64,000 nucleotides of DNA. It comes from Rugalucina vietnamica. Lineage: Eukaryota; Mollusca; Bivalvia; Lucinida; Lucinidae. Under the pieces are notes generated by a model that saw only the letters and a list, made by a program, of their open reading frames with translations, was not told where the DNA came from and searched no databases. How positions within the stretch are numbered: the first letter of the stretch is position 1; every line of letters starts with the position of its first letter. Shown one piece after another: positions 1 through 64,000 of the stretch. A program made the translations under genes and the position numbers. Where the stretch lies: the NCBI GenBank assembly GCA_964017185.1, contig OZ024880.1:35864329-35928328 (forward strand), in the 5' to 3' direction.

Positions 1-552
1 ACTTTCTTAGTAACAATGCTGGTTTTGAATATGTAAATGCTTTTTCTTAAGGTTCATCAAAACTTGTATGTGTTGGGAGGGGGGGAAAGAATGGGCCGGC
101 CTATTCTTTCCCCCCTATAGATACAAAGTCATCAGCTTGTAATAACCACTCTAATTTCGAGCTACTCTCCATATGTTAGAATTACTTTCTTAGTAACAAT
201 GCTGTCTTTGAACATGTAAATGCTTTTTCTTAAGGTTCCTCAAAACTTGTATTTGTTTGGAGGGGGGGAAAGAATGTGCCGGCCTATTCTTTCCCCCCTA
301 TAGATACAAAGTCATAAGCTTGTAATAACCACTCTAATTTCGAGCTACTCTGCATATTTTAGAATTACTTTCTTAGTTACAATGCTGGTTTTGAATATGT
401 AAATGCCTTTATTTAAGGTTCATCAAAACTTGTATGTGTGGGAAGGGGGGGTGGGGGGAAAGAATGGGCCGGCCTATTCTTTCCCCCCTATAGGTACAAA
501 GTCATAAGCTGGTAATAACCACTCCAATTTTCAGCTACACTGCATATTTTAG
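1..552 (+). repeat. R1 satellite, direct orientation, three monomers
   Basis: Head-to-tail monomers of about 187 bp. Each contains ACTTTCTTAGTAACAATGCT, a G-run, and a palindrome built on GGCCGGCC (centres near 97, 279 and 470; the second centre is mutated). Monomer ends read as inverted repeats (GGCCTATTCTTTCCCC and its complement), so each palindrome looks like the fused ends of neighbouring units. Confidence 0.85.
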
Positions 553-1188
553 AATTATGGCTGTTTGCGAAATTCCAGCCCCTTTTGTTGTTTTCTGACA
601 CAACACCTGCATGATGTCTCACCATAAGATCAAAGAATTTGAGTTCCCAAAATAGGACCATTATAACAGTTCATTTTCAATACAATCAATTTACCCAAAT
701 AGCCATTTACCTAGAACAAGTTCAGCTCCGCCCACCTGCCACCACTGAAGTAAGAACTACCTGACCTCTAATTATACTGTTATGTCACTTGTCAGTGGCT
801 GAATATTTCAATATAGTACATGAAGTATGTGTTTTGTGGACAGCTACAAAAGCACATTTAAACAGATAAGAGCAACAATTAATCTTGCAATTTGATCTAA
901 TCATAGGAGGACTAAATATTTTGAAGCATGTAAATATTTAATTGATTTTACTTCAATTCACCTGAGTCAGTGAACTGACCAGCTGTCACACAAATTACAT
1001 GGGCGGGACTTAGGTTTATCTACCAGCTTGAGTAAACTATATAATTGGCTAATTCTTTGCCACTGTCTTGAGGTTAAACTAGTTCACTTTATACTACAAA
1101 GGGTTTTCATAGTCTTTGAAGTCTGATGTTGAAACATCTTGAGTTTGTCTTCGATTTTGACACATGGAGACACTATTTCGCAATTGGC
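553..1188. other. Intronic stretch without recognised feature
   Basis: AT-rich, non-repetitive within the window, with no ORF or splice-bounded exon that I can support. It separates two R1 arrays and is presumably POLE intron. Confidence 0.5.
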
Positions 1189-2440
1189 AATACTTTCTTA
1201 GTAACAATGCTGGTTTTGAATATGTAAATGCTTTTTCTTAAGGTTCATCGAAACTTGTATATGTTGGGAGGGGGGGGGGGGGGGGGAGAATAGGCCGGCC
1301 TATTCTTTCCCCCCCCCCTATAGATACAAAGTCTTAAGCTTGTAATAACCACTCTAATTTCGAGCTACTCTGCATATTTTAGAATTACTTTCTTAGTAAC
1401 AATGCTGGTTTTGAATATGTAAATGCTTTTTCTTAAGGTTCATCAAAACTTGTATGTGTTGGGAGGGGGGGGGGGTGAAGAATGGGCCGGCCTATTCTTT
1501 CCCCCCTATAGGTACAAAGTCATAAGCTTGTAATAACCACTCCAATTTCCAGCTACTCTGCATATTTTATAATTACTTTCTTAGTAACAATGCTGGATTT
1601 GAATATGTAAATGCTTTTTCTTAAGGTTCATCAAAACTTGTATGTGTTGGGAGGGGGGGGGGGAGAATGGGCTGGCCTATTCTTTCCCCCCTATAGATAC
1701 AAAGTGTTAAGCTTGTAATAACCACTCTAATTTTGAGCTACACTGCATATTTTAGAATTACTTTCTTAGTAACAATGCTGGTTTTGAATATGTAAATGCT
1801 CTTTCTTAAGGTTCATCAAAACTTGTATTTGTTGGGAGGGGGGGGGGGAGAATGGGCCAGCCTATTCTTTCCCCCCTATAGATACAAAGTCATAAGCTTG
1901 TAATAAACACTCTTATTTCCAGCTACTTTGCATATTTTTGAATTACTTTCTTAGTTACAATGCTGGTTTTGAATATGTAAATGCCTTTATTTAAGGTTCA
2001 TCAAAACTTGTATGTGTGGGAAGGGGGGGGGGGGGGGAAAGAATGGGCCGGCCTATTCTTTCCCCCCTATAGGTACAAAGTCATAAGCTTGTTATAACAA
2101 CTCTAATTTCCAGCTACACTGCATATTTTAGAATTACTTTCTTAGTAACAATGTTGTTTTTGAATATGTAAATGCTTTTTGTTAAGGTTCCTTAAAACTT
2201 ATATGTGTTGGGAGGGGGGGGGGGAAGAATGGGCCGGCCTATTCTATAGATACAAAGTCATAAGCTTGTAAAAACCACTCTAATTTTCTAGCTACACTGC
2301 ATGTATTAGAATTACTTTCTTAGTAACAATGCTGTTTTTGAATATGTAAATGCTTTTTCTTAAGGTTCATCAAAACTTGTATGTGTGGGGAGGGGGGAAA
2401 GAATGGGCCGGCCTATTCTTTCCCCCCCTACCTTAACATA
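1189..2440 (+). repeat. R1 satellite, direct orientation, about seven monomers
   Basis: Same monomer as at 1-552, with palindrome centres near 1296, 1488, 1673, 1860, 2050, 2236 and 2410. G-runs of up to about 18 precede the palindromes, with C-runs after. The length variation of these runs suggests slippage. Confidence 0.85.
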
Positions 2441-3762
2441 TCAATATTCATGATTCGTAAGTCAAAGCATTGAAATATTCAAAGACCAGCTTTATAACTA
2501 AGAAGATAATTCTAAAATATGCAGAGAAGCTCGAAATAGGAGTGGTTATTTCAAGGATTTGTAATTATAGGGGGGAAAGAATTGACTAGTCAGTTCTTTC
2601 CCCGGGGAAGAAACGGGCCGGCCCATTCTTTCCCCCCTACCTTAACATATTAATTTTCATGCAGACTCCAAAGTCAAAGTATTAAAACATTCAAAGACAA
2701 ATTTTATTACTTAGAAACTAATTGTAGTTCAAGTTTACAAATTTGTATTCATAGTGGGGAAAGAATAGGCCAGCCCATTCTTTCCCCCCTGCCCATACCT
2801 TAACATCTCAAATTTGATGTATCCTAAGTCAAAGCAGACCAACTTTGTTACTAAGAAACTAGTTCTAAAAATATGCAGGGTAGCTCGAAATAGAGTGGTT
2901 ATTACAAGCTGATGAATTTGTATGTATAGGGGGGAAAGAATAGGCCGGCCCATTCTTTCCCCCCTACCTTAACATATCAATCTTCATGATTCCTAATTCA
3001 AAGAATTAAAATATTCAAAGAGCAGCTTTATAACTAAGCAAATAATTCTAAAATATACAGAGAAGCTCAAAATAGGAGAGGTTATTACAAGTTTATGGAT
3101 TTGTTATTATATGGGGGAAAGAATTGACTAGTCAGTTTTTTCCCCGGGGAAGCAACAGGCTGGCCCATTCTTTCCCCCCTACCTTAACATCTCAATTTTC
3201 ATGATTCCAAAGTCAAAGTATTAAAAAATTCAAAGACAATCTTTATTACTTAGAAACTTATTCTAAAACATGCAGGGTAGCTAAAACTTACAAATTTGTA
3301 TTCATAGGGGGGAAAGAATTGGCCGGCCCATTCTTTCCCCCACCCCCATACCTTAACATCTAAAATTTGATGTATCCAAAGTCAAAGCAGACCAACTTTG
3401 TTATTAAGAAACTAATTCTAAAATATGCAGGGTAGCTCGAAATAGAGTGGTTATTACAAGCTGATGAATTTGTATGTATAGGGGGGAAAGAATAGGCCGG
3501 CCCATTCTTTCCCTTTCCCCCCTACCTTAACATATCAATCTTCATAATTCCTAAGTCAAAGCATTGAAATATTCAAAGACCAGCTTTTCAACTAAGAAAA
3601 TAATTCTAAAATATGCAGAGAAGCTCAAAATAGGAGTGGTTATTACAAGTTTATGGATTCGTAATTATAGGGGGGGGGGGGGGGGGGGGGGAAGAATTGA
3701 CTAGTCAGTTTTTTCCCCGGGGAAGAAACGGGCCGGCCCATTCTTTCCCCACCCCCATATGG
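2441..3762 (-). repeat. R1 satellite, inverted orientation, about seven monomers
   Basis: From about 2441 the monomers run in reverse complement (CTTAACATATCAAT ... GCAGAGAAGCTCGAAATAGG). Some junctions are GGCCGGCC palindromes; others are a second type centred on TTGACTAGTCAG followed by TTCCCCGGGGAA. Poly-G reaches about 24 at 3668-3691. With the preceding array this forms a head-on pair. Confidence 0.8.
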
Positions 3763-4039
3763 ATCATAAATTCATTGTAGTTGAGTCGATAAAATATTTT
3801 GTGCTCATCTACATACTAAAGTGGCATATAATCTGTTTTTGTTTTTAGCTTAAGCTGAGTGATATAATTTACTGAATTTGGGTATGATGTGAAATCCTAC
3901 AGGCCCAATCCCAACTACTCAACAATTACTAAAGAATGTGTAAAACATAAAAGAAATTGTGCAAATATACATTATGAAGTGACTTATTAAGTTTCGCAAA
4001 AGATCAGCTCTTCAAAATACTGATTACAAAAAATTTACA
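3763..4039. other. Intronic stretch without recognised feature
   Basis: AT-rich single-copy-looking sequence between the R1 arrays and the palindrome cluster. No ORF or RNA structure that I can support. Confidence 0.45.
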
Positions 4040-4155
4040 TGGGGGGAAAAAACTGACTGGGTGGGGAAAAAACTGACTAGTCAGTTTTTTCCCCGGGGAA
4101 AGAATGGGCCGGCCCATTCTTTCCCCGGGGAAAAAAACTGACTGGGGGGAAATTC
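4040..4155. repeat. Cluster of abutting R1-type palindromes
   Basis: Three palindrome types are concatenated: AAAACTGACTAGTCAGTTTT, CCCCGGGG (twice) and AAGAATGGGCCGGCCCATTC. The first and last arms repeat GGGGAAAAAACTGAC partial copies. The cluster ends about 145 nt before POLE exon 1. Confidence 0.8.
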
Positions 4156-4157
4156 CG

Positions 4158-4230
4158 GCCTGTTACACCGGTTTGGGTCGGACCTGTTTGGAAACCACAT
4201 TGTTGGCTTTCCCACGAGGCGGCTCAAATA
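4158..4230 (+). repeat. R4 hairpin element, 3' fragment
   Basis: About 73 bp ending GGCGGCTCAAAT, with the diagnostic GGTCGGACCTGTTTGGAAACC. Family features are described in the entry for 8700-8937. Confidence 0.7.
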
Positions 4231-4299
4231 ATACTGAGACTGGTCTTGGCTACAAGGTTTGTGTGAGAGTCATGTTAAACGATGAATTCTATATGTCAG

Positions 4300-4500
4300 G
4301 AAGAGAGAGCAGTGTGGCTAAACTACCACAAGAGGAAGTGGGAACTTCAGGCAAAAGAACGTCAAGACCGAAAACGTCGTAGGATAGACTTTGGCGATGC
4401 TCCGACGGGGTCCTCGTTTACAGGCAGTAGTAGAGGTATTGGTGGTTTCCTGCGCAGGACGGCTAGAAGTATCATGGATATGCCGTGGCAGATAGTACAG
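4300..4500 (+). CDS. POLE: POLE exon 1 of window
   Basis: 67 codons, phase 0 at both ends. It reads WLNYHKRKW, a basic KRRR run, GGFLRRTAR and PWQIVQ, a linker segment of POLE after the catalytic half. Acceptor tgtcag|GAA has a weak pyrimidine tract; donor is CAG|gtacgc. An ATG at 4282 lies in the same frame but in the intron, so it is not a start codon. An R4 hairpin remnant (4158-4230) and a palindrome cluster lie just upstream. Confidence 0.92.
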
Positions 4501-7500
4501 GTACGCTGCACCCTTAATCCACAAACTAGCCTCGAAGTACAATATTATGAAGGAAGTTGTTCTGTAGACTATCTGGGCACAGAACTCATTCAGTACCAAT
4601 TCTACTACATACAAATCCAGCACATTCTTGTGTTAAAATTTTAGTATGACTAAAATAAGGGCGTCCACTGGCCAAGAAAGAAGAGCACTTATTTGCCCAA
4701 AAGGTGTCAGGCACATTTGATAGCATAATTTTTAGCTCACCTGAGCCGAAGGCTCACAGGTGAGGTTATAGGATAGGGAGGTACCCGGCGTCCGTCCGTC
4801 GTCGTCGTCCGTCGTCCACCATTTTCAAAGATCTTCTCTGAAAACGCTTGGCCAATCAAAGCCAAATTTTATGTGCAGCATCAATAGGAAGGGGGAACCA
4901 ATGTGTATATAAGAAATCCAGGTCACATGACCAAGATGGCCGCCATGCCCATATATGGTAAAAACCCTTCAAAAATCTTCTCCAGAACCAGTGGACCGGT
5001 TTCAACGAAACTTGGCATGAAGCATCGATGGCTCAAGCACTACAATGTGTATATAAATCATGACTCTGTGATGACCTTGACCTATTTTACGGCAAGGTCA
5101 GCATAGGTCGCCAATGCATTTGAATGGGGAAAAATTTTAAAATGTCATTTAAAGTGAAAACCTTGCAGGAAATGGTTAGTAGGACTGAATATTGATGATT
5201 CTGAAAAAAAATTTGACCCCAGGGGCTCATCTGCCCCCACCCCGGGGCAATATACCTGTACATTACCATAATATTCAAACATCATCTCCTCTGAAACCGC
5301 TTGGCCAATCAAAGCCAAATTTTATGTGAAGCATCAATAGGAAGGGGGAACCAATGTGTATATAAGAAATCCAGGTCACATGACCAAGGTGGCCGCCATG
5401 CCTATATATGGTAAAAACCCTTCAAAAATCTTCTTCTCCAGAACCGGTGGACCAGTTTCAACGAACCTTGGCATGAAGCATCTATGGCTCAAGCACTACA
5501 ATGTATATATAAATCGTGACCCTGTGATGACCTTGACCTTTTTTACGGCAAGGTCAACATAGGTCACCAATGCATTTGAATGGGGAGAACTTTAAAAATG
5601 TCATATAAAGTGAAAGTCTTACAGGAAATGGGCAGTAGGACTGAATATTAATGATTCTGAAAAAAAAAATTGGACCCCAGGGGCTCATCTTCCCCCACCC
5701 CGGGGCATTATACATGTAAATTACCATAATATTCAAATATCTTCTCCTCTGAAACCGCTATGCCAATCAAAGCCAAATTTTATGTAAAGCGTCTATAGAA
5801 TTGGGGAATCAATGTGTGTATAAATAATCTAGTTCACATTACCAAGATGGCCGCCATGCCAATAATGGTAGTAACCTTCAAAAATCTTCTTCTCCAGAAC
5901 CGGTGGACCGATTTCAACGAAACTTGGCATGAAGTATATATGGCTCAAGCACTACAATGTGTATATAAATCATGACACTGTGGTGGCCTTGACCTATTTT
6001 ACGACAAGGTCAACATAGGTTGCCAATGCATTTGAATGGGGAAAACTTTTAAAAAGTCATTTGAGGTGAAAATCTTGCAGGAAATGGGCAGAAGGATTAA
6101 ATATTAATGATTCTGAAAAAAAAAAACAAAAACAAAAACAAATGGACCCAAGGGCTCATATGCCCCCACCCTGGGGCAATATACATGTATAATACCATAA
6201 TATTCAAACTTCTTCTCCTCTGAAACCACTTGGCCAATTAAAGTCAAATTTTATCTGAAGCATCTATAGGATGGGGGAACCAATGTGTTTATTAATAATC
6301 TAGGTCACATTACCAAGATGGCCGCCATGCCCATATAAATCTTTTTCTCTGAACCATTTGTCAAATTTCCATGAACTTTGGAGTGAAGCATCGATGGCTA
6401 AAGTACTACAATGTATATCTAAATCATGACCTGTGACAACCTTGACCCAGTTTATGGCAAGGGCAACATGGGTTGCCCATGAATTTGAATGGGAAAAACT
6501 GTTAAAATGTCATTTGAAGGGAAAAGCCAGCAGGAAATTGGCAAATGGACAGAATATTGATTATTCTGAAAAAAGAAAATGGCCCTAGGGCTTCATCTGC
6601 CCTTACACTGGGGTTAAATACCATTATATTAAAACATGTTTATTGGTACACGTATATGCAGCAGATCTCAGGTGAGCGTTTACAGGACCATTGGTCATCT
6701 GGTTTGCACATTGGGATATAATTTTCACGCTTTTGATATATATTATTTAAAAAAAAGCAGTTGTCAGTTACTCTGTGACTGTATAAAATTGATTTATTCT
6801 GGGTCATGAGCTGCTCGTACAACCTCAAATCGGGGAGCGCGGTGGCCTGGTGGTAAAGCATCGGACTCTGTATAGAGAGGTGCTGGGTTTGATCTCCATT
6901 TGGTGCGCCATGCTATCTCCTAGAGCAAGACACAGTTACTCTCCAAATTACTGGTGAATACCCTGGAAGCGGTAGCTCCATCCTGACATGACTGAAAAAT
7001 TGTTGACTTGGATGTTTAACCATGTGCACAATACAAACAAACAAAATTAATAAATAAATAAAACCTCAAATCAACCCAGGTGTAGTTAAAAGATTTGACT
7101 TATGTCTTACTCACATTGCTCTTGCAGTTGATAGAGACGAACCACCCTGGTCAGTTCAAGCTATGGGCTCTGATAGGCAATGATCTCCATGCCATGAAGC
7201 TGAACATCCCCAGGGTGTTCTATGTCAACCAGAGGACACCCAAAACTGGAGAGGGAGCTAGTAAGTTACTCACAGGGACTCACAGGGAATAAACAAATGT
7301 AGGGTTCCCAGGATCATGGAAAAATGAAAAAAATTCAAAGTCAGAGAATTTTGAATGTTGACAGGGAAATATGAAATTTTGGCAAATGTTAAGGAGTTTT
7401 GAAATTGCAAGTTACATTTTTTTAAAGTTCATAATAATTGTAAGGAGATCGATTGTCTTTAGAGTTACAAGAATGTCCAAACCTGAAGATTGATTGTATG

Positions 7501-10500
7501 ATATATATTGTATCCCTCATGATTGACCAAATTTGTCATGGATATGCACTTTAGGCTCGGTAAATGCCAATGAATCACAATGATTTTGGTAATGGAAATT
7601 TGAAAGTCAGCGAATTTAACCTTCCTTAATTTGTGGCAACCCTTGCTGAATGCAATGATACTACCTATGCTGTTGTCTGATTCCTTTGTATACCATCACA
7701 TACTAAATGCTGCTGTCATCCGAGTATATCAACAGCAGTAAATTACTATTTATTTTCGCGATTTTAGCAACTGGGACATTTTTGCGGCGATTTATTTTCG
7801 AGGATAAAATTTAAGAAATCGAAAAAATAATATTGGCGATTTGTCATACTCTGGTCCATTTAAAGTATGTCCTTTGGCGTGTACTGTCTCGAAATTTTTG
7901 ATTTGTTTTTGACCGCCTCAAACAGGATATGTCATTAAAGGGTGTGAGATAATCTCCCAACAAAAGAAGACAATTATAAATGGCTCGGCGAGAAAACAAA
8001 AAATTGTCAAACATTCCGATGATTGCCATTGTTGACATTGTGTCTATAATTTCAGTGTGGAAAAAAGTGATCAAGACATTACCGAGATCCCACCCTGTGA
8101 TGAATCTATACCAGTACTCTGTACCAGAGGATGTATACCAGGAACATATCAAGTAATGGCATGTTAATGCACCCATGAAATTTAATCCAGTCGTATTGAT
8201 GCACACTTTGAACAGTACCACTTGGTCCATAATGTGAGGAATTGTGCATTTCCCTGAAAATTGTCATTATGGGAGTGCAGTGGCCTAGCAGTAGAGTGTC
8301 AGACTCCAAATCATGAGGTCCTTGGTTCGATCCCCGCCAGAGTAGTGTTGTGTCCCCGAGCAAGACATATTAAATTTACATAGTACTGGTTTATAGCCAG
8401 AAAGTGGTGGATCTGTCCGAATACATATTAACTTTTACATCGTACTGGTTAATACCCAGGAAGTGGTGGATCTGTCCGAACATGACTGAAGAATTATTGA
8501 CTGGGATGTTGACAATCCAAACAAAGACTTACTACAAGCCGTAGTATATCAGAACAAGGTTTGTAAGGAAAAAAATCAGTATCTAAAGATTCAAAGTTTG
8601 ATTCTGCATTTGAAGAATTTCAAAATTACTGTATGGGGGCAACATCCTATCATGACTGGGATTGTTAAGCAACAAATCATGCAAACAGACAATAATTTGT
8701 GCCTGTGCATGAGAAAACCAGCAATTTGGATTCTGACCAGGTCTGACACAAACCGGCCTGTACAATCTCGGAAGACGGTTGGATGCAGGAAATTTTGGAT
8801 TTAGAAAGTTGAGGAATTGTACTATCTGTGTAGCGAAAACAAAGGCGCAGATCAGCTTCGCAGTAACTGCGAAGCTGATCTGCGCCTTTGTTTTCGCCTA
8901 TGCAGATTGTTGGTTTTCCCATGCGGCGGCTCATTTGATTGTGATATTTTTTTCAGTGAGATCAGTGCAGACCTGTCATCGCCTGATATTGAGGGTGTGT
9001 ACGAGACACAGGTCCCCCTGCTGTTCAGGGGCCTAGTCAAGTTGGGCTGTGTGTCCGTGGTGAACAGGGACTTTGCCAAGTTTATGGCAGGAAGGGTATG
9101 TCACATTGGTAGTTTTATGTGAGATGGTGTTTCATTTCTTATCTGGGACTGGCTACATGTACATTCTGTCCAAGGTTTATGTTTGGGAATCTTTATTAGC
9201 TCACCTGAGCCGAAGGCTCACAAGGTGAGCTTACAGGATGGCCATGCTCCGGCGTCCATCCATTCGGCGTCCGTCGTCGTCCGTCCACAATTTCAAAGAT
9301 CTTCTCCTCTGAAACCACTGGACCAATCAAAGCCAAACTTCATGTGGAGCATCCTTAGGAAGGGGGAACAAAAGTTTATATAAATGATCCAAGTCACATG
9401 ACCAAGATGGCCGCCATGCCCATATATGGTAAAAACCATAAAAAAATCTTCTTCTCTGAAACCGGTGGACCAATTTAAACGAAACTTGGGATGTAGCATT
9501 TGGGACTTTAGCCCATCATAGTTTATATAAATCATGACCTTGGGTTGACCTTGACCTATTTTACGGCAAGGTCAATTTTGTTTACATAGGCTTTTCAATG
9601 GAAAAAAGTGAAAACATTGAATTTTTCAGGAAGTTTTGTAGCCTGTGACCTGAAAGTTGGTAGATACAGACAACATGTTGAGCTTATGAAGTGTTGTGAG
9701 TACTAAAGGTCAAGGTCATTTCTTGACCTTGGCCAAAGGTCATTTACAAATTAAATGTTTAACTTAATTTTCTCAGTAACCGCTCAACCAATCAAAGCCA
9801 AATTTTATATGTAGTATCCTTAGGATGAGGGAATGAAAGTGAATGTAAATAGTCAAGGTCCCATGACCAAGATGGCCGCCATGGCTATAAATAGCAAAAA
9901 CCTTTAAAAATCTTCTTCTCCAGAACCAAAAGGCCTATGATTTTGAAACCTGGCAAGAAGCACCAGGGGGAGGAGCTCTACATATTTTATATAAATCATG
10001 ACCCTGGGATGATCTTGACCTATTTTACGGCAAGGTCAACATAGGTCGCTCATGCATTTGAATGGGGAAAATTGTCAAAATGTCATTTGACAGGAAAAAC
10101 TTTATGGAAATTGGCAAATGGACTGAATATTTATGATTCTGAAAAAAAAAAAAGGACCCCAGGGGCAGGTCTCCAGGGGGCAATATACATGTATATATTA
10201 CCATAATATTCAAAGATCTTTTTCTCTGAAACCGTTTGGCCAATCAAAGCCAAACGTCTTGTTGAGTATTCTTAGGAAGGGAGAATGAAAGTTTATATAA
10301 ATGGTCAAGGTCACATGACCAAGATGGCCATCATGGCTATAAATAGCAAAAAACCTTTAAAAATCTTCTCCAGAACCAGAAGGCCTATGATTTTGAAACT
10401 TGGCACGAAGCATCAGGGAGGGGAGCTCTACAAAGTTTATATAAATCATGACCTTGGGATGACCTTGACCTATTTTATGGCAAGGCCAACATAGGTTGTC

Positions 10501-13500
10501 CATGCATTTGTATGGGGAAAGTTAGTAAAATGTAATTAAATGGGGGGAAACTTGCTGGGAATATGCAAATGGACAGATCTTCTTCTCTGAAACCACTTTG
10601 ACAATCAAAGCTAAACTTTATGTGGAGCATCGTTAGGAAAGGTGAGTGAAAGCTAATATAAATGGTCCAGGTCATATAACCAAGATGGCCACCATGCCTA
10701 TAAATAGTAAAAACCATTATAAATCTTCTTCTTCATAACCAGAATGCCTTTGATTTTGAAACTTGGCCTGAAGCATCAATGAATACAGCTCTACAAAGTT
10801 TGTATAAATCATGACCCTGGGATGGCCTTGACCTATTTGACGGCAAGGTCAGCTTAGGTTGCATATCCCAGTTCTCAGGTGAGCGTTTACAGGACCATTT
10901 GGTACTCTTGTCTTAAATTGCTTCTCAAAACAGAAATAACTGCAGAATGGCAGCCAAAGAATGCATTTAGGCTTGCACCATAGTGCTTGTTATAGCCCCG
11001 CTTTGGAAAAGTGGGGCTATACTGGATTCACCCTGTCCTTCCGTGGTTCCGTGATTCCGTCATTCCGTCTTTCCGTCATTCCGTCTTTCCGTCATTCCGT
11101 GAACATTTTTGCATTTTGTTTCCGCTCAATATCTTAAGAACAAATTGACAGAATCTGACCAAATTTTGTTAGCACATCAACATTGACAACATCTAGCTTG
11201 GGATTGTAGCCCGTCATTTTTTGCAAAATTTTGATAGAGTTACGGCCCTTGATTAACGTCAGAATTTTGTTTCCGCTCAATATCTTGAGAACGAATGGAC
11301 AGAATCTGACCAAATTTCATATGCACATCAGCATTGACAAGATCTAGCTTGGTATTGTTTCCCATCATTTTTCACAAAATTTTGACGGAGTTACGGCCCT
11401 TGATTGACGTCATAATTTCGTTTCCGCTCAATATCTTGAGAACTAATTGACAGAATCTGACCAAATTTTGTATACACATCAACATTGACAACATCTAGCT
11501 TGGGATTGTTACCCGTCATTTTTCGCAAAATTTTGATAGAGTTACAGCCCTTGATTGAAGTCAGAATTTTGTTTCAGCTCAATATCTTGAGAACAAATTG
11601 ACAGAATCTGACCAAATTTTGTATGCACATCAGCATTGACAAGATCTAGCATGTGATTGTTGCCCATCATTTTTCACAAAATTTTGACAGAGTAACGGCC
11701 CTTGATTGACGTCATAATTTCGTTTCCGCTCAATATCTTGAGAATGAATTGACAGAATCTGACCAAATTTTGTATACACATCAACATTGACAACATCTGC
11801 TTGGGATTGTAGCCCGTCATTTTTCGCAAAATTTTGATAGAGTTACATCCCCTGGATTAACGTCAGAATTTTGTTTCCACTCAATATCTTGAGAACGAAT
11901 TGACAGAATCTGACCAAATTTTGTATGCACATCAGCATTGACAAGATCTAGCTTGGTATTGTTTCCCATCATTTTTAGCTCACCTGAGCCGTCAGGCTCA
12001 CAAGGTGAGCTTATAGTATACCCATGCTCCGTCGTCCGTCCGTCCGTCCGTCGTCCGTCCGTCCGTCGTCCGTCGTCCACCATTTTCAAAGATCTTCTTC
12101 TCTGAAACAGCTTGGCCAATCAAAGCCAAATTTTACATGAAGCATCTATGGGAAGGGGGAACCAATTTGTATATAAATAATCCAGGTCACATGACCAAGA
12201 TGGTCGCCATGCCCATATATGGTAAAAACCCTTCAAAAATCTTCTTCTCCGGAACCACTGGACCGATTTCAACCAAACTTGGCATGAAGCATCGATGACT
12301 CAAGTACTACAATGTGTATATAAATCATGACCTTGCGGTGACCTTGACCTATTTTATGGCAAGGTCAACATAGGTCGCCTTTGCATTTGAATGGGAAAAA
12401 TTGTTAAATTGTCATTTAAAGGAAAAATCTTGCAGAAAATGAGCAGTAGGACTGAATATTAATGATTCTGAAAAAAATTGGGCACCAGGGGCTCATCCGC
12501 CCCCACCCCGGGGCAATATACATGTATATTATCATAATCACTCAGGCGAATAAGCACACAAAAGAGGACCATTTTTGGTCCTCCTTCAGCTTAATTGAAT
12601 AATTGGACCAACACTTCATTAACACAGCAGGCACTGGACCCCAACCAGTTGAGACTGATTATTTTATTACTCAAAGATGGCTGAGAAAGACAAGGAATTC
12701 ATTAACATAAGAATCAATCTCTTATCCAGAAAATTCAACATCACTCTGAAACAATGATAATTGTGTGAATAAAAAAACAAACTTTTTTTTTTTTTTTTTT
12801 TTTTGGGGGGGGGGGTGGGGGGGAGGGAGGGGGCATTTTTCCAAGTATGTACACAGCTGGGATCAGCTAAGTTTTGACAATCCCCATGCAAAAATGAAAT
12901 TTTAAGCATAAAAACAATTAGCATGAATATCAAACAAAAATTAAAATAAAAACTTAGTTCTTTGCTAGAACGGGCGGGTTGTGATTTGTTGAACAGCCAT
13001 TTCACTTCTATCAAAGTTCACACAAACATGAAAAGTAGGTATCAATATGTCACATTTATATGCGACATTTGGGAAATGTGACATCTGTTCAATACTTTTG
13101 GAGATTGTATTTTACTCTCGATTTTAAGGTTTAACATGTGATGAATTTGCATATCCTATCAGTGCAGATCTTGTATTTAGTTTCACATTGAAGAAAATTG
13201 GTACCAAAGATTCACATATGAGCCTGTGCATGAGAAAACCAGCAATTTGGGTTCTGACCAGGTCTGACACAAACCAGCCTGTACAGTCACAGAAGCAGGC
13301 TAGAACCTTGAAATTTTGGATTTAAAACGAAGAAGGATTATACTATCCGTGCAGCGAAAACAAAGGTGCTGATCCGCTGTGTAGTTAGTGCACAGATGAT
13401 CTGTGGCTTTGTTATTGTTTGTTTTCTCACTATTATTTGTATATGTGAATGTGGGTATACATAACTGACCAGTATGAATTTACCCAATGCATGAAGAAGT

Positions 13501-16500
13501 GGTAAAGATCTTCCTTAGTAGTTTTAAAACAAATTAGTGGAGCAAATATCATGGGCTATCTTTCAAGGGGGTGGTCTATGGAGTACCACATTTGTTTCTA
13601 TATACCAAAATGTTCGTATTGGTCTGTAGTTTTAAAATCCAGCGTTTGCCACCTTGGCAAACCTTGCATAACTCCAGTATTTAAGATGGCGTCCAAGATG
13701 GCTGCCATTTCTTAAAATCAACCCCTATACAAAAATACATCATAATTTTCAGGTATTTGTATTGTAATGGTATTTTACTGCCCCATTTCATGTAAGAATG
13801 ATTTATTTGTCTATTTAGAGTAAAGAACCTGACAGTTTAGGTACAACAGTTGTAAAAATCATATTTAAATTCACAAATGCACGTGCCCAAGGTTTTTCAC
13901 TTCGGAATGTTTGTTTAATGGCTCATTATTTATGATCAGATAGTTATGGCTGCTATTTTACTTCTTTTCTATCAACTATGATATTTTTAAAGATTTTATA
14001 AAATTGTTTTTATATATAATATTCATGCTTAAAAACAGGTTTTAGACATCCAACCCAACACGGAAAAAACAACAAAAAGTACGTATTTTCCTATACAAAA
14101 TACGCTCTAAAATCTAATTTGTTATTGATTCTATATACCATAGTGTTTGTGTTGCTCTTGGTTTGTAGCATAAAAAGACAGTGTCTGCCATCTCTGTAAA
14201 ACACAAGATAGCTCCAGTATTCAAGATGGCATCCAAGAAGGCCGTCAAAATTTACAATTTTGAAAAAATGTCACATATGTCCCTTGACTTTTGTTTAGAA
14301 ACAAATATGCTTAAATTGAGCTATAAACACTTAGAGTTATCTTATTATTGGTATTTTCATGTGTTTTCCATTGTTAAAACTACATTATGCATATATATTC
14401 TAGATATGAATGGAGTAAGGTCTCACTGACAAGGCAAAAAAGAACAAAAAATACATATTTTCCTATACATTATAGGCTCTTGAATCGTGATTGTTATTGA
14501 TTCTATATACCAAATATTTTGTCTTGCAAGCTTTTTGAAGGTATGAAGGTTTTAAATCCAGCGTTGGGCCATCCTTAAATGATTCTTTGTTTGCTGTGCT
14601 CCTACCCATCAATTTTAGTGTGGGTAGGTAGGTAGGTCATTTTTTTTTTTTTTGAACCAGAAAAATATCTTTATAATTTCCTGTATTAGTAGATGTATAT
14701 GGTTCAAAATAGGATATATTGAAGTTAAAACAGTATAATAAAACATTGTCAGAACATAAAAAGGTTTTGGAAAGAATAATTTTGTGAAAATGAATCCTTG
14801 TTTTTAGATTTTTGAAAAAAAAAAAATATTTTCCTCAAAATGGCCATAAAATTTTTTGGGTAGGGCCAATTTTGGCGGGTAGGTAGGAGCACAGCAAACC
14901 AACAATTTTTTATGGTCGGCCTTGGCCGCCTCTGCGAACCCAGCATAACTCCGGTATTCAAAAGGGTATCCAAGAAGGCCGTCAAAATATAACATTTGGA
15001 AAAATAAGCCGCATGTGTCCTTTAACCTTTGTTTACTAACAAAACAGTTAAAAAAGCTTAAACACTTAGATCTATCTTTTTAAAAATATTTTCATGTATA
15101 TATTTCTTTGTCAATATTACATAACGCATACAAATCTAGAAATACATGGGGTAAGGGCTGGAGTATGTTTGAACAGATGCAACTTAAATTCCTTTTAATA
15201 ATCTGAATCACTGTAATTTTCCTCTGTCAACATGCCTGAAAAGATAGAATGCACATTTGTGTATATAACTACATGTACATTAATTTCTGACATTTATATA
15301 TCACAGTGTATGGTTGTCGACACATAGAGCTTGTGCAGTATTCATTACTCATTTCTTTACGTTAGCATACAGCATATAGCATAGTCAAATTCAATAGCTC
15401 TGGAGCTGCAACTGATAGTGTTACCAATAATACTAAGCATTTTATTTTATCATTCATTGTCCAATTCAAATCTAAAGTCTGATGGTGATTTCAGTTCTTA
15501 AATATAGTGCAAACCATTCCGCCAAATATACAGTTGATAGACACACCTCAGACAATGAAACCCGAAACTGTTATCTGTCGAGGTAGCTTTTTTAGCCATC
15601 AACAGTATAGCCTTCTCTGCGCACAGTGAGTTTTTGTTACGAACTTAGACCACCTATGGTCCTCCGAATGTTCTAAATCTTCACGTAGATGGTGCAGATC
15701 TATATTCGTTTCAGGACCCTGCATAATGTGATAACAAAGCTAAATGAAAATAACAATCAGGAAATGGCGCAATCAGAACGATATAGGTCATTGCATGTTT
15801 GGTTAGTTTACATCTACTGCCTTTTTGTTTTTATCAAAGTTATCGGTAACTCCCAGTATAAGCATACCCCCTGATTTCTGACGTAATTTCTGAAGAGACG
15901 GTTCCACTGAGGGAGTGTTAGCTTGTGTGCTGATGATAAAACTCGTCTCATTTCAGGCTATGTAATCGTATATATCGAAGATAAGCTATTTGTTAAATTA
16001 AATAGTCTACTCCAGATTTGATCATGTACAACAAGACCTACATGTTTGGGGTATGCAATAGAAATAGCTGCTTTTGTAATATTACAAGCAACTTTAAGAC
16101 AGTGCAAGTCTACTGAAGCTCAGCCCATATGTCTGAAGCATTAGCAAATCTTTCATTGCTCACACTTGAAGCCGACCATCTGTCTAGTACAGTAAAATAT
16201 CTTGAAAGGCTTGCAATGGTGGCAGATTGATCCATTACAATTTCAATGTTTCTAAGAATTTCATTTATAAAAATACCGATAGTTTTATGATTTATCGTAT
16301 CTTCTGCTATTATTTAAAAGAAGCCTGTGTGTATCATCAGCTGAAATACTTTGGTTTAATTTTCATAGTTGATCAAACATATTCAGCGCTTCAGCCACAC
16401 TGATTCGTACCAAATAAATCCCAATACGTAAATGATAATTTGGACCATAACTAAATAAAAAGGCTCTTTTTATAAGTACCTAATTGTCAATTTAGTTTTT

Positions 16501-19500
16501 CCCACCTCGGCTTTCGGAGTGGAAATTTCTTTCTGATTGCGCATTTTCCTGATCATTGTCTACTTGTACGTTCTCTATATTGTTTGTTTTATAACATTCT
16601 ATGTCATATAACAAGGTACAAGTAGGCAAAGATCAGGAAAAGGCGCAATCAGAAAGAGATTCCCACTCCAAACACCGAGGTGGGAAAAAACCAAACTAAC
16701 AATCAGGCACTTATACCATGAAACATATCGTAAGCCGAATGAGCAGCTATTTTCCCAATAGGTGGCCACCCAGCTTTCCAACTCCAGGTATTTAAATTTG
16801 TCTATTAAGTGGAAAACTACGTATATGATAATTCTGACCATAAATAAACAAAAAGGCTCTTTATATGGATTGTTTTAACATTCTATGTTATATAACCCAG
16901 CTTTCTAACTCCAGTTGTTTAAATTTGTCTATTAATTGGATAACTCAACAACTTGATTTTCGTTCATTATTGAACTTTCATACTCAGCTTTTAGCTTTGA
17001 ACCTGTATCTGCATTTGTAAATGAAACAGAATTGTCCTTAGCATGCTCAGTGTCATAGCTGAATGTTATATTCTAATGTGCCGTTGAGCAAACAACTCTT
17101 TTTACTGCACGTATATTGCTCCAGCAGCAACTAAGTCACCATTTGGAAGGTCCATTAGAACATGTATGTATAGCACTTTGAAGTCATTGCCTTTCTCCGT
17201 TCCTTCAACAACTCTTATAAATACATCAAGTTTACTATCACCAATTGTGCATGCTAACATCGACCAGCTTCCACTTACTTTACTTTCATTTCTAACAGGT
17301 CACAAATCTCGCCACAAATAAGTAATTATTCTTCCATTCAAAATACATGTACTTTGTAGATGATATGGTACTTCTAGGGTTAGTCTAATCATTTCTTATG
17401 TTTGACTCTACCTCTCGACTGTTTTTGCTTTAATGCTCTGATAAGTGGATTTACAGTTCTTATGGCACCACAGTTTGCATAAACGTTGTACATAAATACT
17501 CAAAGCATAATCAGTTAATGAGGAATTAGAACCTACATATGATTATAGTGTCGAAACAAAACAGAACCAGAGTTTGTGAATTACATTTGTAATAAGATTG
17601 CAGAGCTTATGATGTATAAGAAAATAAGTTTTCTATGTTGCTCTTTTTCTTGCCGGGCAAGAAAATTCCACTCTTTTCTAGAATAAATGCATCTGGATCT
17701 TCCTATAACTCAGTTCAAGAAACATAGTTTTGGATATAGCACTGATCATAGCTGGACTCCAAATGGTTATTTCATACTACCTTTGGTATATGTCTATATA
17801 CTTTACTCTCATTATAGCACAAATTGAATATAGCTAACAGAGATTGGTTTGAACCCCAACAATAGTGTTATGGTGTCTGAATAATTTTGTTTTAACAAGG
17901 AAAAATACACATGAAGATAACATTAAGAAAATGTTCTAAGTGTTTTACAACTTGATTTTAGCTTTTTATTACTTAATGAAAGTCAAGGGACATATTTGGC
18001 TCATTTTTCAAAATTCTATATTTTGACGGCCTTCTTGAATGCCATCTTCAATACTGAGCTATCTTGTGCTTTGCAAAACACAGGATTTTATGCTACAAAC
18101 TAAGACTGAGACAATCACTATGGTATATAGAATCAAAAGCAAATAAGATTGAAGAGCATATTTTATATAAGAAAAACATATTTTATGTAAGAAAATATGT
18201 ACTTTTTGTTGGTTTTGTCATGTTGGGTTGGATGTCTAAAACCTGTTTTAAGCATCAAGCTTATATATATAGAAACAATTTCTGCTTCTCTAAAATCTTT
18301 ACAGATATTATATTTGATAGAAAAGAAATAAAAAATCAGCCATAACTATCTGATCATAAATAATGAGCCGTTAAACAAACATTCCGAGGTGAAAAACCTT
18401 GGGCATGTGCATTTGTGAATTTAAACATGATTTTTACAACTGTTTTACCTAAATTATCAGGTTTTTTACTTGAAACATACAAATATATCATTCTTACATG
18501 AAATGGGGCATTAAAATATCATTACAATGCAAACACATGAAAAATATGATGCATTTTTGGAGTAGGGGTTGGTTTAAGGAAACGGCAGCCATCTTGGACG
18601 CCATCTTGAATACTGGAGTTATGCAAGGTTTGCCAAGGTGGCAAACGCTGGATTTTAAAACTACAGAGCAAGACGAACATTTTGGTATATAGAAACAAAT
18701 GTGGTACTCCGTAGACCACCTACTCCTATTTCTAAGCTACTTTTTGAACCATATTTGCTCCACTAAATGTACCAAATTTTTACATGTCATGCTGTGAAGA
18801 ACAAGATTGGAAAAAAAAAAAAAAACACTTGCTATGCGTGTTTTTATCAGTGTGAAGAAATATGCATGAATGCTACATGGAATTTTACTGCATGCACAAT
18901 TTTCATAGGCACATGGATTTTTCTAAATGAAATTCTTAACAATTACTTAGGGGCTGTGAGTGCACGTACACATGTTTGTCGAGTACTGACATTGTATGCA
19001 TACGTAATATTCGCAATGAGCTCCCATGACAGCCTTCATACATCAAAAGCCTGAATATCAAAAATAAACGAGAATAAAAAAAAGAATAAAAAATAAAATA
19101 AAAATAATGACCAAAGAAGGGCCAGCTTAAACTTTTATATTACTTTAGCAACAAGTCCATATGACAAACTACATTTTGGGCACAACAAAAGGGCCCAAAT
19201 ATCGAGTTCAATGAATCATTTTTTTTCATTATGATTATCAAAAAAAAAGAATAATGAACGAACTTCTCATTGCTTCATAAATGTTCCAATGCAACAGATT
19301 CATTTTATCATTAACTCTTTGATTTTGTGATTAAATAAATAAGCAATCCCTTAAATAGAGAAGGAAAACATTTGAGGCTCAGTTTAGTTGAGCAAGAATA
19401 TGCTGACAAAAACTGGAAGATGCTTTTTCTTTATGGCACAGTTGCACAGTTATATTGTGCATCTTATTGCAATCAGGAAGTGGTAACATATAGTACATGT

Positions 19501-22500
19501 CTTACTGACCATCTGCCACTTATCTGCAGGGTAATTAACAAGTTATTGTAAAGCCACAGTATGCCACTGTTTAATCACTATTTTATTACCTTTAATGAAC
19601 TCCTGTTTTTCTGGAAATCAGAGAGATTTTGTTGCTTGTGCAGAAGGGTGTAATATTCAAACATCTTCTTCTCTGAAACCGCTTGGCCAATCAAAGCCAA
19701 ATTTTACATGAAGCATCTATGGGAAGGGGGAACCAATGTATATATAAATAATCCAGGTCACATGACCAAGATAGCCGCCATGCCCATATATGGTAAAAAC
19801 CCTTCAAAAATCTTCTTCTCCAGAACCGGTTGACCGATTTCAACGAAACTTGGCACGAAGCATTGATGGCTCAAGTACTACAATGTGTATATAAATCATG
19901 ACCCTCTGATGACCTTGACCTATTTTACGGGAAGGTCAACATATTAGGTCACCAATGCATTTGAATGGGGAAAACTTTTAAAATGTCATTTAAAGTGAAA
20001 GTCTTGCAGGAAATGGGCAGTAGGACTGGATATTAATGATTCTGAAAAAAATTGGACCCCAGGGGCTCATGTGCCCCCACCCCGGGGCAATATACATGTA
20101 TATTTCCATAATATTCAAACGTCTTCTCCTCTGAAACCGCTTGGCCAAACAAAGCCAAATTTTATGTAAAGCATCTATAGAATAGGGGAATCAATGTGTA
20201 TATAAATAATCTAGGTCACATGACCAAGATGGCCGCCATGCCCATATATGGTAAAAACCCATCAAAAATCATCTTCTCTGAAACCAATAGACTGATTTCA
20301 AGGAAACTTGGCGTGAGGCATCGATGGCTAAAGTACTCCAATGTATATATAAATCATGACCCTGTGATGACCTTGACCAAGTTTATGGCAAGGTCAACAT
20401 GGGTTGCCTATGCATCTGAATTGGGAAAACTGTTAAAATGTCATTTGAAGGAAAAAGCCAACAGGAAATTGGCAAATGGACAGAATATTGAAGATTCTGA
20501 AAAAAGAAAATGGCCCAAGGGCTTCATCTGCCCCTGCACTGGAGTTAAATACCATAATATTCAAACATGTTTATTGGTATATGCAGCTGATCTCAGGTGA
20601 GCGTTTACAGGACCATTGGTCCTCTGGTTCACAAAATTTTGACGGAGTTACGGCCCTTGATTGACGTCATAATTATAGCCCCGCTTTGGAAAAGTGGGGC
20701 TATACTGGATTCACCCTGTCCTTCCGTGGTTCCGTGATTCCGTGGTTCCGTGATTCCGTCATTCCGTGGTTCCGTCATTCCGTGAGCATTTTTGCATTTT
20801 GTTTCTGCTCAATATCTCGAGAACAAATTGACAGAATCTGACCAAATTTTGTACATGCATCAACATTGACAACATCTAGCTTGGGATTGTTGCCCGTCAT
20901 TTTTCGCAAAATTTTGACAGAGTTACAGCCCTTGATTGACGTCAGAATTTTGTTTCCGCTCTATATCTTGAGAACCAATTGACAGAATCTGACCAAATTT
21001 TGTATGTACATTAACATTGACAAGATCTAGCTTGGGATTGTTGGCCATCATTTTTCGCAAAATTTTGACGGAGTTACGGCCCTTGATTGACGTCAGAATT
21101 TCATTTCCGCTCAATATCTTGAGAACGAATTGACAGAATCTGACCAAATTTTGTGTGCACATCAACATTGTCAAGATCTAGCTTGGGATTGTTACCCTTC
21201 ATTTTTCGCAAAATTTTGACGGAGTTACGGCCCTTGATTGACGTCAGAATTTCGTTTCCGCTCAATATCTTGAGAACGAATTGGCAGAATCCGACCAAAT
21301 TTTGTATTCACATCATCATCGACAAGATCTAGCTTGGGATTGTTGACCGTCATTTTTTGCAAAATTTTGACGGAGTAACGGCCCTTGATTTACGTCAGAA
21401 TTTCGTTTCCGCTCAATATCTTGAGAACGAATTCACAGAATCCGACCAAATTTTGTACGCACATCAACATTGACAAGATCAAGCTTGGGATTGTTACCTG
21501 TCATTTTTCGCAAAATTTTGACCGAGTTAACGGCCCTTGATTGACGTCAGAATTTCGTTTCCGCTCAATATCTTGAGAACTAATTGACAGAATCCAACCA
21601 AATTTTGTATGCACGTCATCATTGACAAGATCTAGCTTGGGAATGTTACCCGTCATTTTTCGCAAAATTTTGACGGAGTTATGGCCCTTGATTGACGTTA
21701 GAATTTGGTTTCCGCTCAAAATCTTGAGAACGAATTGACAGAATCCGACCAAATTTTGTATGCACATCAACATTGACAAGATCTAGCTTGGGATTGTTAC
21801 CCATCATTTTTCGCAAAATTTTGACGGAGTTACGGCCCTTGATTGACGTCAGAATTTCGTTTCCGCTCAATATCTTGAGAATGAATTGACAGAATCCGAC
21901 CAAATTTTGTGCGCACATCAACATTGACAAAATCAAGCTTGGGATTGTTACCTGTCATTTTTCGCAAAATTTTGACCGAGTTAACGGCCCTTGATTATAG
22001 CCCCGCTTTGGAAAAGTGGGGCTATACTGGATTCACCCTGTCCTTCCGTGGTTCCGTGGTTCCGTGATTCCGTCATTCCGTCAATCCGTCATTCCGTGAA
22101 CACTTTATTTCCGCTAAATATCTTAAGAACAAATTGACAGAATCTGACCAAATTTTGCATGCACATCAACATTGACATTATCTACCTTGGGATTGTTGCC
22201 CATCATTTTTCGCAAAATTTTGACGGAGTTACGGCCCTTGATTGACGTCAGAATTTCGTTTCCGCTCAATATCTTGAGAACAAACGGACAGAATCTGACC
22301 AAATTTTGTATGCACATCAACATTGACAAGATATAGCTTGGGATTGTTGCCCGTCATTTTTTGCAAAATTTTGACGGAGTTACAGCCCTTGATTGACATC
22401 AGAATTTCGTTTCCGCTCAATATCTTGAGAACGAATCGACAGAATCTGACCAAATTTTGTATGCACATCAACATTGACAAGATCTAGCTTGGGATTGTTG

Positions 22501-25500
22501 CCCGTCATTTTTCGCAAAATTTTGTCGGAGTTACGGCCCTTGATTGACATCAGAATTTTGTTTCCGCTCAATATCTTGAGAACGAATCAACAGAATCTGA
22601 CCAAATTTTGTATGCACATCAACATTGACAACATCTACCTTGGAATTGTTGCCCATCATTTTTTGCAAAATTTTGACAAGAGTTACGGCCCTTGATTGAT
22701 GTCAGAATTTCGTTTCCGCTCAATATCTTGAGAACAAATGGACAGAATCTGACCAAATTTTGTATGCACATTAACATTGACAATATCTAACTTGGGGTTG
22801 TTGCCCATCTTTTTCGCAAAATTTTGATGGAGTAACGGCCCTTGATTGACGTCAGAATTTTGTTTCCGCTCAATATCTCCAAAAGAAATGGACAGAAGCT
22901 GACCAAATTTTGTATGCACATCAACATTGACATGATCTAGCTTGGGATTATTGCCCGTCTTTTTCCCCAAATTTTTGACAGATTTACAGCCCTTGATTGA
23001 CGTCAGAATTTTGTTTCCGCTCAATATCTTGGGAATGAATTGACAGAATCTGACTAAATTTTGTATGCACATCAACACTGACAATATCTAGCTTGGGATT
23101 GTTGCCTGTCATTTTTTGCAAAATTTTGACAGAGTTTTGGCCCTTGATTGATGTCAGAATTTTGTTTCTGCTCAATACCATGAGAACAAATTGTCAGAGT
23201 CTGACCAATCTTTTTTTATGTGCATCGACATTAACAAGATCTAGCCCATCATTGTTTGTCTCACCCTGGCAAAAAGCTCAGAAGCGGGGCTATAGTCAGA
23301 TCCTCTGACAATTCTAGTTGACGTCAGAATTTCGTTTCCGCTCAATATCTTGAGAACTAATTGACAGAATCCAACCAAATTTTGTATGCACGTCATCATT
23401 GACAAGATCTTAGGCTTGGGAATGTTACCCGTCATTTTTCGCAAAATTTTGACGGAGTTGCGGCCCTTGATTGACGTTAGAATTTCGTTTCCGCTCAATA
23501 TCTTGAGAACGAATTGACAGAATCCGACCAAATTTTGTATGCACATCAACATTGACAAGATCTAGCTTGGGATTGTTACCCATCATTTTTCGCAAAATTT
23601 TGACGGAGTTACGGCCCTTGATTGACGTCAGAATTTCGTTTCCGCTCAATATCTTGAGAACAAATTGACAGAATCCGACCAAATTTTGTATGCACGTCAT
23701 CATTGACAAGATCTAGCTTGGGATTGTTACCCATCATTTTTCGCAAAATTTTGACGGAGTTACGGCCCTTGATTTACATCAGAATTTCGTTTCATCTCAA
23801 TATCTTGAGAACGAATTGACAGAATCCGACCTAATTTTGTGCCCACATCAACATTGACAAGATCGAGCTTGGGATTGTTACCCATCATTTTTCGCAAAAT
23901 TTTGACGGAGTTATGGCCCTTGATTGACGTCAGAATTTCGTTTCCGCTCAATATCTTGAGAACAAATTGACAGAATCCAACCAAATTTTGTATGCACGTC
24001 ATCATTGACAAGATCTAGCTTGGGATTGTTACCTGTCATTTTTCGCAAAATTTTGACGGAGCTATGGCCCCTGATTGACGTCAGAATTTCATTTCCGCTC
24101 CATATCTTGAGAACAAATTGAAAGAATCCGACCAAATTTTGTATGTACATCAACATTGACAAGATCTAGCTTGGGATTGTTACCCGTCATTTTTCGCAAA
24201 ATTTTGACGGAGTTACGGCCCTTGATTGACTTCAGAATTTCGTTTCCACTCAATATCTTGAGATTGAATTGACAGAATCCGTCCAGATTTTGTGTGCACA
24301 TCATCATTGACAAGATCTAGCTTGGGATTGTTACCCATCATTTATCGCAAAATTATGACAGAGTTATGGCCCTTTATTGAGGTCAGACTTTCGTTTCCGT
24401 TCAATATCTTGAGAACGAATTGACATAATCAGACCAAATTTTGTATGGGCATCAATATTGACGAGATCTAGCTTGTGATAGTTACCTGTCATTGTTTTTT
24501 TCACCCTGCAAAAAAGCTGAGAAGCAGAGCTATAGTCAGATTCTCTGACAATTCTAGTTAGTCAGAGTAATTTATTTCTTGTGGTCATGACAGAAATGAT
24601 GTTAAAACTTATCAGCTTAGTACTCCGTGGGCCAGGAGGGCTCACCATGCACCCCACCAAGGATCCACTGGGAGTGGTATAACATTGTTCATTGGACCTC
24701 CCTGATTAAGAATCAAGATGTTAACACTCAATATCTTGGTACCGAGACGCCATTTTGGACGGTTTTCAAAATGGCCGCCATGCAAAAATGGCAAAGTGCA
24801 TGTTTTGTATAATAGAACTCTTAAAACTTCTAAATCTCTTACTTTTATGAGCAAAACATACTTGTATAAGTGTCTAGACACCATTTCTGGTGTAAATTTA
24901 TCAAAATTAGGTCTTTACAGGATGGCATACAAGATGGCCGCCACATTGCAAAGCATATTTTACAATTTTTGTTACTTTTTCACCCAAAAATTTTTTTTTT
25001 ACATTTTCACTGACAGTTAAGTAGTTTGGGTCATGAAGAGAGATGCAGGTATTATTTTCATGCTAATTCAACCACTGTTCTGACCCGCCATTTTGGACGG
25101 TTTTCAAGATGGCCACCATGCAAAAATGGCAAAGTGCATGTTTAGTAAAGTAGAAGTGTTAGAACTTCTTATCTGCTTACTTTTATGATCAAAACATGCA
25201 TGTTTAAGTGTCTAAACTCCATTTCTGATATAAATTTATCAAAGTTGGGTTTTAAAATGATGGCATACAAGAAGGCCGCCACATTGAAAAGCATATTTTG
25301 CGATTTTTGTTACTTTTTTTCGCCAAAAAAGCTTTGTTTGCCAGTTTCACTAAAACCTATGTTGTTCGAGTCATTAACAGAGATGCGGATATAATTTTTA
25401 TGCTAATTCAACCATAACAATATTGTATAAGTGTATTTTAGCACAAGTCTATAATCTCCAATTTGCCAGACATTAGCTTGCTGACGTCATTACACAAGCC

Positions 25501-28500
25501 ATATGAAAGCCAAATTTGTTACCTTTAACATTTGTTTATTTCTTTATTTTTTAAAAGAGGATTAGGTAAGGAACATTCACATAAGTATGATTCTTTTTCG
25601 TGTTTGATAAAGTTAGATTATTTCATGTTTTATTGCATCCAAAATGTCTGTCATGCATTAATACAGGATCAATGACAAAATGGTTAAAATATGCCCTTAC
25701 CTTGTATGAGCAAACAAATTTATTCATTTTTCAGTCTATGACTGGCTATATCAATCATTAGCAGACCAAAGAAGAGTAAGTCTGACACAGAGACATAGTT
25801 TTAGTTCTGATACTTGTGGTGGTGATGCAACAGAGACACGTTTTATTTTTAGGGCCAATCAGTAGGTGGGGCGAAAATGGGAGAACCCCGAGAAAAACTA
25901 CCTGACACACCCGCAAGCAGAACTTGGCTTGTCTCACATGTGGCCAGAGCGTGGCTCAAACCCTCACCAGTCACAGCGGTGAGATGATAGAGTGATTAAG
26001 AAACAGCGCTCTTAACCGCTCGGCCACGGCGGCCGCCCACGTTTTATTCACTATCGCAGATGCAAAAACATCAGATTCCATTATTCTGCTTTCAACTGCT
26101 CAAAAATCTAATGAGCATCTTCATAAGCTAAATGTAATGAGCAACCCTAGACTGTTAGAACCAATAAAACAACAAAAAAGATCACATGTATCGGCATCAT
26201 ACATAATATCATTAGCCTTTCACTGAACATTTAACCCATCCATAAACATCTGTCTGGGAGGAGCAACCCGCTAACACAACTCAGATGAAGATCATCTGCT
26301 GGGAAATACACTGTGACTCCAGAATGTATTTTTAAGGAAGGATGGTTAGCAGATACATTTTCCAAATTTGAATATAGTAGAGGTGTCACCATACTTGAAA
26401 CAGCTGAAAAATTTAATAACTGTTCTATTCTTAGAAAAGTCAAAGGTTATGATTTGATTGCACGTGATCATCATCATTATCATCAAAGTGATACGCTGAT
26501 AAAACATTGCCTGTGATTAAGCTTATGTTCTTAAACAAATATGTGTCATTCTATGAGCAGATTTAATTAGTTGTAAGAATCTACCCCAGTAAATATCCTT
26601 TAGCTTCTGGAGGCATTCATTAGGATTTGAGCAGTCTTGAAAGAAGAATAATGGGATCAGATGATTTTACAACTTGAAATTGAATTACACATGTCTCTGT
26701 TACGCCACCACAACCAGTATTAGAATTACAACTACCACCCCTAAAGTCCAATTTACTTATTTTTGGCCTGTTAAGGGTTGATACAGCTAGTCATAGACTA
26801 GGTAAATACCGCAAATGTATGAGTTTGTTTGTTCATACAAGGTAAGTACTTATTTCAACTGTTTTGCTCCTTGACCTTATTGTAGTATTCCGGTTTTATA
26901 GCACTTTAGGTTAATTTATTAAACAGATACTTCCCATTGAATCATTAAACTAGATGTTTAACCATTAACTAATTTTTATCAATTCAAACATCCCACACTG
27001 ACTGTCACCTACCTTTTTTTTATAGAAAATAAACCCTATCTCCTCTTTCAGGCCAGTGAAATTATACAAAATATTCCCGATGCTTATAGTTAGAAAAGTC
27101 CAAAAAGTCCGCAACGCCTATATACCTTTCCCATTTATTTTGAACAAAGACAACCTCTGTTGATTGGACCATTAAATGTGTTCCAGGACATAGTGTACAC
27201 ACATCCAGTTGTTTTGGACAACGAGCAACCTTTTACTCTGTCTGGGGTGAAAGGTAACTTAGGGTTTGATGGTGCAAATTACATGGTATTGAAATAATTA
27301 CCTAACCTTGTGCAACTGCGGTTATTATGCAGATTGACTTGAGATTAATTGTCGGTTGGTAATCGATATACCTATGCGGATAAATCGAAACTTATACATG
27401 TAGCTGCACATTTTTCACATTAATAATGTAAATCGTCCTAATTATCAGAACATTTTGAATCAAGTTGCATCTTTGATCATTTTTCTGTGTGCAGTATTAA
27501 AAATTTTACACCTTGATGAAAGTAGTCATTTATTTAGCATGGTCAGCAAATTGTCAGACATATTGCAGATTATAGGCTTTTTTACACTTGTACAATAAAA
27601 TATAAAAGCTGTTACAAGACTGTTATGGCTGAATTAGCATGAAAATAATAGCTGAATCTATGTTAATGACTTAAACATCATGGATTTTGGTGAAACTAAG
27701 AAAAGCATTTTTGGGGAAAAGTAACAAAAATTGCAAAATATGCTTTTCAATGTGGCGGCCATCTTGTATATCATCATTTAAAGACCTAACTTTGATAAAT
27801 TTATATCAGAAATGGAGTCTAAACACTTATAATACATGCATGTTTTGTTCACAAAGTTAGCAGATAAGAAGTTTTAGCAGTTCTATGTTAATAAACATGC
27901 ATTTGCCATTTTTGCATGGTGGCCATCTCGGAAACCGTCCAAAATGGCGGGTCAGAACAGTGGTTGAATTAGCATGAAAATAATACTTGCATCTCTCTTC
28001 ATGACCCAAACTACTTAACTGTCAGTGAAAATGTAAAAAAAAGCTTTTCGGGGTGAAGAAGTAACAAAAATTAAAAAATACGCTTTGCAATGTGGCAGCC
28101 ATCTTGTATGCTATCATTAAAAGACATAATTTTGTTAAATTTACACCAGAAATGGTGTCTAGACACTCATACAAGTATGTTTTGCTCATAAAAGTAAGAA
28201 ATTTAGAAGTTTTAAGAGTTCTATTATATTAAACATGCACTTTGTCATTTTTGCCTGGCGGCCATCTTGAAAACCGTCCAAAATGGCGTCTCGGTACCAA
28301 GCTATCGAGTGTTAACATCTTGATTCTTAATCAGGGAGGTCCAATGAACAATATTATACCACTCCCAGAGGATCCTTGGGGGGTGCATGGTAAGCCCTCC
28401 TGGCCCACGGAGTATAGGGGCCTAATCACATCGATATCTTCAGGGTACTTTAAGGATGTTCGCTGCCAATGAAAAAGTATTCAAACTTTTTTTCTAACCA

Positions 28501-31500
28501 CTCTTTTTTGATTCCAAAATACAACACAAGACATTTGAAAACAAAATAAATATAGGGTAGTGTGCATTTTTTCAAGCTACAGGCCTCTGAATGAGACCTC
28601 TGAGCACCATGTTTTAAATTTGGTAAAATTAATTTAATTTATAATTCTTTGAAACATACCTGTCTTGAACAAAAATAAACCTAGAATGCTTTCAAAAGTC
28701 ATAATATTTACGTAGCGCAGACAATTTTGGACCAAAAGCATAGAAAAAATTGCAACTTGGAGTGGATGACAAAATTTTACGATTCCTTTTCTAACCCTAC
28801 CCCCATACTTGAAAAGTCGGAAAAAATCAATATTTTGAAATGTACCAAACCCATATTTGTTGATTCAAACTTTTTCTTGTATTTTCACACAACATAGAAC
28901 TTGGTAATATTGTTCGAATAAAAGAAAGAAATATATAGGGTAGTGAGCATATAAGAGAGAACCAACAACTTGAAAATCGCCATTTTCGGCCTTTTTTCGT
29001 CTGTTTTGTTTCTAAAAGCCCATTTCATAAAACCACCTAAAATTTTAAAACCAGCACACCAAAGACACAAAGAATGACTTAGAAGACCATGTACACATAC
29101 ACTGCTGCTAAAATAAATATCGAACTAGTGCAATTAATTCGAAGATGTGTAATATTCAAGTTTAATCTACCCTACCCCCTAAATTTTACTGACAACTAAA
29201 ATTTTCTGAAACGTTGCAGAAAATGGGGTGAAAAAATGAAGTTTCTTAGATTGACAATTTTCATGGCTCATTTGATGCATATTATCAATATGTATCCAAA
29301 TATAAAATATTAGGAAAATATCTGCAACAGTTTACGAGATATTCAAGAAAAGAAAAACCGGAAGTTCCGAAATGTCAAATGTTAGCAGCGAACATCCTTA
29401 AGTCCTTGGCTATCACTTTGAATAAATTATTTGCTAAGTTTTTTTGTGACATGAATATGTCATTATAGCCCCGCTTTGAAAAAGTGGGGCTATACTGGAT
29501 TCAGCCTGTCCTTCCGTTATTCCGTAAATCCGTGATTCCGTGATTCCGTCCTTCCGTGAACATTTCGTTTCCGTTCAATATCTTGAGAATGGCTTGACAG
29601 AATCTGACCAAATTTTGTATGCACATCAACATTGACAAGATCTAGCTTGGGATTGTTACCCGTCATTTTTCGCAAAATTTTGACAGAGTTATGGCCCTTG
29701 ATTGACGTCAGAATCTCGTTTCCGCTCAATATCTTGAGAACGAATTGGCAGAATCCGACCAAATTTTGTTTGCACATCATCATTGACAAGATCTAGCTTG
29801 GGATTGTTACCTGTCATTTTTCGCAAAATTTTTACGGAGTTACGGCCCTTGATTGACGTCAGAATTTTGTTTCCGCTCAATATCTTGAGAACGAATTGAC
29901 AGAATCCGACCAAATTTTGTATGCACATCAACATTGACAAGATCTAGCTTGGGATAGTTACCCATCATTTTTCGCAAAATTTTGACGGAGTTGCGGCCCT
30001 TGATTGACGTCAGAATTTCGTTTCCGCTCAATATCTTGAGAACGAATTCACAGAATCCGACCAAATTTTGTATGCACATCAACATTGACAAGATCTAGCT
30101 TGGGATTGTTACCCGTCATTTTTCGCAAAACTTTGACGGAGTTACGGCCCTTGATTGGCGTCAGAATTTTGTTTCCGCTCAATATCTTGAGAACGAATTC
30201 ACAGAATCCAACCAAATTTTGTATGCACATCAACATTGACAAGATCTAGCTTGGGATTGTTACCCGTCATTTTTCGCAAAATTTTGACGGAGTTATGGCC
30301 CTTGATTGACTTCAGAATTTCGTTTCCGCTCAATATCTTGAGAATGAATTGACAGAATCCGTCCAAATTTTGTATGCACATCATCATTGACAAGTTTAAC
30401 TTGGGATTGTTACCCGTCATTTTTTGCAAAATTTTGGCGGAGTTATGGCCCTTTATTGACGTCAGAATTTCGTTTCCGCTCAATATCTTGAGAACAAATT
30501 GACATAATCAGACCAAGGTTTGTATGCGCATCAATATTGATCTAGCTTGTGATAGTTACCTGTCATTGTTTTTTTCACCTGCAAAAAAGCTGAGAAGCGG
30601 GGCTATAGTCAGATTCTCTGACAATTCTAGTTTGCACTGTTTTTGTCCCGCAGGAGACAGACACATTTGAGTTGGAGCACCTTGAGTTCCGAACATTGGC
30701 ACAGTTTAGTTACCTAGAGCCAGGGTCTATGAAACATCTATACCTTTATCACCATATCTGGTTTGTATCAGGTTCTTGTATAATATGTTGTAAAGATGCT
30801 TGTGTATAATATTGTCAAAGAAGTACTGTTGAATAATAACTTGAAACATGAAAATCAGCCTAGAATATAAAAAAAAATGCATTGTTTTAGCAATAATTGT
30901 AAACAGACCAGCCTTGATCTATTATTGAGTGGGTCATTAATTCCTAGATCGAAACAAAACTTGCTCTGTTAAAAGAAGAAAAAAAAAAAAATTAGCCATT
31001 GATAACTTCTGAATGTGACAGTTTTGAATCTTTGCAAAAGACGCTAATAGCATCGTAAATAATAGGCCTTTAGATATGTAGCAGAACTGGATGGTTTTCT
31101 CATGATTTGGTTTTCATTTCCCCTTTCAGTGGCAGTAAGATGATGTATGGTTTATTTCTGCCCATGTCCAAGAAAGGGACGATATTTGTGGTGGACACAG
31201 TCCGTAGTGATCAGATGCCAAATCTTACAGCACTCTTCAATGCTGAGAGGAATGTCAAGTAAGGCTAAAATTCATGTCTTCAAGACTGTGTCAATGGTAT
31301 GGGGAGAGCAGTGGTGTGTGTGGTTTGTGAGTCGAATCCCTTATCAAGAGGTCGGGGGTTGGAACATCACTGTTGGAACTGTTTGATCAAGACACTTTAA
31401 GGCCCCCCTATAGTACTAGTAATCACAATTTGCATTTACATGTCGGTGAGTGTCCTTATTTGCGTCCCTGCATAAGAAATACAACAACATACATATGCGA

Positions 31501-34500
31501 AAACAAAGGCTCAGATCAGTGTCTTTGTTTTCGCTACTTGGATAGTACTTTCAAGCTTCCAGCCTGCATCCAAGGCTGTACAGGCCGGTTTGTGTCAGAC
31601 CCGGTCAGAAACCCAAATTATTGGTTTGAAATTGTTCTCATGTCACGGCTTATTTGTATAGTCTACACATTTCAGAGTGACCAAAGGTGCTGATGAGGAT
31701 ATGCTGCCCCCTAGTGGTCACCGACTGGAGTATAAGCTAGAGAAGGACGTCCACCAAGTATACAGGGGCATACAGAGAATGCTGTCAGCTTATAAAGACG
31801 AGAAACGTGGGCCCACCTATATTGCTGTGCAGTCACCACATGGTATGTACTTGTTGATATTTGATTTGAGCCGCCTGGTGAGAAAACTATATTTTTGCCT
31901 ATGCGAAAACAAAGGCGCAGATCAGCTTTGCAGTAACTGCAGGCTGCCCAGTGCTCCTATTTTTCCTATTTTTTCCTATATTTTCAGGGCTTCCTATTTT
32001 TTCCTATATTTTGATCCCAAATCCTATATTTTTCCATCAAATTCCTATATTTTTCAAAATACTGCAGATAATAATGAAATATCAAGGAAAAATCATGGAA
32101 TTTTGGTTTGAAATGCCAGTTTTGATGTCTTTGGCATTCATTTTTTTCCTCGCTCGCTTCGCTCGCTCGTAACTTGATAAGTAAAGTATTTTTTCTTCAT
32201 CAGAAAACAAGATAATCCCGTGAAGTAAGGTAACTTCTACAACTTGAGTAGGTTTTAAAATAATGGACACCTATACCAAAATTACACCAGTAAGATTTGC
32301 CTTCTTGCTGCTATATGTTAATATTTATGGTTTTCAATGCTATAAAAAAGCCATTTAAGGCCGATAATTTCCTATTTTTCTCCTATTTTTTGGACATAAA
32401 CTTCCTATTTTTTGAAGCCCAAAATATATATTTTGTACCAAACTGCACTGGGCAGCCTGTAACTGCTTCTGTGCTTGTGCAACTCAGTTTGTGTCGTACC
32501 TGGTCGGAAACCCAGAAGACCGGTATTCTCGAGTTGCGGCTCATTTAATGTATTGTATTTTGCCAGTATTTGTTCAGTTTGATTTCAGTTTTGCACCATT
32601 ACCAGTCTTGATATCTCAGTGGCTAGAACGTTCACTTCGGGAGCAGTAGGTTGTGGATTTGTGTCCTTGTCATGCTATAACAAAGGCATTAAAAATGTAC
32701 CTGTGGCTACCTTGCATGGAGGTCAGCATTATAAGGCAAGCATTGGCACATGCCTGTCATGTTGGTTACGATGGTTCATCCTTTTATATAAGCAAACCAC
32801 TTGAGCCGCCTCGTTGGAAAACCAACAATGTGGTTTCCGAACAGGTTCGACACAAACCGAGCTGTACAAGCTCAGAAGATGGTTAGAGGCTGGAAATTTT
32901 GGATTTAGAAAGTAAAGGAATTGTACTCTCCTTGTAGCGAAAACAAAGGCACTGATCAGTTGCAGTTACTGCGAAACTGATCTGCGCCTTTGCTTTCGCC
33001 TACGCAGATTGTTGGTTTTCCCATGCGACGGCTCACTTACGAAGGGCATTCAAAAAGTTCGCGGAAAAGTGCCATCATATTCTTATTTTGCAAACAAGCT
33101 GAATTAAACTGTTACAGTTATATAGACAAACATGATTTGTACTTATACAGCAAATTTTGCTGCTCTGGCATGAATACAATGTTAACAGTGGTTGCTATGG
33201 AAACCGTACATCACGATTACCGGCCCACTTTTGTTCATTTTTGCAAAAGGTCGATGTTTAATGATGACGTTGCATTTGAAAGTTTACCGTGCTTTTTTCA
33301 CCAAACTTTGTATGAGCAAAGTTCAATATGTTTGTGGTGAGCACATGGCGTCATATAAGTGTGTGACATCATTTGGACGTAATGCGGTCATATTGTTTAG
33401 TGGGTATGCCTAAAATGCGAAGGGAACAACGGTATTCGATAAATTGCGTGTTTGGAACTGACTATAAAAGACAGAAACACTGCTTAGAGCAGAAAGCGCA
33501 TATGGCAACAAGGAAATTAAGAAAACGCCAATCAACAAGTAGTATGCATGATTTCTACTCGACCAGAAAAGCGTCCATGTCGACTCGCGCAGCGTAACGT
33601 CAAATAGCGTCATACTGTCGAAAATGATCGTTGTGATAGAAAAGAGTAGAATTCGTGAAATACACAACATATTGAATTGTAGTTTCAGCACAATTCACCG
33701 CATTATACACAGAGAACTGACAAGTAGATGCCCGTATGCCAGGTAGATTCCAAAAATGCTTAAGAGCTAGCCAACAGCGACATGAATGCGTATAGCATGA
33801 CGTTGGGCCGGTTTTACTCTTGTTACCTTAGAAACGCACGTGATTTAATGCCTAATTTTCATCCGATTTTATTCAAATCTTGTGCATATGTTTACTATAT
33901 GTTAATTTACAACATGCACAGAGAACGTAAATTTTCCATTGCAATTACAAATTTGGCAGCACTTTTCCTCGAACTTTTTGAATCCCCCTCGTATTTGGGG
34001 AATTTTCTTAAACTGTTAAAACAAGATTCCCTTGCTTTTTCAGACTTCCAGCATCTGATATCCTCCATGCCAAACCTGGGAGATTTTCCTCTGGTGCCTA
34101 TACATATCTCAGACAGGTAGGGACAGTTTTGCAATCTTTGTAGCAAGAAAATTAGCTTGACATTATTATTAAGCTAAACATGTCCTTTTACTTTTGATAA
34201 AGGTTTTAGGGTCTTAAAGTCATTGATGGAATGAATTAGAAGAACTGTAAAATATTTTAATATCAGAGTACACTTCTTGTTAAATAAATATGCAAGAAGA
34301 TATCAATCACCCTTATTTATGAGCACTGTATTTTTGTCAAATATTTCATAGGATGCCAAAGTTCTCTGCAGCATAAGCCCATGTTCCATTATATAACACT
34401 TATCTCATATTTCAGTGAGACCTTATACAATGTGTTAGACTGGCAGAGGGTGGGCAGTAGAAGAATGCTACAACATTACATGAATGTTGAAGTTATTCTA

Positions 34501-37500
34501 CAGGTAAATGAGTATTCTTATAGTAAGTGTCTTGGTTAGGATGGCCCCTTTGACTGAATAGTTAGGGGCTTTGATTTCATTTACCACAATCATTTGATTA
34601 TTTCTTTACCACATCTGGGGCAGGTTAGAGCCTCACACTGGTGATGTGGAACAGGCCGAGTTCCTTGTGCGGACTCTGTCCCACCTACAAAATTGGCTAG
34701 TCTCATTAAGAGTGAAATAATCTTGAAAGGGACTAATCCGACTACAAACTGAATTTAATTTTTTTTTTTTTTTTGTGTGTGGTTTAACATCCCAGTCAGC
34801 AATTTTTCATTCATGTTGGGACAGAGCTTCCTGGGTATTAACGAGTACTGAAGGGAGTAAATGTGTTTTGCTCAAGGACTCAGGGTAAGTAGGGCATTAA
34901 TTAAACTAGGACTGGAAGAGTGTCCAGTGCTTGCCAAACTTTATTATGTTGGCATTGATAAATTCACCCTCAATTTTCAACAATCTCACTCCTTAAGGCC
35001 TTGAAAACATGAATGCATTATGGAAAATCATGTTTGCCCCTTGTTTTCCAGGCTATGACAGAGCAGTGTAGGTATCTACACATTCCTGTGGGCAACTTGC
35101 CGAAGGACATCACACTGACAGGCTGTGATATTTTCTTTGCCCGTCACCTCAACAAACACAATCATATCCTCTGGAGCTCTCCTACGGAACGACCAGATCT
35201 CGGAGGGAAGGAGGCTGACGATAACAGGCATGGTTCTTTAAGCTTGATAAAATGTATTTCTGCATCATTGCTGTAAACACTATTATATGCAACTAAAGAT
35301 GTTCAACCATTGTGAGACCATTGTGGAAAATGCCATTCTGCTATAGTTGCTATGGGAAAAAAAGTATTGAAAATTTATAAATACCCAGATCTGATGGCTT
35401 GTTACTGTAGGATTTATCTCAGAACCATGACACATGGAATTAATAAAACCCTTTGTGGAGTAATGGTTATGCTACTGGCCTTGAAAACCAGGTGCTGGGC
35501 TTCTCCAATCTTTTGGGGCAATACTCCAAAACGAGGTCCCGCTCCTTATGACCTTGTCTGATGTTTAGTCTTTAAAGAAGAAAGCAACAGCAGAAAGAAA
35601 TCATCACTGTATAGGCCAACAAAGCAGTGGGCGATCAAATTTAATCCCCAAGACTTGTGAATTAACTGGAAAGACATGGAAATTTGGAATTGTAACCCTC
35701 TCTAGATAGTTTTCATGATTTACGATTACATGCTCATATGATGCAATTGACAGTGCTAGATAAAATATTTGAGCAGCGTCATGAGAAAACCAACATTTGC
35801 ATACGCGGAAACAATGGCGCAGATCAGCTTCTTTCTTAATCCAAAATTGCTAGACTCTAGCTATCTTGGTGCTTGTACAGCTCGGTTTGTGTCAGACCTC
35901 ACCTGTTCGGAAACCACAATGTTGGTTTTCTTATGACGTGGCTTGTCCTATACTTCACAGACTGGGTATGGAGTCAGAAGAAACTACATCAACAGAAATC
36001 AACAACCCCGGTGCCTACTCTACCGTGTGTGTAGAACTGGATGTGGCTAGTCTTGCTGTTAATACTATCATTGAAGTAAGTCTCACTATTGGCAGTGATT
36101 CGTTTACTTCTTTCAGAAAAGGTCACATTGTTATAGGCCAGTACTTCTGCTTTCTAATGACTTCATAAGCAGTTTTCATGTTGCAAGTATATAGCTTCCT
36201 TTGGTTGAAGAAGACCCTTAGAAATTTAAGTCACAAATTGCTACTGTTTCTCTGCATGCTACCTTGTATGTTTATACCCCCCGCAAAACGAAGTTTTAGG
36301 GGGGTATACTGTTTTCAGCCTGTCCGTCATTCCGTGATTCCGTGATTCCGTGATTCCGTGACTCCGTGATTCCGTCATTCCGTCATTCCGTCAACATTTG
36401 GACATCTTTGCTGAATAACTTGAGTAGCTTTTGCCTGATTTGTTTCAAATTTTCACCACACTTGCACCATCAGACAATACATGTGTGGTATGAATTTAGG
36501 GGCCAAAGGGTCAGTATTGCAAGAGTTATGGGACTTTTTAAGTCTTCCTATAACATGTTTGCCATAGTACTGAAAGTACATACTTTGTGAAATCAACTCC
36601 TCTTACAGCTTTTAATGTTTCCTTTTAATATTTTGCTGATATGTTTCAGATATATTGCAGATGTGCATGAACAATTGTCATGCTGAAAAAATAATTTTTG
36701 ACAAATTTACAGCATTTTTAACTTAGCAAATTTTCTATAATTGCTTATATTCAATAATGGTTGGTAGTGCATACTTTGTGAAATCAACTCCTCCTAGGGC
36801 TTTCAGTGTTTCTTTTCAGTACTTTGCAGACATGTTACAGACATATTGAAGATGTGCATGAAGAATTATAATGCTGAAAAAATAATTTTTGACAAATTTA
36901 CAGCATTTTTTAACTTTGCCATTTTTCGACTATTGCTTACATACATACTTTGTGAAATCAACTCCTCCTAGGGCTTTCAGTATTTCTTTTCAGTACTTTG
37001 CAGACATGTTACAGACATATTGAAGATGTGCATGAAGAATTATAATGCTGAAAAAATAATTTTTGACAAATTTACAGCTTTTTTAACATTGGCATTTTTC
37101 GACTATTGCTTACATACATACTTTGTGAAATCAACTCCTCCTAGGGCTTTCAGTATTTCTTTTCAGTACTTTGCAGACATGTTACAGACATATTGAAGAT
37201 GTGCATAAAGAATTATAATGCTGAAAAAATAGTTTTTGACAAATTTACAGCAATTTTTAACTTAGCCATTTTTCGACTATTGCTTACATACAATAATGGT
37301 TGGAAGTGCATACTTTGTGAAATCAACTCCTCCTAGGGCTTTCATTGTTTCTTTTTAATTCTTTGCAGATTTGTTCCAGATATATTGAAGATGTGCATGA
37401 AGAATTTTTATGCTGAAAATTTTAGTTTTGACAAATTTACAGCTTTTTAAACTTGGCCAATTTTGACCATTTCTGCTTATATTCAATTATGGTTGATAGT

Positions 37501-40500
37501 ACATACTTTGTGAAATCCAACTCCTCCTGGGGCTTTCAGTAATTCTTTTCAATACTTTGCAGACATGTTACAGACATATTGAAGATTTGCATAAAGAATT
37601 TTATTGGAGAAAAAATAATTTTTGACAAATTTACAGCATTTTTCAACTTAGACATTTTTCAACCATCGCTAATATACAATACGGCTGGTAGAGCTTACTT
37701 TATGAAATCAAGTCCTCCTAGTGCTTTCATTGTTTCATTTGAATTCTTTGCACACTTGTTCCAGATATATTTCAGATGTGCATGAATAATTCTTATGCTG
37801 AATAATTTATTTTTGACAAATTTACAGCTTTTTTTAGCATAGCCAATTTTTGACCATTTCTCATGATAAATAATGATTAACAATAATTTTACTCCCTGAG
37901 CTTTCAGTATATTATTTAATACCTTACAGACATGAGTCAGACATTCGGAGGATTTTCATGAAGGATTATAATATTGAAAAGATATTTTTGACAAATGTTT
38001 TGCATGTTTGACTTAAAGGAAGTTATTGGCCTTAGATAATTTTGCGGGGGGTATACTGAAAGCCTTGCTTGCAGCCAATTTCTAGTTGGATTCTAGTGTT
38101 CATGAAAAGGTGAAATTTTAGTGAATTTATCTGGAACTGAAAGAGTTGTTCAACATCTTAAAATCTTAATTTATTGAGTTATAAAGTCAACCAAAAAGAA
38201 GAAATGGCCTCAGTTGGCTTTCTGTCAGATCCTGGATATTTTTTTTTGATGTTGTAAATTTTGTATATGAAACAAAGTTTAAACCAACCAAACATAAAAT
38301 ATTCTTCCAGTCCTCCCATGTGAATGATCAGGAGGGAGCCAGTGCCGTCAGTTTTGACACGATGCCCCAGTCCTCCCTGGAGGAGATGGTTCAGGGGCAG
38401 GGGGCGGCAACCATGATGACAAGTTATGATGAGACTGCGCTGTGTTCGGCAACCTTCAGGATACTGAAGAGTATGGTGCAGGGCTGGGTTAGAGATGTTA
38501 CGGCCTACTCTAACGTGTTTGCTGATAACCAGATTATACATTTCTACAGGCAAGTAACAAAAAAATTGTCAGAACTTTGTAAAAAATGTAGACATTGATA
38601 ACCAGGTAGATCAATATCTGTGTTTTTTAGCCTCTTTATAGTGTCGATAAGTGTATAAACTCTACAATTTCAAATGCTATTTGTTGTTTTATGATGATAT
38701 AGATGCCAATATAATGATTAAGGTGTAGCTTTGTATTCATGTGATTATACCCCCCGCAAAACGAAGTTTTAGGGGGGTATACTGTTTTCAGCCTGTCCGT
38801 GATTCCGTCATTCTGTCATTCCGTGATTCCGTCATTCCGTCAACATTTTGACATCTTTGCTGAATAACTTAAGTAGTTTTTGCCGGATGTTCTTCAAATT
38901 TTCAACACACCTGCACCATTAGACAACACGTGTGATATGAATTTAGGGGCCAAAGGGTCAGTTTTGCAAGAGTTATGGGACTTTTTAAACCTATACATAG
39001 AATGTTAGCCATAGTGCTAATAGTGCATACTTTGTGAAATCAACTCCTCCTACAACTTTCAATATTCTCTTTTGATACTTTGCAGACATGTTCCACACAT
39101 ATTGAAGATGTGCATGAAGAAGTATTGTGCTGAAAAAATGAATTTTGACAAATTTACAGCATTTTGAACTTAGCCAATTTTCGATAATTGCCATATTCAA
39201 AAATGGTTGGTAGTGCATAGTTTGTGAAATCAACTCCTCCTAGGGCTTTCAGTATTTCTTTTCAGTACTTTGCAGACATGTTCCACACATATTGAAGATG
39301 TGCATGAAGAATTATAATGCTGAAAAAATAATTTTTGACAAATTTACAGCATTTTTCAACATAGCCATTTTTTGACCATTGCTTATATACATAGAATGTT
39401 TGCCATAGTGCTAATAGTGCATACTTTGTGAAATCAACTCCTCCTACAGCTTTCAATATTCTCTTTTGATACTTTGCAGACATGTTCCACACATATTGAA
39501 GATGTGTATGAAGAAGTATTGTGCTGAAAAAATGAATTTTGACAAATTTACAGCATTTTGAACTTTGCCAATTTTCGATAATTGCCATATTCAAAAATGG
39601 TTGGTAGTGCATAGTTTGTGAAATCAACTCCTCCTAGGGCTTTCAGTATTTCTTTTCAGTACTTTGCAGACATGTTCCACACATATTGAAGATGTGCATG
39701 AAGAATTATAATGCTGAAAAAATAATTTTTGACAAATTTACAGCATTTTTCAACATAGCCATTTTTTGACCATTGCTTATATACATAGAATGTTTGCCAT
39801 AGTGCTAATAGTGCATACTTTGTGAAATCAACTCCTCCTACAGCTTTCAATATTCTCTTTTGATACTTTGCAGACATGTTCCACACATATTGAAGATGTG
39901 TATAAAGAAGTATTGTGCTGAAAAAATGAATTTTGACAAATTTACAGCATTTTGAACTTTGCCAATTTTCGATAATTGCCATATTCAAAAATGGTTGGTA
40001 GTGCATAGTTTGTGAAATCAACTCCTCCTAGGGCTTTCAGTATTTCTTTTCAATACTTTGCAGACATGTTCCACACATATTGAAGATGTGCATGAAGAAT
40101 TATAATGCCGAAAAAATAATTTTTGACAAATTTACAGCTTTTTTCAACATAGCCATTTTTTGACCATTGCTTATATACAATAATGGTTGGTAGTTCATAG
40201 TTTGTGAAATCAACTTCTCCTAGGGCTTTCAGTATTTCTTTTCAATACTTTGCAGACATGTACCACACATATTGAAGATGTGTATGAAGAATTATGATGC
40301 TGAAAATATAATTTTTGTCAAATATACAGCAATTTTTAACATAGCCATTTTTTGACCATTGCTTATACAGTAATGGTTGGTAGTGCATATTTTGTGAAAT
40401 CAACTCCTCCTAGGGCTTTCAGTATTTCTTTTCAATACTTTGCAGACATGTTCCACACATATTGATGATGTGCATGAAGAATTATAATGCTGAAAAAATA

Positions 40501-43500
40501 ATTTTTGACAAATTTACAGCACTTTTCAACATGGTCATTTTTGACCATTACTTATATACAATAATGGTTGGTAGTGCATCAGCTTCAGATAATTTTGCGG
40601 GGGGTATACTGAAAGCCTTGCTTGCAGCCAATTTCTAGTTTTCTACAGATATGATTGCATGCACACATATGATTGATTCAGTATCCAGTAACTCAATAGA
40701 TCAGGGCCCAGTTGTTCAAAAGTTTGATAGCTTAACGCTGTCATTAAGCCCCCTATTTGTTAACAATATATCAACTTCAAAAGCAAATTCACTGTTATTT
40801 TTGTTGAAAAAATGTTAGATTCTCTCACATTTTATCAACAAAAATAATGATGTCGTTAATTTTGAACAACTGGTCCCAGGTCTTTAATGAACTCGCACAA
40901 CATTTGAGCCACCTCGTTGGAAAACCAGCAATGTGATTTCCGAACAGGTCCAACACAAACCGGCCTGTACAAGCACAGAAAAGAGCTAGAAGCTTGAAAT
41001 TTCAGACTTAAGTAGAAAAGGAATTGTACTATACGAGTAGCAAAAACAAAGGCGCTGATCAGCTTCGCAGTTACTGCGAAGCTGATCAGCTTCGCAGTAA
41101 CTGCGAAGCTGATCTGCGCCTTTGTTTTCGCCTATGCAGATTGTTGGTTTTCTCACGAGGCGGCTCATTTAATTTTGCTTTTGTTGATTGTAGATGGCTG
41201 CGTTCTCCCAGTTCTATGCTATATGACCCAGCTCTTAGGCGAACCTTGCAGAACATGATGAAGAAAGTCTTCTTACAGGTACTGACCTGGCTAGAACCCC
41301 AAAGATCGTTTTTCTCTAATTGCTTGACGAAAACCGGTCAGTTTAAACCGGTCTTTCGGGTTCTGACCAGTTCCGACACAAAGTAGCCTGTACCGTCGCA
41401 GAAGAAGGCTAGAAGCTTGAAATTTCAGATTTAAAAAGTTGTACTATCTGTGTTTTTCGAAAACAAAGGCGCTGATCAGCTGTGCAGCAATTACTGCCAT
41501 TGAATTGCCCTATTCCAAGAAAGTCTGAGGTTATTCAACCAGGCCCAATACAAATCTGACTTTACTGTCGGTGTCTTAGAAGATGGCTTGGGGCTTGAAC
41601 TGACTTGATTTAGACAGTAGAAGACTTGACAAAATGAATACTATAAAATCCCAACAAACTTACAAGAAAGTTGAAATTATATATTTTCCTAGTAACAACC
41701 AAAAATTAGCTTGACCTTGCTTTTAGTGGTTGTATATAGTGTTCTCTTGGTATATTAACAGATCAAAAAATTGTTTCTTTTCAGGTGTTTCTAAGGTACA
41801 GTTTTGTTTCTGTTGTATAAAAAGAAATACATGTATTTTGCTAAATAAAAAAATCTAATATTTATGAAAAAAAGATTTTTATAGTTCCTGCCCAAACCTT
41901 TTAAGTTCTTGAAAACACAAGGGATCATTTCAGTATGTCTGATTTTTTGGTTCACAGTTGATGGGTGAATTTAAGAGACTAGGTTCTAACATAGTTTATG
42001 CCAACTTCAACCGTGTGATCCTGTGTACTAAGAAAAGACGCCTCCTGGACGCCCTCGGCTATGTAGAGTACATCACTAACAGTATTAAGGGAAGAGAACT
42101 CTTCCATCTAGTTGAGATGACGTATGAACAATGCTGGGAATACCTCATGTGGCATGATACTGTAAGTACGGCAAAGTTCCTAAATTTTCTGATATCTTTT
42201 GCATCTCTAAATGGTGAAAAAAATTTTGACTTGATATTTGACCATTCAGATTTAAATAGCTTTTTCAAAAATTGAATGTCATTTAGGTAAGAAAACTGAT
42301 CGTTATTATTTCAGTGTGTTAAAAATGCATGTTTTTTTGTTCTGAAGTTCATAACTAGATACTTACTCAAAAAAAAAAGGCCCTTAGGGGTTTCAGCCAA
42401 AAAAGCATTCAGTGTATAAAGCCAATTATCAGTGTCGACCATTTTAGGCAAACCATGGTGGCATCAAAGGGAAACCACTCCCAGGAGACAGTGAAGACAA
42501 ACCAAGGGAGACTACTGTTGACAGTGATGGAGAAGAAATAGAAAATGGGGAAGTAAATGGAGTTACTGACCCTGATGAAGATGAGGTATGAGTTGTATTA
42601 AGCTTGGACGCAAGAAAACTGGTCTTAGGGTTTCCCACCAGGCCGGAACACAAACCAGCCTGTTCAATCGCAGTACAAGGCTCGAAAATTGAAATTTCAG
42701 ATTGAAGAAGTAGAGGAATTGTACAATCCATGAAGTGAAAACATGGATGATGATCAGCTCTGTAGAGGACAACGGACTGTAAAACGGATATTATGATAAA
42801 ACGGATGTGATGTGCATTTAGTGTACAGCTGATTTGTCATTGTTTTCGCATACAGAAAATCTGTTTTTCGTGATGTGGCTTGTATTATTCAACTTCTGAC
42901 AGATAAAAAGTCAGTGGGGTCCATAAAGTAGGTGAAAGGTAAATTTTTATGAAATATTGCTATTGAAATTACTAATTACAAGTAATCTGATGCGCTCTGA
43001 TAGGACAGCGTAACAAGCACCAGTGTTAATCTTTTATATGCTACTAGGTAGGCCTGTCCGATCTTTGGTTCAAAACCCACGTGCTGCTGTTTTTGAACCA
43101 CAAGAACCACAAAAACTTCCCATGGTACTGTTTAACTCGTGAAGCCTGGCATCCCTTTTATGGGACATAGGCAAACAGTATAGACCCAGATGTGACCCTT
43201 CTGGGGCTATTCTGTTTGCTTAGAGGAATTTCATCAAAAATTGAATAAAAATTAAAAATCACTCCTGACGCCCCTAAAAATGAAAGTGGACTCACACAAT
43301 TGATAATGATGGAAAAATCCATTAGTCAAATATGGGTTAAGCACCCAGAGAGTGGTGACTATGTCTGGACATTTCTGAAAAATTGTCGAGTGGAGTCAAA
43401 TCAGAGATGGTCATTTGAACATGATCTATGTACTTTTTTCAGCCGGAGATAGAAATGAACTGGAACATGATGAGTTTTCTACCTGAAGCTGGGGCTTGTC

Positions 43501-46500
43501 AGACCAACTTTAATGTGAGTTATTGAGAAAACTAAGGTGTATCAAAAAATGATATGTCAAACTGGAAGAGAAATGCTCTCAGAGCAGTCTAATCCGAGTC
43601 TTAATTGTCTGGCTAAAAATAGGATTGTTTGGTACACATAGCTAATTGGCTGTTCAGGAGGAGTGATTGGAATACTCGCTTGTAGGCATGCTGACTAAAC
43701 CTGATTTAACTAGATCACGCAACTTGTGTCGAACTCTCAAATGTTTTCAATTGTGGTAAAGAATTGCACATATTTATGATATTGAAAATGAAAACCCTTG
43801 TACTGATAACATTATATTCTGACACAGATTATGGGTGTACATAAAGTTTTCCTGCTGCCTTTCAGATGATTGTGGCTGGCTACATTCTGTCGGTCTATAA
43901 CAATATGATGGAGGAACAGCGCCGCCTCACCCCAGGTAACACACCAGTCAGGAAACGTCAAGACTCACAGACACAGGTAAGAAATACATGTAATTGAGAA
44001 CTATTGGTATAGTTAAATTCTTCTAAAGATGTTTTCGCCCAACCAGTCTATAGACAAAGGAAAAGAGCAGATGGAAACTCAATTCTGAAATGCGAGTTAA
44101 GTTAGGCTAATTGGGCAGTTTGCCCTTATTAAGCCAGGATTAAATAGTTGCCATGTCAGGCATGTCTTGCTGTGGATCACAGTCGTGTCTAGGCAAATAA
44201 TGTATTCACTGGATGAAAGATGGTCTAGTGGATTATGCTTATAGCAACAATAGATCCTGAAAATTTTCTCATGCAGGACTTTCCACCATTCCCCACACCA
44301 GCCTCTTCATACACGAATCTTGTCTTTTTACTGTGTTTACATCTCTGCGGAGAGGAGCTCAGTGGAAGAGTGTTGGACTCTGGAAGTTGGGAGGTTTAAA
44401 AATTACTGATTCTGTTCTTGCTCAAAACTTCACTCCACACATGAGCCACATTATGAGAAAACCGGATTTTTGCCTATGCAAAAACAAAGACGCAGATCAG
44501 CTGCTCAGTAACTGCGAACCTGATCAACGTCTTTGTTTTCAATACTCGGATAGTACAAACCCTCCTCTACCGCTACAGAAAATTTCAAGATTCTAACTTT
44601 CTTCTGAGACTGTACAGGCTAGTTTGTGTCAGACCTGGTCGGAAACCCCAAAAACCTGTTTACTTGCATCACAGCTCATATAGTACTGCTAATTTGTAAC
44701 CCCATCGTAACATGACAGAAAACTTGTTGCTGGGGACTTTATCTTCAAGACAAAGAACAAATAAAGTGTTTTTATATGAAAATATATCCTTAGTTTTCTA
44801 ATTTTCCAGAGTCTTCTAGATGCCACAACAACTCCATCAACTGTCAGTTTTGCCCAGAACCTCATACAAGGAGACCTTGCTCAGCAGATGTTTGCGTAAG
44901 TAATACTGGGGCCAGTTGTTCAAAATTAACGATGTCGTTAGTTAACGATTCGTTAAAATTTCAAGTTGCAATATTACAAATACACTATTATTTTTTGTTG
45001 AAAAAAATGTGAGAATCCTTTGCATTGCATTTATCAACAAAAAGTAACTGTATTTGCTTATGTAGTCCGTTTACTTAACAAGCTGAGGTCTTAACGATGA
45101 GCGTAAGTTTTGAACAACTGGCCCCTGGTAGTGTTGTTTAATTTTAACATGTCAACATGTGGGTCAATGCCCCTAGCTTCAGGGAAAAGCTATGGTTTAG
45201 TTTCTTAGGCACTTTTGCATCTAGTTGAAAAGTGCTTTTCTACTGCCCTGTTCATTTGAATGCTTTTGGTGGGAAAATGCAAACACACGCAGACAGCATT
45301 CCATCATTTCAGTCTTTAAAAGATCTGATTCCACTGCTAAAAGCCTGTCTTTGAAATCATCCTTTTGATTTTAGAGTTCAGAAGATAAATGCAATCTAAG
45401 TTTCATCTACAAAATATGGCTATGCCGTTGCTTTTGTCTGAAAACAATTAGGAAAATGGTGTTATCTTGCAGTTTGACCCAGAAAATCCAGAAGAAACTG
45501 AGTGGTAACAGAAGTAACAATAACAATGTTAGTGAGGAATTTCCCAGACCGCCAGGCTCTCATTTACCGCTCAACAACCCAGCATTGGAGTTTGTCAAGG
45601 CTGTTTGTCAGGTTAGTAATCATGATTTTCATAAACATTTGGGATCGTGCAGTTTTACTCAACATGTCTTTCATGATGATTTGTCACAGCCATTTCTTCT
45701 TGTGTACAGATTAAAGAAAGCTGGTTTTGTCTGTTAGTGGACATTACGAAAACTTGCCCATGCAGTATACAGAGATTTTTTCTGCTATAAAAATTGAAAA
45801 TTTTTAGCTGAAAAACTTTGATATTTTCCATATTTTTGCTCAAAAACATAGATTGTGGATACACGTTAGAACACGGAACCGCCTGGCCAAGGGGGTTCTA
45901 ACGAGTACCCACAATCTATGTTTTGGAGCAAAAATAGGTATACCCCTGCATACCCCATTTTCACTATACACAAAAGTGGGGTTTAAGGGGGTATTGTACG
46001 GACATGTTACCCTGATGAGAAAGAATGACGCTCTTCATACTGGTAATCTGCCTCAGGGAAGCTTGCCAAGGAACATTATGGCTAGGATATCATCCTTTGT
46101 TGTTGATCATGGACTTTATAGCACTAAATCAGACAATTACAACATGTTCAGACCCCAGAAATTTCTTGTTAAATTAGTATTTTCCAACCAATATTGGTAT
46201 CTTGTAAGGGGAGGTTAATCTTGTTCTTCAGTTTTAATGGAACACATTTGCAGGTGTTATCTCTGGACAGTAACATCACCATACAAGTCACGAAGTTGAA
46301 GAGGGATCTACTGAAGTTGATAGGGGTGGGAGAGTTCTCCCCTGAGGCTGTGTTCAAAGACCCCTGTCTGTCCTATGTCCTACCAGAGGTGATCTGTAAA
46401 CAGTGTAACCATATCAGGGACCTGGATCTCTGTCGAGACCCACATCTCAGCCAGGCTGAGTCAGGGTAAGTTATGGCTCTGTGCTGGGGGAGGTCAGACT

Positions 46501-49500
46501 CCTATCTGTCCTATGTCCTACCAGAGGTGATCTGTAAACAGTGTAACCATATCAGGGACCTGAGTATTAGTCTCAACCAGGCTGAGTCCGGGTAAGTTAT
46601 GGCTCTTAGCTGGGGGGGGAGGGGGGGTCAGACACCTGTGTGGTGATCTTTAAACTGTGTTCAAGGATCCCTGTCTGTCCTATGTCTTACCGGAGGTGAT
46701 GCGTAAACTATATATAACCTTAAGAGGGACCTGAATATTTGTAGAGACCCACAACCAGGCTGAGTCAGGGTAAGTTATGACTCTGTTGGGGGGTGGGGGT
46801 GGTAGGCTGTGTTCAAAGACCCCTGTCTGTCCAATGTCCTACCAGAGGTGATCTGTAATCAGAGACCTGGATCTTTGTAGAGACCCTCATCTCAACCAGG
46901 TTGAGTCAGGGTAAGTTATGGCTCTTTTGGGGGTGGGGTGGTAAGCTTTGGGGTGGTAAGCTGCGATCAAGGACCCATGTCTGTCTTATGTCCTACCAGA
47001 GGTGATCTGTAACCTGATGAGGGACCTGGATCTCTGTAGAGACCCACATCTCAACCAGGCTGAGTGCCCTCAGTGTTTGTGTGTGGGTGGGTGGGGGGAG
47101 GGGGAGTTGGGGTGGTGGGCTGTGTTCAAGAACTGCTTGTCTTGCATTTTACCAGAGGTGATCAGTTAACAGTGTAACCGCATCAAGGACCTGGATCTTT
47201 GTAGGGACGCACATCTTAACCAGGCTGTCAGGGTAAGACTGGACTGTTTGCACAAAATTAAACGTCCAAACAGTAACATGTCCAATGAGTATTGAAGACC
47301 CGAGATTGACCCCGTCCCAATACATTTCAGCTATTTCTCTGTAAAGAACAAAATCAGTATGAAAAATTAAGGTCAAATCAGTTAAGGATGTTCGCTGCTA
47401 ACATTTGACATTTCGGAACTTCCGGTTTTTCTTTTGTTGAATATCTCGTAAACGGTTGCAGACATTTTCCCAATATTTCATATTTGGATACATAATGATG
47501 ATATGCATTGAACGAGCCATGGAAATTGTCAATCTAAGAAACTTCATTTTTTCACCCCATTTTCTGCAACTTTTCAGAAAAATTTAGTTGTCAGTGAAAG
47601 GACCTCTGACGGTGGTAATGGGAGCCATAATGTATAGCTGCCTCAGATTTTGATAAAAATAAATGTTGGTCAAATGCTTCTGTTTTTGTATACATGTTTG
47701 CTGGTAGTCCATAGTTTATGATATTGGATTGAGGTTCTTGTTTCAAAAGAAGTACTGCTTTATTTTTGAGTTAAAATGGACATATTTTGTATTAAACATA
47801 TAGAAAAATAGAAAAGTATTTATTTAACATTGTTCCCCCCCCCGAGTCCCAAGAAATCCTTTTGCATATGAATGTATTGTCATATTATACATAACATATA
47901 TGAATGGCGTTCTGGGACTCGGGGGGGAACAGTACCCTACAGCCCAAAATGTTATCTCAGTACTAGAGCCCAAGTATGTAAAATTGTTTTTAACTTAAAA
48001 TTAAAAAGAAAACAAAAATGCAGTTAAGTTGTATGCCATATATAAAGTACAAAAATTTGATATATACATTTGTTTCCAAAATTAACCCAAATCTGCTTGA
48101 TTTATAACCACTTTTTATGTTCCATTCCCCAGAAAATGAGGGTACTGTACATTCTGTGGAACAAACTTTTGTAATCATTCTATACTATTATTGTCCACTT
48201 GATTACACGGCCAATAACCTCTTGCACCACAAACAGTAACATTGGTGGACTGTTTTCCTATTTATTTTTTTTAAATGTATTAATTTCCAAATCAACAACT
48301 TTTCAGTCAGGTCGGTACGATGCCACCACTGTCTAGGTACCATGGGAACTTAAAATGTCTTTGTTATTGGTACAATACAGCGACGTAAAATTTCAAATCA
48401 CCAAATTTACGGGTGCTTACACAATTTTCCATTCATTCTCAAAAAACTACAGTAGGTTTCAGAATAAAAGTAACGTAATCTCCTTGTGTATAATGGAATT
48501 AGCTGTCATTTTTGTTGTATTCTTAATTGGATGTTAGAGCTCTGTGTAAACCAGGCCATTATACAGTTACGTTTTTTTCGATATCAGAAAATTGGTTGGA
48601 TACAGTCTAGTACGGTGACCTATAATTGGTTTGATTAAATCAAAATCAAAAAACCTGTACTTTTAAATTGAATCATTCAACTTCAATTATAAAAAAGGCT
48701 GTCAAATAAAACATGTAATTTTAGATTGGATCAGTCAACATCAATTAACATGACAACTGTTTACGTGTACATCATTATATAATACATGTAGTATGTTACA
48801 GTAAGAGCCATATAGATTCTAATAGAAAACATAGTTTCATGTTGAAATTTTTAGGACTGAGTCAAGCCCTCATGTGAATGGGCACTTTGTCCTTGTTTCT
48901 ATGAGAGGCAGTAATAAGCATCTGATTTTCTTCCCCAAAGCATATGGGCACTTACTCTGCACTTTATTTCTTGAAAATCAGCCCCAATGAGAGCTTAGAA
49001 ATGAGTATTTTTTTACCCTAAATTGACAGAAAATTTCCCAAATGTGGGTTGACCACCATGATATTTGCATGGAGGTTGAAGAATGAATTTTGTAAATGAG
49101 CCTCGACGTGAGAAAAACAGCTTTTTGCATGTGCCAAAACAGAGGCGCAGATCAGCTTCGCGGTAACCGCGAAGATGATCAGCGCCTTTGTTTTCACTAC
49201 ACAGATAATATAATGACTCTTTATCCTAAATACGACATTCCAAGCCTCTGGCCATTTTCATTGTCGGAACAGCCCAGTTTGTGTCGGACTGGTTCGGAAA
49301 TCCTGAAAACAGGTCTTCTCGCATCACGGCTCAAATTCTAATACATAAATAATTAAAACCATAGATGCTGTAGTGTATATAATGTGTAATTTCAATGATG
49401 CTCCTCTTCCCTTCTTCCTCATAATCATCATCATTGTTGCATCACCATCATTTCAGTTATAGTGTTGATCAATTGTTATTTGACAGCTGATAGCTAATTA

Positions 49501-52500
49501 TGGCATATCATACTATTGTAGTTGAGGCTCATCATACCACTTGAAATGTGACTCCTGTAGGTTTCCAGATACTGTTGACCTCATAAATCAATAACGGTAG
49601 AGCCCAGGCAGCAAACCATGTCAAAAGTCAAAAGCAAAGCACTGGTGCAACCAACTAGTCAAGAGATTGAATAAAAGCTGTCGCAGGACAGCGTGCTCGA
49701 CTGCTTCTGACCTTTGTCAAACATAAGGCCAAACCCGACCAGTAACCCAAAGCATTATGCTCATACATCTTTTTGCCTTGATGCAATAAGGCATAATCAC
49801 TGAACCATGAAAGTAACTATAACTACCTAAGATTTAAAGGTCTCACTCACATTGTGAAAGAAGTGTGTTCATATACCAACTGAGTGCCAAGACACAAGGC
49901 AAAATCACTGAACCGTGAAATAAGGTCACACTGACCTATAAGTATTTCAGGGTCAAAGCCTCAAAGGTCTAGTGATACTTACTCATAATGTGAAAGAAAT
50001 TTGATCATATACCCATTCAGTGTTGAGATATAAAGCAAAATCACTGAACCATGAAATTAGGTCATAGTGACCTATAAGTATGTTTGGGTTCAAGGTCTGG
50101 TCATACTCATTCATAATCAGAAAGAAGTATGAAAAAATTTCAACTGAGTGTCGAGATATAAGGCAAAATCACTGAACCATGAAATTAGGTCACAGTGACC
50201 CAGGAATACTTTAGGGTCAAAGGTCTTGTCATACTCATACATATCGTGAAAGAAGTATGTTCATATACCAATTGAGTGCTGAGATATTAGGTCACAGAGA
50301 CCTAGGACTACTTCAGGGTCAAAGGTCTTGTCATACGCAAACATACTTTGAAAGAAGTTTGTTCATAAACCATTTGAGAACTGAGACATAAGGCAAAATC
50401 ACTGAACCGTGAAATTAGGTCACAGTGACCTATAAGTATATTGGGGTCAAAGGTCTGGTCATACTCACTCATAATCTGAAAAAAGTATGAAAATATACTA
50501 ATTGAGTGTCAAGATATAAGGCAAAATCACTGAACCGTGAAATTAGGTCACAGTGACCTATATGTATATCGGGGTCAAAGGCCTGGTCGTACTCACTCAT
50601 AATCTGAAAGAAGTAAGAAAATATACTAATTGAGTGTCAAGATATAAGCCAAAATCACTGAACCATGGAAAGTAGGTCAACCGACCCTTACCGTCATGAC
50701 ACACAAGTCGGTGTCATAAAGTCAAAAGATGAATGACCAACCATCTTCCTAAGTTGTTTCTATTAAGAAATAAAAAGAAAAAAAAAAATTGGGGAGTTCT
50801 AGATTTTGACCTCTAGCCCCGCCCCCCTGACTCCGACCCAGAGGTCCGATGTCATGGAACCTAAAGTGTATGAATGCTTTATGATAAGTTGTTGTCAAGA
50901 TATGGACTCCTTGTAAAAGTTACACAGCAATACATCTATTTTTTACAGTGTTCTAGTTTTTAACCTCTAGCCCCACCCCCAGGCATGAACCGAGAGACCC
51001 GATGCCATTAAATGAAACTCAATCCTACAGGGTACCTATGGTCCGAGTATGAAAGCCCTCTGATAAAAAGTTTTCAAGATATAGACTTCTAGAATATTAT
51101 ATCACAGAAAAGCCATTATTATTAATGGTGTTCTAGATTTTAACCTCTAGCCCCACCCCCTGGCATGGACCCAGGGATCTGATGCCATGGAATGAAAGCC
51201 GACCCTACAGGGTGTCAATGGCCCAAGTATCAATGCTTTCTGATGAGTGGTTGTCAAGATATGGACTTCTAGAAAACTTTAACACAAGAATTGCCATTTT
51301 TGAAGGTGTTCTAGATTTTAACCTCCAGCCCCACCCCCTGGCCTGGACCCAGGGGCCCGTTGCAATGGAATGAAAGCTAACCCTACAGGGTATCTATGGT
51401 CCAAGTATGAATGCTTTCTGATGAGTGGTTGTCAAGATATGGACTTCTAGAAAACTTTAACGCAAGTGTGATGCGCACGGGAACGGGAGCGTGGATGACC
51501 GGGGTGACTGCAATAGCTCTATGCACTTCGTGCAGTAGAGCTAAAAACAAGGTCCACTGTAAATCACTGTTGGCCCATATGATTTGTCTGGGTGCTTCAT
51601 GATTTACCCGTTATATTTGGGAGGAAACTATTGCTACCCAAAGAAGTGGTCTTCCTTTTCTTACATGCACAAAATCAGATCCCTCTATCGAGATCAGCGG
51701 CTGTATAGAGTGGTAACTTGAATTTCTGATATCATACATACTGAACATTCCAGTTGCTAATCATTTTATGTGCATGCTTCCAATTAAAATTTTACATACA
51801 GGGCAAAACATACCATGGACACATAGTCTGAAATCTAATTTCTAGAGCCTCTGATAATTGACTTTCATACTTGGTTATACCACTCAACTGAAATCCTATC
51901 ACACATTTGATATAATGTGAAAAGATATTTGACCTTAGTAGTTCAAACTTGTTACAAACATAAATAAATACTGATAGTAGAATCTGCAGGCGGTTTGTGG
52001 TGGAAGAAAGCCTATCTTCCAGGTTTCAGGCCAGGTCTGATGCAAACCCTGCTGTTCAGCCACAGAAAATGGCTAGAGGCTTGAAAATTCGAATTTGGGT
52101 TAAAGGGATTGCACCATCTGTTAAGCAAACAGAAGAACAGATAAGGTGCATGTTTGATGATATTTGATGAGAACTGAAAGATTTTGTCAGTTCTTCATAA
52201 AAATCTATCTTGTGGGTGCTCATGCATTAGAATCACCTCGGCCAGGCGATTCTAATGAGCACCCACAACATAGGTTTTTATGAGGAAATCAGCAAAATCA
52301 TCTCTTAATTATCATCAAATATCAACAATTATGAACCTTATCTGTTCTTCTGAGCAAATACAAAGGTGCTGATCAGCTTCGTGAAAACTGACCTGTGCTT
52401 TTGTTTTCACATATTTTCAAAGCAGATTTTCCCATGACAGCTCCTGTGTTTTCTGACAGTAATTGATTTGACAAGACCAATTTCATTGCCAATTTAATGG

Positions 52501-55500
52501 CTAATAGCAGTTTGTTAATTCAAATTAGAAAATTTGGTTGTTTTGGTTTTTATTATTATGTACCATTCACATTTTGTGTTTGTTTCTATTTCATTTTCTG
52601 TTGAAAAGAATGAGTGCTTAATGCTCAGAATTAATGCACACTAAAGATAATATTTAGGATGGTTTCATTGTATTTGAAAGGAAGAGTGATAGACTTATAT
52701 GAAAGAAGCCAAGCAACTAAATATGTGTACACATATATATCAAAATGTCTACAAAAGAAGGAATTGTTTTGGGAAGAAAAACTGTCAGGGATATTATTCT
52801 TCGCCTCTTGGCAAGCGTGTGCGAAAAAAGATGGGCGACTGTCCTTGTGCACTTGAAAACAGCGATAGTAGTAGGAATCATTCTCCAACGAAGGCAGATG
52901 TATGTGCCGTAGAGCAGTATATGTATTTGCCACCGGGTCATTTACCAGAGATAAATTTTAACCTTGCTACTTCACAACTAGTCTCATCTTTATCATAATA
53001 AAAGCTGTCCGTAAGACAGCCATCGCTCGACATTTCCAAATGATGTCACTATAAAAGAGACTTTGATGGACATGTAAATATATATCAGTACTAAAATTTC
53101 TACATAATTGCGTAATAGAGTGGTACTTGGTGAAACAAGCTTGTATTTTCATTCAGACAGTCTGCTGGAAGTATAAAAGAAATATCTACCGTATTTGTTC
53201 TAATTAGCGCACATACTCCAATAAGCGCACACCCTGGTCGTTTCCGAAAAGCATGTGCATAAGCGCACACTTTTCGACTAACATGTTGGTATTTTATACA
53301 AACTTTACACATAGATTCCGTATTAACCGCACTAAAACTTAACCTAAGATGACCAAACACTGTTTTCAACGACTGGAATACTTACATGATGTCATCATTG
53401 GCATTTTTGACATTGTATTTTCAGCAGTTTATGTGTTGTTTTCGTTCCTAGTGTGCGCTTATTAGAACGATGTTTTGTTACCTTAACTTTAAGTTATTTT
53501 GAAAAGTTAAGCGCACTGTGCGCTAATTAGAACGAATTATCGGAATACGGTATGTTAGTTTTGGAGATGATCACCTACACTCCCGGTAAATTAAAAACAT
53601 ATTTCGCGTTTCTCCGCAACCATGGCAAACGCGAAATTTTCATTTCTCGGAGAAACACCGCGAAATAAGCCAGGTAGACAAAATCGTCTGCGCGAAATTC
53701 ATCGGTGTTTCTCGGTGAAATTTCTCGGTGTTTCTCCGAGAAAGGTAATTACCTTGATTTGTCAATCAAAGTCGGTTTCGCGGAGTTTCTCGGAGGAATT
53801 TTGAAAATGAGTACATGTATGATAATTTTTGAATAAATATAAAACATTTAAATTTAAGATTTTACAAGTATACGTATTTCTTTAGATGGCTTATAATCCA
53901 TATTTAATGTTTTGTTTACATTAGATTTTACAATGTCCTTTATCACTGTGTTTTGTTTCACACCATCTACGATTACCCGATCTTTGATCATAAGATATTC
54001 GCAGCTTGAGCATTGTCCTTTCCGACAAATAATGAAATAACCACACTTCCAGTGAACATATGGATAATCAGTATCCAGGAAAACATGTCCGTAAAATGTG
54101 TACCCCCTTACACCCCACTTTCATGTACAAAATCTGGGATTTGCAGGGGTCACGTATACCTATTGTTCTTATTTTTGATCAACATATTCTGTGTGTATTC
54201 GGTAGAACCGCCTCGGCGATACGGTGCTAAGGTGTACCCACAATCAATGTTTTGAGCAAAAGTATTAAGATGTCAAAAAATTTCCATGAAATTTTCAATT
54301 TTGCTTTCGAAAAAATTCTCTATACATGTATATTGATAAGCTGTTAACATACTAACCGTAATCATTAAGAGTATGGCTCAATATAAATCACAAATGATTT
54401 GACCACTCGTAAATGTATACTGGTACGTATTATATCGAACCTACATGTAGTAGGAAGGAATTTTCGTAAAAAAAGTTATTCTCCATGAAAAACCACAAAG
54501 CCGTATAAATCATGAACTGATGGGATCACCTAAATTGATACCCTTTCGCCCTAATCCATGCATGGTTCAAACAACAAAAATAGTCAACAAAACTTACAGA
54601 AATTATTGTTGACTTTTGTGGCATACTTGTAGAGTGGGGGAGACAGAATCACACGGAGGTGTGTTTCAGCATGCATGTGTACTTGTTTCGTATTCTCTTA
54701 TAAACACGAAGATGACACTGCTTCTTCGCAATGATTGGAAAACTGTCTGCCGTAAAGTGAAATATAAAATCAAGCAAATAAATAATGCCGACCGTGAAGC
54801 GAACACTGTCATATGACTTCATCCCAACTGACGGATTTGTAAATCACCTAAACATGAATGAATTTGTTCATGTATTTTTATTGACGAACATTCATCATTA
54901 AAAATGTCTCGTAAGAAAACCAACAATGTGTTTCTGAACAGGTCCGACACAAACCAGGCTGTTCAAGCACAGAAGTTGGCTAGAGGCTGGAAATTTTGGA
55001 TTTAGAAAGTAGACAAATTGTACTTTCCGTATGGCGTAAACAAGGGCGCTGATCAGCTTCGCAGATACGGCGAAGCTGATCAGCGCCTTTGGTTTCGCAT
55101 ATGCAGATTGTTTTTTTTTCTTATGAGGCGGCTCAAATCATTCTTGAGTAATAAGTTTTTAGTTTCCATTCTTATTTTATTCCATTTGAAAGTTACATGG
55201 CATAATTTCTATACAACGGAAGGAGAGGTTTCATCCACTTCTAACATGTCTAAAGATTTCTTGAGAATTCGATACTGTAAAGTTGTGTTGAATTATGAAT
55301 TGTGTTAAATTATGTTGAGAGCACATGCACATGTACTTTGAAACGAAAAGTGTTTTGGTCGTTTAGACTAGAGATTGATAATTAATTTGACAGTTTGACC
55401 TTAAAAATACATTTACATGTATGTTATTTCTTGTGCGGGATTGCGGTTTGTGTGGAGCATTGTAAATGTACATGTATATTCAGTCGAGAAAATTTTAATT

Positions 55501-58500
55501 GTACATGTATTAATTTTTTATTTCGCTCCTTCTATAAATCTCAATAATATTATTAGACAAGAAAAATGCATTATGTGCAACAGACACGTTCAGATTAATC
55601 ATATTTTATTGTGAATAAACAAAAGGATTGGACACAAGTTATTACAACATAAGTAAGTCCTCTCCCTAAACATGTACAACTAACGTTATGATACAATGAG
55701 AAGACATAAATGTATTTTCATAAAACAGAATGCAAGAGTTACATTGCAATTGGTAATGACTTAAGTCCTATTCGCATGCGCCAAAAATACACACGTGTAA
55801 ATATACTCCGGTGTGCAAATTTTACTCGGGGTAAGTAAATGGCGCATGCGAACGCAAATACACACCGGAGTATATTTACATATGGGTAAATTTACTCCTG
55901 GGTCTGACCAGATGCAAATTTTATTTTTACAAATACACACGTGTAAATTTACTATTATGTGCCATGCGAACGCAAAGTAAAATTTACCCATGAGTATTTT
56001 TATTTCAAGTCACTATTCTGCTTTTAGATAACTAATTTTCACATTTTTTGTTCCTAACTGATTATATGACAGTTGCTGAAACTGTGGACATTGTTGCTAA
56101 ATAAGAGTTTATTGCCATTCATAACATTTTAGATCATATGGAGTGCAAACAGCCACACTATTTCTTCATCATTCTTGATTAGGATTCTTGGGGCATTTTA
56201 ACAGTAATTCCTTGTAAAAGGATGAAAAAAGGGAACTGCATAACTGCTAAGGTTATGCCTGACCATTACATGATTCCCTTCTGCTGCCAAAGTCTACATG
56301 AACACCTTGAAGCAGCCTCTTCTTGTTTTGCAAATACAGAAAACTAAAATGAACAGGTTTTAATCCAGAAATGATCAATTTACCTACAAAAATACTCCTG
56401 GCGATAAAACCCATGCGAACGCAATTTAAATTTACTCTCAGGTTGATTTGCACACCAGAGTATAAATACACACCGGAGTATATTTACACGTGTGTATTTT
56501 TGGCGCATGCGAATTGGACTATAGACATTTTCATTTATTATTTGTATGTCAAAAAGTTGATCATTAAGAATTAGAAAATCTACCAGACACATTTGTTTAG
56601 GACACCCTGTTTAAATAGTTTGCACAGTGCATCAGGTAAGAGGGGCTGAAATATTATTACTTAAATTTACATGTTGGTTTCGGTTAGGATATTTAAACAG
56701 GAGTCGGAATTTCAAACGCTGATTGTTTCCTTAGTTCGTTGTAATCTAACATGATCGACTGGTTTTCTTATGATATGTTAGAAGCCCGCTTCCACTACTA
56801 GGATCCCTACATTCGATGTCCGGCGCTGTAGTATTACGAAACATTGCCCATGCGATATACAGAGAGCGTCACCCTCGCTAAATACTGCATAAATAAATAA
56901 ATAAACAAGAAAAGATTTTTTTTTCAGCTGCAAAATTGGATAAATTTATAGTAGGAAATAAATGGTAGCTTTAAACATTGATTGTCGGTACAGGTTGGAA
57001 CCGCCTCGGTGAGGCGATTCTAACAAATACATGTACCCATAAATTATGTTGAGAGCAAAAAATAAGAAAATATGTATATGCCGGTTCATCCCAGTTTTAC
57101 TTTAATTACCTGAGCCACGGCGTCAGAAATCAGGTCCGCATAGTTCCCGACCAGTTCTGACACAAACCAGCCTGTACAGTCGCTGATGATGGATAGAACC
57201 TGTAATTTTAGATTTAAGAAGAGGGGGAACAGCACCATCCGAGTAGTGGAAACAAAGGCGCTGATCACTCTTTCTATTTAATATACTTAAAAAGGATTAT
57301 AAAAAATAACTTAAAGGTAAAGTCGATTTTCATAATCGTGCACATTATTCCTCCGAGAAACTCCGCGAATAGGTATATCTGGACTTACCTGTTTTCTCCG
57401 GTAAATATCTGCGGTCGCGGTGAAATTTCGCGATGTTTCTCGGAGAAATCGGAATACATGGAACGCGAAATATTTTAATGAAAAGAGAAATTTACCGTTC
57501 TTTCTCCGAGAAAAAAGGCTTAGTGTCCTCCGAGAAACGAGAAATATGTTGTTAAAACTTTACCGGGACTGTACATACAAAATTTTAACCAGGATTTTCT
57601 ATGTCCAATATGGGGCATAATTCTATAACAGTACAATATAGACTTATGCATCGTAATGATACTAACTCGCATTTTCGTCTTCAGTATTTGTGTGAAGTGT
57701 CAAACTGGTATCTGTATGTGTTAGCTTTGGAGAGAGGCATTTACATGCAAAACTTTGCCCAAGATTTTCAAAGTCCAAAATGGGACAGTGTTATGGAACC
57801 AAGTGATATGAGCATTTTAATCCAAACTTTTTATGCGCATTTCATAATGATATCTGTGTTAAATTTGGAGGTGGTAACTTACACACAAAATTTGATTAAA
57901 GTGTGATGCCACACGCAACAGACACCAGGGTGAGTTGAATAGCTCTGCATAATCTTTAAAACAGTCAAGCTAAGAAACAGAAACATGTTGAAAAATACTG
58001 CTGTTTTTTTCACCAAATTGGTCAAATCAAAGGGAGTCTACAGCCTCATGATTATTAAGGCTGACATATTAATTACTTTCATTCAGATCATTCCTCTTAG
58101 CTGCAATTTGTGTATTTAATATATATTTAAAATCCACACACATCTACCAACCTCTTATTGCAAACAGGCAATTTCTCATAATGGGGTCCTTTACAAAGAC
58201 GCTCATTTGCAGTTGCTTTCATATACTATACCTGTACTGATACATGGACAGGTTATGATGGTTACAGGAAAGGAAGACCTTAAAACTGAAAAAAAAAGCT
58301 TTGCTGAGCATGTATCACAGACTTTTCAGACTTACAGACAAGAGCATGTCTGTTTGTTTTGATTTTCAACGCCCAAATTAAACACCCTTTCATGATGATT
58401 AGTGCATGTCTAGCAGAATCCAGTACTTGGTACACAATTTCTAGTATGAACCAACAATTTCTCTACCCATGACAGATGTTCAGGGTGCATAAACATCACT

Positions 58501-60275
58501 GAAAATTATCATACTCAAGCCAGGCCTGAGTTAACAGGGTCAACAAAAAGCAAGCGTGGGTGTCCCTCAAACAGAGGCATTAAAAAAAGCAAGTAGCCCC
58601 AAGGGTAACAATCGCACTTGTGAAAATATCTGTAATTTAGCATTTTTGCATATTTTAGCCTAAAAAATGCAAAATTGACCTTGGCATAAAAAAGGCCAAG
58701 GTCATCATTTTAACATAACTATGATAGGCCAAGGTCATCATTTTAACAAACTATGATGGGCCCGCGTCCCCGATGCTACATCCTAGTTTCAAGTTCATCC
58801 GCCTTGCAGCTCGGGAGAAGAAGATTTTTGAAGGGTTTTACCATATATGAACATGGCTGCTATCTTGGTCATGTGACTTTGAAATTCTAAGCAAACTTAA
58901 ATTCCCTCATCCCATAGAGGCTGCATCTGAAATCTGACTTCAATCGGCCAAGTAGTTTCTGAGATTTTTAACTCATATTTTTCCTTTTTGTTGCCATAGC
59001 AATCAAACAAATAATGGCATTTGGAAAAAAAAAATATGTCGTTGATGACTTCGTGGGAAGTTTTATTTAAAATATCTGCAATTTAGCATTTTTGCATATT
59101 TTAGCATAGATATTGCAAAACTGACCTAGGCATAAAATAGGTCAAGGTCACCTCAAGGTCATCATGTTAACAAAAATTTATGATGGGCTTGAGTCCCAGC
59201 TGCTTCATGCCAAGTTACAAGGTCACTGACCTTGCGGTTATGGAGAAGATTTTTGAAGAGTTTTACCATAAATGAGCATGGCAGCCATCTTGGTCAAGTG
59301 ACCTTGAACTTAGGAACACACCTTTGTTCCCCCTAGTCATAGAGGCCCCTCATGAAATTTGACTAAAATCGGCCCAGTTGTTTCGGAGGAGAACTGTTTG
59401 AATGTGTGGACAGACAGGCGCACCAACAGATCCACGGATGCCAGCTCAATCCCATACTACAATCTCACCTTAAAAGCTCTCAGCTCAGGTGAGCGGAAAT
59501 GACAAAGTTATAAAAATGCACAGCCTGCAGTGCATGCATTATTAAAATCAAACATAAATCTTGTTAGGCATTCCTTTTGGAGTCAGGCTGAAAATTCAAT
59601 GACAAAGTAATGTCATATATTTAGGCTGCTGCACCTTTTCCCACTTTTCATTGTCAATCTAAAATTTATGGTATATTTGGTGACTGCAGTCAAACAAATT
59701 AAGGTCTAAAAGTAAATAAATATCAAATCCTAATAAAAAAACTAGCTCTTGATCTTCCCATAATCTAAAACATGCCTGGCAATCATTGGATAATAAACTG
59801 TATTTCTTTTCAATTAATATGTACAAGTAATGTCGGGGGGGGGGGGGGGGGGGGGAAGTAATAATTAAAGATTTAACATACATGTAATTCCATGGAACTT
59901 GATCTGATAACCTTACATAATAGAGTTTGGCAGATTACTCTCATTTCAATTAGAGCTAATAAAATTTCAATTTTCATCCAATTATAAAGGTCGTTACATG
60001 GTTATTTTTCAAAAGAGCAATTTTCATTTTACAGTAGACCAGAAGTTTACATGTGAGCAGGCCGTGTCAACTGCTCCAAAATCGTACAGGTTTGGGAGTG
60101 GATAATGTATCAGGTTACACCCCCGTTACTTTTATTTAGAAAGGTACTGTATTTGCTTATTATATCACGTTAGGCATCAAAACAAGAATCTTTCAGTTCT
60201 TTAATGAAAGTGATTCTAAAAAAGGCCCTGGGTTTGATCCTATCGTGGGGAGCCGTGCTATGCTTGAGACACACT

Positions 60276-60313
<38 letters not shown>

Positions 60314-63300
60314 AGTACTGGGTACAAGAAGTAATACGTGGCTCAATCCTAAAATGACTGAAAAACTTCCTATTTAAGGATGCTCGGCCATAATCTAATC
60401 GAACCAAAAATAACTTTTATGATTATAATCACTTCGACACAACCATTATACTGAAACGAGACACAGGTAAGAAAAGCCAAGTTCTGTTTGCGGGTGTGCC
60501 TGGAGTTTTTTCTCTGGGTTCTCATGTTTTCATCCACCTACTGATTGGTCAATCTCATACGAGCTGAAATAATCTTGAAAGAGACATTAAAGTGAATCAG
60601 AAAAATAAATACATTAAAGGCCGTGTTGTTACAGGTTTATACAGGTAAATAAATATTCATGCAAGGTTGCTCAGTGTGACCAAATTTTGTCACAATGGGC
60701 CGTGTCTGGAGAAAATGTTTGTGGTTAAGATCAAACTCTAATAATCAAGCTGTGCAAGACATAGAAGATGGATTGAAGTTTTGTTAATTAATTACACAAT
60801 TCTGAGTAGCTGGCTGGTCATCGCTGATCTGGGTATAATGTTTTGCATATAACAGATAGCAGGTTTTCTTATGAGTGCCTTGTATAATGTTTGGCAGTAC
60901 TTAGACAATAATATTATACAGGTAACTGCTAAAGGTTTGTACCCAAAATGTTGACGTTGTAATATTTCAATTTTATTTCAATGGCATTATGCATGTTTAT
61001 CCCACTTTACACAGTGTTGCATGCACAAAATATGATACAATAGTGGAATTAAAGGACTACAAGCAAGGAAAAGCGAAAAATTAAAATTTTCTCACATATG
61101 AAATTTTGACCCCCACCCCCGCTAAAATTGCCTTTTTTACACTATACGGAGGAAATAGTCAAAACTTTTAATAGTTATAGGTTCAGAATACATTGGGCTT
61201 TTGCCCTAATCATAAAATACCACCACCAGAACCTTTGAGACATTGTTATGGTACTTTGAAAATGAGGCATAAAACCCCCAAGAACGTCACAGATTCTTTA
61301 GGGGGTAGGGTAGATTAAACTTGAATATTGCACATTTTCAAATTAATTGCACTATTTCTTTGTTTATTATAGCCCCGCTTTGAAAAAGTGGGGGCTATAC
61401 TGGATTCACCCTGTCCTTCCGTAGTTCCGTTATTCCGTTATTCTGTTATTCCGTTATTCCGTCCTTCCGTCATTCCATTACCTCACATAACTTGAGAACC
61501 AGTTGTTAGACTTTAACCAAATTTGGCATATGCATCAATGCATGTCAGTTTCCCCAAATTTGCAGAAGAGTTATTGCCCTTGGATGGCCCTATATTGACA
61601 TCAGAATTTCGTTTCCGCTCAATATCTTGAGAACGAATTGACAGAATCAGACCAAATTTTGTATGCACATCATCATTGACAAGATCTAGCTTGGGATTGT
61701 TACCCGTCATTTTTCGCAAAATTTTGACGGAGTTACGGCCCTTGATTGACATCAGAATTTCGTTTCCGCTCAATATCTTGAGAACGAATTGACAGAATCC
61801 GACCAAATTTTGTGTGCACATCAACATTGACAAGATCTAGCTTGGGATTGTTACCCGTCATTTTTCGCAAAATTTTGACGGAGTTACGGCCCTTAATTGA
61901 TGTCAGAATTTCGTTTCCGCTCAATATCTTGAGAACGAATTGACAGAATCAGACCAAATTTTGTATGCACATCATCATTGACAAGATCTAGCTTGGGATT
62001 GTTACCCGTCATTTTTCGCAAAATTTTGACGGAGTTACGGCCCTTGATTGACTTCAGAATTTCGTTTCCGCTCAATATCTAGAGAACGAATTGACAGAAT
62101 CCGACCAAATTTTGTGTGCACATCAACATTGACAAGATCTAGCTTGGGATTGTTACCCGTTATTTTTCGCAAAATTTTGACGGAGTTACGGCCCTTAATT
62201 GACGTCAGAATTTCGTTTCCGCTCAATATCTTGAGAACGAATTGACAGAATCCGACCAAATTTTGTATGCGCATCAATATTGACGAGATCTAGCTTGTGA
62301 TAGTTACATGTCATTGTTTTTTCACCCTGCAAAAAAAGCTGAGAAGCGGGGCTATAGTCAGATTCTCTGACAATTCTAGTTTTAGCTGCAGTATATGTGT
62401 ACATGGTCTTCTAAGTCAGTCTTTGTGTCTTTGGTGTGCTGGTTTTGAAATTTTAGGTGGTTTTATGAAATGGGCTTAAAGAAACAAAACAGCTGAAAAA
62501 AGGCTGAAAATGGTGATTTTCAAGTTGTTGGTTCTCTCTTATATGCACACTACCCTATATATTTCTTTCTTTTATTCGAAAAATATAACAAAGTTCTATG
62601 TTGTGTGAAAATACAAGAAAAAGTTTGAATAAACAAATATGGGTTTGGCACATTTCAAAATATTGATTTTTTTCCGACTTTTCAAGTATGGGGGTAGGAT
62701 TGGAAAAATACTCGTAAAATTTTGTCATCCACTTCAAGTTGCAAATTTTTCTATGCGTTTGGTCCAAAATAGTTTGCGTTATGTAAATATTATGACTTTT
62801 GAAAGCATTCTAGGTGTATTTTTGTTCAAGACAGGTTTGTTTCGAAGAATTAAAAATTAAATTAATTTTACTAAATTTAAAACATGATGCTCAGAGGTCT
62901 CATTCAGAGGCCTGTAGCTTGAAAAAATGCACACTACCCTATATTTATTTTGCTTTCAAATGTCTTATGTTGTATTTTGGAATAAAAAAGAGTGGTTAGA
63001 AATAAAGTTTGAATACTTTTTCATTGGCAGCGAACATCCTTAAAGGAGAAACATCTTTAGTTAAACATATGAATTTAAGGTTTGGGTAACTGAGTGGCAA
63101 CGGCTGCTTAGAGAAGTAACTGCTCACTCGACTTACCGGTATGTTGTCTTCTTGTCAGTACCTGATTGTCAATTTCTGTTTCCCCACCTCAGGTTTTATG
63201 GTTCTGATTAGACCATTTCCTGATAGTTGCTAATTTTTACCTTTTTACTTTGAACAAATTATACTCTTATAAAAACTACCTCAATTTTGCACCAGGTCAT

Positions 63301-63497
63301 ATGGGTATATAAGAAGAGATACATGTATATGAGCTTGGTTCACGCTATGCTATATTTTTGATAGGTCTACATGGTCATGTATTCAGTGTAAGACGGAGTA
63401 TGATCTCAACGAGATAGAACAAAACTTGGTTGATGCTGTCAACAGAAACTCCATGGCCTATGTGTTACAGGATGTAGTCTGTGGAAAATGTCATCAG
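4300..63497 (+). CDS. POLE: DNA polymerase epsilon catalytic subunit, C-terminal half (21 exons, partial at both ends)
   Basis: POLE is the leading-strand replicative polymerase. Its C-terminal half, seen here, is a catalytically inactive B-family-like fold followed by zinc modules that bind the second subunit and the replicative helicase (family knowledge). In the window, 21 exons join in frame to 948 codons with no stop. Landmarks in order are [132 protein letters not shown] and WSCIQC, all in vertebrate POLE order. Every exon junction keeps phase. The gene starts left of the window and ends right of it. Introns vary from under 300 bp to 21.6 kb; the two giants (9096-30653 and 46466-63364) consist mostly of nested mobile elements. 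Identification is by recall of the family, not by a search. Confidence 0.96.
4734..6702 (+). mobile_element. R2 element, copy 1 (Helitron/HINE-like)
   Basis: Starts after a T-run with AGCTCACCTGAGC and a stem-loop back to GGTGAG, then a GTCC/GTC microsatellite. The core is several tandem units of roughly 450 bp containing CCAAGATGGCCGCCATG and TGACCTTGACCTATTTTACG. Near the end is CTCAGGTGAGCG, complementary to the 5' end, then a hairpin GGACCATTGGTC and CTGG|T. The plan fits non-autonomous Helitron/Helentron-type elements; classification is inferred. No transposase-coding capacity is visible. Confidence 0.75.
6836..7065 (+). mobile_element. tRNA-derived SINE
   Basis: The head resembles a tRNA gene: A-box-like GTGGCCTGGTGGTAAAGC and B-box-like GGGTTTGATCTC with about 40 bp between. 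The body has AGAGCAAGACAC and CATGACTGAAAAATTGTTGA, and the tail is A-rich (AAACAAACAAAATTAATAAAT). A second, better preserved copy lies at 8272-8525. Confidence 0.75.
7128..7260 (+). CDS. POLE: POLE exon 2 of window
   Basis: 44 codons plus one base. It contains [12 protein letters not shown] and [10 protein letters not shown], among the best conserved stretches of the non-catalytic half. Acceptor cttgcag|TTG is strong; donor A|gtaagt is near consensus. A SINE (6836-7065) ends about 60 bp upstream. Confidence 0.96.
7261..8055. other. POLE intron, nothing recognised
   Basis: The 795 bp intron between exons 2 and 3 shows no repeat family recognised from elsewhere in the window and no supportable ORF. 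Confidence 0.5.
8056..8152 (+). CDS. POLE: POLE exon 3 of window
   Basis: Enters in phase 1, leaves in phase 2. It encodes LPRS then [16 protein letters not shown], matching POLE. Acceptor atttcag|TG, donor AA|gtaatg. The 890 bp intron that follows holds a SINE and an R4 hairpin. Confidence 0.95.
8272..8525 (+). mobile_element. tRNA-derived SINE with internal duplication
   Basis: The head has AGTGGCCTAGCAGTAGAG (A box) and GGTTCGATCCC (B box). A body segment of about 60 bp ending AGTGGTGGATCTGTCCGAA occurs twice. It ends CATGACTGAAGAATTATTGA then ATCCAAACAAA. Confidence 0.75.
8700..8937 (+). repeat. R4 hairpin element adjacent to exon 4
   Basis: Type copy of an abundant short family with complementary ends (TGAGAAAACCA near one end, GGCGGCTCATTT at the other) and a perfect central palindrome, 8840-8897. 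That palindrome is built on GGCGCAGATCAGCTTCGCAG and its complement. It has no coding capacity, so it is MITE/foldback-like; the superfamily is unknown. It ends about 20 nt before the exon 4 acceptor. Confidence 0.8.
8957..9095 (+). CDS. POLE: POLE exon 4 of window
   Basis: Completes an Asn codon, then 46 codons, leaving in phase 0. It encodes [18 protein letters not shown] and GLVKLGCV. Acceptor tttttttcag|T lies only about 20 nt after the end of an R4 hairpin. Donor AGG|gtatgt opens the 21.6 kb intron. Confidence 0.96.
9198..10909 (+). mobile_element. R2 element, copy 2
   Basis: Same plan as the copy at 4734: AGCTCACCTGAGCCGAAGGC start, GTCC-rich microsatellite, tandem units with ATGACCAAGATGGCC, CTCAGGTGAGCG near the end, terminal hairpin variant GGACCATTTGGT. 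It sits at the left of the 21.6 kb intron. Confidence 0.75.
10992..11976 (+). mobile_element. R3 element, copy a, left part
   Basis: Starts ATAGCCCCGCTTTGG with a stem-loop to GTGGGGCTAT, then a TTCCGTCA-type microsatellite. Core repeats of about 151 bp (CAATATCTTGAGAAC ... GACAGAATC ... TTGGGATTGTT) follow. It is cut at 11976 by an R2 element and resumes at 20628. The architecture matches HINE/pearl-type elements (inferred). Confidence 0.8.
11977..12538 (+). mobile_element. R2 element, copy 3, left half
   Basis: Begins AGCTCACCTGAGCCGTCAGG inside the T-tract of the R3 element and has the GTCC microsatellite and first core unit. It stops at CATAAT (12538), where the 7.1 kb element is inserted. 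The right half is at 19651-20627. Confidence 0.8.
12782..12835. repeat. Poly-T/poly-G low-complexity tract
   Basis: About 23 T followed by runs of G broken by single T or A. On the other strand it encodes only a Pro/Lys homopolymer inside a spurious ORF. Confidence 0.8.
13218..13430 (+). repeat. R4 hairpin element, degraded
   Basis: Contains GAGAAAACCAGCAATTTGG, ACACAAACCAGCCTGTACAG and GCAGCGAAAACAAAGGTGCT. The central palindrome is decayed. Confidence 0.65.
13528..14390 (+). repeat. Left inverted arm of the 7.1 kb element
   Basis: Matches the reverse complement of 17880-18768: for example TAGTGGAGCAAATAT, TTTGCCACCTTGGCAAACC and CATCCAACCCAACA each recur inverted on the right. It is built of tandem subunits sharing TCCAGTATTCAAGATGGC. 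A third, more diverged subunit follows at 14500-15150. Confidence 0.75.
14572..14928. mobile_element. MITE with GTTTGCTGTGCTCC ends
   Basis: Terminal inverted repeats of at least 17 bp (TTTGCTGTGCTCCTACC and complement) flank about 300 bp with a poly-T tract. It interrupts the third arm subunit between GGCC and its continuation. No ORF. Confidence 0.65.
15599..15718 (-). CDS. Gene-like segment 7, possible last exon (unidentified)
   Basis: Minus strand, strong acceptor with a pyrimidine-rich lead (tttgttatcacattatgcag|GGT). 39 codons plus stop: [19 protein letters not shown] and [10 protein letters not shown]. Confidence 0.38.
   Translation of the reverse strand, partial: GPETNIDLHHLREDLEHSEDHRWSKFVTKTHCAQRRLYC
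15958..16303 (-). CDS. Gene-like segment 6 with frameshift (unidentified)
   Basis: Minus strand from acceptor aatagcag|AA. About 63 open codons ([37 protein letters not shown]) run to a stop near 16110. A one-base shift opens about 50 more codons ([28 protein letters not shown]) to a stop at 15958. Both halves look coding and share sequons, so a single indel is likely. Confidence 0.38.
16471..16714. mobile_element. Palindromic MITE inside the gene-like region
   Basis: About 70 bp inverted arms: CCCACCTCGGCTTTCGGAGT and CTGATTGCGC on the left are mirrored on the right. The flanks (GACCATAACTAAATAAAAAG versus GACCATAAATAAACAAAAAG) are also duplicated. One arm of the same family recurs at 63155-63230. 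Confidence 0.65.
16932..17058 (-). CDS. Gene-like segment 5 (unidentified)
   Basis: Minus strand from acceptor cattcag|C. It reads [20 protein letters not shown] and ends at a stop at 16932. The intron implied before it would be only 47 nt, so the boundary is doubtful. The sequence after the stop is duplicated at 16716-16814 in another frame ([23 protein letters not shown]), on the other side of a flank duplicated around a MITE. Confidence 0.3.
17106..17291 (-). CDS. Gene-like segment 4 (unidentified)
   Basis: Minus strand, acceptor cctgttag|A; the A completes an Arg codon with the AG of segment 3. About 61 codons follow, including [19 protein letters not shown] and [17 protein letters not shown]. 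Possible donor GTGCA|gtaaaa. This is the clearest coding-like block in the element. Confidence 0.42.
17412..17532 (-). CDS. Gene-like segment 3 (unidentified, Cys-rich)
   Basis: Minus strand, acceptor catatgtag|GT and donor GAGAG|gtagag. It reads [14 protein letters not shown] then [14 protein letters not shown], with three closely spaced cysteines. It leaves in phase 2, exactly what segment 4 needs. Confidence 0.42.
17637..17702 (-). CDS. Gene-like segment 2 (unidentified)
   Basis: Minus strand, acceptor gttatag|GAA in phase 0. It reads [20 protein letters not shown]. The 3' limit is uncertain: no good donor precedes the in-frame stop, and a weak A|gtggaa would give the phase needed by segment 3. 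Confidence 0.3.
17781..17833 (-). CDS. Gene-like segment 1 (unidentified)
   Basis: Minus strand, acceptor tctgttag|CT, donor AAG|gtagta. It reads [16 protein letters not shown], with one sequon and one cysteine. It ends in phase 0, matching the next segment. Confidence 0.35.
17880..18768 (-). repeat. Right inverted arm of the 7.1 kb element
   Basis: Reverse complement of 13528-14390 with moderate divergence and small indels; it includes GGTTTGCCAAGGTGGCAAAC and AAATGGGGCA blocks. Two arm subunits are present. Confidence 0.75.
18769..19650. other. Right end of the 7.1 kb element, nothing further recognised
   Basis: AT-rich, with A-rich runs near 19060-19110. A 95-codon plus-strand ORF at 18767-19054 is open but has no supporting context. 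Confidence 0.4.
19651..20627 (+). mobile_element. R2 element, copy 3, right half
   Basis: Resumes with TAATATTCAAAC, the continuation expected after 12538. It carries two core units and ends CTCAGGTGAGCG, the hairpin GGACCATTGGTCC and CTGG. TTCACAAAATTTTG, the interrupted R3 core, follows. Confidence 0.8.
20628..20674 (+). mobile_element. R3 element, copy a, continuation
   Basis: About 45 bp of R3 core (CACAAAATTTTGACGGAG ... GACGTCATAATT) continues the sequence broken at 11976. It is then broken again by another R3. No remaining 3' end of copy a is found. Confidence 0.75.
20675..24558 (+). mobile_element. R3 element, copy b (hosting copy c)
   Basis: Starts ATAGCCCCGCTTTGG and ends with the hairpin GTCAGATTCTCTGAC then CTAG|TT. 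Core units of 151 bp run almost without interruption except for the nested copy at 21997-23318. Because 151 is not a multiple of three, the 60-94 codon minus-strand ORFs here are repeat artefacts. Confidence 0.82.
21997..23318 (+). mobile_element. R3 element, copy c, nested in copy b
   Basis: Complete, from ATAGCCCCGCTTTGG to TGACAATTCTAGT. It splits the copy b core exactly between CCCTTGATT and GACGTCAGAATT, which shows insertion at a TT. Confidence 0.85.
25790..26040 (-). mobile_element. tRNA(Ser/Leu)-like SINE, minus strand
   Basis: On the minus strand the head reads GTGGCCGAGCGGTTAAGAGC (A box), then GGGTTTGAGCC (B box), then a body with GTGTCAGGTAGTTTTTCTC and CACCTACTGATTGGCC. A body of the same type occurs at 60470-60600 on the plus strand. 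SINEs of this kind (for example RUDI) are known in bivalves; I cannot assign the exact family. Confidence 0.7.
26313..26513 (+). pseudogene. Possible coding fragment with DLIARD...YH motif
   Basis: 66 open codons starting from a possible acceptor (gactccag|AATG). It reads [17 protein letters not shown] and [17 protein letters not shown]. The DLIAxDxxYH spacing resembles the YHxxC-type motif I recall from repeated, element-associated proteins of invertebrates. It lies in the loop of the palindromic element. Recall-based and weak. Confidence 0.3.
28450..29401 (+). mobile_element. R6 element, copy a
   Basis: 952 bp with ends TTAAGGATGTTCGCTGC and its inverted copy (GCAGCGAACATCCTTAA). No ORF of note. 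The second copy, inverted and split, lies in the intron between exons 20 and 21. Confidence 0.75.
29465..30630 (+). mobile_element. R3 element, copy d, abutting exon 5 acceptor
   Basis: Complete, from ATAGCCCCGCTTTG to the hairpin GTCAGATTCTCTGAC and CTAG. Its end is 23 nt before POLE exon 5. CTCTGAC in the terminal hairpin matches a branch-point consensus, with the A 33 nt before the exon. Confidence 0.85.
30654..30760 (+). CDS. POLE: POLE exon 5 of window
   Basis: 35 codons plus two bases, with [11 protein letters not shown] and LYLYHH. It continues exon 4 without a gap in the POLE alignment, so the 21.6 kb between them is a single intron. Acceptor tttttgtcccgcag|GAG follows the end of an R3 element by 23 nt. 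Donor TG|gtttgt. Confidence 0.95.
31130..31258 (+). CDS. POLE: POLE exon 6 of window
   Basis: Completes a split codon, then reads [14 protein letters not shown] and [14 protein letters not shown]. Acceptor ccctttcag|T; donor AA|gtaagg. Enters and leaves in phase 2. Confidence 0.95.
31475..31655 (+). repeat. R4 hairpin element adjacent to exon 7
   Basis: Contains GCGAAAACAAAGGCTCAGAT, ACAGGCCGGTTTGTGTCAGA and the end CACGGCTTATTT. The central palindrome is shortened. It ends about 20 nt before exon 7. Confidence 0.75.
31676..31842 (+). CDS. POLE: POLE exon 7 of window
   Basis: Encodes [29 protein letters not shown] and IAVQS. Acceptor acatttcag|A follows the end of an R4 hairpin by about 20 nt; donor G|gtatgt is followed within 25 nt by another R4. 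Leaves in phase 1. Confidence 0.95.
31867..32548 (+). repeat. R4 element interrupted by an hAT-like MITE
   Basis: The left part, 31867-31940, starts GAGCCGCCTGGTGAGAAAAC and reaches the hairpin. The right part, 32459-32548, has GTTTGTGTCGTACCTGGTCG and ends GCGGCTCATTTAA. It starts 24 nt after the exon 7 donor. Confidence 0.75.
31941..32458. mobile_element. hAT-like MITE with 8-bp target duplication
   Basis: 518 bp with perfect 14-bp ends AGGCTGCCCAGTGC, flanked on both sides by GTAACTGC (31933-31940 and 32459-32466). An 8-bp duplication is characteristic of hAT. The interior has TTCCTATTTTT repeats and CTCGCTCGCTTCGCTCGCTC. It is non-coding. Confidence 0.82.
32597..32785 (+). mobile_element. 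tRNA-derived SINE, diverged
   Basis: The head TCTCAGTGGCTAGAACGTTC and GGTTGTGGATTTGTGTCC stand in A-box and B-box positions. The body has AACAAAGGCATTAAAAATG and GCTACCTTGCATGGAGG. Confidence 0.5.
32802..33037 (+). repeat. R4 hairpin element
   Basis: Full-length copy from GAGCCGCCTCGTTGGAAAAC to GCGACGGCTCACT, with the GCGAAAACAAAGGCACTGAT hairpin. A mariner relic abuts it. Confidence 0.78.
33040..33991 (+). mobile_element. mariner-family relic with transposase fragment
   Basis: 952 bp with about 30 bp inverted ends (ATTCAAAAAGTTCG near both) flanked by TA. Around 33620-33760, plus-strand codons read [20 protein letters not shown] and then IPKMLKS, the second helix-turn-helix and the WxPKxL region of mariner transposases, but with stops and frame breaks. 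The catalytic domain is missing. Dead element. Confidence 0.75.
34044..34116 (+). CDS. POLE: POLE exon 8 of window
   Basis: A short exon encoding [20 protein letters not shown]. Acceptor tgctttttcag|AC, donor AG|gtaggg. Leaves in phase 2. A mariner relic ends 52 bp upstream. Confidence 0.94.
34416..34503 (+). CDS. POLE: POLE exon 9 of window
   Basis: Encodes [14 protein letters not shown] and LQHYMNVE, matching the POLE segment after the PLVPI motif. Acceptor tatttcag|T, donor CAG|gtaaat, leaving in phase 0. The preceding intron (34117-34415) is one of the shortest here. Confidence 0.95.
34620..34960. mobile_element. SINE fragments, two types
   Basis: 34620-34740 resembles the tail of the SINE at 60470 (TTGGCTAGTCTCATTAAGAG, AAATAATCTTGAAAGGGAC). 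34757-34960, minus strand, carries the tail of the 8272 family (CCAGTCAGCAATTTTTCATT, TTCCTGGGTATTAACGAG). Confidence 0.5.
35052..35227 (+). CDS. POLE: POLE exon 10 of window (GC donor)
   Basis: 58 codons plus two bases: [30 protein letters not shown]. Acceptor tttccag|GCT. The donor is AACAG|gcatgg, a GC site. Joining here gives [12 protein letters not shown] and the conserved EINNPG frame downstream; the nearest GT (35232) would break that frame. Confidence 0.94.
35775..35944 (+). repeat. R4 hairpin element adjacent to exon 11
   Basis: Has GAGAAAACCAACATTTGCAT, GGAAACAATGGCGCAGATCA and ends TATGACGTGGCTTG. It ends 17 nt before exon 11. The right side of the hairpin is deleted. Confidence 0.7.
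35961..36075 (+). CDS. POLE: POLE exon 11 of window
   Basis: Encodes [17 protein letters not shown] and LAVNTIIE. Acceptor tacttcacag|A lies about 17 nt after the end of an R4 hairpin. Donor GAA|gtaagt. Enters in phase 2, leaves in phase 0. The next intron holds the first R5 element. Confidence 0.95.
36274..38086 (+). mobile_element. R5 element, copy 1 (Helitron/HINE-like)
   Basis: Starts ATACCCCCCGCAAAACGAAG with a stem to GGGGGGTATAC, then a TTCCGTGA microsatellite. About eight core units of 170-190 bp follow (TTTGTGAAATCAACTCCTCC, CAGACATGTTACAGACATAT). It ends GCGGGGGGTATACTG ... CCAATTTCTAG|TT. Confidence 0.8.
38311..38549 (+). CDS. POLE: POLE exon 12 of window (GC donor)
   Basis: 79 codons plus two bases, the longest exon here: [36 protein letters not shown]. 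Acceptor attcttccag|TCC. The donor TACAG|gcaagt is a textbook GC donor. It completes the conserved [10 protein letters not shown] junction with exon 13, which a GT choice three bases on would break. Confidence 0.96.
38747..40640 (+). mobile_element. R5 element, copy 2, with dimer expansion
   Basis: Same ends and microsatellite as copy 1. Core units at 39000-40020 are arranged as near-identical 394 bp dimers, giving twin 121-codon minus-strand ORFs that are artefacts. It inserts in the intron after the GC donor of exon 12. Confidence 0.82.
40704..40877. mobile_element. R12 MITE, copy 1
   Basis: 174 bp with ends GGGCCCAGTTGTTCAAAA and TTTTGAACAACTGGTCCC; the interior contains TTTTTGTTGAAAAAATG. 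Non-coding. A second copy is at 44907-45127. Confidence 0.75.
40903..41168 (+). repeat. R4 hairpin element with doubled palindrome, adjacent to exon 13
   Basis: From GAGCCACCTCGTTGG to GAGGCGGCTCATTT. The central hairpin is duplicated: AGCTTCGCAGTTACTGCGAA occurs twice in tandem (41060-41110). It ends 25 nt before exon 13. Confidence 0.8.
41194..41278 (+). CDS. POLE: POLE exon 13 of window
   Basis: Encodes WLRSPSS and [15 protein letters not shown]. Acceptor gttgattgtag|A follows an R4 hairpin by 25 nt. Donor CAG|gtactg. Leaves in phase 0. Confidence 0.96.
41330..41500 (+). repeat. R4 fragment after exon 13
   Basis: Has GGTTCTGACCAGTTCCGACA, GTACCGTCGCAGAAGAAGGC and CGAAAACAAAGGCGCTGATC, lacking the far arm. 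Confidence 0.6.
41958..42161 (+). CDS. POLE: POLE exon 14 of window
   Basis: 68 codons, phase 0 at both ends: [32 protein letters not shown] and CWEYLMWHD. Acceptor ggttcacag|TTG, donor ACT|gtaagt. Confidence 0.96.
42448..42585 (+). CDS. POLE: POLE exon 15 of window (acidic linker)
   Basis: 46 codons in phase 0. It opens with NHGGIKG, the POLE YGGIKGK position, then runs into a low-complexity Glu/Asp-rich linker, as in other animals. Acceptor attttag|GCA, donor GAG|gtatga. An R4 starts about 15 nt after the donor. Confidence 0.9.
42600..42890 (+). repeat. R4 element, diverged, adjacent to exon 15 donor
   Basis: Starts about 15 nt after the donor. It has AACACAAACCAGCCTGTTCA and GAAAACATGGATGATGATCA and ends CGTGATGTGGCTTG. 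Confidence 0.6.
43443..43514 (+). CDS. POLE: POLE exon 16 of window
   Basis: A 24-codon exon in phase 0 encoding [16 protein letters not shown], equivalent to the NNWNILQFLPQA region of vertebrate POLE. Acceptor cttttttcag|CCG, donor AAT|gtgagt. Confidence 0.92.
43866..43976 (+). CDS. POLE: POLE exon 17 of window
   Basis: 37 codons in phase 0: [14 protein letters not shown], then [10 protein letters not shown], which is nearly the vertebrate sequence. Acceptor cctttcag|ATG, donor CAG|gtaaga. Confidence 0.94.
44345..44765 (+). mobile_element. SINE split by an R4 element
   Basis: The head, 44345-44440 (GCTCAGTGGAAGAGTGTTGG, GGGAGGTTTAAA), and the tail, 44690-44765 (CATGACAGAAAACTTGTTGC), belong to the SINE family of 8272. 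R4 at 44445-44680 (GAGAAAACCGGATTTTTGCC ... TTGCATCACAGCTCAT) lies between them. Confidence 0.6.
44810..44895 (+). CDS. POLE: POLE exon 18 of window
   Basis: 28 codons plus two bases: [19 protein letters not shown], matching the ITFSQDYVANELTQSFF region. Acceptor attttccag|AGT, donor GC|gtaagt. Less conserved than its neighbours but in frame with both. Confidence 0.9.
44907..45127. mobile_element. R12 MITE, copy 2
   Basis: About 220 bp with ends GGGGCCAGTTGTTCAAAA and TTTTGAACAACTGGCCCC, longer inside than copy 1. It starts 11 nt after the exon 18 donor. Confidence 0.75.
45473..45611 (+). CDS. POLE: POLE exon 19 of window
   Basis: Encodes [11 protein letters not shown], an Asn-rich insert, then [19 protein letters not shown]. 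Acceptor ttatcttgcag|T, donor CAG|gttagt. Leaves in phase 0. Confidence 0.96.
45738..46025. repeat. R7 foldback element, copy 1
   Basis: Inverted arms (AACATAGATTGTGGATACA against ACCCACAATCTATGTTTTGG) around the central GGAACCGCCTGGCCAAGGGG. One side continues TACCCCTGCATACCCCATTT. Confidence 0.6.
46254..46465 (+). CDS. POLE: POLE exon 20 of window (start of CysA)
   Basis: 70 codons plus two bases: [29 protein letters not shown] and IRDLDLC. CKQC is the first cysteine pair of the CysA zinc module. Acceptor atttgcag|GTG, donor GG|gtaagt. The 3' part of this exon with its donor is repeated several times just downstream (46500-47240). Confidence 0.97.
46500..47240 (+). repeat. Tandem decayed copies of the 3' part of POLE exon 20
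   Basis: About five units of roughly 130-160 bp repeat the exon 20 segment TGTCCTATGTCCTACCAGAG ... AACCAGGCTGAGTCAGGGTA with its donor and the following G-rich intron start. Units become more diverged to the right and lose the CKQC codons. They lack acceptors, so they are not alternative exons as they stand. Confidence 0.8.
47382..47599 (-). mobile_element. R6 element, copy b, first part
   Basis: TTAAGGATGTTCGCTGCTAA to GTCAGTGAAA, equal to the reverse complement of the end of copy a. It continues at 61296. The intervening 13.7 kb is foreign to R6. Confidence 0.7.
47828..47935. mobile_element. Short palindromic MITE
   Basis: About 105 bp with ends GTTCCCCCCCCCGAGTCCCA and the complementary CTGGGACTCGGGGGGGAAC. 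Confidence 0.65.
47936..49095. other. Intronic stretch without recognised feature
   Basis: AT-rich, short ORFs only. No family seen elsewhere in the window. Confidence 0.4.
49096..49335 (+). repeat. R4 hairpin element
   Basis: From GAGCCTCGACGTGAGAAAAA to CATCACGGCTCAAAT, with the hairpin GAGGCGCAGATCAGCTTCGC / GCGAAGATGATCAGCGCC. Confidence 0.78.
49672..51546 (+). mobile_element. R10 element with two different tandem cores
   Basis: 5' stem-loop AAAGCTGTCGCAGGACAGC and 3' stem AGCTCTATGCACTTCGTGCA then GTAGAGCT. Core A (about 49770-50690) has about seven units of 125-130 bp with AAATCACTGAACCGTGAAAT and AGGTCAnnnTGACCT. Core B (about 50796-51470) has four units of about 183 bp with TAACCTCTAGCCCCACCCCC and AAGATATGGACTTCTAG. 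The general plan resembles R2/R3/R5. Confidence 0.65.
49923..50559. repeat. AGGTCA palindromes (IR3) in R10 core A
   Basis: Perfect AGGTCAnnnTGACCT occurs at 49923-49937, 50059-50073, 50417-50431 and 50545-50559. One-mismatch copies are at 50187-50201 and 50289-50303. This is the consensus estrogen-response element of nuclear receptors; whether any receptor binds here is unknown. Confidence 0.85.
52000..52445 (+). repeat. R4 element interrupted by an R7 foldback
   Basis: Left part 52000-52117 (AGGTCTGATGCAAACCCTGC), right part 52360-52445 (GCAAATACAAAGGTGCTGAT). Between them is an R7 copy (52118-52345), a near-perfect hairpin of about 100 bp arms centred on ACCTCGGCCAGGCGATTC, with GGGTGCTCATGCATTAGA against its complement. 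Confidence 0.7.
52446..52999. other. Intronic stretch with overlapping open frames
   Basis: Two plus-strand and two minus-strand frames of 65-100 codons overlap at 52631-52998. None has splice context or a recognisable motif, and openness on both strands argues against coding. Confidence 0.4.
53000..53090 (+). mobile_element. Fragment, 5' end of an R10-type element
   Basis: AATAAAAGCTGTCCGTAAGA and CAGCCATCGCTCGAC match the start of R10. A matching 3' end (GAATAGCTCTGCAT) lies at 57940. Confidence 0.5.
53190..53552. mobile_element. R13 MITE
   Basis: Ends ACCGTATTTGTTCTAATTAG and, inverted, CCGATAATTCGTTCTAATTA. AGCGCAC motifs recur. Flanked by TA. Confidence 0.7.
54030..54260. repeat. R7 foldback relic
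   Basis: Contains GTAGAACCGCCTCGGCGATA, GTACCCACAATCAATGTTTT and TACCCCCTTACACCCCACTT. Confidence 0.55.
54900..55137 (+). repeat. R4 hairpin element
   Basis: From AAGAAAACCAACAATGTG to TTATGAGGCGGCTCAAAT, with an almost perfect hairpin AGCTTCGCAGATACGGCGAA at its centre. Confidence 0.78.
55766..56525. mobile_element. R9 element with CGCATGCG-containing inverted ends
   Basis: About 760 bp. Ends AGTCC-ATTCGCATGCGCC followed by AAAAATACACACGTGTAAAT and ATACTCCGGTGTG, mirrored at the right over about 50 bp. Internal copies of CATGCGAACGCAA and TTTACTC motifs occur. No ORF of note. Confidence 0.75.
56820..57065. repeat. R7 foldback, copy 4
   Basis: TTACGAAACATTGCCCATGC as in copy 1, and the centre GGAACCGCCTCGGTGAGGCG. 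Confidence 0.6.
57105..57275 (+). repeat. R4 fragment
   Basis: GAGCCACGGCGTCAGAAATC, ACACAAACCAGCCTGTACAG, AACAAAGGCGCTGATCAC. The far arm is missing. Confidence 0.6.
57590..57960 (+). repeat. Tandem-core fragment with R10-like 3' end
   Basis: Two related units (TTTTCTATGTCCAATATGGG and TTTTCAAAGTCCAAAATGGG) then GTGATGCCACACGC and GAATAGCTCTGCAT. Probably the remainder of the element started at 53000. Confidence 0.45.
58640..59497 (-). mobile_element. R2 element, minus strand, truncated and diverged
   Basis: Ends GCTCTCAGCTCAGGTGAGC, the reverse of an R2 start. The core shows CATGGCTGCTATCTTGGTCA and AAGATTTTTGAAG. The opposite (3') end is missing. Confidence 0.65.
59838..59857. repeat. 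Poly-G tract
   Basis: About 20 consecutive G; a candidate for length variation. Confidence 0.8.
60210..60375 (+). mobile_element. SINE fragment with a C33 homopolymer
   Basis: B-box-like TGGGTTTGATCC, then GAGACACAC, then an uninterrupted run of about 33 C, then the SINE tail (GAGTACTGGGTACAAG, ATGACTGAAAAAC). Confidence 0.55.
60470..60600 (+). mobile_element. SINE body fragment
   Basis: Matches the body of the SINE at 25790 in opposite orientation: GTTTGCGGGTGTGCCTGG, CATCCACCTACTGATTGG, ATAATCTTGAAAGAGAC. Confidence 0.55.
61296..61368 (-). mobile_element. R6 element, copy b, second part
   Basis: TTTAGGGGGTAGGGTAGAT onward continues R6 from 47599. It is broken by R3 copy e after TTTATT. 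Confidence 0.7.
61369..62379 (+). mobile_element. R3 element, copy e
   Basis: Complete, ATAGCCCCGCTTTG to GTCAGATTCTCTGAC and CTAG, inserted into R6 copy b at TT. About five core units, near-identical to each other and to copy d. Confidence 0.85.
62380..63043 (-). mobile_element. R6 element, copy b, third part
   Basis: TTTAGCTGCAGTATATGTGT to GGCAGCGAACATCCTTAA. The three parts total 955 bp against 952 bp for intact copy a. Confidence 0.8.
63365..63497 (+). CDS. POLE: POLE exon 21 of window (CysA end, CysB start)
   Basis: Completes a Gly codon, then reads [14 protein letters not shown]: the second CysA cysteine pair. It ends DVVCGKCHQ, the first pair of the second module (CysB). Acceptor ttgatag|G, donor CAG|gtactt. 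It lies 16.9 kb from exon 20. The remaining CysB and C-terminus must lie to the right of the window. Confidence 0.95.
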
Positions 63498-63544
63498 GTA
63501 CTTTAAAGCTTTCAAAATAGGATGGTGTGCAGTAAAAGATATGA

Positions 63545-63775
63545 ACCGCATCATGAGAAAACCAACAATTTGCATATGTAACCGTGAAGCTGATCTGCGT
63601 CTTTGTTTTCGCTACATGGATTGTCTTTGTTTTCGCTACATGGATAGTATAATTCCTCTACTTTCTAAATCCAAAATTTCCAGCCTCTAGCCATATTGTG
63701 CCCTTGTACAGCTCGGTTTGTGTCCGACCTGGTCGGAAACCCAGATTGTTGGTTTTCTCATGCAGCGGCTAGGAT
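63545..63775 (+). repeat. R4 hairpin element after exon 21
   Basis: From CATGAGAAAACCAACAATTT to CATGCAGCGGCTAGG. TCTTTGTTTTCGCTACATGG is duplicated in tandem. Confidence 0.75.
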
Positions 63776-63829
63776 AATTCTTAGTTGAAGCAGACTTGTA
63801 GCGATTCATCTCCATGTCAATCACATTTC

Positions 63830-64000
63830 TTAAGCTACAGTCACACTGTCAGGTTTCGAGGCCTACGTTTTACTACGTTTCCAAGTCCCACGTTTTGCCC
63901 TAAATTTGTCCGGTTTTGCACGTTGTTAGGTTTCAGTACGTTTATAGCTACGTTTTGCGACATTTTACTCCGTATCGCTACGTATTGTCCGGTTATCCAA
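63830..64000. repeat. Partial repeat with CTACGTTTTG motifs
   Basis: CTACGTTT/TACGTTT recurs at least five times after GTCACACTGTCAGGTTTCG. It is cut by the window end, so the type is unknown. Confidence 0.4.

Follow-up and report, generated by a model that had tools for sequence, protein, structure and literature searches.

Two nested DNA transposons in a bivalve tandem array, the inner one probably non-autonomous with a decayed-gene middle

The window, the whole stretch of 64,000 nucleotides of Rugalucina vietnamica DNA that was analysed, contains a tandem array of ~456-bp units interrupted by an insert at positions 12539-19650. The left part of the array ends at 12538 and the array resumes at 19651. 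Joined with a single TAAT, the flanks align over the join to other array units (for example 20013-20211, 199/200 bases, 90%, ungapped). This alignment to an empty site indicates a real insertion with a 4-bp target duplication, TAAT, at 12535-12538 on the left and 19651-19654 on the right. The initial annotation described the interrupted repeat as "R2", which is taken here to mean the array unit; the interruption itself stands.

The insert has CAC...GTG termini, as do two other genome copies (L029 and L030), and its outer parts make up an element of ~1.88 kb. The left part (12539-13534) starts with CACTCAGG and holds, at its inner edge (13532-13534), one AAT copy of the duplication made by a second element; the right part (18769-19650) ends with CAGAAGGGTG. 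Both parts were delimited with the uninterrupted copies L029 and L030, and the right part also with the matches to the right shell, which comprise 55 stretches (40 scored of 126 candidates) of 77-98% identity, the window itself aside. An interspersed repeat inside the left part (13216-13417) resembles many other places in the window. The outer duplications are 4 bp long in 3/3 copies, TAAT in the window and TATA and TATT in L029 and L030. Thus, the insert, the TAAT duplication and the CAC ends proposed earlier are borne out. Chapaev transposons of the CMC group are described as ending in CAC...GTG and making duplications of 3-4 bp (PMC4079192), and the outer element resembles them in both respects. 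It differs in that no recognisable transposase is found in its ~1.88 kb and in that the inverted match past CAC, ~26 bp long, is imperfect (a fraction of 0.026 of random pairs with CAC forced, and of 0.20-0.25 at the other lengths tried). A non-autonomous Chapaev copy would carry no DDE transposase, and we know of no Chapaev model in Pfam.

Comparison with other copies showed that 12539-19650 is two unrelated transposons, the inner sitting within the outer. The shell is uninterrupted at the exact join in 2/2 other fetched copies (L029 and L030), which read AAAACAAATGTACC where the window reads AAAACAAAT, the inner element and AATGTACC. For the comparison of ends by BLAST, 20 genome places matching the middle were fetched; apart from an interspersed repeat, outer shell lay beside the inner element in 0/20 of them (BLAST rows of at least 80 columns). 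The initial annotation had read the insert as one element of 7.1 kb that ends in CAC and has its arms inside. That reading is right about the outer duplication and termini, but the two parts exist separately, and it is refuted as the origin of the insert. The pair might still move as one later, although no second copy of it was seen. Inner copies without the shell and shell copies without the inner element together give the order of events. The ~1.88 kb CAC...GTG element inserted first, into the tandem array, producing the TAAT duplication; the second element, with its long terminal inverted arms, inserted into the outer one, producing the AAT duplication, and small repeats entered the inner element later.

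The inner transposon occupies 13535-18765, with the right AAT duplication at 18766-18768, and is defined by its left end, right end, duplications and copy number. A complete copy that carries no additional insertion spans about 4.8 kb. The ends are TAGTG...CACTA and read TAGTGGAGCAAATAT...ATATTTGCTCCACTA in the window (left end TAGTGGAGCAAATATCATGGG); the end pair of the family is also written TAGTGGAGC...GCTCCACTA. BLAST located the left end in 18/20 fetched copies, with matches starting at window 13527-13535, and the right end in 13/20, with matches stopping at 18765-18768. Among the 21 copies including the window, 15 have both ends, and 14 of these 15 carry 3-bp duplications, compared with agreement in 10/210 mismatched pairs; the exception, L015, has both ends and no matching duplication. 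Across the 1.09 Gb genome there are 151 exact matches to the 24-bp left end and none to its reversed control. Complete inner copies diverge by 0.2-5.2%. The closest two, L016 and L019, are 0.2% apart and have different flanks and duplications; such near-identity at different sites points to a recent move.

The inverted arms of the inner element lie at 13535-14391 (left, plus strand) and 17878-18765 (right, minus strand), and match over 901 columns at 82%. Similarly, the arms are terminal in 12/12 complete copies, over 835-903 columns at 82-87%, with the top match running from base 1 in nine copies and from base 36 in three. They contain tandem units of ~370-520 bp, and units related to those of the left arm run on to about 15160. 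Thus, the mobile, hairpin-armed character and the ~0.9 kb arms claimed for the insert hold, with the arms placed at the termini of the inner, multi-copy element. The window copy also bears later changes. A 358-bp insertion in the left arm region (14564-14921), itself bounded by inverted ends, is absent from most copies, and none of 20 other left ends showed it; a 157-bp insertion (16611-16767), half of a palindromic repeat, is likewise absent from most copies, and at 17562 the window copy is without about 108 bases held by most others.

The architecture recalls foldback-type elements. Tetris of Drosophila virilis is described as having tandem repeats inside its long terminal inverted repeats and no intact gene between them, a relative reduced to the arms (DAIBAM) and no autonomous copy found; its duplication is 8-10 bp and its tandem units ~220 bp (PMC4079207). 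The inner element shares the long terminal inverted repeats (12/12 complete copies), the tandem units within them, a middle without intact genes and the lack of an autonomous copy, and L035, which retains parts of the inner arms only, is the counterpart of DAIBAM. However, it departs from Tetris as there described in its tandem units (~370-520 bp) and in a middle that is shared among copies and carries a gene-like relic, and a Tetris-type duplication of 8-10 bp was rejected, the duplication being 3 bp. No inner copy encoding a transposase and no autonomous partner were found; the inner element would be a foldback-like DNA transposon of the non-autonomous kind that is presumably mobilised in trans.

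Other known kinds were compared with the inner element. EnSpm/CACTA elements have ends CACTA...TAGTG, a short duplication, repeats near the ends and, in some members, gene fragments. The inner element has a short duplication, repeats near its ends and a gene-like relic; membership was rejected because its TAGTG...CACTA ends are the reverse. PIF/Harbinger elements make a TWA duplication. The same duplication is given for Chapaev3 (PMC4079192). Although the inner duplication is also 3 bp, both identities were rejected, with TAA in 3/14 duplications, TTA in none, and ends that are not CAC. Word searches of open papers listed none whose title or opening abstract lines refer to this element. It is possible, although doubtful, that the inner element represents a cut-and-paste lineage outside the present classes, with a middle left over from an undescribed transposase or from a captured gene that fits no recognisable family; the traits of such a lineage would be TAGTG...CACTA ends, unspecific 3-bp duplications and tandem-unit arms bearing AAGATGGC motifs. 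A second long-armed element in the window (24621-28414) possibly has the AAGATGGC motifs in common with it.

Between the arms, the minus strand holds the coding-like segments noted earlier within 15599-17833. They are S3 (17411-17542), S4 (17105-17299), S5 (16935-17072), S6 (16113-16313), S7 (15961-16096), S8 (15806-15952) and S9 (15602-15739), all on the minus strand. The segments are present and only weakly above chance. On the minus strand of 15599-17833, nine stretches of at least 45 codons are free of stops, where shuffled sequences give 4.8 ± 1.8 (fraction 0.026). The length of the longest stretch (0.124) and the count of those reaching 60 codons (0.164) are nevertheless unremarkable, and eight stretches of at least 45 codons occur on the plus strand (0.074). 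In composition, S4 is the best remnant, ranking at 1.9% among 689 window stretches, and S3 lies at the 88th percentile, among the least protein-like. The closely spaced cysteines (CKLWCHKNC, in S3) and sequons pointed out in the initial annotation are present; they led to no protein family. Scored with weight matrices, the proposed splice donor ranks within the top 7% of the window's GT sites and the acceptor within the top 10% of its AG sites, and the proposed join scores highest of 27 in-frame joins tried, which is suggestive and not proof of splicing.

The middle is not ordinary single-locus intron sequence. A DNA search matched it at 40/40 places scored, drawn from 5119 first-look candidates, and protein searches matched its segments at some 150 scored places. 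The best 150 of 440 and the best 150 of 290 candidates are near-identical copies, with a few at 68-75% identity, for example C3:58683244. However, the majority sequence of nine copies is interrupted by stops and frame changes. In it, S4 continues into S5 in one frame with one stop (122 codons), and S7 continues into S8 across one stop (95 codons). In six copies scanned, the longest open frame (117 codons) is in an arm, and the maximum for the minus-strand middle is 89. Most listed rows of the protein search have TAG at the junction of S4 and S5. Among the matches listed, C11:7075511 and C9:49070676 are uninterrupted throughout the 119 residues of S4+S5, a third copy stays open from residue 10 to residue 112, and most copies have an open S6; the breaks are therefore not present in every copy. 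A further group matches residues 1-72 only and is open there; ten such places, counted by eye from the lists, adjoin S6 with TAG.

Sequence diversity per 150-bp bin is 0.018-0.069 over the element and 0.030-0.069 in the middle, which is no lower than in the arms. With each change counted once, synonymous and non-synonymous changes number 91/257 in the frames of the initial annotation and 74/274 and 84/264 in the shifted frames, S7 being summed in the annotated frame although the majority sequence suggests another. The by-copy normalised ratios range from 0.35 to 1.48 across segments (S7, 0.35; S9, 0.39), and that of an arm is 0.93. Judged from these counts, any coding constraint on the middle after the family spread would be slight at most. 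Thus, the idea that the element carries a working accessory protein, possibly secreted, or a living captured host gene finds agreement in the recurrence of the segments, the top-ranked splice join, the slight synonymous excess and the few copies without stops in S4+S5, but it is opposed by the broken majority sequence, the like diversity of middle and arms, the two large later insertions in the window copy and the outcome of the family and fold searches, and is very improbable.

In those searches, no segment matched a Pfam family above cut-off, no Pfam match was found in six frames of 12539-19650, and none of the PDB sequences compared had an E value below 0.68. The Pfam scan found exons of DUF1744, which we take to be part of DNA polymerase epsilon, showing that such scans work on this DNA. 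Single-sequence modelling of S4 (65 residues), made with no alignment, predicted a fairly confident four-stranded beta-sheet with a mean pLDDT of 80; the S6 model is poor (mean pLDDT 56). The fold search gave no match at E 0.001, and VIA-align Z was below 8 throughout. Since S4 yields this fairly confident predicted sheet, a decayed gene rather than a working one appears the likeliest account of the middle. It is unlikely, though well short of negligible, that the middle never coded and that its open stretches arose by chance in AT-rich DNA inherited by the family. The ordinary longest stop-free stretch (a fraction of 0.36 in the majority sequence, as well as the window value given above), the absence of a family match, the near-neutral frame counts and the poor S6 model are in keeping with such an origin. 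However, the excess of open stretches is confined to one strand (0.03-0.05 for the gene strand against 0.92-0.99 for the opposite one; the contrast is weaker in the window counts given above), and G+C by codon position is gene-like in S4+S5, S7+S8 and S9. The predicted sheet of S4, its high rank by composition (although S3 ranks low) and the top score of the proposed join also speak against chance.

Two independent nested DNA transposons, the inner one non-autonomous with a decayed-gene middle, is the reading that we favour, with a probability of roughly 0.78. The nesting, both sets of ends with their duplications and the copy number were observed directly, and the proposed mechanism is as follows. 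A transposase encoded elsewhere would recognise the conserved inner ends and cut and paste the inner family; its action in trans is inferred because no copy was found to encode one. The tandem units of the arms may provide extra transposase binding sites, by analogy with foldback elements, in which tandem arm units may carry such sites (PMC4079207). The middle would be what remains of a gene that once coded, whether a transposase that has decayed or a host gene that was captured, and since the spread of the family it would have travelled under little or no coding constraint.

The comparison with other copies resolves a supposed single element, with arms and an unidentified spliced gene, into two nested transposons. 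It also delineates a foldback-like family that has been mobile recently and has at least 151 exact left ends within a single repeat-rich animal genome, and makes the missing transposase of the family and its gene relic directly searchable.

The window holds a second long-armed element at 24621-28414, whose arms (24621-25427 and 27613-28414) match at 90% over 811 columns and contain tandem units of ~330 bp. Its termini are TACTCCG...CGGAGTA, and TAG flanks it at either side. Comparisons of these arms with those of the inner foldback-like element scored above shuffles in three of the four arm-with-arm pairings, a weak hint that the two elements may be kin. The motif AAGATGGC, which we take to resemble a YY1-type site, is common to three repeat families: the 456-bp units of the tandem array, the arms of the inner element (window positions 13683, 14223, 18041 and 18588) and the arms of the second element (24931 and 27758). 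All 12 inner-element copies checked carry one to three AAGATGGC per arm, and the motif is absent from the middle in the same 12 copies.

Arrays of a 151-bp unit lie next to TTCCGTGA-like microsatellites at 11113-11976, 20796-24493, 29562-30540 and 61586-62315. They are accompanied by a ~670-bp module at 28448-29118, with an inverted repeat copy at 62373-63045 (94%); together these presumably resemble mollusc 'pearl'/Helentron-type elements. On the plus strand, exons at 35043-35234, 38305-38577 and 41952-42164 match DUF1744 (PF08490), a domain taken here to form the C-terminal region of the catalytic subunit of DNA polymerase epsilon.

At one genome place, L031 (C1:23548090-23553600), ~30 bp of the inner element's left end adjoins an exon resembling, on visual inspection, an LDL-receptor class A repeat.

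Protein searches of the genome with the coding-like remnants S4-S6 of the inner element revealed a second subfamily (e.g., C3:9618600/9619314 and C9:21301147/21301854). Among the matches listed, its S4 match is stop-free and confined to residues 1-72, S6 contains one TAG, and 13 of the S6 matches share exactly the same score, the pattern that a recent burst would leave. Further S4+S5 relatives, at only 68-75% protein identity (C3:58683244, C5:49003578, C5:41326100 and C14:38918062), still contain stops; these are probably older relatives of the inner-element family.
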